DNA of 64,000 nt. Origin: Luteimonas rhizosphaericola (GTDB lineage Bacteria; Pseudomonadota; Gammaproteobacteria; Xanthomonadales; Xanthomonadaceae). The notes under the pieces were generated by a model. The model worked only from the letters and a program-made list of their open reading frames with translations, made no database searches and had not been told where the DNA came from. Below are positions 1-64,000 of the stretch, piece after piece. The stretch spans positions 1 through 64,000 of the forward strand of contig NZ_JARXRN010000024.1 in NCBI RefSeq assembly GCF_029888045.1. The letters are read 5' to 3'. The translations under genes were made by a program, and so were the position numbers. Numbering within the stretch: position 1 is the stretch's first letter; each line of letters opens with the position of its first letter.

Positions 1-71
1 CCGCCGGGCCGGCGACGCACGATGCGCCCAACCGCGCCGCCGCGCGCCCGGCCAGGCGGCGGCCGCGCGCA

Positions 72-2315
72 TCACTCGACATGCAGGGCGTCCACTTTCT
101 GCCATCCCCGCGGCAACAACCCCCCGCGGCTCGCGCGCGCCCCGAGGTACTCGCCGAGGTCCTTGAACGACAGGCTCATCGCGCGCGCGCCGGACTTCAC
201 CACGAGCGTACCGCCGGGCGGCACCACCGCCACCGCCACGACCCGCTCGGTGCCGCGCCGGGCCTTCGGGATCTCGATGATCTTGTTGCCCTTGCCGCGG
301 TCGAGTTCAGGCAGGTCGGCGACCGGGAACGCGAGCAGGTGCCCGGCGCTGGTCACCGCGACGATGCGGTCGCTGCCGACCTCGCCGACCGGCGCGGGCT
401 GCAGCACCTTCGCCCCTTCCGACAGCGAGAGCATCGCCTTGCCCGCCTTGTTGCGCCCGGTGAGGTTCTCGAACCGGGTGAGGAAGCCGTAGCCGTGCGA
501 GGAGGCCACGACGAAGCGCTCGTCGTTGCCGCCGCTGGCCAAGGCGACGAAGCCGGCGCCGGCCGCGGGCGAGAACCGGCCGGTCAGCGGCTCGCCGTTG
601 CCGCGCGCCGACGGCAGCGAATGCGCCAGCGTCGAATAGCTGCGCCCGGCGCTGTCGAGGAAGGCGACCTGCTGCGTGGTGCGGCCCTTCACCGCCGCCA
701 GCAGCGCATCGCCGTCGCGATAGGACAGCGCAGCGGCGTCGACGTCGTGGCCCTTGGCCGCGCGCACCCAGCCCTTCTGGCTCAGCACGATGGTCACCGG
801 CTCGCTCGCCACCAGGTCGGTCTCGTCGAGCGCCTGCGCGGCCCCGCGGGCCACCAGCGGCGAACGGCGCGCATCGCCGTGCTTCTTCGCGTCGGCCAGC
901 AGTTCGTCCTTGATCAGCTTCTTCAGCTTCGCCTTGCTGCCGAGGGTGGCGATCAGCCGCTCGCGTTCGGCGGCCAGTTCGTCCTGTTCGCCGCGGATGC
1001 GCATCTCTTCCAGCCGCGCCAGCTGCCGCAGGCGGGTCTCGAGGATGTAGTCGGCCTGTTCCTCGGACAGTGCGAACCGGGCGATCAGCGCCGGACGCGG
1101 CGCGTCCTCGGTGCGGATGATGCGGATCACCTCGTCGAGGTTGAGGAAGGCCACCAGCAGGCCCTCGAGCAGGTGCAGCCGGCGCTCGACTTTCTCGAGG
1201 CGATGGTTGAGCCGCCGGGTCACGGTATCGACGCGGAACGCCAGCCACTCGGACAGCAGCATGCGCAGGTTCTTCACCTGCGGGCGGCCGTCCAGGCCGA
1301 TCACGTTGAGGTTGACCCGGTAGCTGCGCTCCAGGTCGGTGGTCGCGAACAGGTGGCCCATCAGCTGCTCGGCATCCACCCGGTTCGAGCGCGGGATCAG
1401 GGCGATGCGCACCGGGTTGGCGTGATCGGACTCGTCGCGGATGTCCTCCAGCCACGGCAGCTTCTTGGCGCGCATCTGCGCGGCGATCTGCTCGATCACC
1501 TTCGACGGCGAGACCTGGTAGGGCAGGGCGGTGACGATGATGTTCTGGCCTTCGCGGGCGAAGGTGGCGCGTGCGCGCACGCTGCCGTTGCCGGTCTCGT
1601 ACATCGCGCGCAGGTCGGCGGTGGGGGTGATGATCTCGGCGCTGGTCGGGTAGTCCGGGCCGCGCACGTGCTCGCACAGGTCGGCGACGGTGGCGTCGGG
1701 ATCGTCGAGCAGGCGCACGCAGGCGCTGACCACCTCGCCCAGGTTGTGCGGCGGCACGTCGGTGGCCATGCCCACCGCGATCCCGGTGGTGCCGTTGAGC
1801 AGCAGGTGCGGCAGCCGCGCCGGCAGCCAGCTCGGCTCCTCCAGGGTGCCGTCGAAGTTGGGCACCCAGTCGGCCGTGCCCTGGCCCAGTTCGCCCAGCA
1901 GCACCTCGGCGATCGGGGTCAGGCGCGATTCGGTGTAGCGCATCGCCGCGAACGACTTGGGGTCGTCGCTGGAGCCGAAGTTGCCCTGGCCGTCGATCAG
2001 CGGATAGCGGTAGGAGAACGGCTGCGCCATCAGCACCAGCGCCTCGTAGCAGGCGCTGTCGCCGTGGGGGTGGAACTTGCCGATCACGTCGCCCACGGTG
2101 CGCGCCGACTTCTTCGGCTTGGCGGCAGCGTTGAGCCCGAGCTCGCTCATCGCGTAGATGATCCGGCGCTGCACGGGTTTCAGGCCATCGCCGATGAAGG
2201 GCAGGGCGCGGTCGAGCACCACGTACATCGAATAGTCGAGGTAGGCGCGTTCGGCGTATTCGCGCAGCGGGATCTGCTCGAAGCCGTGGAAGGTGGTGCG
2301 GACGGGCTCGGTCAT
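72..2315 (-). CDS. parC: DNA topoisomerase IV subunit A
   Basis: 747-residue ParC, the breakage-reunion subunit of topoisomerase IV, which decatenates sister chromosomes together with ParE. The N-terminal domain carries the winged-helix signature ending in [14 protein letters not shown] and the catalytic tyrosine (about Y127) in [10 protein letters not shown]. The C-terminal part is the beta-pinwheel repeat region. Ser87 and Glu91 occupy the positions equivalent to E. coli ParC S80 and E84, so the quinolone-resistance-determining region looks wild type. The ATG at 2315 opens [20 protein letters not shown], typical of gammaproteobacterial ParC; the frame stays open further upstream but that extension is not family-like. 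Length matches the family (about 750). The neighbour at 2436 is divergent, separated by 120 bp. Confidence 0.97.
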
Positions 2316-2435
2316 CGGTCTTGGCACGGGAAAAGAGGTGGATTCTACCGCCGACGCAGTGTCCGGCCGGCGGTCTCGCCGACTGAGACGCGCGCGCGCC
2401 AGCATCGCCGCGCCTTCCCCGTCCCGGCCTGCCGC

Positions 2436-3287
2436 ATGTACGTTCCGTTGCCCGCCCGTCGCACCGAAGCCGCGCACTACGTCTATCCCGAGCACCTGCG
2501 GCCGCAGATCGCCGGGCTGCCACGCGCGTCGGGCGTCTACGTGTTCCACGGCGAGGGCGCGGGCCCGCCGCTGTACATCGGCAAGAGCGTCGACATCCGC
2601 CACCGGGTGCTGGACCACCTGCGCACGCCGGAGGAGGCGCGGCTGCTCCGGCAGACGCGGCGGATCGAGTTCACCCGCACCGCGGGGGACCTGGGCGCGC
2701 AACTGCTGGAGGCGCAGCAGATCAAGCTGCGCCAGCCCGTGCACAACAAGAAGCTGCGGCGCCGGCGCCAGCTGTGTTCGATCCGCCTGCTGTGCGGGCG
2801 GCCGGAGGTGGTGCATTCGCACGAGCTGCCGTTCGCCTCTACCGCGCGGCTGTACGGACTGTTCTCCAGCCGGGTGGCGGCGCTCCAGGCGCTGCGCGCG
2901 ATCGCCGACGAGCACCGGCTGTGCTACGGCCTGGTCGGGATCGAGCGGCTGCCGGCAGGACGGGCCTGCTTCCGCGCCGGCATCGGCCGCTGCGCCGGGG
3001 CCTGCTGCGGCGCGGAGCCGCGTGCCGACCACGAGGCACGGCTGGAAGCGGCGCTGGAGGCACTGGCGCTCGCGGTGTGGCCGTATGCGGGGGCGGTCGG
3101 GATCGTCGAGGAGGGGGTCGATCTCACGGAGATCCACGTGGTGGACGGGTGGCAGTACCTGGGCAGCGCCGCGACCCGCGCCCGGGCCAGGCGCCTGGTG
3201 GCGCGAGTCTCGGGGTTCGACAACGATGGCTACCGGATCCTGGCCGGACCGCTGATGGCGGGCCGCTACCGGGTGGTCCTGCTCTGA
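2436..3287 (+). CDS. cho: GIY-YIG excinuclease, Cho-like (UvrC N-terminal homologue)
   Basis: 283 residues, close to E. coli Cho (295). The family makes the 3' incision in nucleotide-excision repair of bulky lesions, acting with UvrAB. The GIY-YIG nuclease core is visible at about residues 32-60 (SGVYVFHG, then [19 protein letters not shown]), followed by the conserved [17 protein letters not shown] segment and PVHNKK. The UvrB-binding and helix-hairpin-helix domains of full UvrC are absent, as in Cho. ATG at 2436 gives [15 protein letters not shown]. It is a single gene divergent from parC. A LexA box is expected for an SOS gene in enterobacteria, but I see none convincing in the 120-bp gap. 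Full UvrC is excluded by length. Confidence 0.85.
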
Positions 3288-3504
3288 AGGGGTGGTCCGG
3301 CGCTGGCCCGCTGGAGGGTGATGGGCGGCGTCCTAGGCGAAGCGCCGTCCCGACCCGTCGTGGCGCCCGGCGCGGGGCGCCGCCATGGCGGGACGCATTG
3401 GCTTCCCGCGAGCGCTTACGAACCGCGGGAACCGACTACGGACCAGATCCGCCACCGGGATCTGCGTCGATCCGGGTGTAACGGGCGCTGTAACCGAAAG
3501 AAAA

Positions 3505-3518
3505 TGTTAACGCTAACG
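3505..3518 (+). promoter_or_regulatory. Degenerate xyl-box (LacI-family operator)
   Basis: TGTTAACGCTAACG matches the Xanthomonas xyl-box TGGTAGCGCTAACA at 11 of 14 positions. It lies 162 bp upstream of the near-consensus box at 3667, a spacing that would allow looping by a tetrameric LacI-type repressor. Function is inferred from sequence only. Confidence 0.45.
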
Positions 3519-3666
3519 CTGGTCGCTGGGGCGGACGGGTGTGGTTGCGCAGTGCAGCAAGGCTTTTCGGGGCGGCATGTGTAGAGTTCCGCACACGCCA
3601 TCAGCCGGATCGGCAGGCGTCGGGGAGCGGCTGGACGGACGTGTCGCCGTCACCGCACACATTTTT

Positions 3667-3680
3667 TGGTAGCGCTAACT
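3667..3680 (+). promoter_or_regulatory. xyl-box operator upstream of xylB
   Basis: TGGTAGCGCTAACT differs from the XylR operator described in Xanthomonas (TGGTAGCGCTAACA) at one position. It sits 18 bp before the xylB ATG, so a bound repressor would block transcription start or early elongation of xylB-xylA. The likely ligand protein is the LacI-family regulator encoded at 6648-7700. Confidence 0.8.
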
Positions 3681-3697
3681 TTATTCGGGGATCGTGG

Positions 3698-5191
3698 ATG
3701 GGCCTGTTCGTTGGACTGGATGTGGGCACCCAGAGCGTCAAGCTGGTGGCCTACGATCCCGATGCGCGCCAGATCGTCGCATCGGCCGGCCAGCCGCTGG
3801 ACCTCGCCTCGGGCGACGACGGCAGCCGCGAGCAGCGCGCCGACTGGTGGGTGGAGGCAGTGCGCGCGTGCTTCGCGCGGATCGAGCCGTCGGTGCGCGC
3901 GCGCATTGTGGCGATCGGCGTGTCCGGCCAGCAGCATGGCTTCGTCCCGCTCGACCGCAGCGGCAGCGTGCTGGCGCCGGCGAAGCTGTGGAACGACACC
4001 AGCACCAGCGACGAATGCGACGAGATCATGGATGCGGTGGGCGGCGCGCAGCGCGCCATCGAGCTGGCCGGCAACCCGATCCTGGCCGGCTACACCGCGT
4101 CCAAGCTGCCGTGGACCCGCAAGCACCGTTCGCAGGCCTACGCGCGGCTGGCCACGATCCTGCTGCCGCACGACTACATCAACTACTGGCTGACCGGCGA
4201 GCTGTGGATGGAGCACGGCGACGCCTCCGGCACCGGCTGGCTGGACGTGCGCAACCGCCGCTGGTCGCCGGAGATGCTGGCCGCGACCGACCCGGACCGC
4301 GACCTCGGCGCCTGCCTGCCGCCGCTGGTGGACGCGGGCACGCTGGTGCCGATCAAGCCGGCGCTGGCCGACGAACTCGGCCTGCCGCACGCGGTGCAGG
4401 TGGCGGCCGGCGGCGGCGACAACATGATGGCCGCGATCGGCACCGGCAACGTGGTCCCGGGCGTGCTGAGCATGAGCCTGGGCACCTCGGGCACGCTGTT
4501 CACCTATGCCGACCGGCCGGTCGTCGATGACACCGGGCGCTGGGCGGCGTTCTGCGATTCCACCGGCGGCTGGCTGCCGCTGATCTGCACCATGAACTGC
4601 ACCGTCGCCACCGAGGCGGTCGGCCGCCTGTGCGGCTTCTCGACCAGGGAGGGCGACGCGCTGCTGGCCGGCACCCGCCCGGGCGCCGAAGGCCTGCTGA
4701 TGCTGCCGTTCCTCAACGGCGAGCGCACGCCCGACCTGCCGCACGGGCGCGGCAACCTGTTCGGCATGACCGCCACCAACCTCACCCCGGCCAACCTCTA
4801 CCGCTCGGCGATGGAAGGCGCGATGTACAGCCTGCGTAACGGCTACGATGCGCTGGTCGACGCCGGCCTGCGCTTCGAGGCCATCCGCCTCACCGGCGGC
4901 GGCAGCCAGAGCACGGTGTGGCGGCAGATGACCGCGGACCTGTTCGGCCTGCCGGTCGACGTGCCCGAACAGGCCGAAGGCGCGGCGTTCGGCGCCGCGC
5001 TGCAGGCGCTGTGGGCGGTGCAGAAGGCCGCCGACGGCGATGCCGACCTCAACGCGCTCGCCGCCGCGCACGTGCAGCTCGACCCACGCCTGGCCGCGCA
5101 TCCGCACGCCGAAGCCACCGGCGCCTACGACGCCCAGTACCAGCGTTTCCTCATCCACCTCGACGCGATCCGGCCGCTGTACGCGGATTGA
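3698..5191 (+). CDS. xylB: Xylulokinase
   Basis: 497-residue FGGY-family carbohydrate kinase that phosphorylates D-xylulose to xylulose 5-phosphate. The N-terminal ATPase fold begins [16 protein letters not shown] with the phosphate-binding GTQS. The [12 protein letters not shown] motif at about residue 70 contacts sugar, GGGDNMMAA at about 235 carries the catalytic Asp, and [10 protein letters not shown] follows. Length is normal for XylB. The ATG at 3698 is the first that gives a family-like N terminus; the codons before it overlap the operator region. xylA follows after 37 bp in the same direction, so the pair is probably one transcript controlled by the xyl-box at 3667. Other pentulose kinases share the fold, but the adjacent xylA fixes the assignment. 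Confidence 0.96.
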
Positions 5192-5228
5192 CCGCGCCTT
5201 TCCTCCACGACTCCACGGACACACCGCA

Positions 5229-6560
5229 ATGAGCAAGGCATTCATCGGCGCGAAGGAATACTTCCCCGGCATCGGCAAGATTCCCTACGAAGGCGCCGCC
5301 TCCGAAAATCCGCTGGCCTTCAAGGTCTACGACGCGGAGAAGAAGATCGGCGGCAAGACCATGCGCGAGCACCTGCGCTTCGCGGTCTGCTACTGGCACA
5401 CCTTCTGCAACGCCGGCGCCGACCCGTTCGGTCCGGGCACGCGCCGTTTCCCCTGGGACGGCGGCGACGCACTCGCCGCGGCCGAGGCCAAGGCCGACGC
5501 CGCGTTCGAGTTCTTCACCAAGCTCGACGTGCCGTACTACTGCTTCCACGACGTCGACCTGGCGCCCGACGCCGAGGACATCGGCACCTACGAGAAGAAC
5601 CTCAAGCACATGGTGGCGCTCGCCAAGGAGCGCCAGCAGGCCACCGGCATGAAGCTGCTGTGGGGCACGGCGAACCTGTTCTCGCACCCGCGCTACATGA
5701 ACGGCGCGTCGACCAACCCGGATTTCGCGGTGGTCGCGCGCGCGGCGGTGCAGGTCAAGGCCGTGCTCGACGCGGTGGTGGAACTCGGCGGCGAACACTA
5801 CGTGTTCTGGGGCGGCCGCGAAGGCTACGCCTCGCTGCACAACACCGACATGAAGCGGGAGCTGGCGCACTTCGCCCGCTTCCTCACCGCTTCGCGCGAC
5901 TACGCGCGCAGCATCGGCTTCCAGGGCAAGTTCTTCATCGAGCCCAAGCCGATGGAGCCGATGAAGCACCAGTACGATTTCGACTCGGCCACGGTCGCCG
6001 GCTTCCTCAAGGAGCACGGCCTGGACAAGGACTTCATGCTCAATATCGAGGCCAACCACGCCACGCTGTCGGGCCACACCTTCGAGCACGACCTGCAGGT
6101 CGCGGCCGACCACGGCCTGCTCGGCAGCATCGACGCCAACCGCGGCAACGCGCAGAACGGCTGGGACACCGACCAGTTCCCGACCGACCTGTACGACACC
6201 GTCGGCGCGATGCTGGTGGTGCTGCGCCAGGGCGGCCTGGTGGGCGGCCTGAACTTCGACGCCAAGCCGCGCCGCGAGTCGACCGACATGGAGGACCTGT
6301 TCATCGCACACATCGGCGGCATGGATGCGTTCGCGCGCGGGCTGGAAGTGGCGCACGCGCTGCTGAACGACTCGCCGTGGGAGCAGTGGCGCAAGCAGCG
6401 CTACGCCAGCTTCGACGGCGGCGACGGCAAGGCGTTCGCCGAAGGCCGGCTGGGCCTGGCCGAACTCGCGTCGCTGGCCGCCAAGGGTGGCGAGCCGCAG
6501 CAGACCAGCGGCAAGCAGGAGCGCTACGAGAACCTGCTCAACCAGTACCTGCTGCGCTGA
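5229..6560 (+). CDS. xylA: Xylose isomerase
   Basis: 443 residues, the class II (long) form, converting D-xylose to D-xylulose in the cytoplasm with two divalent metals. Recognisable pieces are the [15 protein letters not shown] start, [13 protein letters not shown] with the catalytic His, [25 protein letters not shown] with metal-binding Glu, and [22 protein letters not shown] at 5229 begins [11 protein letters not shown]. It is transcribed after xylB; the convergent lacI-family gene ends 87 bp beyond its stop. Together with xylB this gives the complete isomerase route into the pentose-phosphate pathway. Confidence 0.97.
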
Positions 6561-6647
6561 GTGGCGGTGCGCGCGCCGGTCGCCATGGGAGCACCACCGT
6601 CCCTCCGCGCCGACCGGCCGCGTGATTTCCCGGGGTGCCCGGCGCGG

Positions 6648-7700
6648 TCAGCGCGCCGGCGCCGCAACCGAGTCGCGCTGCACCAGCTGGTGGGCGATGA
6701 CGTGGTCCACCAGCGTGCGCGGGCCGTCCTTGCGGCGGATGCCGCGCACCAGGATGTCGATGGCCGAATCGCCCATCATCGCCACCGGCTGGCGGATGGT
6801 GGTGAGTTCCGGCCAGACCGTGGTGGCGGCGTAGGTGTCGTCGAAGCCGACGACCGACAGGTCGCGCGGCACGTCGAGGTGGCGCCGGTGCGCCACCGAG
6901 ACCACGGCCGCGGCCATGTCGTCGTTGCTGGCGAAGATGGCCGTCGGCGGGTTGGGGTGGGCGAGCAGTTTCTCGGCCGCCTCCAGCCCCGAGCGGTAGG
7001 TGAAGAAGCCGGCCTCGACCAGGGTCTCGTCGAACGGGATCCCGGCTTCGGACAGCGCCACCTGGAAGCCCTCCAGCCGGCGCACGCTGGCGGTCTGGTT
7101 GGGGTGGCCCTTGATGTGGCCGATGCGCCGGTGCCCGGCGGCGATCAGGTGCTGGGTGACTTCCTTGCCGGCCTGGAAATCGTCGATGCGCACCCGCGAG
7201 ATGTACTGGTTGGGATGCGCCGAGGCGATCGCCACCACCGGCACGCCGGCATCGACGAACTCGGCGATCACGCCCTTGGATTCGCACAGCGGCGGCGGCA
7301 GGATCACGCCGGTGATGCGGTTGGCCAGCGTGCGCGCGGCCTGGCGCTGCGCGTTGGCGCCGAGGTTGTCCCAGGAATCGATCACCAGTTGCGCGGCGAT
7401 GCGGCTGGCGCCGCGCAGCGCGCCGACCAGCAGTTCGCGCAGGTAGGCGCTGCTGGGGTTGGTGTAGATCAGCGCGACGCGCGGCTCGTGCGCGGTGGCC
7501 AGCGCGCTGGCGGCCAGGTTGGGGGTGTAGCCGAGTTCGCGCACCGCGCGCATGACCCGCTCGCGGGTGGTGTCGCGCACCTTGCCCTGGTCGTTGACCA
7601 CGCGCGAGACCGTCATCGGCGAGACCTTGGCCAGCGCCGCGACCTCGTCGAGCGTCACCGCCATTCCCTTGCGGCGGGCGGCTTTCCTCGGCTTCTGCAA
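6648..7700 (-). CDS. xylR: LacI-family transcriptional regulator, XylR-like
   Basis: Helix-turn-helix at the N terminus (VTLDEVAALAKVSPMTVSRV) followed by a periplasmic-binding-protein-like effector domain with LSVVGFDDTYAA near the end. Two starts are possible: the ATG at 7664 (338 aa) has its purine run abutting the start codon, while the TTG at 7700 (350 aa) has AGGGGG eight bases upstream and adds a basic QKPRKAARRKG tail common in this family. I used the TTG. It sits convergent to xylAB and divergent from the GH67 operon, which fits a local repressor. The three good xyl-boxes in the window are the expected targets. Effector (xylose or a xylo-oligosaccharide) is inferred. No xyl-box is visible in its own 117-bp upstream gap. 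Confidence 0.88.
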   Translation of the reverse strand: MQKPRKAARRKGMAVTLDEVAALAKVSPMTVSRVVNDQGKVRDTTRERVMRAVRELGYTPNLAASALATAHEPRVALIYTNPSSAYLRELLVGALRGASRIAAQLVIDSWDNLGANAQRQAARTLANRITGVILPPPLCESKGVIAEFVDAGVPVVAIASAHPNQYISRVRIDDFQAGKEVTQHLIAAGHRRIGHIKGHPNQTASVRRLEGFQVALSEAGIPFDETLVEAGFFTYRSGLEAAEKLLAHPNPPTAIFASNDDMAAAVVSVAHRRHLDVPRDLSVVGFDDTYAATTVWPELTTIRQPVAMMGDSAIDILVRGIRRKDGPRTLVDHVIAHQLVQRDSVAAPAR

Positions 7701-7817
7701 CGGTGTTTCCCCCTGCCGCGCCGCGGCCGTCTGTGGTTCGGGCCGGCATGCGCGGCGCGGTGCGCTTCGACGGACGCGGCGTCCATCGCGACACGACCAG
7801 ACATGAGGGCTGATTGA

Positions 7818-10034
7818 ATGGTACACACAACGGTCAACGCCGGGCAGCATCCGGCCCCGGCTTCGCAGGGGCGGCCTGGCCGCTGGCTGCGCCGCCTCGC
7901 CGGCGTCGTGCTGACCCTGGCGGTGCTGCCGCTGGCCCATGCCGAGGACGGGTACGAACTGTGGCTGCGCTACCGCCCGGCGGCGGATGCCGCGGCGCAG
8001 GCCTATCGCGCGCAGGTCGCCCAGGTGGTGGCGCCCGCGGCCAGCGACACCCAGCGGGCGACCCGGGACGAGCTGTCGCGCGGACTGCGGGGACTGCTGG
8101 GCAGGGCGCCCATGCTGGCCGATGCGCCCACCGCGGCGGGCGCGCTGCTGGTCGGCACCCCTGCATCGCTGCCTTCGATCGACCGGCTCGGCCTCGACCT
8201 GGACGATCTGGGCGAGGAGGGCTACCTGATCCGCAGCGTGCGCGTGGACGGACGCGCCGCCACGGTGGTCGCCGCCAACAGTGACACCGGTGCGCTTTAC
8301 GGCGCGTTCCACCTGCTGCGGCTGATGCAGTCGGGGCAGCCGCTGGAGGCGCTCGACCTGCGCGAAGTGCCGAAGGTCGGGTTGCGCGTGCTCAACCACT
8401 GGGACGACCTCAACCGCCACGTGGAACGCGGCTACTCCGGCCAGTCGATCTGGGACTGGCACCGGCTGCCCGGCTGGCTCGACCCGCGCTACACCGACTA
8501 CGCCCGCGCCAACGCCTCGATCGGCATCAACGGCACGGTGCTCAACAACGTCAACGCCAACGCGCAGATCCTGACCGCGCCCTACCTCGACAAGGTCGCC
8601 GCGCTGGCCGGCGTGATGCGTCCGTACGGCATCCGCGTGTACGTCAGCGCGCGCTTCAGCGCGCCGATGGAGATCGGCGGCCTCGACACCGCCGATCCGC
8701 TCGATCCGGCCGTGCGCCGCTGGTGGCAGGCCAAGGCGGACGAGATCTACGCGAAAGTGCCCGACTTCGGCGGATTCCTGGTCAAGGCCAATTCCGAAGG
8801 CCAGCCGGGGCCGCAGGATTTCGGCCGCAGCCACGCCGACGGCGCCAACATGCTGGCCGAGGTGCTCGCGCCGCACGGCGGCGTGGTGATGTGGCGCGCG
8901 TTCGTGTACTCGGACGAAGAACCCGACGACCGCCACAAGCAGGCCTACACCGAGTTCGTGCCGCACGACGGCGAGTTCCGCGACAACGTGCTGGTGCAGG
9001 TCAAGAACGGCGCGATCGATTTCCAGCCGCGCGAGCCGTTCCATCCGCTGTTCGGCGCGATGCCGAAGACGCCGCTGATGATGGAGTTCCAGATCACCAA
9101 GGAGTACCTCGGCTTCGCCACCCACCTGGTCTACCTGGGGCCGATGTACGAGGAGGTGCTGCGCGCCGACACGCATGCGAAGGGGCCCGGCTCGACGGTG
9201 GCGAAGGTGGTCGACGGTTCGCTCGAGGGCCACGCGCTCAGCGGCATCGCCGGCGTGGCCAACATCGGCAGCGACCGCAACTGGAGCGGCTCGCATTTCG
9301 ATCAGGCCAACTGGTACGTCTTCGGCCGCATGGCCTGGGATCCATCGGTCGACGCACGCACCGTGGCGCAGGAGTGGACGCGCATGACCTTCAGCACCGA
9401 TCCGGCGTTCGTCGAGCCGGTGGTGGAGATGATGATGGCCTCGCACCAGGCCGCGGTGGATTACATGACACCGCTGGGCCTGCACCACCTGATGGGCCGC
9501 GGCCATCATTACGGCCCGGCGCCGTGGGTGGAAGGCGGGCCGCGCGCAGACTGGACGTCGGTGTACTTCCACCGGGCGACGAAGGAGGGCATCGGCTTCG
9601 ACCGCACCACGTCGGGCAGCGATGCGGTGTCGCAGTACGCGCCGCCGGTGGCCGAGGTGTTCAACGATCCGGCGCGGGTGCCTGAAGAGTTCCTGCTGTG
9701 GTTCCACCACCGGCCGTGGACCAGCCGCGTGGCATCGGGACGCACCCTGTGGGACGAGCTGGTGCACCGCTATTCGCGCGGCGTCGGCGAGGTGGCCCGG
9801 ATGCGCGAGACCTGGACCGGGCTGGACCGGTACGTCGATCCCGAACGCCATCACCAGGTCGAGCGCTTCCTGGCGATCCAGCAGCAGGAGGCGCAGTGGT
9901 GGCGCGATGCCAGCATCGCCTACTTCCAGACCTTCTCCGGACTGCCGCTGCCCGAAGGCGAGGCGCCGCCGGCGCAGTCGCTGGAGTACTACAAGTCGCT
10001 GGAATTCCCGTACGCGCCGGGGGACACCCAGTGA
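7818..10034 (+). CDS. agu67: GH67 alpha-glucuronidase
   Basis: 738 residues. It removes (4-O-methyl)glucuronic acid from the non-reducing end of aldouronic acids released from glucuronoxylan. Residues 1-42 form a signal peptide (basic LRRLAG, then VVLTLAVLPLAHA), so export to the periplasm is expected. The catalytic barrel has the family block VKANSEGQPGPQ with the likely general acid Glu327. The block DFQPREPFHPLFG carries Glu406, a likely catalytic base, with conserved acidic residues just before it around residues 379-386. ATG at 7818 heads a run of six tightly packed genes reaching 19375. Its stop overlaps the next start (GTGA), implying translational coupling. The strong family blocks leave little doubt. 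Confidence 0.95.
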   Translation: MVHTTVNAGQHPAPASQGRPGRWLRRLAGVVLTLAVLPLAHAEDGYELWLRYRPAADAAAQAYRAQVAQVVAPAASDTQRATRDELSRGLRGLLGRAPMLADAPTAAGALLVGTPASLPSIDRLGLDLDDLGEEGYLIRSVRVDGRAATVVAANSDTGALYGAFHLLRLMQSGQPLEALDLREVPKVGLRVLNHWDDLNRHVERGYSGQSIWDWHRLPGWLDPRYTDYARANASIGINGTVLNNVNANAQILTAPYLDKVAALAGVMRPYGIRVYVSARFSAPMEIGGLDTADPLDPAVRRWWQAKADEIYAKVPDFGGFLVKANSEGQPGPQDFGRSHADGANMLAEVLAPHGGVVMWRAFVYSDEEPDDRHKQAYTEFVPHDGEFRDNVLVQVKNGAIDFQPREPFHPLFGAMPKTPLMMEFQITKEYLGFATHLVYLGPMYEEVLRADTHAKGPGSTVAKVVDGSLEGHALSGIAGVANIGSDRNWSGSHFDQANWYVFGRMAWDPSVDARTVAQEWTRMTFSTDPAFVEPVVEMMMASHQAAVDYMTPLGLHHLMGRGHHYGPAPWVEGGPRADWTSVYFHRATKEGIGFDRTTSGSDAVSQYAPPVAEVFNDPARVPEEFLLWFHHRPWTSRVASGRTLWDELVHRYSRGVGEVARMRETWTGLDRYVDPERHHQVERFLAIQQQEAQWWRDASIAYFQTFSGLPLPEGEAPPAQSLEYYKSLEFPYAPGDTQ

Positions 10035-12022
10035 GCCGCAACCGCTGTGCCGCCGGTGCGGCGCGCGCCGTGTTGACCGGTGTCGCGCTCGTGTCGGCCT
10101 CGTTTGCGGCACCCGCCTGGGCCGCCGACGAAGCGTCGTCGCTGCTGCATCCGATGTTCGACGACCACGTCGTGCTCCAGCGCGACCGTCCGGTGCGCGT
10201 GTACGGCACGGCGCCGGCGGGCGAGACGGTGCGGGTCGAGTTCGCAGGGCGACGCGCGCGTGCGCGCGCCGGCGACGACGGCCGCTGGGAAGCGCAGCTG
10301 CCGGCGCTCGCTGCGGGCGGGCCGCATGCGCTGGTGGTGTCTGCCGGCGGCCGCACGCAGCGCGTGTCCGACGTGCTGGTCGGCGACGTGTGGCTGTGCT
10401 CGGGCCAGTCGAACATGGAACTGCAGGTCTGGCGCGCGCTCGACGCGCGCGCGGAGATCGCCGGCGCCGGCAACGACCGCATCCGCCTGCTCACCGTGCC
10501 GCAGGTGTCCGACGTGGTGCCCAGGGCGGAGTTCTCCGAGGCGGTGGAATGGCAGCCGGTGAACCCGGACACCGTGCGCGAGTTCTCCGCCGCCTGCTAT
10601 TTCTACGCGCGCGAACTGCAGAAGCATGTCGACGTGCCGATGGGCCTGATCGATGCCTCGTGGGGCGGGTCGCGGATCCAGGCCTGGACCAGCGGCGGGG
10701 CGCTGCGCACGCTGGGCGACTACGATGCCGAGCTCGGCGTGCTGGGCCGCTATGCCGACGACGCCGTCGCCGCGGTGGGCGACTGGGGCACGCTGTGGCA
10801 GGACTGGTGGTCGGCGCGCGAAGGCGTCGAGGCTGACGACCGTCCCTGGGGCGCGGACGAGGCGAGCGGCGCGTGGCGCGCCGCGCCGGAGCAGCTCGGC
10901 GCCTGGGAACGCTGGGGCGTGCCTGAACTGGCCGACTTCAACGGCATGGTGTGGTACCGCACGACGGTCGAACTCGATGCCGCGCAGGCTGCGCAGGGCG
11001 CGACGCTCGTGCTGGGTCCGGCCGACGAGATCGACATGACCTGGGTCAACGGCCGCGGCGTGGGCAGCACCTACGGCGCCGGCTCGGGCCGCGAGTACGC
11101 GCTGCCGGCGGGCCTGCTGCGCGCGGGTGCGAACACCATCGTGGTCAACGTGCTCGACACCTACCGCGACGGCGGCCTGGCCGGCCCGGCATCGGCGCAC
11201 GCGCTGCGCCTGGCCGACGGCAGCCGGGTGCCGCTCGATGGCGGCTGGCGCTACCGCGTGGTGCCGCCCGAACTGGGCACGCCGCCGCGCGCGCCGTGGC
11301 AGAGCGCGGCCGGCCTGTCGACGCTGTACAACGGCATGATCGCGCCGATCGGCCGCTACGGCCTGCGCGGCGCGCTGTGGTACCAGGGCGAGTCGAACAC
11401 CTTCGAGCACGACCGCTACGCGGGCCTGCTGCGCGCGCTGCGCAGCGACTGGCGCAGCCGCTTCGGCGACGACCTGCCGCTGCTGGTGGTGCAGCTGGCG
11501 AACTATGGCGCCGCACCGACCGCGCCGACGGAGAGCGACTGGGCGTCGCTGCGGGAGGCGCAGCGCGCGGTCGCGGCGGAGGATCGGAATACGGGCCTGG
11601 CCGTCACCATCGACATCGGCGACCGCTACGACATCCATCCGACCAACAAGCAGGAACTCGGCCGCCGCCTGGCGCGCGTGGCCAGGCACGTGGTCTACGG
11701 CGAGTCGCTCCCGCCCTCCGGTCCGGTGCCGGCATCGACCTCGCGCGACGGCGACGCGGTGGTGGTGCGGTTCGACGATGTCGGCGACGGCCTGGTGGCC
11801 TATGGCGCCGAGGGGCCGATCGGCTTCGAGCTGTGCGGCGACGCACCCGGTTCGTGCCGCTACGCGCAGGCCAGCATCCGCTCCGACCGCGTCACCCTGC
11901 AGGCGCCAGGCGCAGCCACGGCCACGCGCGTGCGCTACTGCTGGGCCGACAGCCCGGTCTGCACCCTGTTCGACGGCGCCGGCCTGCCGGCCGGGCCGTT
12001 CGAACGTCCCGTCACCCCATGA
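10031..12022 (+). CDS. SGNH (sialate O-acetylesterase-type) acetylesterase with inserted sugar-binding domain
   Basis: 663 residues from a GTG at 10031 that overlaps the preceding TGA. A signal peptide occupies residues 1-31 (ends PAWA). The hydrolase core shows SGQSNME with the nucleophile Ser127, ALWYQGESN at about 448-456 and a DIHPTNKQ block supplying Asp534 and His536. Between these, residues about 300-430 look like a GH2-type jelly-roll ([21 protein letters not shown]), the insertion known in CE20-like xyloglucan/xylan acetylesterases. The operon position suggests removal of acetyl groups from glucuronoxylan fragments so that GH67 and GH3 can act. Sialic acid is an unlikely substrate here. 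The family is clear; the exact polysaccharide is inferred. Confidence 0.85.
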
Positions 12023-12041
12023 TCGAAGACGACCCCGCCCG

Positions 12042-13298
12042 ATGAGCAACGCCGCCTCCCACGACTCCACGCCCCACGGTTCGCGCAACGATCGCGAGAT
12101 CGTCGACGCCAAGGTCATCGTCACCTGCCCGGGCCGCAACTTCGTCACCCTCAAGATCACCACCCGTTCGGGCATCCATGGCCTGGGCGATGCGACCCTC
12201 AACGGGCGCGAGCTGGCGGTCGCCTCGTACCTGCAGGACCACGTGGTGCCGAACCTGATCGGGCGCGATGCCGGCCGGATCGAGGACACCTGGCAGTTCC
12301 TGTACCGCGGCGCGTACTGGCGCCGCGGGCCGGTGACCATGAGCGCGATCGCCGCGGTCGACGTCGCCCTGTGGGACATCCTCGGCAAGATGGCCGGGCT
12401 GCCGGTGTACCAGCTGCTGGGCGGGCGCTCGCGCGAGGGCGCGCTGGTGTACGGCCACGCCAACGGCCGCGACATCGCCGAAGCCTCCGACGCGGTGGGC
12501 CGCTTCATCGAGCAGGGCTTCCTGGCCGTGCGCGCGCAGTGCGGCGTCCCGGGCATCAAGAAGGCCTACGGCATCTCCAACGCCAAGGGCTACGAGCCGG
12601 CCGAGAGCGAGCTGCCGCTGGAAACCACCTGGAACACGCCGCGCTACCTGGACGTGGTGCCGAAACTGTTCGAGCAGCTGCGCGCCGACCACGGCAACGA
12701 CGTCGAGCTGCTGCACGACGTGCACCACCGGCTCACGCCGATCGAGGCCGCGCGACTGGCGAAATCGCTCGAACCCTACCGCCTGTTCTGGCTCGAGGAC
12801 GCGACCCCGGCCGAGAACCAGAAGAGCTTCGAGCTGATCCGCCAGCACTCGGTCACCGCGCTGGCGGTGGGCGAGGTCTTCAACTCGATCTGGGACTGCA
12901 AGCACCTGATCGAGCACCAGCTGATCGACTACATCCGCACCACGATCGTGCACGGCGGCGGCATCACCCACCTGCGCCGGCTGGCGGATTTCGCCGCGCT
13001 GCACCAGGTGCGCACCGGCTTCCACGGCGCCACCGACCTGTCGCCGGTGACCATGGGCGCGGCGCTGCATTTCGACACCTGGGTGCCGAACTTCGGCATC
13101 CAGGAATACATGTTCCACACCGACGAGACCGATGCGGTGTTCCCGCACGACTACGTGCTGCGCGACGGACGGCTGCACGTGGGCGACACGCCCGGCATCG
13201 GCGTGGACATCGACGAGGCGCTGGCCGCGAAGTATCCGTACGCACCGAAGCAGTTGCCGATCGCGCGGCTGGAAGACGGCGCGATGTGGGACTGGTGA
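12042..13298 (+). CDS. manD: D-mannonate dehydratase (enolase superfamily, ManD)
   Basis: 418 residues. It dehydrates D-mannonate to 2-keto-3-deoxy-D-gluconate in the cytoplasm. Metal ligands Asp226 (LLHDVHHRL), Glu252 ([11 protein letters not shown]) and Glu278 (AVGEVFNS) are present, with His228 and the Arg164/Tyr176 pair ([15 protein letters not shown]) that marks catalytically competent ManD. It has an extra N-terminal tail of about 16 residues relative to the 402-residue family type. ATG at 12042 lies 19 bp after the acetylesterase gene. ManD is the non-homologous substitute for E. coli UxuA and makes a complete glucuronate route with UxaC (44067-45491) and UxuB (17855-19375). Such proteins are often mislabelled 'starvation-sensing RspA'. 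Confidence 0.94.
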
Positions 13299-13318
13299 GA
13301 CAACCGAGGGGAATGCAG

Positions 13319-15079
13319 ATGATCGACCGCACCAAACGCCACCGCCGCCACGCGGCCTCCATGGGCCTGATGGCCGCCGGCGTCGCCGCATTGCTGCTGG
13401 CGGGTTGCCAGCGCGAACCAGCTGCAGCCGAGGCGCCGGCCCCAGCCGCCGACGCGACGCCGGCCGCCACGACGGCGTACTTCGACTGGTTCGAGTACAC
13501 CGGCCGCGACGCCGCCTTCGAGGCGCCTGTGCCGGAGGGCAGCTTCCGGAATCCGGTGCTGGCGGGCTTCCACTCCGATCCCAGCGTGACCGCGGCCAAC
13601 GGCAAGTTCTATCTCGTCGCCTCGACCTTCGCCTTCTTCCCCGGCATCCCGGTGTTCGAGAGCGAGGACCTGGTGCACTGGACCCAGGTGGGCAACGCCA
13701 TCCACCGCCCCGGGCAGCTGGACTTCGACGGGCTGGGCATGTCGCGCGGCGTGTTCGCGCCGGCGATCGAGTTCCACGACGGCACGTTCTACGTGGTCAA
13801 CACCTCGGTCGATGCCGGCGGCAACTTCATCGTCACCGCCAAGGATCCGGCGGGTCCGTGGTCGGATCCGGTCTGGCTGCCGACCATCGGCGGCATCGAT
13901 CCGTCGCTGTTCTTCGACGACGACGGCAAGGTCTACATCCTCAACAACGACGAACCCGAGGTGCCGGTCCGCTACGACGGGCATCGGGCGATCTGGCTGC
14001 AGGAGATCGACATCGCCAACGGCAAGCCGTTCGGCCCGCGCAAGGTGCTGATCGACGGCGGCGTGAAGCCCGAGGACAACCCGATCTGGATCGAAGGCCC
14101 GCACATCTACAAGGTCGACGGCTGGTATTACCTCAACAACGCCGAGGGCGGCACCGGGCCGCAGCACTCGCAGGTGATCCTGCGCAGCCGCGACGTCTGG
14201 GGGCCGTACGAACCCTACGCGGCCAACCCGATCCTCACCCAGCGCGATCTCGACCCGAACCGGCCGCTGCCGGTCACCAACGCCGGCCATGCCGACCTGG
14301 TGCAGGGCCCGGACGGCAGCTGGTGGGCGACGTTCCTGGCCAGCCGCAACTACGGCGTGGACCACTACAACACCGGGCGCGAAGCCTTCCTGCTGCCGGT
14401 GACGTGGACGAACGGCTGGCCGGTGATCCTGCCGCGCGGCGAAGGGATTCCCTACGTGCTGCCAGGGCCGTCCTTCATGAAGTCGCCCGCCGAGCAGGCG
14501 CCGATGACCGGCAACTTCACCTGGCGCGACGAGTTCGACACGGTGGAACTGGGCAAGGGCTGGATGACCCCGCGGGTGCCGAAGACCACGTGGTACGACG
14601 GCACGTCGCGCCCGGGCTGGCTGGCGATCCAGCCGCTGCGCGAGCGCCTGGACACCAAGGTCAATCCGTCGTTCTACGCGCGCCGGCAGCAGCACCAGGT
14701 ATTCGAGGCGAGCACCGCGATGGAGGTGCCCGCCGCCGGCGTCGCCGCCGGCTTGGCCGCGTTCCAGGGCGATACCCACTGGTACTTCCTCGGCGTGCGG
14801 CGCGGCGAGGGCGAGGCCATCGAAGTGTTCCTGGAGAAGAAGGCGGGCGAGGGCGATCCCGAGATCGTGGCCCGGGGTACCGCGGACGCCGCGAAACAGC
14901 TCAGTCTGCACATCGAGGGGAACGAGGGACGATACGGCTTCGGGTTCGATGCCGGCGACGGCGCCGGCGTGCAGTGGCTGACGCGCGATGCCGACGGCAC
15001 GATCCTGAGCACGGATGTCGCCGGCGGGTTTGTCGGCGCCACGATCGGACCGCACGCGCGCGACGAACGCGCGCTCTGA
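13319..15079 (+). CDS. GH43 beta-xylosidase/alpha-L-arabinofuranosidase, lipoprotein
   Basis: 586 residues. The N terminus is a lipoprotein signal with lipobox LLAGC (Cys30, +2 Gln), so anchoring in the outer membrane is likely. The five-bladed propeller has the catalytic set Asp87 (GFHSDPSVT), Asp194 (GGIDPSLFF) and Glu259 (WIEGPHIYK). A C-terminal concanavalin-like module spans about 395-586 (WRDEFDTVELG onward), the arrangement typical of XynB-like enzymes. Two ATGs, 13313 and 13319, are in frame; GAGGGG at 13306-13311 is properly spaced only for 13319. It follows manD by 20 bp and precedes GH3 by 22 bp in the same operon. It presumably trims xylo- or arabinoxylo-oligosaccharides; the arabinose versus xylose preference cannot be read from sequence. 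Confidence 0.9.
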   Translation: MIDRTKRHRRHAASMGLMAAGVAALLLAGCQREPAAAEAPAPAADATPAATTAYFDWFEYTGRDAAFEAPVPEGSFRNPVLAGFHSDPSVTAANGKFYLVASTFAFFPGIPVFESEDLVHWTQVGNAIHRPGQLDFDGLGMSRGVFAPAIEFHDGTFYVVNTSVDAGGNFIVTAKDPAGPWSDPVWLPTIGGIDPSLFFDDDGKVYILNNDEPEVPVRYDGHRAIWLQEIDIANGKPFGPRKVLIDGGVKPEDNPIWIEGPHIYKVDGWYYLNNAEGGTGPQHSQVILRSRDVWGPYEPYAANPILTQRDLDPNRPLPVTNAGHADLVQGPDGSWWATFLASRNYGVDHYNTGREAFLLPVTWTNGWPVILPRGEGIPYVLPGPSFMKSPAEQAPMTGNFTWRDEFDTVELGKGWMTPRVPKTTWYDGTSRPGWLAIQPLRERLDTKVNPSFYARRQQHQVFEASTAMEVPAAGVAAGLAAFQGDTHWYFLGVRRGEGEAIEVFLEKKAGEGDPEIVARGTADAAKQLSLHIEGNEGRYGFGFDAGDGAGVQWLTRDADGTILSTDVAGGFVGATIGPHARDERAL

Positions 15080-15101
15080 CACGCAACGGGAGGACGGGGA
15101 C

Positions 15102-17858
15102 ATGCACGCATCCGATCGACAGGCCGAGGCCGCTCAGCAGCGGCGCCAGCGCACGCGCTCGCGCACCCTCGTGCACGCCTGCGCGCTGGCGCTGCTGGCG
15201 GCACTGCCCGCCATGGGCGCGTTCGCGGCCGCCGGCGACCGCCCCTGGCTCGACACCTCGCAGCCGTTCGAGGCCCGCGCCGCCGCGCTGGTCTCGCAGA
15301 TGACGCTGGAAGAAAAGGCCGCGCAGATGCAGAACGACTCGCCGGCGATCGAGCGGCTCGGCCTGCCGGCCTACGACTGGTGGAACGAGGCCCTGCACGG
15401 CGTGGCGCGCGCGGGCGGGGCGACGGTGTTCCCGCAGGCGATCGGCATGGCCGCGACCTTCGACGTCCCGCTGATGGACCGGATCTCGAAGACCATCAGC
15501 GACGAGGCCCGCGCCAAGCACCACGAGTTCCTGCGCAACGGCCAGCACGGGCGTTACCAGGGACTCACGTTCTGGTCGCCAAACATCAACATCTTCCGCG
15601 ACCCGCGCTGGGGCCGCGGCCAGGAAACCTACGGCGAGGATCCGTTCCTCACCTCGCGCATGGGCATCTCGTTCGTGCGCGGCCTGCAGGGTGTCGCGCC
15701 CGACGGCAGCCCGCTGCCGGAATCGCAGGGCGGCAAATACCGCAAGCTCGACGCCACCGCCAAGCACTTCGCCGTGCACAGCGGTCCCGAGGCCGATCGC
15801 CACACCTTCGACGTGCATCCCTCGCGCCGCGACCTGTGGGAAACCTACCTGCCCGCGTTCGAGGCGCTGGTGACCGAGGGCCGGGTGCAGGCGGTGATGG
15901 GCGCCTACAACCGCGTCTACGGCGAGTCGGCCAGCGGCAGCAAGCTGCTGCTGCGCGACATCCTGCGCGACCAGTGGGGCTTCAAGGGCTACGTGATGTC
16001 CGACTGCTGGGCGATCGTGGACATCTGGAAGAACCACAAGATCGTCGCCACGCCCGAGGAGGCCGCCGCGCTGGCGGTGAAGAACGGCACCGAGCTCAAC
16101 TGCGGCGAGACCTATGCGAAGCACCTGCCGGTGGCGGTGCGCAAGGGGTTGATCAGCGAGGCCGAGCTGGACGATGCGCTCACCCGGCTGATGACCACGC
16201 GCATGGCGCTGGGCATGTTCGACCCGCCGGCGCAGGTGCCGTGGGCGCAGACGCCGATCTCGGTGAACCAGGCGCCTGCGCACGACGCGCTCGCGCGCGA
16301 GGTGGCGCAGGAATCGATCGTGCTGCTGAAGAACGACGGCGTGCTGCCGCTGTCGAAGGACATCAGGCGCCTGGCGGTGGTGGGGCCCACGGCCGACGAC
16401 ACCATGGCCCTGCTCGGCAACTACTACGGCACGCCGGCCGACCCGGTGACGATCCTGCGCGGCATCCGCGAAGCCCTGCCCAACACCGAAGTCGTGTACG
16501 CACGCGGCGCCGACCTGGTGGAAGGGCGCGAGGATCCGGCCGCCACGCCGCTGATCGAACCGCAGTACCTGCGGCCCGAGGCGGGCGCCACCGAGCGCGG
16601 CCTGCGCGGCGAGTACTTCACCAGCAAGGACCTGTCCGGCGAGCCGGTGCTGGTGCGCGTGGATGCGCAGATCGGCTTCCGCTGGGACCGCGGCTCGCCG
16701 ACCGACAACCTGATGGCGCGCGGCGAAGCCGGCCCGGACAACGCGGTGCCGAACGAGAACTTCAGCATCCGCTGGAGCGGCCAGCTGCTGCCGCCGGTGA
16801 GCGGCCGCTACCGGATCGAGGCCGGCGCCAACGACGGCTTCCGCCTGTACCTGGACGGCGAGCGCGTGCTCGACCACTGGGAGGACGCCGAGCGCCTGCG
16901 CGCCGACAGCGTCGAGCTCGACCTCGAGGGTGGCCGCGCCTACGACATCCGGCTCGAGTATTACGAGGCCGAACGCGACGCCAGCGTGCGCCTGGCCTGG
17001 GACCTGCCCGGCGCGAAGCCGACCTTCGACGAAGCGGTCGAGGCGGCGCGCAGTGCCGATGCGGTGGTGTTCGTCGGCGGCCTGACCGGCGACGTGGAAG
17101 GCGAGGAGATGACGGTCAACTTCCCCGGCTTCGCCGGCGGCGACCGCACCGACATCCGCCTGCCCGCCACCCAGCAGGCGCTGCTCGAAGCCCTGCACGC
17201 CACCGGCAAGCCCGTGGTCGTGGTGCTGACCACCGGTTCGGCGCTGGGCATCGACTGGGCCAAGGAGAACCTGCCGGCGATCCTGGTGGCCTGGTATCCC
17301 GGCCAGCGCGGCGGCAACGCGGTGGCGGACGTGCTGTTCGGCGACGTCAGCCCCGCCGGGCGGCTGCCGGTGACCTTCTACAGCGTCGATGAGCGGCTGC
17401 CCGCGTTCGACGACTACGACATGTCCGGCCGCACCTATCGCTACTTCGAAGGCGAGCCGCTGTATCCGTTCGGCCACGGCCTGTCGTACACGACGTTCGA
17501 CTACTCCGGCCTGGCGCTGGATCGCGACCGCGTGGGCGTGAACGAGACGGTCACCGCGACCGTCACCGTGCGCAACAGCGGCCAGCGCGCCAGCGACGAG
17601 GTGGTGCAGCTGTACCTGCGGCCGCTCGCGCCTGCGCGCGCTCGCGCCGTGCGCGAACTGCGCGGCTTCGAGCGCGTGCACCTGGCGCCGGGCGAGTCGC
17701 GCGAGGTCCGCTTCACGTTCACGCCGTCGCGCGACCTGCGGCACTACGACGAGGATGCCGGCGCCTACGCCGTCGATCCCGGGCGCTACGCCGCGGAAGC
17801 CGGTGCGTCGAGCGGCGACCTGCGCATCAGCAGCCAGTTCGAGGTGGAGGCGCGTTGA
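15102..17858 (+). CDS. GH3 beta-xylosidase/beta-glucosidase with PA14 domain
   Basis: 918 residues with a signal peptide (residues 1-43: RTRSRTLVHACALALLAALP, cleavage near AFAAA). The N-terminal barrel carries NIFRDPRWGRGQETYGEDP, KHFAVHSGPE and the nucleophile Asp301 in VMSDCWAI. A PA14 domain is inserted in the second domain at about 498-640 (GLRGEYFTS, then GANDGFRLYLDGERV). A fibronectin-III-like domain ends the protein (VTATVTVRNSGQRASDEVVQLY). GGGAGGACGGGGAC precedes the ATG at 15102. The xylan operon context favours beta-xylosidase over beta-glucosidase activity. PA14-bearing GH3 enzymes are usually exo-acting, with the inserted domain restricting chain length. Its stop overlaps the TTG start of the next gene. 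Confidence 0.92.
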   Translation: MHASDRQAEAAQQRRQRTRSRTLVHACALALLAALPAMGAFAAAGDRPWLDTSQPFEARAAALVSQMTLEEKAAQMQNDSPAIERLGLPAYDWWNEALHGVARAGGATVFPQAIGMAATFDVPLMDRISKTISDEARAKHHEFLRNGQHGRYQGLTFWSPNINIFRDPRWGRGQETYGEDPFLTSRMGISFVRGLQGVAPDGSPLPESQGGKYRKLDATAKHFAVHSGPEADRHTFDVHPSRRDLWETYLPAFEALVTEGRVQAVMGAYNRVYGESASGSKLLLRDILRDQWGFKGYVMSDCWAIVDIWKNHKIVATPEEAAALAVKNGTELNCGETYAKHLPVAVRKGLISEAELDDALTRLMTTRMALGMFDPPAQVPWAQTPISVNQAPAHDALAREVAQESIVLLKNDGVLPLSKDIRRLAVVGPTADDTMALLGNYYGTPADPVTILRGIREALPNTEVVYARGADLVEGREDPAATPLIEPQYLRPEAGATERGLRGEYFTSKDLSGEPVLVRVDAQIGFRWDRGSPTDNLMARGEAGPDNAVPNENFSIRWSGQLLPPVSGRYRIEAGANDGFRLYLDGERVLDHWEDAERLRADSVELDLEGGRAYDIRLEYYEAERDASVRLAWDLPGAKPTFDEAVEAARSADAVVFVGGLTGDVEGEEMTVNFPGFAGGDRTDIRLPATQQALLEALHATGKPVVVVLTTGSALGIDWAKENLPAILVAWYPGQRGGNAVADVLFGDVSPAGRLPVTFYSVDERLPAFDDYDMSGRTYRYFEGEPLYPFGHGLSYTTFDYSGLALDRDRVGVNETVTATVTVRNSGQRASDEVVQLYLRPLAPARARAVRELRGFERVHLAPGESREVRFTFTPSRDLRHYDEDAGAYAVDPGRYAAEAGASSGDLRISSQFEVEAR

Positions 17859-19375
17859 GCCGGGCCGCGGACACGCAACAGCAGGCGCAAGCGGCCACCG
17901 GGCCGGTGCGCCTGTCCGATGCCACGCTCGCGTCGCTGCCGGCGGAGGTCCAGCGACCGGCCTACGATCGCGACGCGACCACGGTCGGGATCGTGCATTT
18001 CGGCCCGGGCGCGTTCCACCGCGCCCACCAGGCGGCGTACGTCGACGACCTGCTCGCCGGCGAGCCGGATTGGGCGATCTGCGCGGTGTCGCTGCACAGC
18101 GCCGGGGTGCGCGACGCGCTGCAGCCGCAGGACGGGCTGTACACGCTGGCGCTGCTCGACGAGCCGCCGCGGCTGCGGGTGGTGGGTGCGATCCGCGAGG
18201 TGCTGTGCGCGCCGCAGCAGCGTGAGGCCGTGATGGCGCGGCTCGCGGACCCGGCGGTGCGCCTGGTGACGCTCACGATCACCGAGAAGGGCTACTGCCT
18301 GTCGGCCGACGGCGTCGATGCCGCGCATCCCGACATCGCCCACGATCTCGCCGCGCCCGATGCACCGGTCAGCGCGATCGGCTGGCTGGTGGCCGGCCTG
18401 CGCGCGCGCCATGCGGCCGGCGTCGCGCCCTACACCATGCTCAGCTGCGACAACCTCGCCGACAACGGGCTGCGCCTGCGCCGCGCCGTGCTCGATTTCG
18501 CGCGCCGGCTCGATCCCACGCTGGCCGGCTGGATCGGGGCGGAGGCCTCGTTCCCGCGCTCGATGGTCGACAGCATCACCCCGGCCAGCGACGACGCGCT
18601 GCGCGCGCGAATGGCCGACGCGCTGGGCGTCGAGGACGCCTGGCCGGTGCAGCGCGAGCCCTACGCGCAGTGGGTGGTGGAGGACGACTTCCGCGCCGGG
18701 CGGCCCGCGTTCGAGCGCGCCGGCGTGGTGATGAGCGGCGACATCGCCGACTTCGACCGCGCCAAGCTGCGCCTGCTCAACGCTCCGCACTCCGCGCTGG
18801 CCTACCTCGGCAGCCTGATGGGGCTCGAGACCGTCGCCGACGCGATGCGCGACGCGGCGCTCGCCGGCTTCGTCGAACGGCTGATGCGCGACGACATCGT
18901 GCCGACGCTCGCACTGCCCGACGCACTCGACGCGGACGCGTACATCGCCGCGATCCTCGAACGCTTCCGCAATCCCGCGATCGCGCACCGGCTCGCGCAG
19001 ATCGCCTGGGACGGCTCGCAGAAAGTGCCCGTGCGCCTGCTCGGCACGATCGCCGATGCGCTGGCCGCCGGCCGCGGCATCGATCGCCTGTGCCTGGTGG
19101 TGGCCGGCTGGCTGCGTTTCGTGGTGCGCCAGGCCCGCGCTGGCGAGGCCATCGTCGATCCGATGGCGGACGCGCTCACGGCACTGGGCCGCGACGCGAC
19201 CGGCGATGCCGATCGCGACATCGCCCCCTTTCTCAAGCTGGACGCGGTGTTCGCGCCGCTGTCGTCCGATCCGCGCTTCGTCGCCGCGCTGACGCGCGCC
19301 TACGCCGCGCTCGGCGGGGGCGACCGCGCGGCGGTGGCGTCAGCGCTCACCGCCGCGTCGGAGGCTCAGTCCTGA
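17855..19375 (+). CDS. uxuB: Fructuronate reductase (D-mannonate oxidoreductase)
   Basis: 506 residues of the long-chain polyol dehydrogenase family. It interconverts D-fructuronate and D-mannonate with NAD(H). Visible are the nucleotide-binding TTVGIVHFGPGAFHRAHQAAY, ITEKGYCL, SCDNLADNG, FPRSMVDSITPA, and a K-containing block AKLRLLNAPHSALAYLG with the catalytic-site Lys. The start is the TTG at 17855, overlapping the GH3 stop as TTGA, with GAGGTGGAGG just upstream; the next in-frame ATG would remove the Rossmann fold, so TTG is required. It overlaps the opposite-strand lactonase gene by 10 bp at the 3' ends. The family also holds mannitol and altronate enzymes; adjacency to manD and GH67 supports fructuronate. 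Confidence 0.9.
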   Translation: MSRAADTQQQAQAATGPVRLSDATLASLPAEVQRPAYDRDATTVGIVHFGPGAFHRAHQAAYVDDLLAGEPDWAICAVSLHSAGVRDALQPQDGLYTLALLDEPPRLRVVGAIREVLCAPQQREAVMARLADPAVRLVTLTITEKGYCLSADGVDAAHPDIAHDLAAPDAPVSAIGWLVAGLRARHAAGVAPYTMLSCDNLADNGLRLRRAVLDFARRLDPTLAGWIGAEASFPRSMVDSITPASDDALRARMADALGVEDAWPVQREPYAQWVVEDDFRAGRPAFERAGVVMSGDIADFDRAKLRLLNAPHSALAYLGSLMGLETVADAMRDAALAGFVERLMRDDIVPTLALPDALDADAYIAAILERFRNPAIAHRLAQIAWDGSQKVPVRLLGTIADALAAGRGIDRLCLVVAGWLRFVVRQARAGEAIVDPMADALTALGRDATGDADRDIAPFLKLDAVFAPLSSDPRFVAALTRAYAALGGGDRAAVASALTAASEAQS

Positions 19376-20466
19376 AAGCCGAGGCCCTCCACCTTCAGCG
19401 GTACGCGCGCGAGGAATTTGTGCGAGGTCATGTACAGCGTGCGGCCGTTGTCGCCGAAGGCGCAGTTGGCGATCGCGCTGCCGGTCTCGATCCGGCCCAG
19501 GCGCTTGCCCTCGGCGTCCATCACCAGCACGCCGCCGGGGCCGGTGGCGAACACCAGACCACCGGTCGAGACCGCCAGCCCGTCGGGCAGGCCGTGCACG
19601 CCTTCGCCCATCAGGTCGGTGGCATCGGCGAACACGCGGCTGCCGGTGACGTTGCCGGCGGCGTCGAGCGTGTAGGCCATCCAGATCGGTCGCGTCTCGT
19701 CCGAATTGGCCACGTACAGCGTATTGCCGTCGGGCGAGAAGGCCAAGCCGTTGGGGCGGGTCAGCGAATCGTCGACCAGGTGCACGGCGCCGTCGGCGTC
19801 GATGCGGTAGATGCCGTTGACCGGCTGTTCCTTGAGCGACGACTCGTCGCCGTCGGAGAACCCGTACGGCGGATCGGTGAAGAACACGCTGCCGTCGCCG
19901 CGCGCGACCACGTCGTTCGGGCTGCTGAAGCGCTTGCCGTCGTAGCGCTCGGCGAGCGTGGTGCGGCTCTTGTCCGCGGGATCCATGCGCGCGACCAGGC
20001 GGTTGCCCGAGTCGGCCACCAGGACCGTGCCGGCGGCTTCGGTGTACAGGCCGTTGGCACCGGCTTCGCGCACGCCCTCGATCGGCGCGCCGGCATGGCC
20101 CGACGGATCGAGGAACACGCTCAGGCCGTCCGCCTCGGACCAGCGGAACATGCGGTTCTCCGGCGGATCGTTGAACAGCAGGTAGCCGGCCTTCACCCAC
20201 GTCGGGCCTTCGGACCAGCTGAATTCGTCGCCGGTGAGCTTCTCGATGCGCGCGGCCGGGTCGACGACGTCGGCGAAGGCGGGATCGAACGAGGTCAGCT
20301 GACCGACGGTCTCGAACGTGGTCATCGGGGCGGTCTCCGTCTCGGCGGTGTCGGTGGTCGCCGCATCGGCGGGCGCGGCCTCGGCGCCGGCGTCTTCGGC
20401 AGCGGGCGAACACGCGGCGAGGGCGGCCGCGAGCGCGGCACTGAGCAGGGTGGGAAGCAGTCGCAT
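19366..20466 (-). CDS. SMP-30/gluconolactonase-family lactonase, predicted lipoprotein
   Basis: 366 residues with a lipoprotein signal ([13 protein letters not shown], Cys19, +2 Ser), which predicts an outer-membrane-anchored periplasmic enzyme, followed by a low-complexity Ala/Glu/Thr linker to about residue 48. The beta-propeller contains the family metal ligands: SEGPTW (Glu), SSPNDVV (Asn), [19 protein letters not shown] (Asn) and LPDGLAVS (Asp). The family hydrolyses aldonolactones. It lies back to back with a 2-keto-3-deoxy-aldonate dehydratase operon, which suggests D-xylonolactone or L-arabinonolactone as substrate. Most pentonolactonases are cytoplasmic; a lipidated one is unusual and shapes the pathway hypothesis in the findings. 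ATG at 20466; the 3' end overlaps uxuB by 10 bp. Confidence 0.85.
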
Positions 20467-20780
20467 CGGCGGGTCCTGTCTGGAAGTGGAGGCGGGGAGT
20501 CTGCGCATGCAGTGCGCGTTCCGCGCCGGTTCGCGCCACGTCGCGCGGTGCGAACCGCTGCAGCCTGCAACGCGATCCGCAGCGCGATCATAGCCGCAAC
20601 CTCCACGCGTGCGGGCCGCCGATGCGGTTGCATCGGCAACCGCCAGCCCGCGCCCACGCATCATGTCGACACGCGCGCAGCGCATCGCCCGACTTCCGCG
20701 ACGGCCTGCGCGCCGCGCGGCCACGCCGCCAGCCGCGCCGTCGCGGCGCAACGTCCATGCCCGACTCCGGAAACCTGCCC
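20467..20780. other. Divergent intergenic region, lactonase / keto-deoxy-aldonate dehydratase
   Basis: About 314 bp (or 290 bp if the upstream ATG at 20757 is used). The only structure I see is the nested inverted repeat at 20619-20641. No xyl-box is present, so these divergent genes may be controlled separately from the xyl-box genes. No small gene is convincing. Confidence 0.5.
20619..20641. repeat. Nested inverted repeats (possible operator)
   Basis: CCGATGC-GGTT-GCATCGG (20619-20636) overlaps GGTTGC-ATCG-GCAACC (20626-20641). Both have perfect arms, so the shared segment can form either of two mutually exclusive hairpins. It lies between divergent genes of the oxidative pentose route, where an operator is expected. 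Confidence 0.4.
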
Positions 20781-21599
20781 ATGTCCACGCTGCTGACCCG
20801 CCACGCCACCGACGGGGGCCCGCGCTGGGCGCTCGACGGCCGCTACCTGCCCGCCGATTTCAGCCTCTCGCACTGGCTCGGCCTGCCGGCTGCCGACGCG
20901 CGCGCCGCGCTCGCGCGCCTGCCGCGCGAAGGCGACGCCGACGCGCCGCTGCTGGCGCCGGTGGAGGACGCGCAGGAAGTGTGGGCCAGCGGCGTGACCT
21001 ACCTCAGCAGCCGCATGGCGCGCGAGGCCGAGTCGCAGAGCCGCGACGTGTACCAGAAGGTGTACGACGCCGAGCGTCCCGAGCTGTTCTTCAAGGCCAC
21101 CGGCTGGCGCGTCGCCGGCCATGGCGCGCCGATCCGCGTGCGCGCCGACAGCGCGTGGGACGTGCCCGAGCCCGAACTGGTGCTGGTACTCACGTCGGCG
21201 GGCGAGATCGTCGGCTACAGCACCGGCAACGACGTGTCCTCGCGCAGCATCGAGGGCGAGAACCCGCTGTACCTGCCGCAGGCCAAGGTCTACGATGGCG
21301 GCTGCGCGATCGGCCCGGGCATCCGCCTGTGCGATGCGGCGCAGATGCGCGACCTCGCCGTGTCGCTGGAGATCCGGCGCGACGGCACGCCCGCCTTCGC
21401 CGGCACCACCCGCACCTCGCAGATCAAGCGCAGCCTGGAGGAACTCGCCGGCTGGCTGCTGCGCGAACTGCGCCAACCCCGTGGCGCCTTCCTCTTCACC
21501 GGCACCGGCATCGTGCCCGGCGAGGATTTCACCCTGCGTTCCGGCGACGTCGTGCGCATCGACATCGACGGACTGATCCTGGAGAACCCCGTCCAATGA
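20781..21599 (+). CDS. 2-keto-3-deoxy-pentonate dehydratase, FAH superfamily (KDXD-like)
   Basis: 272 residues. It closely resembles the short archaeal-type 2-keto-3-deoxy-D-arabinonate/xylonate dehydratase: [38 protein letters not shown] with metal-binding Glu, [19 protein letters not shown] and [12 protein letters not shown] are arranged as in the Sulfolobus enzyme. The product would be 2,5-dioxopentanoate (alpha-ketoglutarate semialdehyde). Caulobacter XylX is about 110 residues longer. Starts at 20757 and 20781 are both ATG; 20781 has a GGA at suitable spacing and was chosen. The stop overlaps the dehydrogenase start (ATGA), indicating coupled translation with the next step of the pathway. 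The pentonate isomer used (xylose- or arabinose-derived) cannot be decided from sequence. Confidence 0.85.
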
Positions 21600-23194
21600 C
21601 CACCCCCACGCTGCAACCGATCCTGCTCGACGGCACCTGGCGCCAGGCCGACGCGCCGACCGACCGCTTCCACGCCTTCGACCCCTCCACGCGCGCGACG
21701 CTCGACGAGGTCGCCTATCCGGTGTCCGGCTGGGCCGACCTCGACGCCATGCTCGATGCCGGCCAGGCCGCGGCCGCGGCCATGGCGCAGCTTCCCGGAG
21801 AAGCGCTGGCCGGCTTCCTCGAAGGCTATGCCGACGCGATCGAAGCGCGCGCCGACGTGCTGGTGGAGGCCGCGCACCGCGAGACCGGGCTGCCGGCCGA
21901 GCCGCGCCTGCGCAATGTCGAGCTGCCGCGCACCACCGGCCAGCTGCGCCAGGCCGCACGCGCGGCGCGCGACGGCGGCTGGCGCCGCGCCACCATCGAC
22001 ACCGCCGCCGGCCTGCGTTCGATCCACGCGCCGCTCGGCGGCCCTGTCGTCGTGTTCGGGCCTAACAACTTCCCGTACGCGTTCAACGGCATCGCCGGCG
22101 GCGATTTCGCCGCCGCGATCGCGGCCGGCAATCCGGTGATCGCCAAGGCGCATCCCGCGCATCCGCGCACCTCGGTGCTGCTGGCCGAAGCCGCGGTGGA
22201 CGCCGCGCAGGCCGCGGGCCTGCCGTCGGGCGCGGTGCAGATGGTCTTCGCCACCGGCAATGAGCTCGGCCTGCGCCTGGTCGCCGATCCGCGCGTGGGC
22301 GCGGTGGCGTTCACCGGCAGCCGTCCCGGCGGCATGGCGCTCAAGGCCGCGGCCGATGCCGTGGGCAAGCCGGCGTACCTGGAGATGTCGAGCGTCAACC
22401 CGGTGTTCGTGCTGCCCGGTGCGCTGCGCGAGCGCGGCGAGGCGATCGCCACCGAGCTGCACGGCTCCTGCGCGATGGGCGCGGGCCAGTTCTGCACCAA
22501 GCCGGGCGTGACCGTGCTGCAGGCGGGCGAGGACGCCGAACGGTTCGTGCAGCAGCTGCAGCGCCTCACCGCGGAGGCGAAGCCGGGCGTGCTGCTCACG
22601 CCGCACGCGCCGCGCGACATCGGCAAGACGGTCGACGCGCTGCGCGCGGCCGGCGCCGAGGTGCTCGCGGGCGGCGCGGTCGCCGACGACGCGCCGGGCT
22701 ACGCGTTCCAGCCCACGGTGCTGCGCGCGTCAGGCGAGCGCTTCCTCGCCGATCCGCACGCGCTGCAGTCCGAGGCCTTCGGCCACGTCAACCTGGTGGT
22801 GGTGGCGGAGTCGGCGGCGCAGGTGCTGGACGTCGCCCGCGCGATGGAAGGCAACCTCACCGGCACCATCTACAGCGATACCGGCGGCAGCGACGATGCC
22901 ACCTACGACGCGCTCGCGCCGATCCTGCGTACGCGCGTGGGGCGGCTGCTCAACGACAAGATGCCCACCGGCGTCGCGGTGAGCGCGGCAATGAACCACG
23001 GCGGCCCGTTCCCGGCGACGGGACACCCAGGCTTCACCGCGGTCGGCATTCCCGCGTCGCTGATCCGCTTCTCGGCACTGCACAGCTACGACAACGTGCG
23101 CCCGCACCGCCTGCCGCCGGCGCTGCAGGACCGCAATCCGACCGGCACGCTGCCGCGCTTGGTGGACGGCGAGTGGACCACGCGTGACGTGTAG
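21596..23194 (+). CDS. 2,5-dioxovalerate (alpha-ketoglutarate semialdehyde) dehydrogenase
   Basis: 532 residues of the aldehyde dehydrogenase superfamily, oxidising 2,5-dioxopentanoate to alpha-ketoglutarate with NAD(P). The nucleophile is Cys300 ([13 protein letters not shown]) and the general base Glu263 ([11 protein letters not shown]). The cofactor site shows [14 protein letters not shown] and [10 protein letters not shown]. The FGPNNFP and QFCTKPG variants are characteristic of the KGSADH group rather than of standard ALDHs (which read PWNFP and GQVC). ATG 21596 overlaps the preceding stop as ATGA. A 156-bp gap follows before the dehydratase gene. Together with its neighbours it feeds pentose carbon straight into the TCA cycle. 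Confidence 0.9.
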
Positions 23195-23350
23195 CGCGCC
23201 CGGCGCAGGCGGAATGCTTTGCGGAATGCGCGCCGCGTGTCTCCCGCTCCCGCTTGCGGGGAAGGGCCGGGACGGTGGGACGCAGCGTTGCCTGCGTTCG
23301 CGTTCCATCGCCGGCGTCGATGCGTCGCACGATGCGCCGAGGAGCGCGCC

Positions 23351-25402
23351 ATGACGTCTCCCGCGTTCGATCTCGACACCCTGCTCGGCGACGGCGCACC
23401 GATCGCGCGGTCGCGCACCAGCGGCGAAGGCCCGGCCGGCAGCCTGCCGATCGACGCCGACACCCTGCGCGATTCGCCCAGCGGCCACCTGTTCGGCATG
23501 ACCCAGAACGCGGGCATGGGCTGGCGCGCCTCGGAAGTCGCGCGCGATCCGTACCTGATCGTCAGCACCCAGGGCGGCCTGCGCGCGGAGAACGGACAAC
23601 CGGTCGCGCTCGGCCTGCACACCGGACACTGGGAAATCGACCGCATGGTGCGCGCCGCCGCCGAAACCTTCGCCGCGCACGAGGGGCTGCCGTTCTCGGT
23701 GATGTGTTCCGATCCCTGCGACGGGCGGACCCAGGGCACCACCGGCATGTTCGACAGCCTACCGTACCGCAACGACGCGGCGGTGGTGATGCGGCGGCTG
23801 ATCCGCTCGCTGCCCACGCGCCGCGGCGTGCTGGGCGTGGCCACCTGCGACAAGGGGCTGCCGGCGACGATGCTGGCGCTGGCCGGCTGCGCCGACCTGC
23901 CCGGCGTGATCGTGCCTGGCGGCGTCACGTTGCCTGCGCGCGGGGCCGAGGACACCGCCGTGGTGCAGACGATCGGCGCGCGCTTCTCGCACGGGCTGAT
24001 CGACCTCGAACACGCCGCCGCGATGGGCTGCCGCGCCTGCGGTTCGCCCGGCGGGGGCTGCCAGTTCCTCGGCACCGCGGCGACCTCGCAGGTGATCGCC
24101 GAAGCGCTCGGCATCGCGCTGCCGCACAGCGCGCTGGCGCCGTCCGGCGAACCGGTCTGGCTGGACATCGCGCGGCGCTCGGCGCTGGCGCTGGTGCAGC
24201 TGGCGCAGCAGGGCACGCCGCTGTCGGCGATCCTCACCCGGCAGGCGGTCGAGAACGCCGTGATGGTGCATGCCGCGTTCGGCGGTTCCACCAACCTGCT
24301 GCTGCACGTGCCTGCGATCGCGCACGCGGCCGGCGTCGAGCGCCCCACGGTCGACGACTGGATCCGCGCCAACCGCGCCACGCCGCGGCTGGTCGACGCG
24401 CTGCCCAACGGCCCGCGTCACCACCCCACGGTTCAGGTGTTCATGGCCGGCGGCGTGCCGGAAACGATGCTGCACCTGCGCGCGATGGGCCTGCTGCACC
24501 TCGACGTGCTCACCGTGACCGGTCGAACGCTGGGCGAGAACCTCGACTGGTGGGAGCGCAGCGACGCGCGCCGGATCGCGCGCGAGCGCCTGCGCGAACT
24601 CGACGGCGTCGATCCCGCGCACGTGATCATGGGCCCGGATGCCGCGCGCGCGGCGGGCATGTCCAGCGCGCTCGTGTTCCCGCGCGGCAACATCGCGCCG
24701 GACGGCTCGGTGATCAAGGCCACCGCGATCGATCCGTCGGTGGTCGACGACGACGGCGTGTATCGCCACACCGGCCCCGCGCGCGTGTTCGCCAGCGAGC
24801 GCGACGCGATCCGCGCGATCAAGTCCAGGGGCAAGGATGCGGTCCGCGCCGGCGACATCGTCGTGCTCGCGGGCTGCGGCCCGGCGGGCACCGGCATGGA
24901 GGAAACCTACCAGCTCACCTCCGCGCTCAAGCACCTGCCCTGGGGCAAGCACGTGGCGGTGATCACCGACGCGCGTTTCTCGGGCGTCTCGACCGGCGCC
25001 TGCATCGGCCACATCGGGCCGGAAGCGCTGGCCGGCGGGCCGCTTGGCCGGCTGCGCGACGGCGACGTGGTGCGGATCGAGATCGACCGCGTGCGGCTGG
25101 AGGGCCGGTTGGACTTCATCGGCGAAGATCCGGACGCGCCACTGGATTCGGCTGCCGCTGCGGCCGTGCTCGCCGCACGCGAAACGCATCCGGCCATCGC
25201 CGCGCATCCGCGCCTGCCCGCCGATACCCGGCTGTGGGCCGCGCTGCAGGATGCCAGCGGCGGCACCTGGGGCGGCTGCGTGTACGACGTGGACGCGATC
25301 CTGGACACCCTGCGCGCCGGCCGCGAGGCGCTGCGCATGGCGCACCGTCCCGTTGGCCCGGCAATGCCTGACACCAGTCGCCGGGGAGGGCGCACCGCAT
25401 GA
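23351..25402 (+). CDS. yjhG: D-xylonate dehydratase, YjhG/YagF type (IlvD/Edd family)
   Basis: 683 residues against about 655 in E. coli YjhG/YagF. It converts D-xylonate to 2-keto-3-deoxy-D-xylonate with an iron-sulfur cluster. Candidate cluster cysteines lie in [22 protein letters not shown] and [32 protein letters not shown] and [20 protein letters not shown] are the family substrate/Mg blocks. The opening [20 protein letters not shown] and [17 protein letters not shown] are specific to the YjhG/YagF subgroup rather than to IlvD or Edd. GAGGAG precedes the ATG at 23351. The stop overlaps the gntP start (ATGA), the same pairing as yjhG-yjhF in E. coli. Confidence 0.9.
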
Positions 25403-26709
25403 CCATGTTCCTGATCATCGCCGCGGCGATCGCGCTGCAGATCTTCCTGACCGCACGCAAGCTCAGCCCCTTCCTCTCGCTGCTGATCGTGGCGATCCCG
25501 ATGGGGCTGCTGCTCGGCATGTCGCCGCTGGACCTGCTGAAGACCATCGACAACGGCGTGGGCAGCACCCTGGCCGGGCTGGCGCTGGTGATCGTGCTGG
25601 GCGCGATCCTGGGCAAGGTGCTGGAGGAAAGCGGCGCGGCGGAGAAGATCGCCACCACCCTGATCGCGCGTTTCGGCGAGAAGAACATCCAGTGGGCGCT
25701 GCTGCTCACCGGCTTCCTGGTCGGCATCCCGCTGTACTTCAACGCCGGTTTCATCATCCTGGTGCCGCTGATCTTCTCGCTGGCGCGCAGGACCGGGCTG
25801 CCGATCCTGTACCTCGCCATCCCGACGGTCGCCTCGCTCAGCACCACCCACTGCTTCCTGCCGCCACACCCGGGGCCGGTGGTGCTGGTGAACGCGTTCG
25901 GCGCCGACATGGGCCTGACCCTGGTCTACGGTATCGCGATGGCGATCCCGGCGGTGATCATCGCCGGCCCGGTGCTGGGCAAGCGGATGCAGGTGATCAA
26001 CCCGCCGATGCTGGACCTGTTCATGTCCAGCACCGAGCACAAGACGCTGCCGGGCGCGACCAGCTCGTTCCTGATCGCGCTGTCGCCGGTGATCCTGATC
26101 AGCGTCTCGGTGCTGGCCGATGCGCTGCTGCCCGAGGGCGTGCTGCGCACCGCGCTGCTGTTCCTCGGCAATCCCACCGTCGCGCTGCTGCTGGCGACGC
26201 TGGTCGCGTTCTGGTGGCTCGGCCATCGCCGCGGCGTGGGCCTGGAGACGCAGACGAAATGGCTCAACGCCGCGATCGCCGGCATCGCGGTGATCCTGCT
26301 GATCATCACCGCCGGCGGCGTGTTCAAGCAGGTGCTGGTGGACAGCGGGGTCGGCGCGCGGATCGCCTCGCTGAGCGAGAGCTGGCGCATGCCGCCGCTG
26401 ATCTTCGCCTGGCTGGCCACGGCGATCCTGCGGGTGATGATCGGTTCGGCCACGGTCGCGGTGATTACCGCCGCCGGCATCGTCGGCCCGCTGATCGCCA
26501 CCACCGGCGCCTCGCCGGAACTGATGGTGCTGGCGGTGGGCGCCGGCAGCGTGTTCGGTTCGCACGTCAACGATTCGGCGTTCTGGATGTTCAAGGAGTT
26601 CTTCAACCTGTCCATGAAGCAGACCTTCGCCTCGTGGACGGTGATGGAAACCACCATCTCGATCGTCGGACTGGCGGGCGTGCTGCTGCTGGACCTGATG
26701 GTCGGATGA
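25399..26709 (+). CDS. GntP-family aldonate permease
   Basis: 436 residues, very hydrophobic, about 12-14 membrane helices, inner membrane. GntP-family signatures are [48 protein letters not shown] and [17 protein letters not shown]. Members carry gluconate and related aldonates in symport with protons. ATG 25399 overlaps the xylonate dehydratase stop, so permease and dehydratase are likely made together, which points to D-xylonate (or another pentonate) as cargo. That implies the aldonic acid forms outside the cytoplasm. A GH115 gene follows 108 bp downstream with its own strong ribosome-binding site. Confidence 0.92.
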
Positions 26710-26817
26710 GACTCGGTGCCGGTCGCGGCGTCGGGCCGCCGGGCATTCCGTTCCCGGCAGGGCCCGGGCGCGCTGTCGCCGGCGGAAACTGGAAGACATG
26801 ATGAGAGGAGCAAGACC

Positions 26818-29391
26818 TTGAAGACACGGCCTGGCCTGCGCGCCTGGTGGCTCGCATCCGTCCTGTTCGCCAGTGGCGCCGCCCTGGCCTGCGACACGCC
26901 CGCGACGATCTGCGAACGCGCCACCCGGGGCGACTTCGCGCTGCTCGACGGCGGCGTGCCGGCCACGGTGCTGGTGGATGCCGGTGCCGACTCCGCGGTG
27001 CGTCGGGTAGCCGCTTCGCTGGCGGAAGACCTCGGCCGCGTCGGCGGTTCGGCACCGGACGTGCTGACCGCGGCCGACGGCGTCGACGGACCGGTCGTCG
27101 TGGTCGGCGTGCAGGGCGACAGCGAGTGGATCGACGGCCTCGTGGCCGCCGGCAAGCTGCGTCTCGATGACATCGGTGGACAGTGGGAGGCGTTCCAGCT
27201 CGCCGTGGTCGACCGGCCCTGGCCGGGCGTGGCGCAGGCGCTGGTGATCGCCGGGTCGGACCGGCGCGGCGCGGTGTTCGGTACTTTTGACCTGTCCGAG
27301 CGCATCGGCGTCTCGCCCTGGCACTGGTTCGCCGACGTGCCGGTGACGCGGCGCCCGACCGTGCGTGTCACCGCGGGCGAACGCAGCGACCGCCCCGGCG
27401 TGCGCTACCGCGGCTTCTTCATCAACGACGAGGACCCGGCGCTCAGCGGCTGGGCAGAGAAGAAGTTCGGCGGCGTCAATGCCGACATGTACGCGCACGT
27501 GTTCGAACTGCTGCTGCGACTCAAGGGCAACTACCTGTGGCCGGCGATGTGGGCGCCCAAGTCCTTCCACCTGGACGATCCGCGCAGCGCGGCGCTGGCG
27601 CACGAGATGGGCGTGGTGATGGGTACCTCGCACCACGAACCGCTCACGCGCGCGCAGGCCGAGTGGCACCGCCTCGAGGACGATCCTTCCACCGGCGGCG
27701 AGTGGGACTACGCGCGCAACGGCCGGAACCTGCGCACGTTCTGGCGCGGCGGCCTGGAGCGCATGATGCGCGGTCCCGGCGGCGGCATGCACGAGAACCT
27801 GCTGACGATCGGCATGCGCGGCGACGGCGACGCGCCGATGAGCGAAGGCACCGCGACCGACCTGCTGGAGCGGGTGGTGGCCGACCAGCGCCGCCTGATC
27901 GAGGAGGTCACCGGCAGGCCCGCGTCCGAGGTGCCGCAGATGTGGGCGCTGTACAAGGAAGTGCAGGACTACTACGACCAGGGCATGACCGTTCCCGACG
28001 ACGTCACCCTGCTGTTCGCCGACGACAACTGGGGCCAGATCCGGCGCCTGCCCACGCGCGACCTCGAGCGTGCCGGCGGCTTCGGCGTGTACTACCACTT
28101 CGACTACGTGGGCGTGCCGCGCAACTACAAGTGGCTCAACACCAACCAGATCGGCAAGGTCTGGCAGCAGATGGACCTGGCCTGGCAGCGCGGCGCGCGC
28201 GACATCTGGATCGTGAACGTCGGCGACATCAAGCCGGTCGAGTATCCGCTCGACTTCTTCATGGACATGGCCTGGGCGCCGGAGCGCATGACGCCCGAGG
28301 CGCTGGCGGCCTATCCCGAAGACTGGGCGGCGCAGCAGTTCGGCGCGGAACTGGGCGCGGAGGTCGGCGCCTTGATGACGGAGTACTCCCGGCTGGCGGC
28401 GCGTCGCAAGCCGGAGCTGGTGAACGAGGGCACCTATGCGCTGGGCGAGATCCGTCCCGACGTGCTGGTGCGCGGCGAGTGGAGCGGGATCGTGGAGGAC
28501 TGGCGCGCGCTCGCCGCCCGGCTCGATGCAGTGCGGCCGCGCGTGCCGGAGGCGGCGCGGCCGGCCTTCTTCCAGCTGGTGGACTATCCGATCCAGGCGG
28601 TGGCGAACCTCTACGAGATGTACTTCGCCACCGCCTGGAACCAGCGCCTGGCCGCGCGCTTCGATCCGCGCGGCAATGTGTTCCTCGAGCAGGCCGAACG
28701 CGCGTATGCGCGCGATGCCGAACTGGTGCGCGAGTACCACACGCTGCTGGACGGCAAGTGGGACAAAATGATGTCCCAGGTGCACACGAACTACGTGATC
28801 TGGAACGACCCGGTGCGGCAGAACCCGCCGGTGCTGATCCGCACCGCGGGCGACGTGCCGGAGAAGATGCGCAACGCGCGCGCGGTGTTCGTGGATCCCG
28901 AGTCCGGCGCCGGCCCGATCCGCATCGACGCCGTCGATGTCGATCGCGGCGTCGCCGCGGGTGGCATCGCCTGGTCCCCTGTTCCCGATCTCGGCCAGGG
29001 TCGCGCGGGCCTCGTGGCGCTGCCGCAGGGCCGGCCGCCGACCACGCCGCCGGCGGCGCCGCGCGCGGAATACGACGTGACCCTGCCGGAGAACCGGGGC
29101 ATCGAACTGCGCCTGCGCCTGGCGCCGACCCTGGATACGGTCGGTCGTGGCGGCGTGCGCATCGGCGTATCGCTCGACGACGGCCCGGTGCAGACCCTGG
29201 TCTCCGACCTCGAACCCACTGGCGGCGGCGCCGAAACCGAAGGCCAGAAACGCTGGTACGCGGCGGTCATCGACAACCGCGTGGAGCTGTCCGCGGAGTT
29301 CGAACCGCTGCCTGCCGGCCGGCACACGGTGAAGTTGTGGCGGCTGGACGACAACGCGGTGGTAGAGGCGCTGGAGCTCGTGCCGCGGTGA
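26818..29391 (+). CDS. GH115 alpha-glucuronidase (first copy)
   Basis: 857 residues. GH115 enzymes remove (4-O-methyl)glucuronic acid from internal as well as terminal xylose units, unlike GH67. The start is the TTG at 26818, giving a signal peptide (MKTRPGLRAWWLASVLFA, cleavage near ALA-C). AGGAG at 26806-26810 sits seven bases upstream, and no in-frame ATG serves. Diagnostic blocks are GVRYRGFFINDEDPALSGW, KGNYLWPAMW, MGTSHHEPLTRAQAEW, IGMRGDGDAPMSEGTATDL, LLFADDNWGQIRRLP and GVYYHFDYVGVPRNYKW. It lacks about 100 residues present at the C terminus of the second GH115 (45574-48447). It sits just after the oxidative pentose genes and may be the last gene of that transcript. Confidence 0.93.
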   Translation: MKTRPGLRAWWLASVLFASGAALACDTPATICERATRGDFALLDGGVPATVLVDAGADSAVRRVAASLAEDLGRVGGSAPDVLTAADGVDGPVVVVGVQGDSEWIDGLVAAGKLRLDDIGGQWEAFQLAVVDRPWPGVAQALVIAGSDRRGAVFGTFDLSERIGVSPWHWFADVPVTRRPTVRVTAGERSDRPGVRYRGFFINDEDPALSGWAEKKFGGVNADMYAHVFELLLRLKGNYLWPAMWAPKSFHLDDPRSAALAHEMGVVMGTSHHEPLTRAQAEWHRLEDDPSTGGEWDYARNGRNLRTFWRGGLERMMRGPGGGMHENLLTIGMRGDGDAPMSEGTATDLLERVVADQRRLIEEVTGRPASEVPQMWALYKEVQDYYDQGMTVPDDVTLLFADDNWGQIRRLPTRDLERAGGFGVYYHFDYVGVPRNYKWLNTNQIGKVWQQMDLAWQRGARDIWIVNVGDIKPVEYPLDFFMDMAWAPERMTPEALAAYPEDWAAQQFGAELGAEVGALMTEYSRLAARRKPELVNEGTYALGEIRPDVLVRGEWSGIVEDWRALAARLDAVRPRVPEAARPAFFQLVDYPIQAVANLYEMYFATAWNQRLAARFDPRGNVFLEQAERAYARDAELVREYHTLLDGKWDKMMSQVHTNYVIWNDPVRQNPPVLIRTAGDVPEKMRNARAVFVDPESGAGPIRIDAVDVDRGVAAGGIAWSPVPDLGQGRAGLVALPQGRPPTTPPAAPRAEYDVTLPENRGIELRLRLAPTLDTVGRGGVRIGVSLDDGPVQTLVSDLEPTGGGAETEGQKRWYAAVIDNRVELSAEFEPLPAGRHTVKLWRLDDNAVVEALELVPR

Positions 29392-29449
29392 GCGGCGCGA
29401 CCGGCATCGCGCTGCGCCGCGTGGCCCGTGTCGCGGCTCCACCTGCCGC

Positions 29450-29468
29450 GCCGACGCACGGCGTCGGC
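29450..29468. terminator. Hairpin between convergent genes (possible bidirectional terminator)
   Basis: GCCGACGC-ACG-GCGTCGGC is a perfect 8-bp stem lying between the ends of the GH115 gene (stop 29391) and the convergent LAB_N gene (stop 29489). No T-run follows on either strand, so intrinsic termination is uncertain. Confidence 0.35.
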
Positions 29469-29488
29469 CTGCTGGCCGGTGACCCCGC

Positions 29489-29842
29489 TCAGCGCGGCTG
29501 GTGCGACAGCTGTCCCCCCGTGGGAAGGCGCTGCCGGCGCGCGCGGATGTCGAGGTACAGGCTGTAGGCGGCGGTCGCGGCGGGCAGCAGGTTCTGCAGC
29601 ACGCCCACCGCGTCCTGCTTGGCCGAGAACAGGAAGTACGACAGCGCCATGAGGCTGCCGGCCAGGCTCATGTACCAGAACAGTCGCGGAATCACGGGGC
29701 GCCCGGCGCGATACGAAGCCAGCGCCTGCACCAGCCAGCGTGCGCCGAACATGCCCGCGCCGGTCAGGCCGATCAGCTTCCAAGGCGTGACGTGCAGGCC
29801 GGTCCAGCCCAGCCACAGGATTTCCTGGTCGAGCGCGCTCAT
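29489..29842 (-). CDS. Lipid-A-disaccharide synthase N-terminal-domain (LAB_N) membrane protein
   Basis: 117 residues with about three hydrophobic helices. It starts MSALDQEILWLGWTGLHVTP and shows WKLIGLTGAGMFGARWLVQ, RLFWYMSLAGSLMALSYF and DAVGVLQNLLPAATAAYSLYLD, the LAB_N domain that also heads some LpxB proteins. Stand-alone LAB_N proteins are usually found beside GT2 and PMT-type glycosyltransferases that decorate lipid A; their biochemical role is not settled. The ATG at 29842 overlaps the stop of the upstream GT2 gene (ATGA), so the two are translationally coupled. It is the last gene of a four-gene leftward set. Confidence 0.85.
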   Translation of the reverse strand: MSALDQEILWLGWTGLHVTPWKLIGLTGAGMFGARWLVQALASYRAGRPVIPRLFWYMSLAGSLMALSYFLFSAKQDAVGVLQNLLPAATAAYSLYLDIRARRQRLPTGGQLSHQPR

Positions 29843-30573
29843 CCTGCACCTCCGCCGCGGATCTCGCTGACCGCGGTCACGTGGCTGCGGCTGATCAGCC
29901 AGGACACGCCGAACAGGTCGCGCAGTCCCACCAGCGCGCGACCGAGGTTGCCGTACTTCGAGCGCCCCCAGCGGCGGGGCCGATGCGCGACCGGGATGCT
30001 CGCCGTCGCCCAGCCCGCGCGCTGCATCAGCGCCGGCAGGTAGCGGTGCATGTGGTCGAAGTAGGGCAGGTCGAGGAAGGCCGCGCGCTCGAACAGCTTG
30101 ATGCCGCAGCCGGTGTCGGGCGTGGCGTCGTGCAGCAGCCGCCGGCGGATGCCGTTGGCCCAGCGCGAGGCCCAGCGCTTGCCGGCCGAGTCCTGGCGGT
30201 CCACCCGCCAGCCCGCGAACAGCCGGGTGCGCGGGTCGGCGCGGTCGCGCGCCTCGAGCAGGCGCAGGATGTCGGCCGGATCGTTCTGGCCGTCGCCGTC
30301 GAGGGTCGCGATCCAGGCCGACTGCGCCTGCTTCACGCCGGTGCGGATCGCCGCGCTCTGGCCGCTGCGGCGCTGGTGCGCGAACACCCGCAGTTCCGGC
30401 ACCTCGCCCGTCAGCCGCGCGAGCACGTCGCGGGTGCCATCGTCGGAGCGGTCGTCGACGCAGACGACCTCGAACGCGATCCGCCCGCGCAGGTGGCGCA
30501 CGATCTCGTGCACCAGCGGCGCGATGTTCTCGCGCTCGTTGAACGCAGGCACAACCACCGAAAGCGAGGTCAT
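29839..30573 (-). CDS. Family 2 glycosyltransferase (dolichyl/undecaprenyl-phosphate mannosyltransferase type)
   Basis: 244 residues, cytoplasmic GT-A fold. It begins MTSLSVVVPAFNERENI, with VCVDDRSDDGT, then IATLDGDGQNDPADI with the metal-binding DGDGQ, and RRWGRSKYGNLGRAL. There are no obvious C-terminal membrane helices. This is the DPM1/ArnC-like family, which loads a sugar onto undecaprenyl phosphate for a PMT-type membrane transferase. The partner is probably the ArnT-like protein at 32405-34114. The sugar is unknown: an ArnC role would need a UDP-Ara4FN pathway, and no other arn genes are present in the window. Both its start and stop overlap neighbours by 4 bp (ATGA). Confidence 0.88.
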   Translation of the reverse strand: MTSLSVVVPAFNERENIAPLVHEIVRHLRGRIAFEVVCVDDRSDDGTRDVLARLTGEVPELRVFAHQRRSGQSAAIRTGVKQAQSAWIATLDGDGQNDPADILRLLEARDRADPRTRLFAGWRVDRQDSAGKRWASRWANGIRRRLLHDATPDTGCGIKLFERAAFLDLPYFDHMHRYLPALMQRAGWATASIPVAHRPRRWGRSKYGNLGRALVGLRDLFGVSWLISRSHVTAVSEIRGGGAG

Positions 30574-32276
30574 GAGGCGCTCCCCGCCGGCGCCGGCCGG
30601 CACGCGCGGAAGATGTCGGCACCGGGCCGGTACAGCGCGGTGCGAACGTCGGTCAGCCCGAGCACGGTATGGAACAGGTGGTCGTGGCTGTAGTGGCCCG
30701 CGGCCTGCCGCTGCAGGCAGGCCCCGTCGATGCCGGTCGACCGTCGCCAGCGGTCCGAGAACCACGCCACCATCGGCACCTGCAGCTGTTCGGCCGGCGC
30801 GATCGCATAGGGCATGCCGTGCAGGTAGAGACCCTTCTCGCCCAGCGACTCGCCGTGGTCCGACACGTACAGCAGCGCCGCGTCGTAATCCTTCAGCGCG
30901 TCCAGGCGGTCGATCGCCTCGGCCAGCACGTGGTCGGTGTACAGCAGCGCGTTGTCGTAGGCATTGGTGATCTGCGCGCGCGTGCACTGCCCCAGGTCGG
31001 AGGTGGCGCACACCGGCGCGTAGCGACGGAAGCGGTGGGGATAGCGCTCGAAATAGTTCGGCCCGTGGTTGCCGAGCATGTGCAGCACCACTACCTGGTC
31101 GCCGCGCTGGCGTCTGACCGCCTCGGCGAGGCGGTCGAGCAGCACCTCGTCGTGGCAGCGCCCGCCCCCGCAGTGGCCCGCCTCCGCCAGGGTGCGTGCA
31201 TCTTCGTTCGGCAGGCCGTCGCACACGCCCTTGCAGCCCGACTGGTTGTCCCGCCACAGCGTCGCGACGCCCGCCCGCTGCAGCACGTGCAGCAGCGACT
31301 GGTGGCCGCGGATCGCCTGCTCGTCGTACCGGCCCCGCCCCCAGGGCGAGAACATGCATGGCAGCGAGACCTCGGTGCTGCTGCCGCAGGCGGTGACGTC
31401 GGGGAAGTTGAGCACGTCGTGGCGACGCGCCAGCTCCGGCGTGGTCTGGCGGGTATAGCCGTTGAGTCCCCAGTTCGCGGCGCGCGCGGTCTCGCCCACC
31501 ACCAGCACCAGCAGGCGCGGCCGGCGCATGGTGGCCGCTGGCACCTGCATCGCGTCCTCGCCGATGGGCAGCTGCGCGTGAGCGCTGCCGGGCGGTGCCT
31601 CGCTCACCACCTTGGCCAGCGACACCAGCACGTTGGCCGGGGTGACCAGGTAGCGCACCTCGCGATGGTTGCGCACGAACGCGGTCAGCGGCTGCAGCGA
31701 CGGCAGCGCGCCGGCCACGCCGACGAGCGCCATCGCCAGCGCCAGCCGGATGCGCGCGCGCAGCGCGCGGCGCCACGGCCGCCGCTGCAGGCGGATGCGC
31801 CACACCACCACCAGCGCGGGCAGGGCCAGCAGCAGCGGACGCAGCAGGTCGGCTCCCGCCAGTTCGCCGGCCTCGCGCGCATCGGTGGCCAGTACGTTGC
31901 GCACCATGTCCGCGTCGATGTAGATGCCGTAGGCCGACATGTAGTGGCCGGCGAGGGCGGAGACCAGGACCAGCGCGCTCAGCACGATCCGCGCGGCCGG
32001 TCCCCACAGCAGCGCGGACAGCCACAGGCCGTGGATCGACACCACGATCAGCGCGAGCGAGAGCGCCCAGCGCCAGTGCGTGACATCGGTCACCGCGGCG
32101 CGCCAGAACACGCCGTTGGCGAACACGGTGAAGTACACCGCCGCCGCCGCGGCCAGCCATTCCACCTGCACGACGGGGCGCCGGGCGACGAGCGATCGCA
32201 ACGCGAGCCATGCCGACGCCGGCGGCAGCGGAATCGCCGTGTGGTCCGCGTGGGTGGCATGGGTGGAAGCGGGCAT
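30570..32276 (-). CDS. eptA: Lipid A phosphoethanolamine transferase
   Basis: 568 residues from the ATG at 32276. About five N-terminal membrane helices (to about residue 200) are followed by a periplasmic alkaline-phosphatase-like domain. Catalytic features are VVGETARAANWGLNGY with the Zn-binding Glu, CGSSTEVSLPCMF with the nucleophile Thr, YVSDHGESLGEKGLYLHG with Zn ligands, and the conserved cysteines of EptA/MCR enzymes. It transfers phosphoethanolamine from phosphatidylethanolamine to lipid A phosphates, lowering polymyxin binding. Other in-frame ATGs at 32306 and 32321 are possible; none has a clear ribosome-binding site, and 32276 gives the usual length. A divergent two-component system nearby (34251-36213) fits PmrAB-like control. 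Confidence 0.9.
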   Translation of the reverse strand: MPASTHATHADHTAIPLPPASAWLALRSLVARRPVVQVEWLAAAAAVYFTVFANGVFWRAAVTDVTHWRWALSLALIVVSIHGLWLSALLWGPAARIVLSALVLVSALAGHYMSAYGIYIDADMVRNVLATDAREAGELAGADLLRPLLLALPALVVVWRIRLQRRPWRRALRARIRLALAMALVGVAGALPSLQPLTAFVRNHREVRYLVTPANVLVSLAKVVSEAPPGSAHAQLPIGEDAMQVPAATMRRPRLLVLVVGETARAANWGLNGYTRQTTPELARRHDVLNFPDVTACGSSTEVSLPCMFSPWGRGRYDEQAIRGHQSLLHVLQRAGVATLWRDNQSGCKGVCDGLPNEDARTLAEAGHCGGGRCHDEVLLDRLAEAVRRQRGDQVVVLHMLGNHGPNYFERYPHRFRRYAPVCATSDLGQCTRAQITNAYDNALLYTDHVLAEAIDRLDALKDYDAALLYVSDHGESLGEKGLYLHGMPYAIAPAEQLQVPMVAWFSDRWRRSTGIDGACLQRQAAGHYSHDHLFHTVLGLTDVRTALYRPGADIFRACRPAPAGSAS

Positions 32277-32404
32277 GCGGAAGGCGGCGCCGGGCGTTGG
32301 GCGCATGCTCGCGGCGGGCATGTCGGAGTGCGGTCGGAGCGCTGTCGGAACGCGGTTAAGCGGCGTTGCGCGCGTGCAACGGATGCGCGCCATTGCGCCC
32401 GGGT

Positions 32405-34114
32405 TCAGCGTGCCGGCGCCGCGTCCTCCGACGGCGTGCAGCCCGGGATCCATGCGGCGCCCGGCGCGAGCAGCCAGCGGCGACGGTTGGACGCGCCGAT
32501 GGCGACCAGCTTCGCCCGATCCAGGCAGGGCACCAGCGCTTCGGCATCGAGGAACAGCCAGCGTCGGGCGGGGTCCGCCTGCAGCCAGCGACCGGCATCG
32601 GTCCACTGCGTCGCGAGCGGGCGCTTGAACCCGAAGTCGACGACGGGCCGGTCCGCCTGCAGCAGGTGCTGTTCGCGCCAGCCCAGCAGCGCGAGTTCGG
32701 CGTCGGGTCCGATGCGGCGCCCCACGCGCTGCATCAGCGCCTGCGCCGATGCGCCGGGGCTGAGCGCGGGCAGCAGGCCGGCGCCATGACAGGTCCACAG
32801 CAGCGCGGTCGCCACCACCAGGGCAGGCGCCAGCCGCCGTCGTGGCGAACGCAGGGCGAAAGCGAGCACCGCGGACACCATCACGCCCAGCGCCAGCAGC
32901 CAGGCGCCCATGTGCGGCAGCACGCCGGCATCGAGTCCACGGTCGCGGGTCAACGCCAGCAGGCGTTCGACCGGCGCGCCCGCCAGCCAGGCGCCCGCCC
33001 CCAGGGCGCCCAGCGCCAGGACGGCCAGGTACGCCCACAGCGCCGCGCGTACGCCGCGGCGTCGCAGCAGGCCGGGCAGCAACGGCGCGGCCGCCACGCA
33101 CAGCGCCGGCAGCATCGGCAGCACGTAGACCTCGCGCTTGCCCGGACTGGCGCTGAAGAACGCGAGCACCAGCAGCGACCAGCCCAGCAGCAGCACCACG
33201 CGCGGATCGAGTCGCCGCGCGCGTCGCCACCACGCCGGCAGCAGCCACGGCGCCAGCAGGCTGCCCGGCAGCCACAGCAGCGCCATCGCCTGCAGGTAGT
33301 ACCAGGCCGGCTGCACGTGGTGCCAGGCGTTGGCGTAGCGCTCGCCGGTCTGCCGCAGCAGCATTTCGCGCGCGTAGGCGAGCAGGGCGGGGTCGCCCGA
33401 CGCGAGCGCGGTGCCGAGCATCGGCGCCAGCCACGTTCCGACACCGGCCAGGAACCCGCCCACGCCCGCCAGCGCATGCACGGATGGATGCGCGGGCAGG
33501 CGTGTGCGCCCCTTCGCCCGCAGCCATCCCCACGGAACGAACACCAGCAGCGGCAGGAAACCCACGCCCTTGGTCACCGTCCCCAGCCCTGCCGCGAAAC
33601 ATCCCAGCGCCAGCAGCCAGGCGCGCGGGGTGAGCAGCAGGTAGCGCAGCAGCGCCCACAGCGAGAGCGTGGTCATGGCCACCAGCACCATGTCGATCTG
33701 GCCGCGCTTGGCCTGCAGCGCGAACTGCAGGCAGACGAACAGGCCGCCCACCGCCCAGCGCACCGCCCGCCGCCCCCACAGCCGGCGGGCCAGGTCGCCG
33801 CACAGCCACAGCGTGCCCAGCGCCGCCAGCAGCGACGGCAGCAGGAACGCGATCCGCCAGTCCCGCACCAGGACGAAGGCCGCGGCCTGCAGCCACATGA
33901 ACACCGGCGGCTTCTCCGCGTACAGCTCGCTGCCGCGATGGGGGAACAGCCAGTCGCCGGTGTCGACCATCGTCCGCGCCGCCAGCGCGAAACGGGGCTC
34001 GTCCGGCGGCATGGGCTCGCGCCAGCCGATCCCCGCGGCCAGGGATAGGGCGATGAGCCACCACAGCAGCGCCAGGTGGCGGCGCGGGATGCGGGGCGTT
34101 CGGGAATCGGGCAT
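32405..34114 (-). CDS. ArnT/PMT-like lipid A glycosyltransferase, GT83 type
   Basis: 569 residues with about 12 membrane helices and a C-terminal periplasmic domain. The first periplasmic loop carries EPMPPDEPRFALAARTM with the Asp-Glu pair equivalent to the ArnT/PMT catalytic motif, followed by AEKPPVFMWLQA and FALQAKRGQIDMVLVA. The family moves a sugar from undecaprenyl phosphate to lipid A or another envelope acceptor. ATG 34114 lies divergent to the response regulator across 136 bp, so it is probably the first gene of the leftward envelope operon; a 128-bp gap separates it from eptA. Without aminoarabinose biosynthesis genes here, the sugar may be different (for example mannose or galacturonate). 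Confidence 0.85.
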   Translation of the reverse strand: MPDSRTPRIPRRHLALLWWLIALSLAAGIGWREPMPPDEPRFALAARTMVDTGDWLFPHRGSELYAEKPPVFMWLQAAAFVLVRDWRIAFLLPSLLAALGTLWLCGDLARRLWGRRAVRWAVGGLFVCLQFALQAKRGQIDMVLVAMTTLSLWALLRYLLLTPRAWLLALGCFAAGLGTVTKGVGFLPLLVFVPWGWLRAKGRTRLPAHPSVHALAGVGGFLAGVGTWLAPMLGTALASGDPALLAYAREMLLRQTGERYANAWHHVQPAWYYLQAMALLWLPGSLLAPWLLPAWWRRARRLDPRVVLLLGWSLLVLAFFSASPGKREVYVLPMLPALCVAAAPLLPGLLRRRGVRAALWAYLAVLALGALGAGAWLAGAPVERLLALTRDRGLDAGVLPHMGAWLLALGVMVSAVLAFALRSPRRRLAPALVVATALLWTCHGAGLLPALSPGASAQALMQRVGRRIGPDAELALLGWREQHLLQADRPVVDFGFKRPLATQWTDAGRWLQADPARRWLFLDAEALVPCLDRAKLVAIGASNRRRWLLAPGAAWIPGCTPSEDAAPAR

Positions 34115-34250
34115 GTGGCTGCCGGCACCGCGGACGGGCGCACAGCGTGGAGCGCACGATGTAGGAAAATGGTGGGAATTCCGACGGCGCTCCGACAGGC
34201 GCGACGGCATGCTGCCCCACCGGTGTCCCGGCCCGAGCGAGTGCGCCCCG

Positions 34251-34941
<691 letters not shown>

Positions 34942-34949
<8 letters not shown>

Positions 34950-36213
34950 GGCCTCGCTCGGCCGGCGGGTGTTCGTGTGGCTGCTGGCCTACACCGCGCT
35001 CGCGACGGCGCTCCTGTTCACGGTGGTCGCGCACGTGCACGAACAGGCCGAGCACGCGGTCTGGGATGCGCTGCTGACGACCGAGCTGGATGCGGTGGCC
35101 GCGCGCCTGCGCGCGGGGGTGGACGACCGCTGGCAGGACTCGGGCACGCTGCGCCTGTTCCGCGGCACGCGCGGCGTGCCCGCAGCCGTCGCGGCGCTCC
35201 CGCCGGGACTGCACGACGATATTCCCGTCGACGGACGGGCCAGCGCGGTGCTGGTGCGCGACGAACCGGGCGTCGGCCGCCTGGCGCTGGCGCTGGACAT
35301 CACCGATTTCGAGGTGCTGGAGACCGTGATGACCCGGTGGGCCGCGCTGGGCGCGCTGGTGCTGATCGTGGCCACGCTGGTGGTCGCCTCGGTCGCGTCC
35401 GGGCGCCTGTTCCACCCGCTGCGCGACCTGGCCGACGACATCGCCGCCCTGCAGCCCGAAGCGACCCGGGAGCGCGTGCGCGTCGGCCCGCACGGCAGCG
35501 CGGAGCTGTTCGTGATCGCCGATGCGCTCAACGGCTACCTCGACCGCCACGCCCGGTTCGTCGAACGCGAGCGGACCTTCATCAACACCGCCAGCCACGA
35601 ACTGCGCACGCCGATGGCGGTGATCGCGGGCGCCACCGAACTGGCGCTGCAGCACCCCGGCATGCCCGACGTGGCGCGGGCGCAGGTGCTGCGCGCCCAT
35701 CGCACCGTGCGCGAGGTCGAACAGCTGATCTCGCTGCTGCTGGTGCTGGCCAAGGACCCAGCCCGGCTCGCGCGCAGCAGCGACCGCATCCCGCTGCACG
35801 AGCTGGTGCCCGAGATCGTCGCCGACCATCAGTACCTCATGGCCGGCAAGCAGCTGGACATCGACTGCTCGGAGCTGGCCCCGAGCGAGGTGGTGGCGCC
35901 GATCGCGATCGTGCAGGTGGCGATCGGCAACCTGCTGCGCAACGCGATCGAGAACAGCGACCAGGGCACGATCCGGATCCGGCTCGAGCCCGACGCGGTG
36001 CTGAGCATCGAGGACCCGGGGCACGGCATGGCGCCGGAGGACATCGCCCGCGTCTACTCGCAGATCGCGCGCGGCACGGGCCGCGACGGCGGCGGCATCG
36101 GCCTCGAGCTGCTCGCGAGGATCTGCGAACACCTCGGCTGGCAGCTGGGCATGAGCTCGGTGCCCGGCCGCGGGACGCGGGCGGTGCTGGCGCTCGGTAC
36201 GCAGGCGGCATGA
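34942..36213 (+). CDS. Sensor histidine kinase
   Basis: 423 residues. Helix 1 spans about 11-30 and helix 2 about 134-153; the periplasmic sensor between them is about 100 residues. A HAMP-like linker leads to the dimerisation domain with His219 in FINTASHELRTPMAV. The ATPase domain shows LLRNAIENSDQG (N box), IEDPGHGMAPED (G1) and GGGIGLELL (G2). The cognate regulator overlaps it upstream. I see no acidic metal-binding ExxE motif of PmrB type in the sensor region, so the stimulus is open. The kinase is shorter in the N box region than EnvZ types but appears complete. Confidence 0.91.
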
Positions 36214-36324
36214 GCCGGCGTGGCGCAGGACGCGTTGCGAGCGAAGCACGCGGGCATGGCACGTCCGGCACCGCCCGGGTCGACGTCGTCAGGTGAACGT
36301 TGCAGGCGATCTGGGGAGGGCACG

Positions 36325-36792
36325 GTGGACGATTCGACGACTGGCGATGGGATCGATGCGGCGACGGTGGGCCTGGAACGCTTCCTCGCCGCGCAGGCAG
36401 ATGCCTATGCAGGCGCCCTGCGCGAACTGCAGGCCGGGCACAAACGGACGCACTGGATCTGGTTCGTGTTTCCCCAGCTCCGGGGGCTCGGCAGGAGTGC
36501 CACCTCCTGGACGTACGGAATTGCCGGCCTCGCCGAGGCCCGCGCCTATCTCGCGCACCCGGTGCTCGGCGCGCGCCTGCGGGAGGCGACCCGGGCCATG
36601 CTGTCGCATCGGGACGTCGATGCCGCCGTGATTCTCGGCGAGCTCGATGCGCTGAAGTTCTGCTCCTGCATGACGCTGTTCTCATTGGCCGGCCCCGGCG
36701 AGCCCGCCTTCGATGTCGCCCTGCAGCGCTTCTTCGCCGGCGAGCGTGATATGCGGACGCTCGACCTGCTGCGGACCTCCGGTCCAAGGTGA
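36325..36792 (+). CDS. DUF1810 family protein
   Basis: 155 residues from the GTG at 36325, preceded by GGGGAGGG. The earlier GTG at 36220 would add 35 residues unlike the family. Family blocks are FLAAQADAYAGALRELQAG, HWIWFVFPQLRGLGRS, GIAGLAEARAYLAHPVLGARL and ELDALKFCSCMTLF. DUF1810 proteins are small, cytoplasmic and widespread; I know of no established function and none is suggested by the neighbours. It starts 111 bp after the kinase gene and could be read through from it. Confidence 0.85.
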   Translation: MDDSTTGDGIDAATVGLERFLAAQADAYAGALRELQAGHKRTHWIWFVFPQLRGLGRSATSWTYGIAGLAEARAYLAHPVLGARLREATRAMLSHRDVDAAVILGELDALKFCSCMTLFSLAGPGEPAFDVALQRFFAGERDMRTLDLLRTSGPR

Positions 36793-36902
36793 ACAGCGGG
36801 GGCAGGCGCAGCGTGGGGGTCGGCACGCCCTTGATCGCGCCAAGCGTCACGGGTAGAACGCGCTTTCCTGTGCTGACACAACGCCACGACGCGCGTCGCG
36901 TG

Positions 36903-37045
36903 AGGAGCCACCACGTCGCCGCGATCGGCTTCTACCGGCGGGCCGGCTTCAAGCCCTCGGCGCGCCCCGCTTCAATGTAGGCGGACAGGACTACGACGAC
37001 ACCATCACGGGCGTGGCGACCGCGCCGCCCGCGCCACCCGCGTAA
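36903..37045 (+). pseudogene. Remnant of a GNAT acetyltransferase C terminus, frameshifted
   Basis: In one frame the DNA reads VRSHHVAAIGFYRRAGFKP (about 36900-36956), the acetyl-CoA-site and C-terminal signature of GNAT acetyltransferases. That frame then ends at a TAG at 36978. Shifting frame near 36957 continues as GAPRFNVGGQDYDDTITGV and stops at 37043, a plausible natural C terminus. No N-terminal half (catalytic core, about 100 residues) is visible upstream. I take it as a decayed fragment; a sequencing error would not explain the missing N terminus. Confidence 0.55.
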
Positions 37046-37078
37046 CCCCATTCCCACAAGACGAGTCGAGAGCCGCCG

Positions 37079-37435
37079 ATGACCCACATACCGATCAATC
37101 TCGCCAGCAAGCTCGGCACCTTCCACGAACATTACAAGCCGCGCACGGTGGGTCAGTTCAACGGCCACGACCTGATGCTCGTCAAGGCCCGGGGTCCGTT
37201 CAACTGGCACGTGCACGAGGACACCGACGACTTCTTCCTGGTGCTCAGCGGGCGGTTGCGCATCCTGCTGCGCGATGGCGAGGTCTCGCTTGGTCCGGGC
37301 GAGCTGTACGTGGTGCCCAGAGGCGTCGAGCACTGCCCGGTGGCGGACGAAGAGGCGCACATCCTGCTGATCGAGCCGCAGGGCACGCCCAATACCGGGG
37401 ATCCCGCGACCGCGGCCGCACGCGTGCTGATCTAG
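37079..37435 (+). CDS. Small cupin-domain protein
   Basis: 118 residues, one cupin barrel. Motif 1 is NWHVHEDTDDFFLVLSGRLRI, with histidines and acidic residues placed for a metal. Motif 2 is PGELYVVPRGVEHCPVADEE, with the third His. The shape matches the mannose-6-phosphate-isomerase-like single-domain cupins, whose substrates are mostly unknown. It stands alone: 3' to the acetyltransferase remnant and convergent with the PEP-mutase-like gene, whose end is 21 bp away. Function cannot be assigned further. Confidence 0.85.
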   Translation: MTHIPINLASKLGTFHEHYKPRTVGQFNGHDLMLVKARGPFNWHVHEDTDDFFLVLSGRLRILLRDGEVSLGPGELYVVPRGVEHCPVADEEAHILLIEPQGTPNTGDPATAAARVLI

Positions 37436-37456
37436 CCGTGGCGCCGCTCCGGTGCG

Positions 37457-38218
37457 CTAGGCCTTCGCTTCGTCCTCGAAATGCCTGAGCGCCCGCGCCG
37501 CATCGTCGAACGCGTTCCATGCGTGTTTCGCCAGGCCGCCGCCCGTACTGCAGCGACGTACCCCGAGCGCGGCGAACTCGGCGATGCGTGCATCGAACGC
37601 GCCCAGCACCACGTTCACCGGCTTCGGCGCCACGGCGGCGACGAGCTCGGAGACCGCGCCTGCGTCGAGCAGGAACGGCACGAACAGGCAGTCGGCGCCC
37701 GCGTCGGCGTACGCGACCGCGCGCGCGATGCTCTCGGAGACCGGCATGCCGGGCACGCGGAAGTTCTCGTTCCGGCCCACCAGCATCACCGTCGGGTCGA
37801 TGGCGTCGATCGCCTCGCGCGCCGCCTGCAGCCGCTCCACTGCCAGTGCGGTGTCGTACATGGCGCTGCCGGACCAGTCCTCGATCGAGAGCGCGGCCAC
37901 GCCGGTGTCCACGGCCCGGGCGACGTTCCGGGCGACCGCGTCGGGCGCGTCGGCAAACCCGTTCTCGAAATCGGCGTTGACCGGTACCGGGACCGAGTCC
38001 ACCAGCTGTCGCAGGTGGTCGAGGGCCTCGTCCAACGTCATCTCGCCATCCTGCTTCCCCGCCGCCCACGCGGCACCGGAGCTGGTCGAGGCGATCGCGG
38101 AAAACCCGTGCGCCGCCAGCCGCACGGCGCTGCCGCGATCCCAGGCGTTGGGCAGCAGGAAGAAGCCGGATGCATGCATGCGGCGGAACGTCGTGCGCCT
38201 GTCGGCGATGGTGGTCAA
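37457..38218 (-). CDS. Isocitrate lyase/phosphoenolpyruvate mutase family protein
   Basis: 253 residues from a TTG at 38218, which has GGGAG about six bases upstream; the first ATG is 14 codons in and would cut the first helix. The barrel shows FFLLPNAWDRGSA, STSSGAAWAAGKQDGEM, VNADFENGFADAP with Mg-binding Asp/Glu, LSIEDWSGSAMYD, VGRNENF and CLFVPFLLDAGAVSEL. Members cleave or rearrange C-C or C-P bonds in 2-oxo acid chemistry (oxaloacetate hydrolase, methylisocitrate lyase, PEP mutase). The subgroup with SGAAWAAGKQDGEM has no clear assigned reaction. It may be read with the upstream GH43 set across 117 bp, but a link to xylan use is not evident. Confidence 0.85.
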   Translation of the reverse strand: MTTIADRRTTFRRMHASGFFLLPNAWDRGSAVRLAAHGFSAIASTSSGAAWAAGKQDGEMTLDEALDHLRQLVDSVPVPVNADFENGFADAPDAVARNVARAVDTGVAALSIEDWSGSAMYDTALAVERLQAAREAIDAIDPTVMLVGRNENFRVPGMPVSESIARAVAYADAGADCLFVPFLLDAGAVSELVAAVAPKPVNVVLGAFDARIAEFAALGVRRCSTGGGLAKHAWNAFDDAARALRHFEDEAKA

Positions 38219-38335
38219 CGCTGTCTCCCGGTGGCAAGGAAGGACGTAATGGGAGGCACGCGCCTGGCCCGTCGCCGATCATAGCGGCAGGCGGCGTGCG
38301 GCCGCCCGCGGGCTGGAGCCGGTCGTCCGGCGGGG

Positions 38336-39940
38336 TCAGTGCCGCCGCACGGACGCGCCCGGGTCGTGGGCAATCTCGCGGTATTCGAACCAGTCGAAGT
38401 CCGCGTGCAGGCGGCGGCCGGACAGGTCCTGGCAGGCGATCCCGATGAAATTCCCGGTAAAGCCGCAGGGCAGGGCGTGCTCGTCCGAGAGGATCGAGGC
38501 ATCCTGCTCCCACCCGAACGGATGCCATGCAACGCCGTCGCGCGAGTACGCGAAGCGGATCCGCGCGCCTTCGATCACCAGCTTCAGGTGCACGCGTCCG
38601 CAATCGTCGAGCGGCGTTTCCTTCTCGACCGGCCAGCTCACCTGTCCGCGCTCGCAGCGCATCAGCCCCAGGCAGCGGCGCGAATGGGGCGCGTGGGTGA
38701 TGAACAGGTAGTAGAACGCGTCGGTGTTGTAGAACGCGACCAGGCCGGCCATCTGCTGGAAATCCTCGGGCGAGAACTCCACGCAGGTCGACGCCTCGAC
38801 ATGGAAGGCCTGCTGGCGGCGTGCGACCAGGCTCTGCTCGAAACGCGAGACGATGCTCTCCCGGCCGTACAGGCGCAGGAAGCCGGGGCGTGCGTCGAGT
38901 CGGGCGAGGTCGCGGTCAACCGGCGCGCGTGGCGACTGCCAGTGCGGCGCGAGCGATGCCTCGTCGAAGTCGTCGCGCGCCGGCGTCGGCGGCCATGGAT
39001 GCGCGGGAAGGTCCGGCACGCTCGCGGTCTCTGCTGGCTGGCGTCCGCCATGCGCGAGACGTGGCCAACCGTCGACCCACTGAACCGCCTGCAGCGCCGT
39101 CTCGCGGCCGAGGATCGCGCGCCCGTTCGCCAGCGGCCTCCGGCACAGGTGCACCAGGCTCCACGTGCCGTCGCGATGCTGGACGAGCGAGCCGTGGCCG
39201 GCCGACTGCAGCCGCAGGCCCGCGTCGTGCGCGCTGGTGAGCAGAGGGCCGTCCGGCATCGCCTCGTAGGGCCCGTCGATTCGGCGGGAGCGCGCCACGG
39301 TCGCCGCATGCGTGGCGAAGGTGCCGCCTTCGGCGGCCAGCAGGTAGTACCAGCCATCGATCCGATACAGGTGCGGACCCTCGACCAGCCCGAGTTCGGT
39401 CCCGCGGAAGATGTTGCGCACCGGTCCCACCAGCTGCCGCGCGACCGGATCGTACTCCTGCAGCAGGATGCCGCCGAAGCTGTCGTGGCCCGGGCGGTGG
39501 TCCCAGACCATGTTGACCAGCCACTTGCGGCCGTCCTCGTCGTGGAACAGCGAGGGATCGAAACCCGAGTTGTTGAGATGCACCGGGTCCGACCACGGCC
39601 CCTCGATGTCCGGCGCGGTCACCACGTAGTTGCGCACGTCCTTGAAATCACCGGCCCAGCCGCGCACGTCGGTGTAGATCAGGTGGAACAGTCCGTCGGC
39701 ATGGCTCAGCGCCGGAGCCCACACGCCACCGGAATTGGGTCGGCCGCGCAGGTCGATCTGCGACGGGCGCGTCAGCGCGGGCGGCAGCGTGCGCCAGTGG
39801 ACGAGATCGCGCGAGTGCGCGATCGCGACGCCCGGCCACCACTCGAACGTCGAAGTGGCGATGTAATAGTCGTCGCCGACGCGCACGATCGAGGGATCGG
39901 GGTGGAAGCCGGTGAGGATCGGATTCCGGAGCGTGGCCAT
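38336..39940 (-). CDS. GH43 xylan beta-1,4-xylosidase, XynB-like
   Basis: 534 residues, no signal peptide, so cytoplasmic. The propeller carries Asp15 (TGFHPDPSIVRVGDDYY), Asp128 (NNSGFDPSLFHDEDG) and Glu187 (GLVEGPHLYRIDGWYYLL). The C-terminal concanavalin-like module (about 330-534; DDFDEASLAPHWQSPRA, QMAGLVAFYN) is the subfamily 11 form that closes the active site in Selenomonas-type beta-xylosidases. GAGGAG precedes the ATG at 39940. It is the last glycoside hydrolase gene of the leftward run that begins at the xyl-box upstream of the ExuT-like gene. It would release xylose from imported xylo-oligosaccharides for XylA/XylB. Confidence 0.93.
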   Translation of the reverse strand: MATLRNPILTGFHPDPSIVRVGDDYYIATSTFEWWPGVAIAHSRDLVHWRTLPPALTRPSQIDLRGRPNSGGVWAPALSHADGLFHLIYTDVRGWAGDFKDVRNYVVTAPDIEGPWSDPVHLNNSGFDPSLFHDEDGRKWLVNMVWDHRPGHDSFGGILLQEYDPVARQLVGPVRNIFRGTELGLVEGPHLYRIDGWYYLLAAEGGTFATHAATVARSRRIDGPYEAMPDGPLLTSAHDAGLRLQSAGHGSLVQHRDGTWSLVHLCRRPLANGRAILGRETALQAVQWVDGWPRLAHGGRQPAETASVPDLPAHPWPPTPARDDFDEASLAPHWQSPRAPVDRDLARLDARPGFLRLYGRESIVSRFEQSLVARRQQAFHVEASTCVEFSPEDFQQMAGLVAFYNTDAFYYLFITHAPHSRRCLGLMRCERGQVSWPVEKETPLDDCGRVHLKLVIEGARIRFAYSRDGVAWHPFGWEQDASILSDEHALPCGFTGNFIGIACQDLSGRRLHADFDWFEYREIAHDPGASVRRH

Positions 39941-39983
39941 GCGGTCTCCTCGGGGACATGGTGTTCCTCTCGCGGCTGCCTGT

Positions 39984-41138
39984 TCAGCGTGCCGCCGGCA
40001 CGGCGAGCACCGCCTCGAAGGCGGGCTTGGGCCGCCCGTCGCGGTCGAACAGCAGGGTGTAGTTGGTGCGGCCCGGGATCGGGTAGCCGTTCTTCCACGA
40101 CATGCCGTCCTCCACCCCCCACACCGCCACGCGGTGCAGCTTGTCGCGGCGGTTGTAGAAGATGCGGAACAGTTCGGCATAGCGCTCGGCGAGCTGGCGC
40201 TGCACGGCGTCGGGCAGGCCGTCGCGGTAGGGGTCGAGGAACGCCTTGAACTCCGGCAGCTGGAACTGCGGATGCATCATGCCCTGGCCGATGATCTGGC
40301 CTTCCTTCGTCAGCGGCAGCACGTCGACGTCGAGTTCGGTCACCATCACCTTCACGCCCAGCGCGGCATAGGCATCGATCGCTGCCTCGATGTGTTCGGT
40401 GGACGGATAGTTCAGCCCCCAGTGTCCCTGGATGCCGATGCCGTCGATGCGGATCCCCGCGTCCTGCAGCATCTTCACCATGCGCACGATGCCGTCGCGC
40501 TTCTCGGGACGCCACGCGTTGAAATCGTTGTAGTAGAGCTGCGCGTCCGGCGCGGCCTCGCCGGCGAAGCGGAAGGCGTCGCGCACCAGTGCGTCGCCGT
40601 CGCCGCCGTAGGCGCGGACCCATGTCGTGTCGCGGTACCGGCCGTCCTCGCCGATCTGCTCGTTGACCACGTCCCATGCATCCAGCCGACCGGTGTAGCG
40701 GCCGGCGACGGCGTGGATGTAGGCGCGCATGCGCTCGCGCATCGTGGCCGGATCGGCGGGCGTGCCGTCGTCGCCCTCGAAGAACCAGGCCGGCGTCTGG
40801 TTGTGCCAGACCAGGGTGTGGCCGACCATGAACAGGTCGTGCCGCTCGCCGTATTCGACGAAGGCGTCGGCGGCGGAGAAGTCCCAGGCGCCGGGTTCGG
40901 GATGCAGCACCTCGGCCTTCATCACGTTCTCGGCGGTAATGGCGTTGAAGTGCAGCGGGACCAGCGCCTGCGCCCGCGCATCGCGGCCGGACACCATGTC
41001 GGCGTTCATCGCGGTGCCGATCAGGAAGGCATCGGCATAGGCGTCCTTGAGCGTGGTCGGCGGCGCGGCCATGGCGGTCGAAGTCCCCGACAGCAGAACG
41101 GCGGCAACGAGGGCGTGGAAGGCATGGCGGGTGCGCAT
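39984..41138 (-). CDS. GH10 endo-1,4-beta-xylanase
   Basis: 384 residues with a signal peptide ending at about residue 24 (LLSGTSTAMA). The single catalytic barrel carries the acid/base Glu160 in AWDVVNEQIGEDG, the nucleophile Glu268 in KVMVTELDVDVLP, FNAITAENVMKAEV, and VGHTLVWHNQTP with substrate-binding Trp and His. No carbohydrate-binding module is present, which fits a periplasmic or surface enzyme acting on already solubilised glucuronoxylan or long oligomers. ATG 41138. It lies 43 bp from the GH43 gene downstream and 79 bp from GH2 upstream, in one leftward transcript. Confidence 0.96.
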   Translation of the reverse strand: MRTRHAFHALVAAVLLSGTSTAMAAPPTTLKDAYADAFLIGTAMNADMVSGRDARAQALVPLHFNAITAENVMKAEVLHPEPGAWDFSAADAFVEYGERHDLFMVGHTLVWHNQTPAWFFEGDDGTPADPATMRERMRAYIHAVAGRYTGRLDAWDVVNEQIGEDGRYRDTTWVRAYGGDGDALVRDAFRFAGEAAPDAQLYYNDFNAWRPEKRDGIVRMVKMLQDAGIRIDGIGIQGHWGLNYPSTEHIEAAIDAYAALGVKVMVTELDVDVLPLTKEGQIIGQGMMHPQFQLPEFKAFLDPYRDGLPDAVQRQLAERYAELFRIFYNRRDKLHRVAVWGVEDGMSWKNGYPIPGRTNYTLLFDRDGRPKPAFEAVLAVPAAR

Positions 41139-41217
41139 CGGGGGACTCCGGAGTTTGCGTGTGGCGCGGGACGTCGTTCGCAGGTGTCGGGTGCGCACGT
41201 GCCGCCTCGCAGGGATG

Positions 41218-44070
41218 TCAGGGCGCGCCGACGTGCAGGCGCAGCTCGGCCGAGGCCAGCCCGTCGCCGTGGACGCGCACCACGGCGGTGCCGGACTGGC
41301 CGGCGCGGCCGCGTATGATCGCCAGCACCAGTCCGCTGAAGGCTTGCCGGGTCGGCGAGGGGAAGGCGACGAGGTCGCGCGGGTCGCCGTTGTCCGTGGC
41401 GACGAGCTCCGCCGGTCCGTCGACCTCGAACCGCACATGGCTGTCGGCGTTGCGGATCGGCCGGCCCTGCGCGTCGAGCACGCGCAGGGTGACGAAGGAC
41501 AGGTCGCGGCCGTCGTTGCCGATGCGGTCGCGGTCGGCCTCGAGCGCGAGCCGCGCGGGGGCGCCGGTGGTCTCCACGGTGGCGTCCGCCCAGGGCTGGC
41601 CGTCGCGCCAGGTCCGCACCCGGACCTCGCCGGGCTCGTACAGCACCTCGTCCCAGCGCAGCCGGTATTCGAAGTCGCCCTTCTTCCTGCGACCCTGCGA
41701 AACGCCGTTGACGAACAGCTCGCCCTCGTCGCCGCTGGTGAACACGTGCACCGGGGTGACCTCGCCCTCGCGGCCCGGCCAGTTCCAGTGCGGCAGGATG
41801 TGCGCCATCGGCAGGTCGGGGCGCCAGCGCGACTGGTACAGGTAGTAGCGGTCCTTCGGAAAGCCCGCCAGGTCCACGATGCCGGTGTACGAACTGCGCG
41901 CCGAGTAGTAGGGCGTCGGCTCGCCGAGGTAGTCGAAGCCGTTCCAGACGAACTCGCCGGCGACGAAGGGGTTGCGGTCGAGGGTGGCGAAGACGCGATC
42001 GGCGCTGGAGCCGAAGTCGACCGCGTGCAGCTCGTACGCGCTGACGTGCTGGTGCACGGAATCGCCCCCTCCGTTGTCGTCGCGGATCGGCGCGCTGTGG
42101 CGCGGCGTCACCGGGAACAGGTAGACGCCCCGGCTGCTGGCCGCCGAGGCGGTCTCGCTGCCCATGATCACCTTGCCGGGAAACGCGGCGCGGAACGCCG
42201 GGTACGACGGCGGCGTGCGGATGCGTTCGGTGCCGGCGAACTCCGGTTCCTGGCGGATGCCTTCGCCCTGGTAGTTGAGGTTGACCACGTCGAACGCGGC
42301 GGGGAAGGGCATGTCGGCCTTGGCCCAGTTCATCGACGCGGTGGTGGGGCGGGTGGGGTCTTCCTCGCGCACGATCCGCACCAGCCGCCGGCCGATCGCC
42401 GCGCCGGCCTCGCCGTCGTACTGTTCGCCGACCTCGTTGCCCACGCTCCACAGGATCACCGAAGGATGGTTGCGGTCGCGGCGCAGCATCGCGCGCAGGT
42501 CGGCCTCGTGCCAGTCGGGGAACACCAGGTGGAAATCCAGCGGCGTCTTCTTCTTCTCCCAGGAGTCGAACACCTCGTCGACGACCAGGAACCCCATGCG
42601 GTCGGTGAGTTCGAGCAGCTGCGGGTCGGGCGGGTTGTGCGCCATGCGGATGGCGTTGACGCCCATGTCGCGCAGGATCTCCAGCTGCCGCTGCGCGGCG
42701 CGGACGTTGAACGCGGCGCCGAGCGCGCCCAGGTCGTGGTGCTGGTTCACGCCGCGCAGCGGCACGTGCTCGCCGTTGACCACCACGCCGCGGTCGGGAT
42801 CGAACTCCAGCCGGCGGATGCCGAACCGCGTTTCAATGCGATCCACCACCTCGCCCTCGCGCCGCAGGGTGGTGACGGCGACGTAGCGGTGCGGGTGCTG
42901 GTTCGGAGGTGGCCCCCACAGCCGCGGTCGTTCGATCCGCGTACCGGAGGTGACGGCCGTGGTGCCGCCGGCGACCACGTCGACGCCGATGGCGGGAATG
43001 CGGGCGACGGGTTCCGCACGCGGGCTGCCGTCGTCACCGAGCACGTGCAGCGCCGTCTCGACCTGGACCCGGGCCGGCACAGCGGTGGTGTTGTCGACGT
43101 CCACCCGCACGTGCACCTGCGCGGAAGCGTCCGAGACCTCGGGCGTGGTGACCGTGGTGCCCCACTGCGCCACATGCACCGTCGCGGTCGTGGTGAGCCA
43201 CACGTCCCGGTACAGCCCGCCGCCGGGATACCAGCGCGCGGATTCTGGCGGGTTGTCGAGGCGGATCGCGAGCTGGTTCGCGCCGCCGAACTCGACGTAG
43301 GGCGTCAGGTCCACGCGCCAGCTGTTGTAGCCGTACGGCCACCCACCCACCAGCGTGCCGTTGAGCCACACGCTCGCATACGACATCGCGCCGTCGACAT
43401 CGAGGTACACGCGTCGCCCGGCGAGCGACGCCGGGATCTCGAGGGTGCGCCGGTACCAGCCGATGCCCCAGCTCGGCAGCCGGCCCATGCCGCCGTACGG
43501 TCCCTCGGCGATGAACGGGCCCGCGATCGCCCAGTCGTGCGGCAGGGTCACCGGGGTCCAGCCGCTGTCGTCGAAGCCGGCGTCGAGGAAGGGGACCTCG
43601 CCGATCGGGGGTGGACCGTCGGGGCGCAGGTGGCGGGCGGCGGGATCGCGGATGAAGCGGTTGGCGGTCGGCAGAATCCAGCGCTTGAGCACGGGGCGGT
43701 CGGCTGCGATGCGCACCGCTTCGTCGGGGCGCGCGTCGGCGACCTTGCCGTCCGCGCTGCGGACGACCTCGGGCCGCACGTCGTAGTCGAGCCGCCCCTC
43801 GATACCGGGCGGATCGCCCATGTGGAAGCGCCAGCCGGTGTCGAGCCGGATGCGCTCACGCGGCGCGGCGTCGGCGACGGGCGACGGGAATGCGAGCGCC
43901 GCGGCGAGCGCGACCATGCCCACCCGCGCCAGCACGCGTCCCCAGCCGCTGTGGCGGGGGCGCAAGCGCGCGCGCAGCGACGGTGGAGCGCCCGGGCACC
44001 CGGTCCCTGCATCGCCGTGCGCGTCCGACGCCACCGCTCCCACCATCACCGCCCGTGCGCCCGCGGTCAC
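41218..44070 (-). CDS. GH2 glycoside hydrolase (beta-galactosidase-like)
   Basis: 950 residues. Sugar-binding, Ig-like, barrel and C-terminal domains are in GH2 order. Acid/base is Glu546 (LWSVGNEVGEQ) and the likely nucleophile Glu639 (KVIMGSETASA). HDWAIAGPF, GYNSWRVDLTPY, WYPGGGLYRDVWL and RGVNQHHDLGA are family blocks, and the C terminus has a DUF4982-like stretch (LPHWNWPGREGEVTPVHVF). The GTG at 44070 overlaps the uxaC stop (GTGA) and was used. It leaves an unusually long region before the signal helix (about residues 45-68, RVGMVALAAALAFPSPVADA), so a start further in is possible. Substrate is uncertain: galactose-, arabinose- or glucuronate-bearing xylan side chains are options. Confidence 0.87.
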   Translation of the reverse strand: MTAGARAVMVGAVASDAHGDAGTGCPGAPPSLRARLRPRHSGWGRVLARVGMVALAAALAFPSPVADAAPRERIRLDTGWRFHMGDPPGIEGRLDYDVRPEVVRSADGKVADARPDEAVRIAADRPVLKRWILPTANRFIRDPAARHLRPDGPPPIGEVPFLDAGFDDSGWTPVTLPHDWAIAGPFIAEGPYGGMGRLPSWGIGWYRRTLEIPASLAGRRVYLDVDGAMSYASVWLNGTLVGGWPYGYNSWRVDLTPYVEFGGANQLAIRLDNPPESARWYPGGGLYRDVWLTTTATVHVAQWGTTVTTPEVSDASAQVHVRVDVDNTTAVPARVQVETALHVLGDDGSPRAEPVARIPAIGVDVVAGGTTAVTSGTRIERPRLWGPPPNQHPHRYVAVTTLRREGEVVDRIETRFGIRRLEFDPDRGVVVNGEHVPLRGVNQHHDLGALGAAFNVRAAQRQLEILRDMGVNAIRMAHNPPDPQLLELTDRMGFLVVDEVFDSWEKKKTPLDFHLVFPDWHEADLRAMLRRDRNHPSVILWSVGNEVGEQYDGEAGAAIGRRLVRIVREEDPTRPTTASMNWAKADMPFPAAFDVVNLNYQGEGIRQEPEFAGTERIRTPPSYPAFRAAFPGKVIMGSETASAASSRGVYLFPVTPRHSAPIRDDNGGGDSVHQHVSAYELHAVDFGSSADRVFATLDRNPFVAGEFVWNGFDYLGEPTPYYSARSSYTGIVDLAGFPKDRYYLYQSRWRPDLPMAHILPHWNWPGREGEVTPVHVFTSGDEGELFVNGVSQGRRKKGDFEYRLRWDEVLYEPGEVRVRTWRDGQPWADATVETTGAPARLALEADRDRIGNDGRDLSFVTLRVLDAQGRPIRNADSHVRFEVDGPAELVATDNGDPRDLVAFPSPTRQAFSGLVLAIIRGRAGQSGTAVVRVHGDGLASAELRLHVGAP

Positions 44071-45491
44071 AGGCGGTAGGCCTGTTTCGGCAGGCGGTAG
44101 GCGAGGTCGACCGCGACCTCGGCCGCGTCATCCTCGTCGAGGCGGTGCTCCGCGACCAGCTTCGCCAGCACCGCGCAGTCGACGCGCCGGGCGACATCGT
44201 GCCGCGCCGGGATCGACAGGAAGGCGCGCGTGTCGTCGTTGAAGCCGACCGTGTTGTAGAAGCCCGCGGTGCCGAGCGTCTGCTCGCGGAAGCGCCACAT
44301 GCCCTCGGGCGAATCATGGAACCACCAGGCGGGCCCGAGGAACAGGCAGGGCCAGTGACCGGCCAGCGGGGCGAGTTCGCGCGCGTAGGTGCTCTCGTCG
44401 AGCGTGAACACGATCAGGCGGAACCCGGCCTCGTTGCCGTAGCGGTCGAGCAACGGCTTGAGCGCGCGCACGTAGTCGGTGCGCATCGGGATGTCGGCGC
44501 CCTTGTCGCGGCCGTGGCGGTCGAACAGGGCGCGGTTGTGGTTGCGGAAGCTGCCGGGGTGGATCTGCATCACCAGGCCGTCGTCCACGCTCATCGCCGC
44601 CATCTCGGTCAGCATCTGGGCGCGGAACAGCTCCGCCTCTTCCGGCAACGACTTCCCGGCGACGATGCGCGTGAACAGCGCGCGCGCCTGTGCCGGCACG
44701 AGGTCCGCGGTGGCGCAGGTCGGGTGTCCGTGGTCGGTGGACGTCGCGCCCATGGCGGCGAAGAATGCGCGCCGTTGCTGGTGCGCGCGCAGGTAGCCGT
44801 CCCAGTCGTACACGTTCTCGCCGGTGAGCTCGCCGAAGCGCTCCAGCGATGGGCGGAACTGCTCGTGCTCGGGATCGATCACCGGATCGGGCCGGTACGC
44901 GGTGACCACGCGCCCGCTCCAGCCGCTGTCGCGGATCGCCTGGTGGTGGGACAGCGGATCGAGCGGCGATTCGGTGGTGGCGATCACCTCGATGCCGAAG
45001 CGCTCGAACAGCGCGCGCGGCCGGAACGCCGCGGTCTTCAGCGCGTCGGTGATCGTGTCGTAGTAATGGTCGGCGGTGCCGGCATCCAGGCGCACGCCCA
45101 GTCCGAACACCTCGGCGAACACGTGGTCGAGCCACAGCGACGACGGCGTGCCGCGGAACAGGTGCGTGTTGCGGGCGAACACGCGCCAGGCCTCGCGCGG
45201 ATCGACCCCGGCACGCGATCCGTCGGCGCGCGGGATGCCCAGCGCGTCGAGGGGGATGCCCTGGCTGTAGAGCATGCGGAAGATGTAGTGGTCGGGCACC
45301 AGCAGCAGTTCGGTCGCGTTGGCGAACGGCGCATCGTCCGCCCACCAGGATGGATCGGTGTGGCCGTGGGGGCTGACGATCGGCAGCCCGGCGATCTGCG
45401 CATACAGGCGCCGCGCGATCGCGCGCTGCGCCGGGTCGGACGGGAACAGGCGATCCTCGTGCAGGACCAGTGGCTTTGCGGCGGTGTTCAT
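44067..45491 (-). CDS. uxaC: Uronate (glucuronate) isomerase
   Basis: 474 residues, close to E. coli UxaC (470). It isomerises D-glucuronate to D-fructuronate in the cytoplasm. Amidohydrolase-superfamily metal motif SPHGHTDPSWW is near residue 42. Further family blocks are NTHLFRGTPSSLWLDHV, EVIATTESPLDPLSHHQAI, MQIHPGSFRNHNR, and FLGPAWWFHDSPEGM near the C terminus. ATG at 45491. Upstream is GH115 (82 bp away) and the GH2 start overlaps its stop by 4 bp. It is the first step of the route continued by UxuB and ManD, about 25 kb away on the other arm of the locus. Confidence 0.96.
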   Translation of the reverse strand: MNTAAKPLVLHEDRLFPSDPAQRAIARRLYAQIAGLPIVSPHGHTDPSWWADDAPFANATELLLVPDHYIFRMLYSQGIPLDALGIPRADGSRAGVDPREAWRVFARNTHLFRGTPSSLWLDHVFAEVFGLGVRLDAGTADHYYDTITDALKTAAFRPRALFERFGIEVIATTESPLDPLSHHQAIRDSGWSGRVVTAYRPDPVIDPEHEQFRPSLERFGELTGENVYDWDGYLRAHQQRRAFFAAMGATSTDHGHPTCATADLVPAQARALFTRIVAGKSLPEEAELFRAQMLTEMAAMSVDDGLVMQIHPGSFRNHNRALFDRHGRDKGADIPMRTDYVRALKPLLDRYGNEAGFRLIVFTLDESTYARELAPLAGHWPCLFLGPAWWFHDSPEGMWRFREQTLGTAGFYNTVGFNDDTRAFLSIPARHDVARRVDCAVLAKLVAEHRLDEDDAAEVAVDLAYRLPKQAYRL

Positions 45492-45573
45492 CGGGTGCAG
45501 ATCGATCCGTGGACGGTAGGGCTGATCGCGCGCAGATCCCGGCGCGAGGCGATGGGTGGGGTGGTGGAGGGCG

Positions 45574-48447
45574 TCATTCGCGCAGCCGGCTCTCCGCGGG
45601 TCCGAGCGTTCCGCGTGGCCGCGGATCGGTGACGACCTCGATGCGCTGGAACACGATGCCCGGGTCCATCGCCCACAGCCGCAGGGTGTTGGCGCCCGCG
45701 GTTGCGGCGTGCCGCGAACCGGCGACGTGCGCATGGGCGATCACCGCGCGTTCCCAGGCCTGGAAGTCGCGGTCGCCGGGTGTGGGGTCCAGGCGCATCG
45801 TCACCACCTGCGGCGCCTCGTCGCCGATCGAGACTGCATAGCGCAGGCCGCCGCGGTTGCGGATGTCCAGCGTCGGGGCCATCGTCACGCGGACCTCGAC
45901 CTCGCCTGCGGCATCGAGCACCAGCGGATACTCCAGCCGCGCGCCGTCGCCGCCGGGCTGGAGGCCGGGCCCGGTGGCCGGCCATGCGGCGACGCCCGAG
46001 CCGCCGTGGCCGAGCTGCGGGATGACCTGCCACGCCCCGCCCGGCGGCGGCACCGCCCTGGCGTAGCGCGGGGCCTCGATGGCGATCACGCCGTCGCCTT
46101 CGACGAAGCCGCGCGCGCCGCGATGCGCGGGTGGCTTGCGCACCGGCACCTGTACGTAGACTTCGGTCCGGTCGCTGCCGCGGATGGCGATCACGGCCTC
46201 GTGCTCGCCTTCCGGCAGCGCGGCCCAGTCCACGTTCAGCGTCAACGGCTGCGCGTCGTCGACCGCGCCCTGTGCCGGCGTCACCGTCAGCCACGGTTGC
46301 GTGGATCGCGCGGTGAACTCCACTGGCCCGCGTCCGCCGTTGAAGATCTCCACCGCGCGCGACGTCGCCGCCACAGGATCCAGGGGCGCCAGCCGGGGCG
46401 AGGTGGCCGGCTGCGGCCAGCGTCGCGCATCGCCCTCGATCGCGACCCCGGTCACGCCGCGTGCCGGCACGTCCACGCTGGCGAGCGCGGGCAGGATGTT
46501 GCGCTCGGGCTGCTGCCAGTGGGTGTAGCCGATGCGCGCCTGCGACATCATGTGCACCCACTTGCCGTCGGCGATGTCGCGTTCGTACATGCGCTGGAGT
46601 TCCGCATCGCGCTCGAACAGGCGACGGGCCTCGTCCGCCCACTTGTTTGCCGAGGCGCGGCCCTGGGCTGCGTAGAGGCGGTTGCGGGCCACGGCCACGT
46701 ACAGCCGGTTGAGGTTGGCGCTGGCCAGCACCGGGTATTCGACCAGCTGCACCCAGGCGTCGCGGTGGCTGGCGGGAATGCGCCCGGCGAGCGCCAGCGT
46801 GCGCTGCTCCAGGGCGTCCCACTCGCCGATCACGCGCTCGGCCTCGCCGTCGTGCAGCAGGCTCCAGGTGTCGGCGTCCAGCAGCTCCGGCTTGCGGCGC
46901 GCGTTGTACCGGGTGTAGCGGGTGACGATCCCGCCGATCTCCCGCGCATGCGTGGCGCCGAACTGTTCCGCGGCCCAGGCCGCCGGATAGCCGGTGATCC
47001 ATTCGAGGTCGGCCGCATCCGGGTTCCAGGCCTGGTCGAGGAAGGCGCTGATCGGCAGCTCCATCGGCTTGATGTCGCCGACGTTGACCACCCACACGCG
47101 CTCCACGCCGTGCGCCCACGCCAGGCGCATCTGCTCCCACGCGCGCTCGACCTGGGTGGTGTTGAGCCACTTGTAGTTGCGCGGGCCACCGACGTAGTCG
47201 AAGTGGTAGTACACGCCGTAGCCGCCGGGGCGCGCTGCGGCCGGGTCCGGCAGGCGGCGGATGTTGCCCCAGTTGTCGTCGGCGAACAGCAGGGTCACGT
47301 CGTCGGGCACGCGCATTCCCTGGTCGTGGTACTCCTGCACTTCCTTGTACAGCGCCCACACCTGGGGCGTGTCTTCCACCGGCTTGCCCGTCACCTCGCC
47401 GATGATCCGGCGCTGGTCGGCGACGATGCGCTCGAGCAGGGCGGTGGCGGTGCCTTCGGTCATCGCCTCGTCGCCATCGCCGCGCATGCCCAGCGTCACT
47501 ACCGCCTCGCGGCCCTGCAGCCGTTCGATGCCGCCGCGCCAGAACCGCTGCAGCGTCTCGGCGTTGCGGGTGTAGTCCCATGGGCCCTGGCCGTAGCGCG
47601 ACCACTCGTCGTGCGCGCGCATCATCGGCTCGTGGTGGCTGGTCGCGATCACCACGCCGTACTCGTCGGCCAGCTCGGCGTTGCGCGGATCGTCGTCGTA
47701 GAACGCGCGCGGCTGCCACATCGCCGGCCACAGGTAGTTGGCCTTGTGGCGCAGGATCAGCTGGAACACGCGCTCGTAGAAGCGGTGGTTGGTGCCGCCG
47801 AAGGTCGCGCGCGACCAGCCACCGAGCGCGGGCTCCTCGTCGTTGATGAAGATCCCGCGGTACTTCACCTTCGGCGCGTCGACGAAGCGGCCGGGCGCGA
47901 TGTGGAGCGAGGCGCGGCGTGGCGGCGGCACGTCCGCCCACCAGGTCCAGGGCGAGACGCCGATCCGGCGGGAGAGTTCGTACAGGCCGAACGCGGTGCC
48001 GCGGCGATCGGCGCCGACCACCAGCAACGCGCGCTCGATGCCGGGTTCCGGCGCGTCGACCACCTGCAGCAGGTAGCCCTCCCACACGCCGGCGACGCCC
48101 GTGGTATCGATGCCGCGCTCGCGCACGATGCGGTCGATGCGCGCACTGTGGCCCAGGGTGCCGGCGATGACCGCCGTGCGCGGTGCGTCGGTGGACACGT
48201 TGCCGCCGGACACCGCAGCCAGGTCGTCGCGCAACGCCTCCGCCGCCAGGCGTACCGCGGCAGCATCTTCCGCGTCCACCAGCACCGCGATCGGAACGCC
48301 GCGCTCGACCAGCGCCAGGCTGTCGCGGCTGGCCGTCTCGCACACGGCTGCCGGCGCACTGCAGTCGGTCGCGGCACGTGCAGGCCCCGGCAGGGCGGCC
48401 AGCACGCAGCCCATCACCAGGGTCGAAAGCAGGGTGGCGAGGTTCAT
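45574..48447 (-). CDS. GH115 alpha-glucuronidase (second copy)
   Basis: 957 residues with a signal peptide (ends GPARA, about residue 25). It shares the GH115 blocks with the first copy: KVKYRGIFINDEEPALGGW, KANYLWPAMWQP, IATSHHEPMMRAHDEW, LGMRGDGDEAMTEGTAT, LLFADDNWGNIRRLP and GVYYHFDYVGGPRNYKW. It is 100 residues longer, with a fuller C-terminal beta-sandwich region (about 690-950; TARSTQPWLTVTPAQG, RGARGFVEGDGVIAIEAPRYA). AAAGGAT precedes the ATG at 48447. Divergence from the other copy is high, so they probably differ in preferred substrate (internal versus terminal or methylated uronic acid) rather than being a recent duplication. Confidence 0.94.
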   Translation of the reverse strand: MNLATLLSTLVMGCVLAALPGPARAATDCSAPAAVCETASRDSLALVERGVPIAVLVDAEDAAAVRLAAEALRDDLAAVSGGNVSTDAPRTAVIAGTLGHSARIDRIVRERGIDTTGVAGVWEGYLLQVVDAPEPGIERALLVVGADRRGTAFGLYELSRRIGVSPWTWWADVPPPRRASLHIAPGRFVDAPKVKYRGIFINDEEPALGGWSRATFGGTNHRFYERVFQLILRHKANYLWPAMWQPRAFYDDDPRNAELADEYGVVIATSHHEPMMRAHDEWSRYGQGPWDYTRNAETLQRFWRGGIERLQGREAVVTLGMRGDGDEAMTEGTATALLERIVADQRRIIGEVTGKPVEDTPQVWALYKEVQEYHDQGMRVPDDVTLLFADDNWGNIRRLPDPAAARPGGYGVYYHFDYVGGPRNYKWLNTTQVERAWEQMRLAWAHGVERVWVVNVGDIKPMELPISAFLDQAWNPDAADLEWITGYPAAWAAEQFGATHAREIGGIVTRYTRYNARRKPELLDADTWSLLHDGEAERVIGEWDALEQRTLALAGRIPASHRDAWVQLVEYPVLASANLNRLYVAVARNRLYAAQGRASANKWADEARRLFERDAELQRMYERDIADGKWVHMMSQARIGYTHWQQPERNILPALASVDVPARGVTGVAIEGDARRWPQPATSPRLAPLDPVAATSRAVEIFNGGRGPVEFTARSTQPWLTVTPAQGAVDDAQPLTLNVDWAALPEGEHEAVIAIRGSDRTEVYVQVPVRKPPAHRGARGFVEGDGVIAIEAPRYARAVPPPGGAWQVIPQLGHGGSGVAAWPATGPGLQPGGDGARLEYPLVLDAAGEVEVRVTMAPTLDIRNRGGLRYAVSIGDEAPQVVTMRLDPTPGDRDFQAWERAVIAHAHVAGSRHAATAGANTLRLWAMDPGIVFQRIEVVTDPRPRGTLGPAESRLRE

Positions 48448-48529
48448 GCAGCGCGGGATCCTTTAGCAGTGCGCGGCCCGGCGCGCCCGCATGGCGGGCG
48501 ATGCAGACGAGGCCAGCGGCGCAAACGGT

Positions 48530-49822
48530 TCACGATTCGTTGGATGGGGAAAGCCGGACCGGCTCGAGCCGCGGCGCGAGTACGTGGATGACCAGCAGCG
48601 CAGCCAGGTAGGCGAAGCCGGCCATCAGGAACAGCGCCGCGTAGCTGCCCGTGTACTGGCGCAGCCAGCCCGCACCGAGGTTCATGAAGAACCCGCCCAT
48701 CGCGCCGGCGAAGCCGCCGATGCCGACCACGGAGGCGACCGCGTTGCGCGGGAACATGTCCGAGCTGAGCGTGAACAGGTTGGCCGAAAAACCCTGGTGT
48801 GCGGCCGCCGCCAGGCCGATCAGCCACACCGCCATCCACTGGCCTTCCACGTGCGGCGCGAACACCACCGGCAGGATGCTGAGCGCGCAGATCAGCATCG
48901 CGGTCTTGCGCGCACCGTTCGCGCTCCAGCCGCGCTTCATCAGGAACGAACTGAACCAGCCGCCGCCCACCGAACCGACATCGGCCAGCAGGAACACCGT
49001 CACCATCGGCAATCCGATCGTGCGCAGGTCGACGCCGAAGCGGTCGGCCATGAACATCGGAAACCAGAACAGGTAGAACCACCACACCGAATCGCTGAGG
49101 AACTTGCCGCCGGTGAACGCCCAGGTCTGGCGGAACCGCAGCAGCTGCAGCCACGACACCTTGCCGGGCGGGTCGGGCGGATCGCTCTCGATCAGCGCCA
49201 GTTCGTCCGGCGAGACCTTCGGGTGCTCCGCGGGCCGCCGGTAGACCGGCAACCAGAACACCAGCCACACCAGGCCGGCCAAGCCCGTCACCACGAACGC
49301 GGTGCGCCAGCCCCAGGTGAGCGCAAGCCAGGGCACCACCAGCGGCGCGACGATCGCGCCGATGTTGGATCCGGCGTTGAAGACACCGGTGGCAAACGCC
49401 CGCTCGCGCTTCGGAAACCATTCCGCCACCGTCTTGACCGCCGCCGGAAAATTGCCCGATTCGCCGAGCCCGAGCGCGAAGCGCGCGAGGCTGAAACCGA
49501 CCACCGACTTCGCCAGCGCATGCGCCGCCGCGGCCAGCGACCACAGCGTCAGGTACACGCTGTAGCCCACGCGCGTGCCGACGCGATCGATGAACCAGCC
49601 GGCGAACAGGAAGCCGATCGCATAGGCGAGCGTGAATGCGGCGCTGATCACGCCGTAGTGCTGTTCGCTCCAGCCGAACTCCGCGACGAGGGTGGGCGCG
49701 AGGACGCCGAGCACCGCACGGTCGACGTAGTTGATCGTCGTGGCGAAGAACAGCAGCGCGCAGATCACCCACCGGTAGCGGCTGGTCCGGACCTGGGGCG
49801 AGGAGTGGGTCATGGCGCTCAT
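48530..49822 (-). CDS. exuT: MFS hexuronate transporter, ExuT-like
   Basis: 430 residues, 12 predicted helices. Anion:cation symporter signatures are ICALLFFATTINYVDRAVLG, GESGNFPAAVKTVAEWFP and GVFNAGSNIGAIVAP. It should import glucuronate, possibly methylglucuronate or aldouronate, into the cytoplasm for UxaC. Starts at 49873, 49822 and 49813 are in frame. I chose 49822 because its ATG overlaps the stop of a short reading frame (49819-49884) that has the only strong ribosome-binding site, implying translational coupling. It is the first gene of the leftward operon and lies behind the palindromic xyl-box at 49908-49921. Confidence 0.9.
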   Translation of the reverse strand: MSAMTHSSPQVRTSRYRWVICALLFFATTINYVDRAVLGVLAPTLVAEFGWSEQHYGVISAAFTLAYAIGFLFAGWFIDRVGTRVGYSVYLTLWSLAAAAHALAKSVVGFSLARFALGLGESGNFPAAVKTVAEWFPKRERAFATGVFNAGSNIGAIVAPLVVPWLALTWGWRTAFVVTGLAGLVWLVFWLPVYRRPAEHPKVSPDELALIESDPPDPPGKVSWLQLLRFRQTWAFTGGKFLSDSVWWFYLFWFPMFMADRFGVDLRTIGLPMVTVFLLADVGSVGGGWFSSFLMKRGWSANGARKTAMLICALSILPVVFAPHVEGQWMAVWLIGLAAAAHQGFSANLFTLSSDMFPRNAVASVVGIGGFAGAMGGFFMNLGAGWLRQYTGSYAALFLMAGFAYLAALLVIHVLAPRLEPVRLSPSNES

Positions 49823-49884
49823 GCACAGCGCGCCCGCGCGACCACGGCAGCGAAGGCGCCGCGGCACCTGCATGCGAATGGCAT
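49819..49884 (-). CDS. Putative 21-residue leader peptide upstream of exuT
   Basis: An ATG at 49884 is preceded by AGGGGAGAGGGAC at good spacing, the best ribosome-binding site between the xyl-box and the transporter. The frame encodes MPFACRCRGAFAAVVARARCA and its TGA overlaps the transporter ATG at 49822 as ATGA. The peptide is rich in Cys, Arg and Ala and resembles nothing I know. It could be a coupling leader that brings ribosomes to exuT, or simply mark that the ribosome-binding site serves a misplaced start. No attenuator-like hairpins are obvious. Confidence 0.4.
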   Translation of the reverse strand: MPFACRCRGAFAAVVARARCA

Positions 49885-49907
49885 GTCCCTCTCCCCTGCG
49901 CGATTCG

Positions 49908-49921
49908 TGATAGCGCTATCA
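49908..49921 (-). promoter_or_regulatory. Palindromic xyl-box upstream of exuT operon
   Basis: TGATAGCGCTATCA is a perfect 14-bp palindrome sharing the TAGCGCTA core of the Xanthomonas XylR operator. It lies 24 bp upstream of the putative leader start (49884) and 86 bp upstream of the exuT ATG, well placed for repression. Confidence 0.8.
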
Positions 49922-50071
49922 GTAACACACTCCCCAGCGCGACGGCCACCTGTGCGCATGCAACCGCGCACGCCGTCGCTCCGACGACAACGCTGTCGTC
50001 GCAGGCGTGGGAATTCGTGCTGCATTGCAGCGTCGATGCGCATGTTGCGACGCAGCGTGTAGGCGCGAACT

Positions 50072-50085
50072 TGATAGCGCTACCA
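50072..50085 (+). promoter_or_regulatory. xyl-box upstream of TonB-dependent receptor
   Basis: TGATAGCGCTACCA reads TGGTAGCGCTATCA on the other strand, differing from the described xyl-box TGGTAGCGCTAACA at one position. It is 124 bp before the receptor GTG start, placing the receptor under the same LacI-type regulator as xylB and the exuT operon. Confidence 0.82.
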
Positions 50086-50209
50086 TCCGGCCGCCACTCC
50101 CGAAGGGCGTGTCGCACATGCGTCCCTGTGGGGGTACGAGGCATCACAGTCCACCGGTGTCACGACGCGAGCAGAAGCCGTCGGCCACCATCAGCGGGAG
50201 GGGAATTGC

Positions 50210-53125
50210 GTGCAAGTCCGAATCGCTAGAACAGCGTTGTCCAACGCCCTGGGCCTGGCCCTGATCGGTATCGCCGGCGCGGCCATCGCGCAGGATCCGC
50301 CGCAGGCACCGCAGACGCCGCCGCCGGCACCCGCCACGCAGGACGCGGTCGACCTCGACCAGGTCGTAGTGACCGGTTACCGCCAGAGCCTGCAGTTCTC
50401 CACCGACGCCAAGCGCCAGGCGACGGGCTTCACCGACTCGATCTTCTCCGAGGACATCGGCAAGTTCCCGGATACCAACATCGCCGAATCGCTGGCGCGC
50501 ATTCCGGGCATCCAGATCGACCGTGACGTCAACGGCGAGGGCCTGAACGTCGGCATCCGCGGTCTGCCGCAGAGCTTCACCAAGACGCTGATCAACGGCG
50601 GCGAAGCGGCCACCGCCTCGATCGGCCTCAACCGCGGCAACCAGAACCGCGAGGTCGACCTCAACCTGTTCCCGACCGAGTTCTTCAACAAGCTCACGGT
50701 CTACAAGTCGCCGCAGGCGAGCCTGCCCGAGGGCGGCATCTCCGGCGTGGTCGACATGCGCAGCATGCGTCCGTTCGACCTGCCCGGAAAGCATTTCAAC
50801 TACTCCGGCCAGTTCGACTACAACACCATCGGCGAGAAGTTCAATCCACGCGGCTCGGCGCTGTACACCTGGACCAATGACGAGGGCACGTTCGGCGCGC
50901 TGGTCGGTGCGTCGGTGGTGCGCAGCCGGATCTCCGTGCGCGGCTGGGAGTCGGTGGGCTGGATGAATCCCGGCCTCAACTACCAGCAGTGCGGAATCGC
51001 GGCGCCCGACGGCGTCGATCCGCTGACCACGCGCCCGCCCGAGTGCAATCCCGGCGGCGGCGGCAGCCTGCAGATGCCCAACACCGTGCCCGACAATGCT
51101 TCCACCGTCGGGGCCGGCATGACACCGGGCGACACCATCGATGCGCAATGGCTGCTGGAACAGAACCCTGGCCTGACCATCGACCAGATCACCGAGGCGC
51201 TGTTCCCGCGCCTGGCCCGGCCGGTCGACATGTCCGGCGACCGTGAACGCGATGCCGTGGTGGCCTCGCTGGAGTGGCGCCCCAGCGACCGCATGCACTT
51301 CTACCTCGACGGCCTGTACTCGCGCGCCAACTACGAGAACGACCGCATCGACGTGAACCTGGTCGGCCGTACCTTCGGGCCGTCCGGCTTCCTGCCGACG
51401 AACATGCAGCTCGACGCGAACAACGTCGTCACCAGCGCCACGCTGGTCAATGCGCAGTTCATCCTCGAAGCGCGCCCGTACCGCGACGAGGTGCAGTACT
51501 GGAACCTCAACCCGGGCGCCACGTTCTGGTTCGGCGAGAACGAGGACGTGAAGCTCGACGTGCAGGCGAACTGGAGCCGCAGCTGGTTCTTCCGCGAATC
51601 GCCGACGATCATGCCGGCCTCGCCGATCACGACCGTCGCCTATACCAACAACGGCACGCCGTCGTTCGATTCCGGCGGCCTCGATCTGAACGACCCGAAC
51701 GCCGGCTGGAACTGGACCGGCGGCCGCGTCAACCTCAACAACGAAAAGCGCGTCACCGAGGCCGGCCGCCTGAAGGCCGACCTGCAGTTCGGCGACGACG
51801 TGCGCAACATCAAGGTCGGTGCCTCGACCGACCGTTCGCGCCGCACCATCGTCGCCTTCGACAACACCACCGCCTGGCAGGCGTACGTGTTCGAGAACGT
51901 GACCCCGGGCGAACTGCCGAATTTCCTGCGTCCCGGCCCGGCCGGCTTCATCACCGTGGACTTCGACGCGTTCAAGGAGGCGACGGACTACGATCGCTTC
52001 TTCGACGAGGCGCCCGAGGTCGGCACCTCGCAGTCGGTAGGCGCGGCCGCGGGCGGGTTCGACGAGAAGACGAAGGCCGCCTATGTCGAGTTCAACGGCG
52101 AAACCGAGGTCTGGAACCGCAACCTGCGCATCAACGGCGGCGTGCGCTACATCGAGACCGACCAGGACATCACCGGCCCGGTGACCCTCGGCGGCGTGCG
52201 CGAGTACCAGACGCTGAGCAACACCTACGACGAATGGCTGCCGTCGTTCAGCGCCGCCTGGGACGTGGCCGACGACTGGGTGCTGCGCCTGTCGAGCTCC
52301 CGCACGCTGACCCGTCCGAACCCGCGCTCGATGCTGCCTGCGACCACGTTCTCCGACCCGTCGGCCGAGATCGCCGACCAGGGCAACCCCAACCTCTCCC
52401 CGTACCTGTCGACCAACTTCGACCTGGGCCTGGAGTGGTACACGGGCGAGGAGGGCCTGGTGGCGCTGACCCTGTTCAACAAGCGCGTGTCGGGCTACAC
52501 CTACCAGGGCGTCAACGTGATTCCCTTTCGCCAGCTCGGCATCCCGATCGACTCGCTGAGCGCGCAGCAGCTGGCCGCGCTCAACGCGAACGGCGGGCTG
52601 GATGCGCCGATCAACGTCCGCCAGCAGGTCAACGCCGACGCCACGCTCGACATCCAGGGCTGGGAGCTGATCTGGGTGCAGCCGCTGGACTTCGTGTTCA
52701 ACGGCCTGGGCGTCATGGCCAACTACACCGACATCGACCTCGAGCCCACGGGCCAGGAAGCCGACCAGCTGGCCGGCAACCTGTTCGGCATCGCGCCGGT
52801 GCTGTGGAATGCGACCGCGTACTGGGAAAACGACCTGGCCTCGGTGCGCCTGTCGTACAACTTCGTCGAGGGTTCCGCGCAGCGTGCGCGGGGCAACAAC
52901 GAGGGCGGCCTGAACTACGGCCAGTACTTCGGCGAGGACCGCGGCCAGTTCGACCTGTCGGCCAGCTACACCCTGGCGTCGCTGCCGTCCGAGCCGCAGC
53001 TGACCTTCAACGTGCTCAACATCACCAACGAGGAAACGCGCAACTACATCACCTATCCGAACGTGCCCGGCGAGATCTACCAGCCTGGGCGGACGTTCCT
53101 GATCGGTATCCGCGGCACCTTCTGA
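50210..53125 (+). CDS. TonB-dependent outer-membrane receptor, XytA-like
   Basis: 971 residues from the GTG at 50210, with GGGAGGGG seven bases upstream. Signal peptide about 1-27 (ALGLALIGIAGAAIA). A TonB-box-like VVVTGYRQSLQFSTD leads into the plug domain (IAESLARIPGIQIDRDVNGE, SGVVDMRSMRPFDLPG). The 22-strand barrel ends in IRGTF with terminal Phe. Receptors of this type with GYRQSL openings dominate carbohydrate-utilisation loci in Xanthomonadaceae and bring xylo-oligosaccharides across the outer membrane. The xyl-box at 50072, the divergent exuT operon and the GPH transporter downstream support that cargo. A strong terminator follows at 53153-53200, so it may be largely monocistronic. 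Confidence 0.92.
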   Translation: MQVRIARTALSNALGLALIGIAGAAIAQDPPQAPQTPPPAPATQDAVDLDQVVVTGYRQSLQFSTDAKRQATGFTDSIFSEDIGKFPDTNIAESLARIPGIQIDRDVNGEGLNVGIRGLPQSFTKTLINGGEAATASIGLNRGNQNREVDLNLFPTEFFNKLTVYKSPQASLPEGGISGVVDMRSMRPFDLPGKHFNYSGQFDYNTIGEKFNPRGSALYTWTNDEGTFGALVGASVVRSRISVRGWESVGWMNPGLNYQQCGIAAPDGVDPLTTRPPECNPGGGGSLQMPNTVPDNASTVGAGMTPGDTIDAQWLLEQNPGLTIDQITEALFPRLARPVDMSGDRERDAVVASLEWRPSDRMHFYLDGLYSRANYENDRIDVNLVGRTFGPSGFLPTNMQLDANNVVTSATLVNAQFILEARPYRDEVQYWNLNPGATFWFGENEDVKLDVQANWSRSWFFRESPTIMPASPITTVAYTNNGTPSFDSGGLDLNDPNAGWNWTGGRVNLNNEKRVTEAGRLKADLQFGDDVRNIKVGASTDRSRRTIVAFDNTTAWQAYVFENVTPGELPNFLRPGPAGFITVDFDAFKEATDYDRFFDEAPEVGTSQSVGAAAGGFDEKTKAAYVEFNGETEVWNRNLRINGGVRYIETDQDITGPVTLGGVREYQTLSNTYDEWLPSFSAAWDVADDWVLRLSSSRTLTRPNPRSMLPATTFSDPSAEIADQGNPNLSPYLSTNFDLGLEWYTGEEGLVALTLFNKRVSGYTYQGVNVIPFRQLGIPIDSLSAQQLAALNANGGLDAPINVRQQVNADATLDIQGWELIWVQPLDFVFNGLGVMANYTDIDLEPTGQEADQLAGNLFGIAPVLWNATAYWENDLASVRLSYNFVEGSAQRARGNNEGGLNYGQYFGEDRGQFDLSASYTLASLPSEPQLTFNVLNITNEETRNYITYPNVPGEIYQPGRTFLIGIRGTF

Positions 53126-53152
53126 CCCGGTCCGCGAAGACGCTTTACTCCC

Positions 53153-53200
53153 CACGACCCACCCGGTGTCCCGAGGCACCGGGCGGGTCGTGATTTTTTT
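53153..53200 (+). terminator. Rho-independent terminator of the receptor gene
   Basis: Arms 53153-53168 and 53177-53192 pair at 15 of 16 positions (CACGACCC... with ...GGGTCGTG) around an 8-base loop, followed by seven T residues (53194-53200). It starts 28 bp after the receptor stop. Confidence 0.9.
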
Positions 53201-53244
53201 GCACAGGGGCGTCCCGGCGGCACGGCGAACATGCGATCCTTCGA

Positions 53245-53272
53245 GACACGGCCGCCGGAAGGCGGCCGTGTC
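53245..53272 (+). other. Perfect GNRA-loop hairpin in the leader of the xyloside transporter
   Basis: GACACGGCCGCC-GGAA-GGCGGCCGTGTC forms a perfect 12-bp stem closed by a GGAA tetraloop, a stable RNA fold. No T-run follows, so it is not a standard terminator. It lies 81 bp before the transporter ATG and after the receptor terminator, so it would be in the transporter mRNA leader if a promoter lies between 53200 and 53245. Confidence 0.5.
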
Positions 53273-53352
53273 GCAGGGGACGCCGGCGCATCTGCATCGC
53301 ACCGGTTTCAATCGTTACGAACACGCACGACACACGGATCATTCCCATCGCC

Positions 53353-54843
53353 ATGAGCATTGCCCAGAGCACCCGCGCGGACAGGCTGTCGGTCACCGAG
53401 AAGGTCGGCTACAGCCTCGGCGACCTGGCGGCCAACCTCATCTTCCAGACGTTGATGACGTTCCTGGCCTTCTTCTACACCGACATCTACCGCATCCCCG
53501 CGAGTACCGCGGCGACGATCATCTTCGTGGTCGGCCTGCTCGGCGCGTTCGTGTTCACCCCGCTGGTGGCGGTGATGGCCGACCGCACGAATACGCGCTG
53601 GGGCAAGTTCCGGCCGTGGATCCTGTGGACGGCGGTGCCATTCGGCGTGCTCGCGCTGCTGGCCTTCAGCACCCCCGACCTCGGGCCGCAGGGCAAGGTG
53701 TTCTACGCCGCGGCGACCTACACCCTGCTGGTGCTGGTGTACGCGGCCAACAACCTGCCGTACTCGGCGCTGAGCGGTGTGCTCACCGGCAGCATGTCCG
53801 ACCGCAACAGCCTGTCGGCCTACCGCTTCGTGGCGGTGATGATCGCGCAGCTGGTGGTGCAGGCCCTGCTGCTGCCGCTGGTGCTGATCCTGGGCGACGG
53901 CGACCGCGTGCAGGGCTTCCACAACACCATGCTGCTGTTCGCAGTGGTGGGCACGATCTTCCTGTTCATCACCTTCTTCACCACGCGCGAGCGCGTGCTC
54001 GCGCCGCCGGAGCAGAAGTCCGACCTGCGCCAGGACCTGGCCGACCTTGCGCGCAACCGGCCGTGGATGGTGATGCTGCTGCTGACGATCCTGGTGTTCA
54101 TCACCCTGGCGCTGAAGGGTGGCACCTACGTGTACTACTTCGAGTACTACCTCAGCGAACCGGCGCTGGCCGCGTTCCTGGACGACATCGGCTTCAACGG
54201 CTTCATCGCCGGGCTCAACGCCCTGCTCACGGGCATGGGGCTGACCGCGTTCCAGTGGCCCGAGGACGCGCCGACCTCCGCCTTCAGCCTGTTCAACGCC
54301 GGCGGCATCCTCTGCATGATCGTCGGAATCGGCTTCTCCAAGCCGCTGGCCGACCGCTTCGGCAAGCGCAACGTGTTCGGGGTGTTCCTGTTCGTCTCGA
54401 CCCTGTTCCTGCTCGCGTTCTACTTCTTCCCGCCCGACGCGATCGGCCTGGTGTTCCTGTCGCAGATCCTGCACGGCTTCTTCTACGGCATCACCATCCC
54501 GCTGCTGTGGGCGATGGTGGCGGACGTGGCCGACTATTCGGAATGGAAGAACCACCGCCGCGCCACCGCGATCATCTTCTCGGCCATCCTGTGCGGGCTG
54601 AAGGTGGGGCTGGCGGTGGGCGGCGCGCTGGTCGCCGCGATCCTCGCCCGCTACAACTACGTGGCCGGGGCCGAACTGCAGTCGCCCGACACCGTCGACG
54701 GCATCCGCTTCTCGATGAGCGTGTACTGCTCGCTGCCGTTCCTGCTCGGGGTGGCGCTGATGTTCTTCTACCGGATCGACAAGTCGATGGAATCGCGCAT
54801 CGAGCGCGAACTCGCCGAGCGCCGCGCCGGCCAGCGCGCCTGA
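53353..54843 (+). CDS. GPH-family (MelB-like) xyloside/sugar:cation symporter
   Basis: 496 residues, about 12 helices. It opens LSVTEKVGYSLGDLAANLIF, the GPH signature, with ADRTNTRWGKFRPWILW in the first cytoplasmic loop, YSALSGVLTGSMSDRNSLSAYRF and YSEWKNHRRATAIIFSA. XynP/XynT-type members carry xylo-oligosaccharides across the inner membrane. A non-family-like insertion of roughly 45 residues (PALAAFLDDIGFNGFIAGLN onward) separates helices 7 and 8. No clear ribosome-binding site precedes the ATG at 53353. The intracellular GH43 follows after 16 bp, so import and hydrolysis are coupled genetically. Confidence 0.9.
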   Translation: MSIAQSTRADRLSVTEKVGYSLGDLAANLIFQTLMTFLAFFYTDIYRIPASTAATIIFVVGLLGAFVFTPLVAVMADRTNTRWGKFRPWILWTAVPFGVLALLAFSTPDLGPQGKVFYAAATYTLLVLVYAANNLPYSALSGVLTGSMSDRNSLSAYRFVAVMIAQLVVQALLLPLVLILGDGDRVQGFHNTMLLFAVVGTIFLFITFFTTRERVLAPPEQKSDLRQDLADLARNRPWMVMLLLTILVFITLALKGGTYVYYFEYYLSEPALAAFLDDIGFNGFIAGLNALLTGMGLTAFQWPEDAPTSAFSLFNAGGILCMIVGIGFSKPLADRFGKRNVFGVFLFVSTLFLLAFYFFPPDAIGLVFLSQILHGFFYGITIPLLWAMVADVADYSEWKNHRRATAIIFSAILCGLKVGLAVGGALVAAILARYNYVAGAELQSPDTVDGIRFSMSVYCSLPFLLGVALMFFYRIDKSMESRIERELAERRAGQRA

Positions 54844-54859
54844 CCCACGGAGGCCCGAC

Positions 54860-55879
54860 ATGGCAGACCAGGACTACACCCCCGAACAGCTCGAGGCGCT
54901 GAAGGCGAAGGCGCTGTCGCAGCCGCTCGTCACCCACATCTACACCGCCGACCCGTCGGCACACGTGTTCGAAGAGCGGATCTACATCTATCCCTCGCAC
55001 GACATCGAGGCCGGCGCCGCGTTCGACGACGACGGCGGCCACTTCCAGATGCGCGACTACCACGTGCTGCGGCAGGACTCGCCGACCGCGCCAGCGACCG
55101 ACTGCGGCGTGGCGCTGAGCGTGGACGACGTGCCCTGGGCCGAGCGCCAGATGTGGGCGCCGGATGCGGCGACGAAGGACGGCCGCTACTACTTGTATTT
55201 CCCCGCCAAGCGTGCCGACGGCATCTTCCAGATCGGCGTCGCGGTCGGCGACCGGCCGGAGGGCCCGTTCACGCCCGACCCCGAGCCGATCGAAGGCAGC
55301 TATTCGATCGACCCGGCCGTGTACGGAGACGAGGACGGCGCGCACTACATGTATTTCGGCGGCATCTGGGGCGGCCAGCTGCAGAAGTACCGCGACAACC
55401 GCTACGACGCCGCGCACGAGGAACCCACCGGCGATGCGCCCGCGCTCGGACCGCGCGTGGCGCGCCTGGCGGAGGACATGCGCCGGTTCGCCGAGGCGCC
55501 GCGCGAGGTGCTGATCGTGGACGAAGCCGGCCTGCCGCTGCGCGCGGACGACCACGACCGCCGCTACTTCGAGGCGCCGTGGATCCACCGCCACGCCGGG
55601 CGCTACTACCTGTCGTACTCGACCGGCAACACGCACTATCTGTGCTACGCCACCAGCGACAGCCCCTACGGGCCGTTCACCTACCAGGGACGGATCCTCG
55701 AACCGGTGGTCGGCTGGACCACGCACCAGTCGATCGTGCAGTTCGACGGCCGCTGGTGGCTGTACTACCACGACTCGATCCTGTCCGGCGGCGTGACCCA
55801 CCTGCGCTCGGCGAAGGTGGTGGAAATCGAGCACGGCGCCGACGGCCGCATCCGCACCCTGCATCCGTATGGCGGTTGA
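54860..55879 (+). CDS. Intracellular GH43 (subfamily 1-like) beta-xylosidase/arabinofuranosidase
   Basis: 339 residues, no signal peptide, single five-bladed propeller without accessory module. Catalytic set Asp31 (HIYTADPSAHVFEERIYIYP), Asp151 (GSYSIDPAVYGDEDG) and Glu238 (RRYFEAPWIHRHAGRYYL). The short single-domain form with TADPSAHVFE is typical of GH43_1 enzymes from Bacteroidetes and Xanthomonadaceae xylan loci, which act on short xylo- or arabinoxylo-oligosaccharides in the cytoplasm. GGAGG is well placed before the ATG at 54860. It overlaps the epimerase gene by 11 bp, completing an import-hydrolysis-mutarotation set. Confidence 0.9.
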   Translation: MADQDYTPEQLEALKAKALSQPLVTHIYTADPSAHVFEERIYIYPSHDIEAGAAFDDDGGHFQMRDYHVLRQDSPTAPATDCGVALSVDDVPWAERQMWAPDAATKDGRYYLYFPAKRADGIFQIGVAVGDRPEGPFTPDPEPIEGSYSIDPAVYGDEDGAHYMYFGGIWGGQLQKYRDNRYDAAHEEPTGDAPALGPRVARLAEDMRRFAEAPREVLIVDEAGLPLRADDHDRRYFEAPWIHRHAGRYYLSYSTGNTHYLCYATSDSPYGPFTYQGRILEPVVGWTTHQSIVQFDGRWWLYYHDSILSGGVTHLRSAKVVEIEHGADGRIRTLHPYGG

Positions 55880-56714
55880 GGCGGCGGGCGCGGGCGTCGA
55901 CCTGACGCCCACCTCGCCACTCCCGCCCGGCCCGCTGCTGGCGATCGCCGCGGACGGAATCGAGCTCGACGCCGCCGCCGCCGCGGGCGGGCGCATCGCC
56001 CAGATCCGGTGCGACGGCGTGGACCAGCTGCTGGCCTGGGGCGCGCACGGGGCCACCGCCGCGATCGCCTGGGGCTGCTACCCGATGGTGCCGTGGTGCG
56101 GCCGCATCCGGGACGGACGCTTCGCGTTCGCGGGCGAGCGCCACCAGCTGCCGGTCAACCTCGGGCCGCACGCGATCCATGGCGTCGGCTTCCTGATGCC
56201 GTGGCAGGTGACCGGCCAGGGCGAGCGCCACGTCGAACTCGAACTGGCGTTGCCGCGCGACCATCGCTGGCCCTTTGGCGGCGTCGCGCGGCAGCGCTTC
56301 GAGCTGGGGAACCGGCAGCTGCGCCTCAGCCTGTCGGTGACCGCGGACGGGCACGCGATGCCGGCATCGATCGGCTGGCATCCCTGGTTCCTCAAGCCCG
56401 AGCGCCTCGAATTCACGCCGGACGCCATGTACCCGCGCGACGCCGAGGGCATCGCGCTGCTGCCGCCGGGCCCGGTGCGGCCGGGGCCGTGGGACGACTG
56501 CTTCGTCAACCGTCGCGACGTATTGCTGCATCGCGCCGGCCAGCGCCTGCGCGTCTCGTCCGCCTGCAGCGACTGGGTGGTGTACGACGGCACGGTGGCC
56601 GCGACCTGCGTGGAGCCGCAAACCGCGCCACCCGACGCGTTCAACCTGCAGCCGGACGCGATGCTGCGCCCGGGCGAGACACTCGCCGCGCACTGCGTCC
56701 TGCGCTGGGAGTGA
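55869..56714 (+). CDS. Aldose 1-epimerase family protein
   Basis: 281 residues, shorter than GalM (about 340), similar in size to the YeaD/YphB branch. Visible are GGRIAQIRCDG, WGCYPMVPWCGRIRDGRF, NLGPHAIHGVGF with catalytic His, SIGWHPWF with the second His, and DDCFVNRR. The catalytic Glu is probably in TCVEPQTAPPDAFN. It would convert beta-xylose released by the GH43 enzymes into the alpha form used by XylA. ATG 55869 lies within the last codons of the GH43 gene (11-bp overlap), so it is translationally coupled. The substrate assignment comes from context. Confidence 0.86.
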   Translation: MAVEAAGAGVDLTPTSPLPPGPLLAIAADGIELDAAAAAGGRIAQIRCDGVDQLLAWGAHGATAAIAWGCYPMVPWCGRIRDGRFAFAGERHQLPVNLGPHAIHGVGFLMPWQVTGQGERHVELELALPRDHRWPFGGVARQRFELGNRQLRLSLSVTADGHAMPASIGWHPWFLKPERLEFTPDAMYPRDAEGIALLPPGPVRPGPWDDCFVNRRDVLLHRAGQRLRVSSACSDWVVYDGTVAATCVEPQTAPPDAFNLQPDAMLRPGETLAAHCVLRWE

Positions 56715-56732
56715 GGGTCCGCGCGTCCGCGC

Positions 56733-56750
56733 CGGCGGCCCGGGCCGCCG
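56733..56750. terminator. Perfect palindrome between convergent genes (possible terminator)
   Basis: CGGCGGCCCGGGCCGCCG is an 18-bp perfect palindrome located between the epimerase stop (56714) and the stop of the convergent YciE-like gene (56775). No T-run accompanies it, so it is only terminator-like. Confidence 0.35.
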
Positions 56751-56774
56751 TATCGCGGCGGCCGGCTGCAGGCG

Positions 56775-57275
56775 TCAGGCGGCCTGCGCCGCGGCGCGCC
56801 GGTTGCCGCCGCCCTCGGCCAGCAGGGTGAGCTTCTGGTCGGTCGCCTTCTCTTCCTCGAGCGTTTCCTTGAGCAGCGGCAGCGCATCCCGGTAGCCGAG
56901 CTGCTTCGCCAGCGCGCACAGCGTGCCGTAGGCCGCGATCTCGTAATGCTCGACCTTCTGTGCGCCGCCGATCAGGGCCGCATCGCGCAGCGGGCCGGCA
57001 TCGATCGTGTCGATCACGTCCTTGCCTTCCTCCACCAGTCCCTCCATGGCCGCGCATTTGATGCGCTTGAGCCGGACGCCGAGCAGTTCCACCACCTGGT
57101 CGATCCGCTCGATCTGTCCGCGCGTTTCTTCCAGGTGGGCCTCGAACGCGCTGGCCAGTTCCTCCGCGTCGGCGGCCTTGGCCAGGCGCGGAAGGGCCTT
57201 GGTGAGCTGCTTCTCGGCGCTGTAGATGTCGGAAAGTTCGTGGATGAACAGGTCTTCGATGGTCTTGACCGCCAT
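56775..57275 (-). CDS. Ferritin-like DUF892 protein (YciE/YciF-like)
   Basis: 166 residues, all helical, four-helix-bundle type. Blocks are TIEDLFIHELSDIYSAEKQLTKALP, LASAFEAHLEETRGQIERI, KCAAMEGLVEEGKDVID, KVEHYEIAAYGTLCALAKQLG and LLKETLEEEKATDQKLTLLAE, with repeated Glu/His at metal-binding positions as in YciF. The family is induced by osmotic and general stress in enterobacteria; its activity is not established. AGGAG stands six bases before the ATG at 57275. It appears to be a single gene. Confidence 0.92.
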   Translation of the reverse strand: MAVKTIEDLFIHELSDIYSAEKQLTKALPRLAKAADAEELASAFEAHLEETRGQIERIDQVVELLGVRLKRIKCAAMEGLVEEGKDVIDTIDAGPLRDAALIGGAQKVEHYEIAAYGTLCALAKQLGYRDALPLLKETLEEEKATDQKLTLLAEGGGNRRAAAQAA

Positions 57276-57460
57276 GGCTCGCTCCTGGGGGGTGGGGAGC
57301 GGCGACTCTAGGAAGCCGGCCGCGCGAAGCAGGTGAAGCAGATCGGGCCGCGCCGCAGTGATCGCAACGCGTTCACGCCGCCGCCGGATGCTTCGCCGCG
57401 CTCGCAAGGGACGCGACCGCCGCGCCGTACCATCGGCGCGACCGACGACCGTGCACCGCC

Positions 57461-58036
57461 ATGTCCACCTGTCACCTCTACCTGCTGCCGCTGCTGCACG
57501 AGGACATCGCCAAGGTCGGCATCTCGGTCGATCCGCTGGCGCGGGTGCGGGCGTTCGCGAGCCGCTATTACGAATGCTTCGACCTGGAACGCAGCCTGTT
57601 GCTGGCATTCGACAGCGTGCGCGAGGCGCGTCGCCGCGAGACGGCCCTGCATCGCGCGCTGCGGGCCTGGCGCGCGCCCGCGCCCCTGACGGTTTTGCCG
57701 CGCGCCGGCGGCGGCACCGAGTGGTATCGGGGGGCATGGGCGCGGCTGTGCGACGCGGCGGCCGCCGATGCCGCACTGGGGCACCCGGCGTGGCTGCCCG
57801 CCGGCGACTGGTGGCGCGCGCGATTGCAGGCCGAGGAGGCACGGCTGTTCGAATGGGTGGATGCCTGCCTGCGCGACGTGCCGCGCGACGCGCTCGTGCC
57901 GCCGGCGCTCTGGTCGCGCGTCGTCGACGTGCTCGATGCCTGGCCCGCCCTCGGCTTGGACGTGTCCCACGCGCTGCCGGACGCGATGCTCGCCCGGTAT
58001 CGCCTGCACCGGGCAGCGTGGCAGCCGACGCTGTGA
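57461..58036 (+). CDS. GIY-YIG superfamily-like nuclease domain protein
   Basis: 191 residues. The first 35 residues read CHLYLLPLLHEDIAKVGISVDPLARVRAF, matching the Y-x(8-12)-(I/V)KxGxSxxPxxR core of T5orf172/GIY-YIG nucleases. A conserved Glu follows (REARRRETALHRALRA, like the family's E-x-x-H/LH block). The C-terminal half (about 85-191) is Trp-rich and resembles no domain I recognise. Nuclease activity is plausible but unproven. It is a stand-alone gene with no clear ribosome-binding site before the ATG at 57461; a hairpin follows its stop. Confidence 0.65.
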   Translation: MSTCHLYLLPLLHEDIAKVGISVDPLARVRAFASRYYECFDLERSLLLAFDSVREARRRETALHRALRAWRAPAPLTVLPRAGGGTEWYRGAWARLCDAAAADAALGHPAWLPAGDWWRARLQAEEARLFEWVDACLRDVPRDALVPPALWSRVVDVLDAWPALGLDVSHALPDAMLARYRLHRAAWQPTL

Positions 58037-58039
58037 GAT

Positions 58040-58061
58040 CGGCAGGTTTGTGGACCTGCCG
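58040..58061 (+). terminator. Hairpin after the GIY-YIG-like gene
   Basis: CGGCAGGT-TTGTGG-ACCTGCCG, perfect 8-bp stem starting 4 bp after the stop codon. No T-run follows, so it is weak as an intrinsic terminator, but its position is right. Confidence 0.4.
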
Positions 58062-58265
58062 GCAACCGCGCGCGGCCCCGTGGGCCGAGGCGAGTAGCGG
58101 ATGGCGACAGGCGGGCCATGACCGCCGACCACCGAAGGCAGCGATGGACGATGCGCCGGTCCGCCGCCGCACGGCGATGGTGTTCGGCGCGAGTAACGCG
58201 GATGGCGTCACCGGCTGCGAACCACCACAGGCCGACCCCGACGACCGGTGAGACGCTCCTGCGCG

Positions 58266-58772
58266 TCAGCCGCCCGGTGCCGGCGCCGACGCGTCCAGCC
58301 TCACCAGACGCCAGCGGCCCCACTGGTCCTCGACGTCCTCGCCGGTGGTGGTATTGGCACCACGGTCGCCCGCATAGCGATAGAGCGGCTGGCCGTCGTA
58401 GGTCACGTGGTTGCGGCCGTCGCGGCCCTGCAGCGTCGCGACTGCGGACTGATCCACCCCGTCGGCGCCCACCGGCTGCGCGGCGTCGCTGATGACCGGG
58501 GGCCAGACCTGTTCGCAGGCCGCGTCGCATGCGCTGCCGTCGGTGTTGCCTTCCAGCGCGTACAGCGCCGCGCCGCTGGCATCGGCCAGATGGGGCGGAT
58601 CGCCTTCGCGCACCAGCATGGGCTGCGCGGGTCCGGCGTAGGCATCGGCCGGGACGGGCGCGGTGGCGGCGGGGGCGTCGCGTTCGGCCGGCGCGTCGGG
58701 GGGCGTGGCGTCGTAACCGCACGCGCCGAGCAGGGCGAGGGCCAGGGTGGACAGGGCGAGCCGTGCGGTCAT
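58266..58772 (-). CDS. Secreted-repeat lipoprotein (COG4315 / lipoprotein_15 type)
   Basis: 168 residues with a lipoprotein signal (ALSTLALALLGAC, Cys at about residue 19, +2 Gly). A Pro/Ala-rich linker leads to two copies of a short repeat: GAALYALEGNTDGSACDAACEQVWPPV and HVTYDGQPLYRYAGD form the typical LY.....D....S.C...C...WPP pattern. The family is common, exported, and of unknown function. AAGGAG is well spaced before the ATG at 58772; the longer upstream frame is not family-like. No operon partner. Confidence 0.88.
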   Translation of the reverse strand: MTARLALSTLALALLGACGYDATPPDAPAERDAPAATAPVPADAYAGPAQPMLVREGDPPHLADASGAALYALEGNTDGSACDAACEQVWPPVISDAAQPVGADGVDQSAVATLQGRDGRNHVTYDGQPLYRYAGDRGANTTTGEDVEDQWGRWRLVRLDASAPAPGG

Positions 58773-58944
58773 CGCGGATCTCCTTGGCGGATCTGGTCGC
58801 GATGCTGCGCCGGCGGTCGTGACCGGAGGGTCAACACCAGCCGCAGCCTGGGCGGCCGCCGCCGCTGGCGACGCGTCGTCGTCGAAGGCCACGGCGGCGC
58901 CGGGGGACGTGCGTGACGGGCGCGGCGCGCGGATCGCGGACATG

Positions 58945-58966
58945 AAAAACCCCGCACTTGGCGGGG
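58945..58966 (-). terminator. Terminator downstream of tRNA-Leu
   Basis: On the minus strand CCCCGC-CAAGT-GCGGGG is followed directly by TTTTT (AAAAA at 58945-58949 on the plus strand). It begins 39 bp after the tRNA 3' end and is correctly oriented to terminate it. Confidence 0.85.
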
Positions 58967-59005
58967 TATTTCAGCGACCGGACGACGGGGTCCGGTATCG
59001 CGATC

Positions 59006-59090
<85 letters not shown>

Positions 59091-59178
59091 AGGTGGCCGC
59101 GTATGTTGCGGTGCGTCGGCGGCAAAGTCAACGCGTCCGTGCACGGGCCGGGGACCGGCCGCGTGTACCATTCCACGG

Positions 59179-61605
59179 ATGACGAAAACTCCAGGCAAGC
59201 GCGGCGGTGGCCGCGGTACGGGACGGGGCGGCACGCCAGCGTCCGGGCAGGGTCCGCAGGGCGGACGGGGCGGCAGCGGCAGGCGCAGGGACTCGAAGAT
59301 GCCGGGCTGGATGCCCGAGGTCCAGGCGGCCGCGAAGCCTGCCGGGGGCGGCGATCGGCGCCAGGGCCGCGCGTCCGCCGACAAGGGGTTCCGCGATCCC
59401 CATGCACAGCGCGAGGCGGAACGCTACGAGCGGCCGATCGCGAGCCGCGAGGCGATCCTGCACCTGCTGGCCGCCGCCGATGGTCCGCTCACCGCGCAGA
59501 TGCTGGCCGAGCAGCTCGAACTGACCGCGCCCGACCGCGCCGACGCGCTCGGCAAGCGCCTGGCGGCGATGGTGCGCGACGGCCAGCTGCTGCAGAACCG
59601 CCGCGGCGGCTACGTGCCGGCCGAGCAACTGGACCTGATCTCCGGCACGGTGATCGCCAACCCCGACGGCTTCGGCTTCCTGCGTCCGGACAAGGGCGTG
59701 GGCGACGACCTGTTCCTGCCGCCGGCCGAGATGCGCAAGGTGATGCATGGCGACCGGGCGATGGCGAGCGTCACCGGGCTCGACCGCCGCGGCCGCCGCG
59801 AGGGCGCGATCGTGGAAGTGCTCGAGCGCCGGCTCAACCGGCTGATCGGGCGCTTCACCGTCGAGTCGGGCATCAGCTTCGTGGTGCCGGACGACCGCCG
59901 CATCCAGCGCAACATCCAGATTCCGACCGATGCGCGCCTGGAGGCGCAGCACGGACAGCTGGTGGTGTGCGAGATCACCACACCGGCCGACGCCCGCCGC
60001 CCGTCGATCGGCAAGGTGCTGGCGGTGCTCGGCGACGCGCTGACCCCGTCGCTGGTGGTCGAGGCCGCGATCCACGGCCACGAACTGCCGCACGAGTTCC
60101 CGCCCGAGGTGCTGGCCGAGGCGTCGGCGGTGCCGCTGGAGGTCGATGCCGCCACCGCCGCCGGCCGCGTCGACCTGCGCGCGCTGCCGCTGGTCACGAT
60201 CGACGGCGAGGACGCCAAGGACTTCGACGACGCGGTCTACTGCGAACCCAACCGCACCGGCTTCCGCCTGGTGGTGGCGATCGCCGACGTCTCGAGCTAC
60301 GTGCGCCCGGGCACCCCGCTGGACGACGAGGCCCAGCTGCGCGCGACCAGCGTGTATTTCCCCGGCTTCGTGGTGCCGATGCTGCCCGAGACGCTGTCCA
60401 ACGGCATCTGCTCGCTCAACCCGAAGGTCGACCGCCTGTGCTTCGTGTGCGACATGCAGGTCGACCGCGACGGCGAAGTGGTCGCGTCCGAGTTCTACCA
60501 GGCGGTGATGAACTCGCACGCGCGACTCACCTACACCCAGGTCTGGAAGGCGGTGGGCGAGGGCGACGGGGAGGCGCGCGCGCAGGTGGGCACGCTGCTG
60601 CCGCAGGTCGAGCGCCTGCATCAGCTCTACCAGTCGCTCGCCAAGGCGCGCGCCCGGCGCGGCGCGATCGAGTTCGAGTCGTCCGAGGTGCGGTTCGTGC
60701 TCGACAACCGCGGCGAGGTCACCCAGGCCGGGATGCTGGTGCGCAACGATGCGCACAAGCTGATCGAGGAATGCATGATCGCGGCCAACGTCGAGGCCGC
60801 GAAGTACCTGCTGGAGGCGGCGATCCCCGCGCCGTACCGCATCCACGACAAGCCGCCCGAATCCAAGTACGCCGACCTGCTGGAGTTCCTGAAGGAATTC
60901 GCGCTGCGCATGCCCGGCTGGGCCCGGCTGGTGCCCAAGGACTTCGCCAACCTGCTGAAGAAGGTGCGCGAACGCCCCGACGCGACCCTGCTCGAATCGG
61001 TGATCCTGCGCAGCCAGAGCCAGGCCGTGTACTCGCCGGAGAACATCGGCCACTTCGGCCTGGCGCTGCAGGCGTACGCGCATTTCACCTCGCCGATCCG
61101 GCGCTACCCGGACCTGCTGGTGCACCGCGCGATCAAGCACGCGCTGGCGCGCGGCAAGCGCGAGAACTTCCACACCCCGCGCGAGATGGCGTCGCTGGCG
61201 CTACAGTGCTCCGAGCGCGAGCGCCGCGCGGACGAGGCCGAGCGCGAGGTCGACGAGCGCTACCGCGCGGCGTGGATGGAACAGCACGTGGGCGGCGAGT
61301 TCGAAGGCACGATCAGCGGCGTCACCAGCTTCGGGCTGTTCATCGAGCTGGACCAGTCCAAGGTCAACGGCCTGGTGCACGTGACCCAGCTGCCGAACGA
61401 TTACTACCACTTCGACCCGGTGCGCAAGACGCTCACCGGCGAGCGGACGGCGCGCGAGTTCCGGCTCGGCGACCGCGCGCGCATCGTGGTGCTCAAGGCC
61501 AGCCTGGAGGAGCGCAAGATCGATTTCCGGCTGGCGGAATCGCGCGACGCCAAGACGCCGCCGCCGCGCGGACAGCCGGCGAAGCGGAAGAAGCAGAAGT
61601 ACTGA
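59179..61605 (+). CDS. rnr: Ribonuclease R
   Basis: 808-residue 3'-5' exoribonuclease of the RNB family, which degrades structured RNA and works in rRNA and tmRNA quality control. After a basic Gly/Arg-rich N-terminal tail (residues 1-35, repeated GGRG/GRGG), an HTH domain (REAILHLLAAADGPLTAQ), cold-shock domains (LISGTVIANPDGFGFLRPD), the RNB catalytic core with four clustered Asp (IDGEDAKDFDDAVY) and an S1 domain (FEGTISGVTSFGLFIELD) follow. The C terminus ends in AKRKKQKY. ATG 59179. RlmB lies downstream by 190 bp, the usual rnr-rlmB order of gammaproteobacteria. Confidence 0.97.
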   Translation: MTKTPGKRGGGRGTGRGGTPASGQGPQGGRGGSGRRRDSKMPGWMPEVQAAAKPAGGGDRRQGRASADKGFRDPHAQREAERYERPIASREAILHLLAAADGPLTAQMLAEQLELTAPDRADALGKRLAAMVRDGQLLQNRRGGYVPAEQLDLISGTVIANPDGFGFLRPDKGVGDDLFLPPAEMRKVMHGDRAMASVTGLDRRGRREGAIVEVLERRLNRLIGRFTVESGISFVVPDDRRIQRNIQIPTDARLEAQHGQLVVCEITTPADARRPSIGKVLAVLGDALTPSLVVEAAIHGHELPHEFPPEVLAEASAVPLEVDAATAAGRVDLRALPLVTIDGEDAKDFDDAVYCEPNRTGFRLVVAIADVSSYVRPGTPLDDEAQLRATSVYFPGFVVPMLPETLSNGICSLNPKVDRLCFVCDMQVDRDGEVVASEFYQAVMNSHARLTYTQVWKAVGEGDGEARAQVGTLLPQVERLHQLYQSLAKARARRGAIEFESSEVRFVLDNRGEVTQAGMLVRNDAHKLIEECMIAANVEAAKYLLEAAIPAPYRIHDKPPESKYADLLEFLKEFALRMPGWARLVPKDFANLLKKVRERPDATLLESVILRSQSQAVYSPENIGHFGLALQAYAHFTSPIRRYPDLLVHRAIKHALARGKRENFHTPREMASLALQCSERERRADEAEREVDERYRAAWMEQHVGGEFEGTISGVTSFGLFIELDQSKVNGLVHVTQLPNDYYHFDPVRKTLTGERTAREFRLGDRARIVVLKASLEERKIDFRLAESRDAKTPPPRGQPAKRKKQKY

Positions 61606-61795
61606 AGCGGCTGCGGGTCGCCCGCGGCCGACTGCGGGACCCGCGCGGCGGCGCGGCCGGCAGCGCGCACGGATCCAGGTGCGCGCGGCTCCAGTGTCGC
61701 CATGACCTGCCTGGCTGGATTCCCTCCAGTCCGGCAACGACAATCCCGGCCCGCCGCCTCCGTCGGCACCGGCTTCGAATCGCGAACGAGAGTCA

Positions 61796-62554
61796 ATGTC
61801 CAGACAGAACCAGTGGATCGTCGGCATCAACGCAGTCGCCTCGGCCGTCGAGCACGACGCCGAGCACGTGCGCGAGGTGCTGGTGGAGGCGGGCGCGAAG
61901 AATCCGCGCCTGGCCGAGATCGAGCAGCTCGCGCGCCGCCGTGACATCGACGTGCGGCGGGTAGCGCAGCAGGCGCTCGACGGCGTGGCCGGCGCGACGC
62001 GGCACCAGGGCGTGGCCGCGCGCTACGCCGCCGCGACCACGCTCGACGAAGGCGACCTGCCCGGCCTGGTGGAGCAGGCGCAGGGGCGTGCGCTGCTGCT
62101 GGTGCTCGACGGTGTGCAGGACCCGCACAACCTCGGCGCCTGCCTGCGCAGCGCGGCGGCCGCGGGCGCCACCGCGGTGGTGATCCCGAAGGACAAGGCG
62201 GTGCAGGTCAACGCCACCGTGCGCAAGACGTCCGCCGGTGCGGCCGACAGCGTGCCGGTGGTGCGGGTGACCAATCTCTCGCGCACGCTGGCCGAGCTGC
62301 AGAAGCTGGGGGTGTGGATCTACGGCCTGGTGGGCGGCGCCGACGCATCGCTGTATGCGCTCGACCTGACCGGCAACGTGGCGCTGGTGCTCGGCGGCGA
62401 AGCCGACGGCCTGCGGCGCCTGACGCGCGAGCACTGCGACCAGCTGGTGTCGATCCCGATGCCCGGCGTGGAAACTTCGCCGGGCGTGGAGAGTCTCAAT
62501 GTCTCGGTGGCCGCCGGCGTGACCCTGTTCGAAGCGGTGCGCCAGCGCAGCTGA
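61796..62554 (+). CDS. rlmB: 23S rRNA (guanosine-2'-O)-methyltransferase RlmB
   Basis: 252 residues, SPOUT/TrmH family, methylating G2251 (E. coli numbering) in the peptidyl-transferase P loop using SAM. An N-terminal L30e-like substrate-binding domain (IVGINAVASAVE, ATRHQGVAARY) is followed by the knotted domain: LVLDGVQDPHNLGACLRSAAA, ALVLGGEADGLRRLT and IPMPGVETSPGVESLNVSVAA, the three SpoU motifs with catalytic Asn/Arg, Glu and Asn. ATG 61796. It follows rnr, as in E. coli. Confidence 0.97.
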   Translation: MSRQNQWIVGINAVASAVEHDAEHVREVLVEAGAKNPRLAEIEQLARRRDIDVRRVAQQALDGVAGATRHQGVAARYAAATTLDEGDLPGLVEQAQGRALLLVLDGVQDPHNLGACLRSAAAAGATAVVIPKDKAVQVNATVRKTSAGAADSVPVVRVTNLSRTLAELQKLGVWIYGLVGGADASLYALDLTGNVALVLGGEADGLRRLTREHCDQLVSIPMPGVETSPGVESLNVSVAAGVTLFEAVRQRS

Positions 62555-62576
62555 GCGACGACGAGGAGGACACGGG

Positions 62577-62834
62577 ATGCTGGCATCGCTGCAGTGGCAG
62601 GACTGGCTGGGACTGGCGGGCGCATGCCTCATGCTGCTTGCGCTGTTCCTGCACTCGTTCGCGCCGCGTCGGGATGGTGGCCGCGGCCGGGCATTGCTCG
62701 GCCTGCTGGGCGCCGCCGCGCTGCTGCCGTCGGCCTGGCTCGCGTTCCGCGCGCCGCTGTTCTTCCTGCTCGTCGGCTGGCTGCTCGTGTGCGGCTACCG
62801 GCTGGTGCGCGCACCCGCGCCGCATCGCGACTGA
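62577..62834 (+). CDS. Small two-helix membrane protein, unknown function
   Basis: 85 residues. GAGGAGGACACGGG precedes the ATG at 62577, a strong ribosome-binding site, supporting a real gene only 22 bp after rlmB and probably co-transcribed. Two hydrophobic segments, about 11-27 ([17 protein letters not shown]) and 40-75, flank a basic cytoplasmic-type loop [11 protein letters not shown] do not recognise a family. Confidence 0.7.
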
Positions 62835-62898
62835 GCGCCTCCCCGGGTCATGCCCGGGTCACTTGGCGAAGCCACGCGCATGGGAAGATCGGCCGGCC

Positions 62899-62951
62899 GG
62901 GGACGACCCCGTGCCGCCGCTTCGGCGCATCCTGTCTCCGGGGACGACCCC
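62899..62951 (+). ncRNA. Guanidine-II (mini-ykkC) riboswitch
   Basis: Two identical hairpins, GGGG-ACGA-CCCC, at 62899-62910 and 62940-62951 are joined by a 29-nt linker. Paired stem-loops with ACGR loops are the defining feature of the guanidine-II riboswitch, in which the two loops kiss and bind two guanidinium ions. The ribosome-binding site GGAGGT (62962-62967) and the ATG of the SugE/Gdx gene lie immediately downstream, so ligand binding would free translation. The combination with this exporter is the known natural context. Confidence 0.93.
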
Positions 62952-62971
62952 GTCGATCGATGGAGGTGCCC

Positions 62972-63292
62972 ATGTCCTGGATCATCCTGCTGCTCGCCGG
63001 GCTGTTCGAAGTCGGCTGGGCCGTCGGCCTGAAATACACCGATGGCTTCACCCGCCTGTGGCCCACGCTCGGCACGGTCGCGGCCATGGCCATCAGCCTG
63101 TGGCTGCTCGGCGTGGCGATGAAGTCGCTGCCGCTGGGAACCGCCTACGCGGTCTGGGTCGGCGTCGGCGCGGTGGGCACCGCCATCCTGGGCATCGTGC
63201 TGCTGGGCGAACCCGCGAACCCTGGCCGGCTGGTCAGCCTGGGGCTGATCCTCGCCGGCATCATCGGCCTCAAGCTCGCCACGCCCGGCTGA
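62972..63292 (+). CDS. gdx: Guanidinium exporter Gdx (SugE-type SMR protein)
   Basis: 106 residues, four membrane helices of the small multidrug resistance family; works as a dual-topology dimer exchanging guanidinium for protons. Active Glu is in [20 protein letters not shown] (about residue 13), with the Gdx-type [14 protein letters not shown] and [18 protein letters not shown]. The guanidine-II riboswitch directly upstream confirms guanidinium export rather than the older 'SugE, suppressor of groEL' or quaternary-ammonium labels. ATG at 62972. Confidence 0.96.
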
Positions 63293-63300
63293 CGCCGGGC
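63283..63300. terminator. Hairpin spanning the gdx stop codon
   Basis: GCCCGGC-TGAC-GCCGGGC, perfect 7-bp stem whose loop holds the gdx TGA. It lies just before the end of the convergent gene at 63314. No T-run, so its role as a bidirectional terminator is a guess. Confidence 0.3.
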
Positions 63301-63313
63301 ATGGCGGGACGGG

Positions 63314-64000
63314 TCAGTCGCTGCCGCCGCGGTGGTCGCGCTTGCCCTGGTTGATGCGGTCGCGGGTGCTGACGCTGCCCTGGATGGCGGGAATGCGCGC
63401 CTCCGCGGCGTGCAGTCGTGCGGCGCGGCGGGCGGCGGCATCGGACTGGAAGCCGGGCTCGCCGGCCACCGCCGGACCGGTCGGCAGGTCCTGCCACGGC
63501 CTGGGCTCGGCATCGTGCGCCTGCTTGGCCTCGAGCAGGGCCCGCGTCTGCTCCAGCGCCTGTTCGGGCGTGATGCGGCGCTTGCGCGGCGCCTTCTTGC
63601 CGGGAGCCGTCGGCCTGGACGCATCGCGCGTGCGCGTCTTCTTCGCATTCGACGGCGATGCTGCCGCCGCCTTGCGTACGGTGCCCGCCGCCGTCGACGA
63701 CGTGCGGCCGGTGGCCTTCTGCGCACCGCTGCCGCCGGTGGCCTTGCCTGCCCGGTTCCCGGTGGCCGGTGTAGTCGACGACCGCGTCGTCTGCTTCGTC
63801 GCCCGGGTGCCGGCAGCGGGCGTGGCGGCAGCGGCCTTCCTGGCGGTGGCCTTCTTCGCGACGGGCTTCTTCGCGACCGACTTCTTCGCAGCGGTCTTTT
63901 TTGCAGCGGACCGGCTTGAACCCGCCTTGCGCGCAGCCGAGCTTTTCGCCACCGCGCCGGCCGATCCACGCTTCGGAGCCTGGGCCTTCGCGGACTTCTT
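63314..64000 (-). CDS. Lys/Ala-rich protein, histone H1-like N-terminal part, cut by window edge
   Basis: At least 228 residues. The frame stays open through the right edge, where it continues as KKSAKAQAPKRGSAGAVAKSS, so the true start lies outside; a GTG at 63952 exists inside but the same Lys/Ala composition runs on past it. The N-terminal part is made of KKTAAKK, KKSVAKK, KKPVAKK repeats like AlgP/H1-like proteins and should be disordered and nucleic-acid binding. From about 125 residues before the end the character changes: RITPEQALEQTRALLEAKQAHD and a C-terminal block ARLHAAEARIPAIQGSVSTR, which I do not recognise as a named domain. Function unknown. Confidence 0.75.
   Translation of the reverse strand, partial: KKSAKAQAPKRGSAGAVAKSSAARKAGSSRSAAKKTAAKKSVAKKPVAKKATARKAAAATPAAGTRATKQTTRSSTTPATGNRAGKATGGSGAQKATGRTSSTAAGTVRKAAAASPSNAKKTRTRDASRPTAPGKKAPRKRRITPEQALEQTRALLEAKQAHDAEPRPWQDLPTGPAVAGEPGFQSDAAARRAARLHAAEARIPAIQGSVSTRDRINQGKRDHRGGSD

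Follow-up and report, generated by a model that had tools for sequence, protein, structure and literature searches.

The window analyzed here, a stretch of 64,000 nucleotides from Luteimonas rhizosphaericola (contig NZ_JARXRN010000024.1), carries a lower Weimberg gene set with a lactonase gene divergent from xylX, placed among genes for glucuronoxylan degradation (Table 1). We consider it probable that these genes form a catabolic module for D-xylonate and xylonolactone that is built into a glucuronoxylan utilization locus and is fed from outside the cytoplasm. Lactone formed outside the cytoplasm would open either by itself or through the action of the exported lipoprotein lactonase, and D-xylonate would be imported via GntP. 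YjhG would then convert D-xylonate to 2-keto-3-deoxy-D-xylonate, XylX would convert this to 2-oxoglutarate semialdehyde, and the aldehyde dehydrogenase would yield 2-oxoglutarate, while xylose from the same xylan would be metabolized by XylA and XylB. Gene content, family assignments, and gene order, which is conserved among relatives, strongly suggest this pathway and an external origin of the acid, and hint at oxidized xylan as its source. Xylonate would most likely derive from C1-oxidized xylan ends, or as the free acid from other organisms such as fungi, and would be released by the glycosidases of the locus itself.

Table 1. Features of the xylonate module and the surrounding glucuronoxylan locus in the window.
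Feature	Coordinates	Strand	Evidence
XylB xylulokinase	3539..5191	+	TIGR01312 514 bits, cut-off 380
XylA xylose isomerase (start approximate)	5229..6560	+	TIGR02630 670 bits, cut-off 533
GH67 alpha-glucuronidase	7818..10034	+	PF07488 506 bits
ManD D-mannonate dehydratase (start approximate)	12096..13298	+	NF043051 710 bits, cut-off 550
GH43 beta-xylosidase-type enzyme, lipobox-like N-terminus	13319..15079	+	PF04616, PF17851
GH3-type glycoside hydrolase (beta-xylosidase-like), Sec-like N-terminus	15015..17858	+	family named by eye; neighbor conserved in relatives
UxuB-like fructuronate reductase / mannitol dehydrogenase family	17855..19375	+	PF01232, PF08125
SMP-30/gluconolactonase-family lactonase, predicted exported lipoprotein (Cys19)	19366..20466	-	PF08450 156 bits
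Divergent intergenic region, lactonase gene / xylX	20467..20780	.	between the two genes
XylX, FAH-family 2-keto-3-deoxy-D-pentonate dehydratase	20781..21599	+	PF01557
Aldehyde dehydrogenase, presumed 2-oxoglutarate semialdehyde (2,5-dioxovalerate) dehydrogenase	21596..23194	+	PF00171; best solved relatives 3v4c, 1eyy
YjhG/YagF-type D-xylonate dehydratase (IlvD/EDD superfamily)	23351..25402	+	TIGR03432, PF00920, PF24877
GntP-family aldonate:H+ symporter, presumed D-xylonate importer	25399..26709	+	TIGR00791, PF02447
GH115 alpha-glucuronidase, directly downstream of gntP, exported (by eye)	26716..29391	+	PF15979 479 bits; N-terminus
Xylan block: GH43, GH10, GH2, UxaC, second GH115	38336..48447	-	Pfam

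The first-pass annotation of this DNA had listed a lactonase, a xylonate dehydratase, XylX, and an aldehyde dehydrogenase, and profile matches confirmed all four, the last at family level. YjhG scored 1058.7 bits against TIGR03432 (cut-off 808), as expected of a D-xylonate dehydratase, and GntP scored 481 bits against TIGR00791 (cut-off 293). The overlap of gntP with yjhG that had been reported is present, spans 4 bp, and places a predicted transporter with the pathway; the aldehyde dehydrogenase gene and xylX also overlap by 4 bp. XylX is a predicted FAH-family 2-keto-3-deoxy-D-xylonate dehydratase, and its best solved relative acts on 2-keto-3-deoxy-D-arabinonate, which is the same D-KDP. 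In the annotations given in one report, D-KDP dehydratases belong to the FAH family and L-KDP dehydratases to the DHDPS family (PMC7374468). No NCBIfam equivalog scored above its cut-off for the aldehyde dehydrogenase among the best 25 of 39 matches listed (best 110 bits, cut-off 615), and given that its assignment is at family level, the label dioxovalerate dehydrogenase is taken from context.

The candidate xylonolactonase belongs to the SMP-30 family, with 3e5z and 3dr2, an "exported gluconolactonase", as best solved relatives, and alignment revealed the conserved motifs WSEGP (from residue 84), SSPND (181), RPNG (237), and LPDG (293). Residues 16–19 (LAAC) match a lipobox by pattern and by eye, with Cys19 following a hydrophobic stretch, as noted previously, and the idea that an exported lactonase and an aldonate permease form the entry point of the pathway was supported. 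Across 80 XylX loci, eight lactonases were encoded, seven close and one distant. A lipobox was present in four of the close ones (L017, L019, L023, and L066), two had a Sec-like start by eye, and one was a secreted-looking GH10 fusion, while the distant lactonase (L059, 30% identical) had neither a lipobox nor, by eye, a clear signal peptide; seven of the eight therefore look exported. A close lactonase was absent beside XylX in seven of 10 relatives, six of which (five g11 genomes and G158) encoded genome-wide only lactonases of 39–43% identity, indicating that the close enzyme is dispensable.

Relatives of the lactonase were repeatedly fused to a GH10 xylanase, with 21 such fusions among the 120 best matches listed, all 21 carrying the NEP and TE[LM]D motifs. 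The fusion label required four changes on a quick tree, at least two of them forced by well-supported branches, and one fusion was encoded approximately 8 kb from XylX (L020). The fusions to GH10 could also indicate that the substrate of the lactonase is not xylonolactone. We found no description of a GH10/SMP-30 lactonase fusion in the literature searched by title and abstract start, and one may exist elsewhere.

Gene order around the module was conserved. ManD, GH3, and UxuB preceded XylX in all 10 relatives, and the order XylX-YjhG-GntP was kept in nine, with a local aldehyde dehydrogenase in only six. The cluster is present in L. kalidii (L017) and probably in L. viscosa. In a Polyangiaceae MAG (L023), a lipoprotein lactonase, GntP, XylX, aldehyde dehydrogenase, and YjhG are encoded in a row on one strand, and the motif scan detected no dehydrogenase there; the association of the module with GntP and an exported-type lactonase thus extends to another phylum. 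At a further locus (L043), GH62/GH10 and GH10 genes are followed by GntP (32% identical), XylX, aldehyde dehydrogenase, and YjhG. Given that YjhG and arabinonate-type dehydratase flags cross-match and do not discriminate, best-hit rows were used for these loci instead.

The xylose isomerase and xylulokinase genes in the same window, overlooked by the first-pass annotation, give xylose a route of its own, which makes it doubtful that the module consumes xylose, as had been proposed. Two GH43 enzymes (38336–40180 and 54860–55879) have no signal peptide by eye, so part of the oligosaccharide cleavage may be intracellular. The UxuB-like protein scored 351 bits against PRK15037, under the cut-off of 603. 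Sites resembling the xyl-box pattern were found near xylB and at 49.9–50.1 kb and none at the xylonate module, which weakens the site-based case for its co-regulation with the xylan genes. In the divergent region that separates xylX from the lactonase gene, we detected neither a xyl-box-like site with up to three mismatches nor an inverted repeat of at least 10 bases within 20.

One possibility, which we propose tentatively, is that bacteria from at least two phyla combine the hydrolysis of xylan with a lactonase that faces outward and is in some cases fused to GH10, with the C1-oxidized xylonate end passing via GntP into the lower Weimberg pathway and xylose passing to XylAB. The C1-oxidizing enzymes leaving such ends could be fungal or bacterial. 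No AA10 LPMO was detected in the Luteimonas genome (one of 14 controls was positive), so oxidized xylan ends would need to come from other organisms. Fungal enzymes have been reported to form xylobionic, xylotrionic, and xylonic acid (PMC8612270; PMC9730589).

The main rival explanation keeps the same module but gives xylonate another origin: an Asd/YliI-like lipoprotein dehydrogenase, or a heme-c-containing one, would oxidize xylose in the periplasm with environmental PQQ, followed by lactonase and GntP, as in Pseudomonas but with another enzyme. We regard this as rather unlikely. The first-pass annotation had postulated a membrane PQQ-type aldose dehydrogenase elsewhere in the genome, and none was found: TIGR03074 (Gcd) gave no match in this genome, while four of 14 controls gave matches (E. 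coli among them), one above cut-off, and 50 of 198 genomes of the family scored above it, which shows that this search is effective within the family. For pqqE, the only gene by which PQQ synthesis was assessed, the best score was 46 bits (cut-off 381); no control genome exceeded the cut-off either, and 23 of 198 family genomes did. Both genes were scarcer in XylX genomes of the family, not significantly so, with pqqE (E ≤ 1e-60) in 0/11 against 24/187 others (Fisher p = 0.37) and Gcd above cut-off in 1/11 (G060) against 49/187 (p = 0.30); another XylX genome, G155, had a weak Gcd match only. The periplasmic aldose dehydrogenase on which the annotated scheme depended was not found as the membrane type, whereas two soluble-type, Asd/YliI-like proteins with lipobox-like N-termini by eye (L005 and L006) are encoded and could oxidize aldoses only with external PQQ. 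The GSDH family had four matches in the genome, three of them full-length. L005 was closest to the glucose dehydrogenase 7cdy (255 bits) and to 2g8s (244 bits), which we take to be E. coli YliI, and L007 had a CASCH motif by eye. However, all three full-length proteins scored 95–114 bits against TIGR03606, far under the cut-off of 435, and neither L005 nor L007 matched anything in the 80 XylX loci at E ≤ 1e-15. Periplasmic xylose oxidation followed by xylonate import does have a precedent in Pseudomonas (PMC11252243; PMC10107873), which also contradicts the earlier statement that the Weimberg pathways known from bacteria have a cytoplasmic start.

A cytoplasmic Weimberg pathway with an unlinked sugar dehydrogenase, for example L014 on contig 8 or an unassigned SDR, with lactonase and GntP serving otherwise, seems improbable to us. 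The reported lack of a xylose dehydrogenase in the cluster held up, in that scanning the window for motif patterns, a method that can overlook members, revealed neither an SDR nor a Gfo/Idh/MocA-like dehydrogenase, and the same scan likewise revealed no dehydrogenase in 17 related loci. Genome-wide, there were 19 SDR matches, six Gfo/Idh/MocA matches (three examined through NCBIfam and three by eye, with a structure-sequence search for L014 alone), and three GMC oxidoreductase matches, of which two are encoded close to a Gfo/Idh gene of contig 12. L014 looks like a sugar 1-dehydrogenase, resembling D-galactose-1-dehydrogenase 4ew6 (516 bits) and, at 370 bits, L-arabinose 1-dehydrogenases. It has no signal peptide by eye and is encoded approximately 9 kb from an arabinonate/galactonate-type IlvD gene and near a sugar ABC transporter. 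However, it is unlinked to XylX and nearer another dehydratase, and the SDR matches were at most 37% identical to the XylX-linked SDR of L024. In favor of this explanation, unfiltered motif patterns placed dehydrogenase-like ORFs within 7 kb of XylX in 17/80 loci; their shortage in GntP-bearing loci (1/14, against 16/66 others) was not significant (p = 0.28). In a second phylum, the module is likewise tied to an exported lactonase and GntP, which speaks against this explanation. We consider it very unlikely that the module serves another aldonate, such as D-gluconate or D-arabinonate, and that GntP is simply a permease for gluconate. The GntP and lactonase families do carry gluconate names, and the solved relative of XylX works on the arabinonate derivative, but YjhG scored well above the D-xylonate dehydratase cut-off, XylX and the aldehyde dehydrogenase would route a C5 acid to 2-oxoglutarate, and the locus has a xylan context.

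Should the oxidative attack of xylan regularly yield xylonate, its consumers are little described in the literature searched. The gene set defined here includes an exported lactonase that has some relatives fused to a xylanase, and it could serve as a marker for these consumers. Bioprocess bottlenecks have been reported at the opening of the lactone and at the uptake of xylonate (PMC11252243). The set of lactonase, importer, and dehydratase could be used in xylose or xylonate bioprocessing. While Pseudomonas provides a precedent for the general concept, the link to xylan digestion via an exported lactonase looks less familiar.

The Xanthomonas xylan utilization system comprises XylR boxes, GH10, GH43, GH67, UxuA/UxuB/UxaC, and XylA/XylB. 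The Luteimonas locus shares xylan-degradation gene types with this system, for which we know of no xylonate module. In Caulobacter crescentus, Weimberg entry is cytoplasmic. Its xylXABCD operon shares the functions of XylX, aldehyde dehydrogenase, lactonase, and dehydratase with those predicted for the Luteimonas module, but includes an NAD-dependent XylB dehydrogenase, of which the motif scan detected none in the window; the lactonase described here is nearest to 3e5z/3dr2 and looks exported. Closer is the compartmentalized Weimberg pathway of P. taiwanensis VLB120, in which xylonolactone and xylonate arise in the periplasm and which has, as predicted here, a lactonase, a GntP that transports D-xylonate, and the lower enzymes (PMC11252243). 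That organism, however, uses a periplasmic PQQ-dependent Gcd, not found in the Luteimonas genome, its major importer is an MFS protein, and the parts of the report considered describe no xylan locus or XylAB link (PMC11252243), both of which are present in the window. P. putida M2, BP6, and BP8 have xylD-X-A with a transporter and, as here, no evident xylose dehydrogenase, and oxidize xylose in the periplasm by Gcd, which was not found in the Luteimonas genome; the main text of that report does not mention a lactonase, and the dehydratase here is of the YjhG/YagF type (PMC10107873). The Salmonella xynABC operon provides genes for growth on xylonate itself, the function proposed here, and the abstract mentions no xylan locus (PMC12445098). 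In cellobionic acid utilization, the acid end of an oxidized plant polysaccharide is consumed in an analogous way, with cellulose and gluconate in place of xylan and xylonate (PMC4537572; PMC4403981), and salvage of oxidized xylan, if true, would be its xylan counterpart.

All genes named in the first-pass annotation, which had proposed a Weimberg pathway with periplasmic entry, were recovered by family and model scans (see table) in a genome of 3.9 Mb and 29 contigs with a completeness rating of 100%, the window being bases 1–64000 of contig 16. XylX was 97% identical to a XylX named as from Luteimonas viscosa. The ALDH was identified at the family level only, and its predicted role in the pathway rests on its overlap with xylX. 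One study of these enzymes reports that annotation places D-KDP dehydratases in the FAH family and those acting on L-KDP in the DHDPS family (PMC7374468), a split that points to D-xylonate or D-arabinonate, rather than L-arabinonate, as the probable substrate.

Genes of the lower Weimberg module and the adjoining GH115 gene
Feature	Position	Strand	Remarks
Lactonase	19366–20466	−	divergent from xylX
XylX	20781–21599	+	
ALDH	21596–23194	+	4-bp overlap with xylX
D-xylonate dehydratase	23351–25402	+	YjhG/YagF D-xylonate dehydratase model, 1059 vs. cut-off 808 bits
GntP	25399–26709	+	own model, 481 vs. cut-off 293 bits
GH115 enzyme	from 26716	+	after GntP

The first pass overlooked a xylulokinase (TIGR01312, 514 vs. 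cut-off 380 bits) and a xylose isomerase (TIGR02630, 670 vs. cut-off 533 bits) in the same window. Also encoded were GH67, GH10, GH2, two GH115, three GH43 (two from the family scan and one, at 54860, named by eye), a GH3-like enzyme (family named by eye), an acetylesterase-like protein, ManD, UxuB, UxaC, a TonB receptor, and a GPH symporter. Together, XylA, XylB, and this glycosidase set mark the window as a glucuronoxylan-utilization locus with its own xylose route. By eye, signal- or lipobox-like N-termini were present in GH43 at 13319, GH3, GH67, GH10, and both GH115, and absent from GH43 at 38336 and 54860. These mixed N-termini suggest that monomers are probably released partly outside and partly inside the cytoplasm, and that part of the xylosidases look cytoplasmic counts against our main reading, namely, the use of xylonate or lactone arising outside the cytoplasm. 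A PEP mutase/isocitrate lyase family protein (37457–38218, − strand) adjoins the xylan genes, and a family-2 glycosyltransferase and a membrane phosphoethanolamine-transferase-like protein (by eye; 29489–32211, − strand) lie between the two xylan blocks.

Scanning the window with a Xanthomonas xyl-box gave nine matches at five places, with palindromes counted on both strands, vs. 2.3 expected (1 of 100 shuffles scored as high). Near matches were located at 3505, 3667, 49908, 50072, and 52458 (three mismatches); none fell at the module, which also counts against the main reading. Palindromic sites with one to three mismatches surrounded the xylB start (3505–3680) and were present in the divergent region that precedes the TonB receptor gene (49908–50085).

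The membrane PQQ aldose dehydrogenase (Gcd type) that had been expected elsewhere in the genome was not found in a genome-wide model search, in which four of the 14 control genomes, E. coli among them, gave matches and one control was over the cut-off. The best pqqE match in the genome reached 46 bits vs. a cut-off of 381, and likewise no control exceeded it. Real members were detectable in the family: among 198 genomes, Gcd was over the cut-off in 50 and pqqE in 23 (24 at E ≤ 1e-60). XylX was present in 11 of these 198, among which Gcd was over the cut-off in one (G060) and weakly matched in another (G155), and pqqE in none; differences from the other 187 genomes were not significant (Gcd p = 0.30, pqqE p = 0.37). 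Given PQQ from outside, aldoses could instead be oxidized by three full-length GSDH-family proteins (L005, L006, and L007; contigs 20 and 8), encoded in this same genome where pqqE was not found. L005 resembles 7cdy and 2g8s, and, by eye, L005 and L006 have lipoprotein-like starts and L007 a CASCH motif of the heme-c type. A cytoplasmic-looking D-galactose/L-arabinose 1-dehydrogenase homologue (L014) is encoded on contig 8, ∼9 kb from an arabinonate/galactonate-type dehydratase, in what appears to be a second sugar-oxidation locus. This region (L014 and L097) comprises the 1-dehydrogenase homologue, the IlvD-type arabinonate/galactonate dehydratase, a LysR-type regulator, and a YtfQ/YtfR-like ABC transporter below equivalog cut-offs.

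When 28 aligned XylX sequences were used to scan species genomes, at least 587 stretches were confirmed; the best 80, with flanks of differing length, were read by best-hit mapping and ORF reading. Among these 80 loci, GntP homologues occurred in 14 and lactonases of this family in eight. Seven of the eight were close relatives (L017, L019, L020, L023, L066, L077, and L080): a lipobox was present in four of them, and two had starts that looked Sec-like by eye. The remaining one, in L020, was encoded ∼8 kb from XylX and follows a GH10 xylanase domain in a fusion protein that begins with a signal-like start. In the more distant L059 lactonase (30% identity), no lipobox or clear signal was seen. 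In a Polyangiaceae MAG (L023), the lactonase, beginning with a lipobox, GntP, XylX, ALDH, and YjhG follow in a row on one strand. Dehydrogenase-like ORFs were near 1 of the 14 GntP-bearing loci vs. 16 of the other 66; that this shortage was not significant also counts against the main reading. In seven Bacteroidota loci (L054, L065, L067, L069, L074, L088, and L090), an arabinonate-type IlvD dehydratase was the best hit, replacing YjhG, with GntP in two (L065, L069) and GH115 in one (L069).

In ten relatives, a set overlapping the 80 loci (L106 = L018, L113 = L021), ManD, GH3, and UxuB always preceded XylX, and the XylX-YjhG-GntP order followed in nine, with GntP (34% identical) before XylX in L114. 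An ALDH was local in 6/10 and a lactonase in 3/10; the absence of a close lactonase beside XylX in the other seven counts against the main reading. Six (five g11 genomes and G158) had, genome-wide, only 39–43%-identical lactonases, and G097 had a 67%-identical one on a different contig, in a stretch holding one stop codon.

Searching proteins with the lactonase portion of the L020 fusion (gene at 18576–20537, − strand) yielded 4795 passing hits. Among the best 120, 21 (in the range P0121–P0235), one of them from Lysobacter cavernae, combined GH10 and SMP-30 domains. The GH10 catalytic motifs NEP and TE[LM]D were kept in all 21, and signal-like starts were seen by eye in the L020 fusion and in each of the five listed fusions whose starts were inspected. 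A quick tree was built from 90 lactonase domains, with 12 of the 50 proteins longer than 700 residues kept and 38 dropped; on it the fusion label changed four times, at least two by well-supported branches. Stand-alone relatives of the fused GH10 occurred in G158, at ∼11 kb from XylX, and in G097, at ∼8 kb from its lactonase. These fusions and GH10 neighbors tie the lactonase to xylan breakdown predicted to occur outside the cytoplasm; they do not specify the lactone opened. Those 50 long proteins among the best 120 hits mostly combined PF01731 or PF03088 with PF08450, another large lactonase architecture. Proteins of 811–1086 residues of this kind fell between P0124 and P0178, and the two fully named ones came from MAGs of Vicinamibacteria and Pyrinomonadaceae.

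Most likely, an external lactone would be opened by the lipoprotein lactonase or spontaneously, D-xylonate would be imported by GntP and converted to 2-oxoglutarate by the dehydratase, XylX, and ALDH, and xylose would be routed via XylA and XylB. Oxidized xylan ends are a plausible xylonate source, given that excerpts of two papers report xylobionic, xylotrionic, and xylonic acid as products of fungal enzymes (PMC8612270, PMC9730589). Since a genome search found no AA10 LPMO, we infer that other organisms would have to make such ends.

The first-pass observation is confirmed, and its interpretation is partly supported. Periplasmic entry is not new, and the first-pass claim that known Weimberg pathways begin in the cytoplasm fails: according to excerpts of two Pseudomonas studies, in P. 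taiwanensis VLB120 Gcd oxidizes xylose in the periplasm, where the lactone opens, and xylonate is taken up through GntP and an MFS protein (PMC11252243), and P. putida isolates, in which xylDXA comes with a transporter and no xylose dehydrogenase is evident, use Gcd for that step (PMC10107873). In contrast to Pseudomonas, the Luteimonas genome yielded neither Gcd nor pqqE, and its module is adjoined by a lactonase of predicted exported type and placed within a xylan locus in which xylose isomerase is encoded as well.
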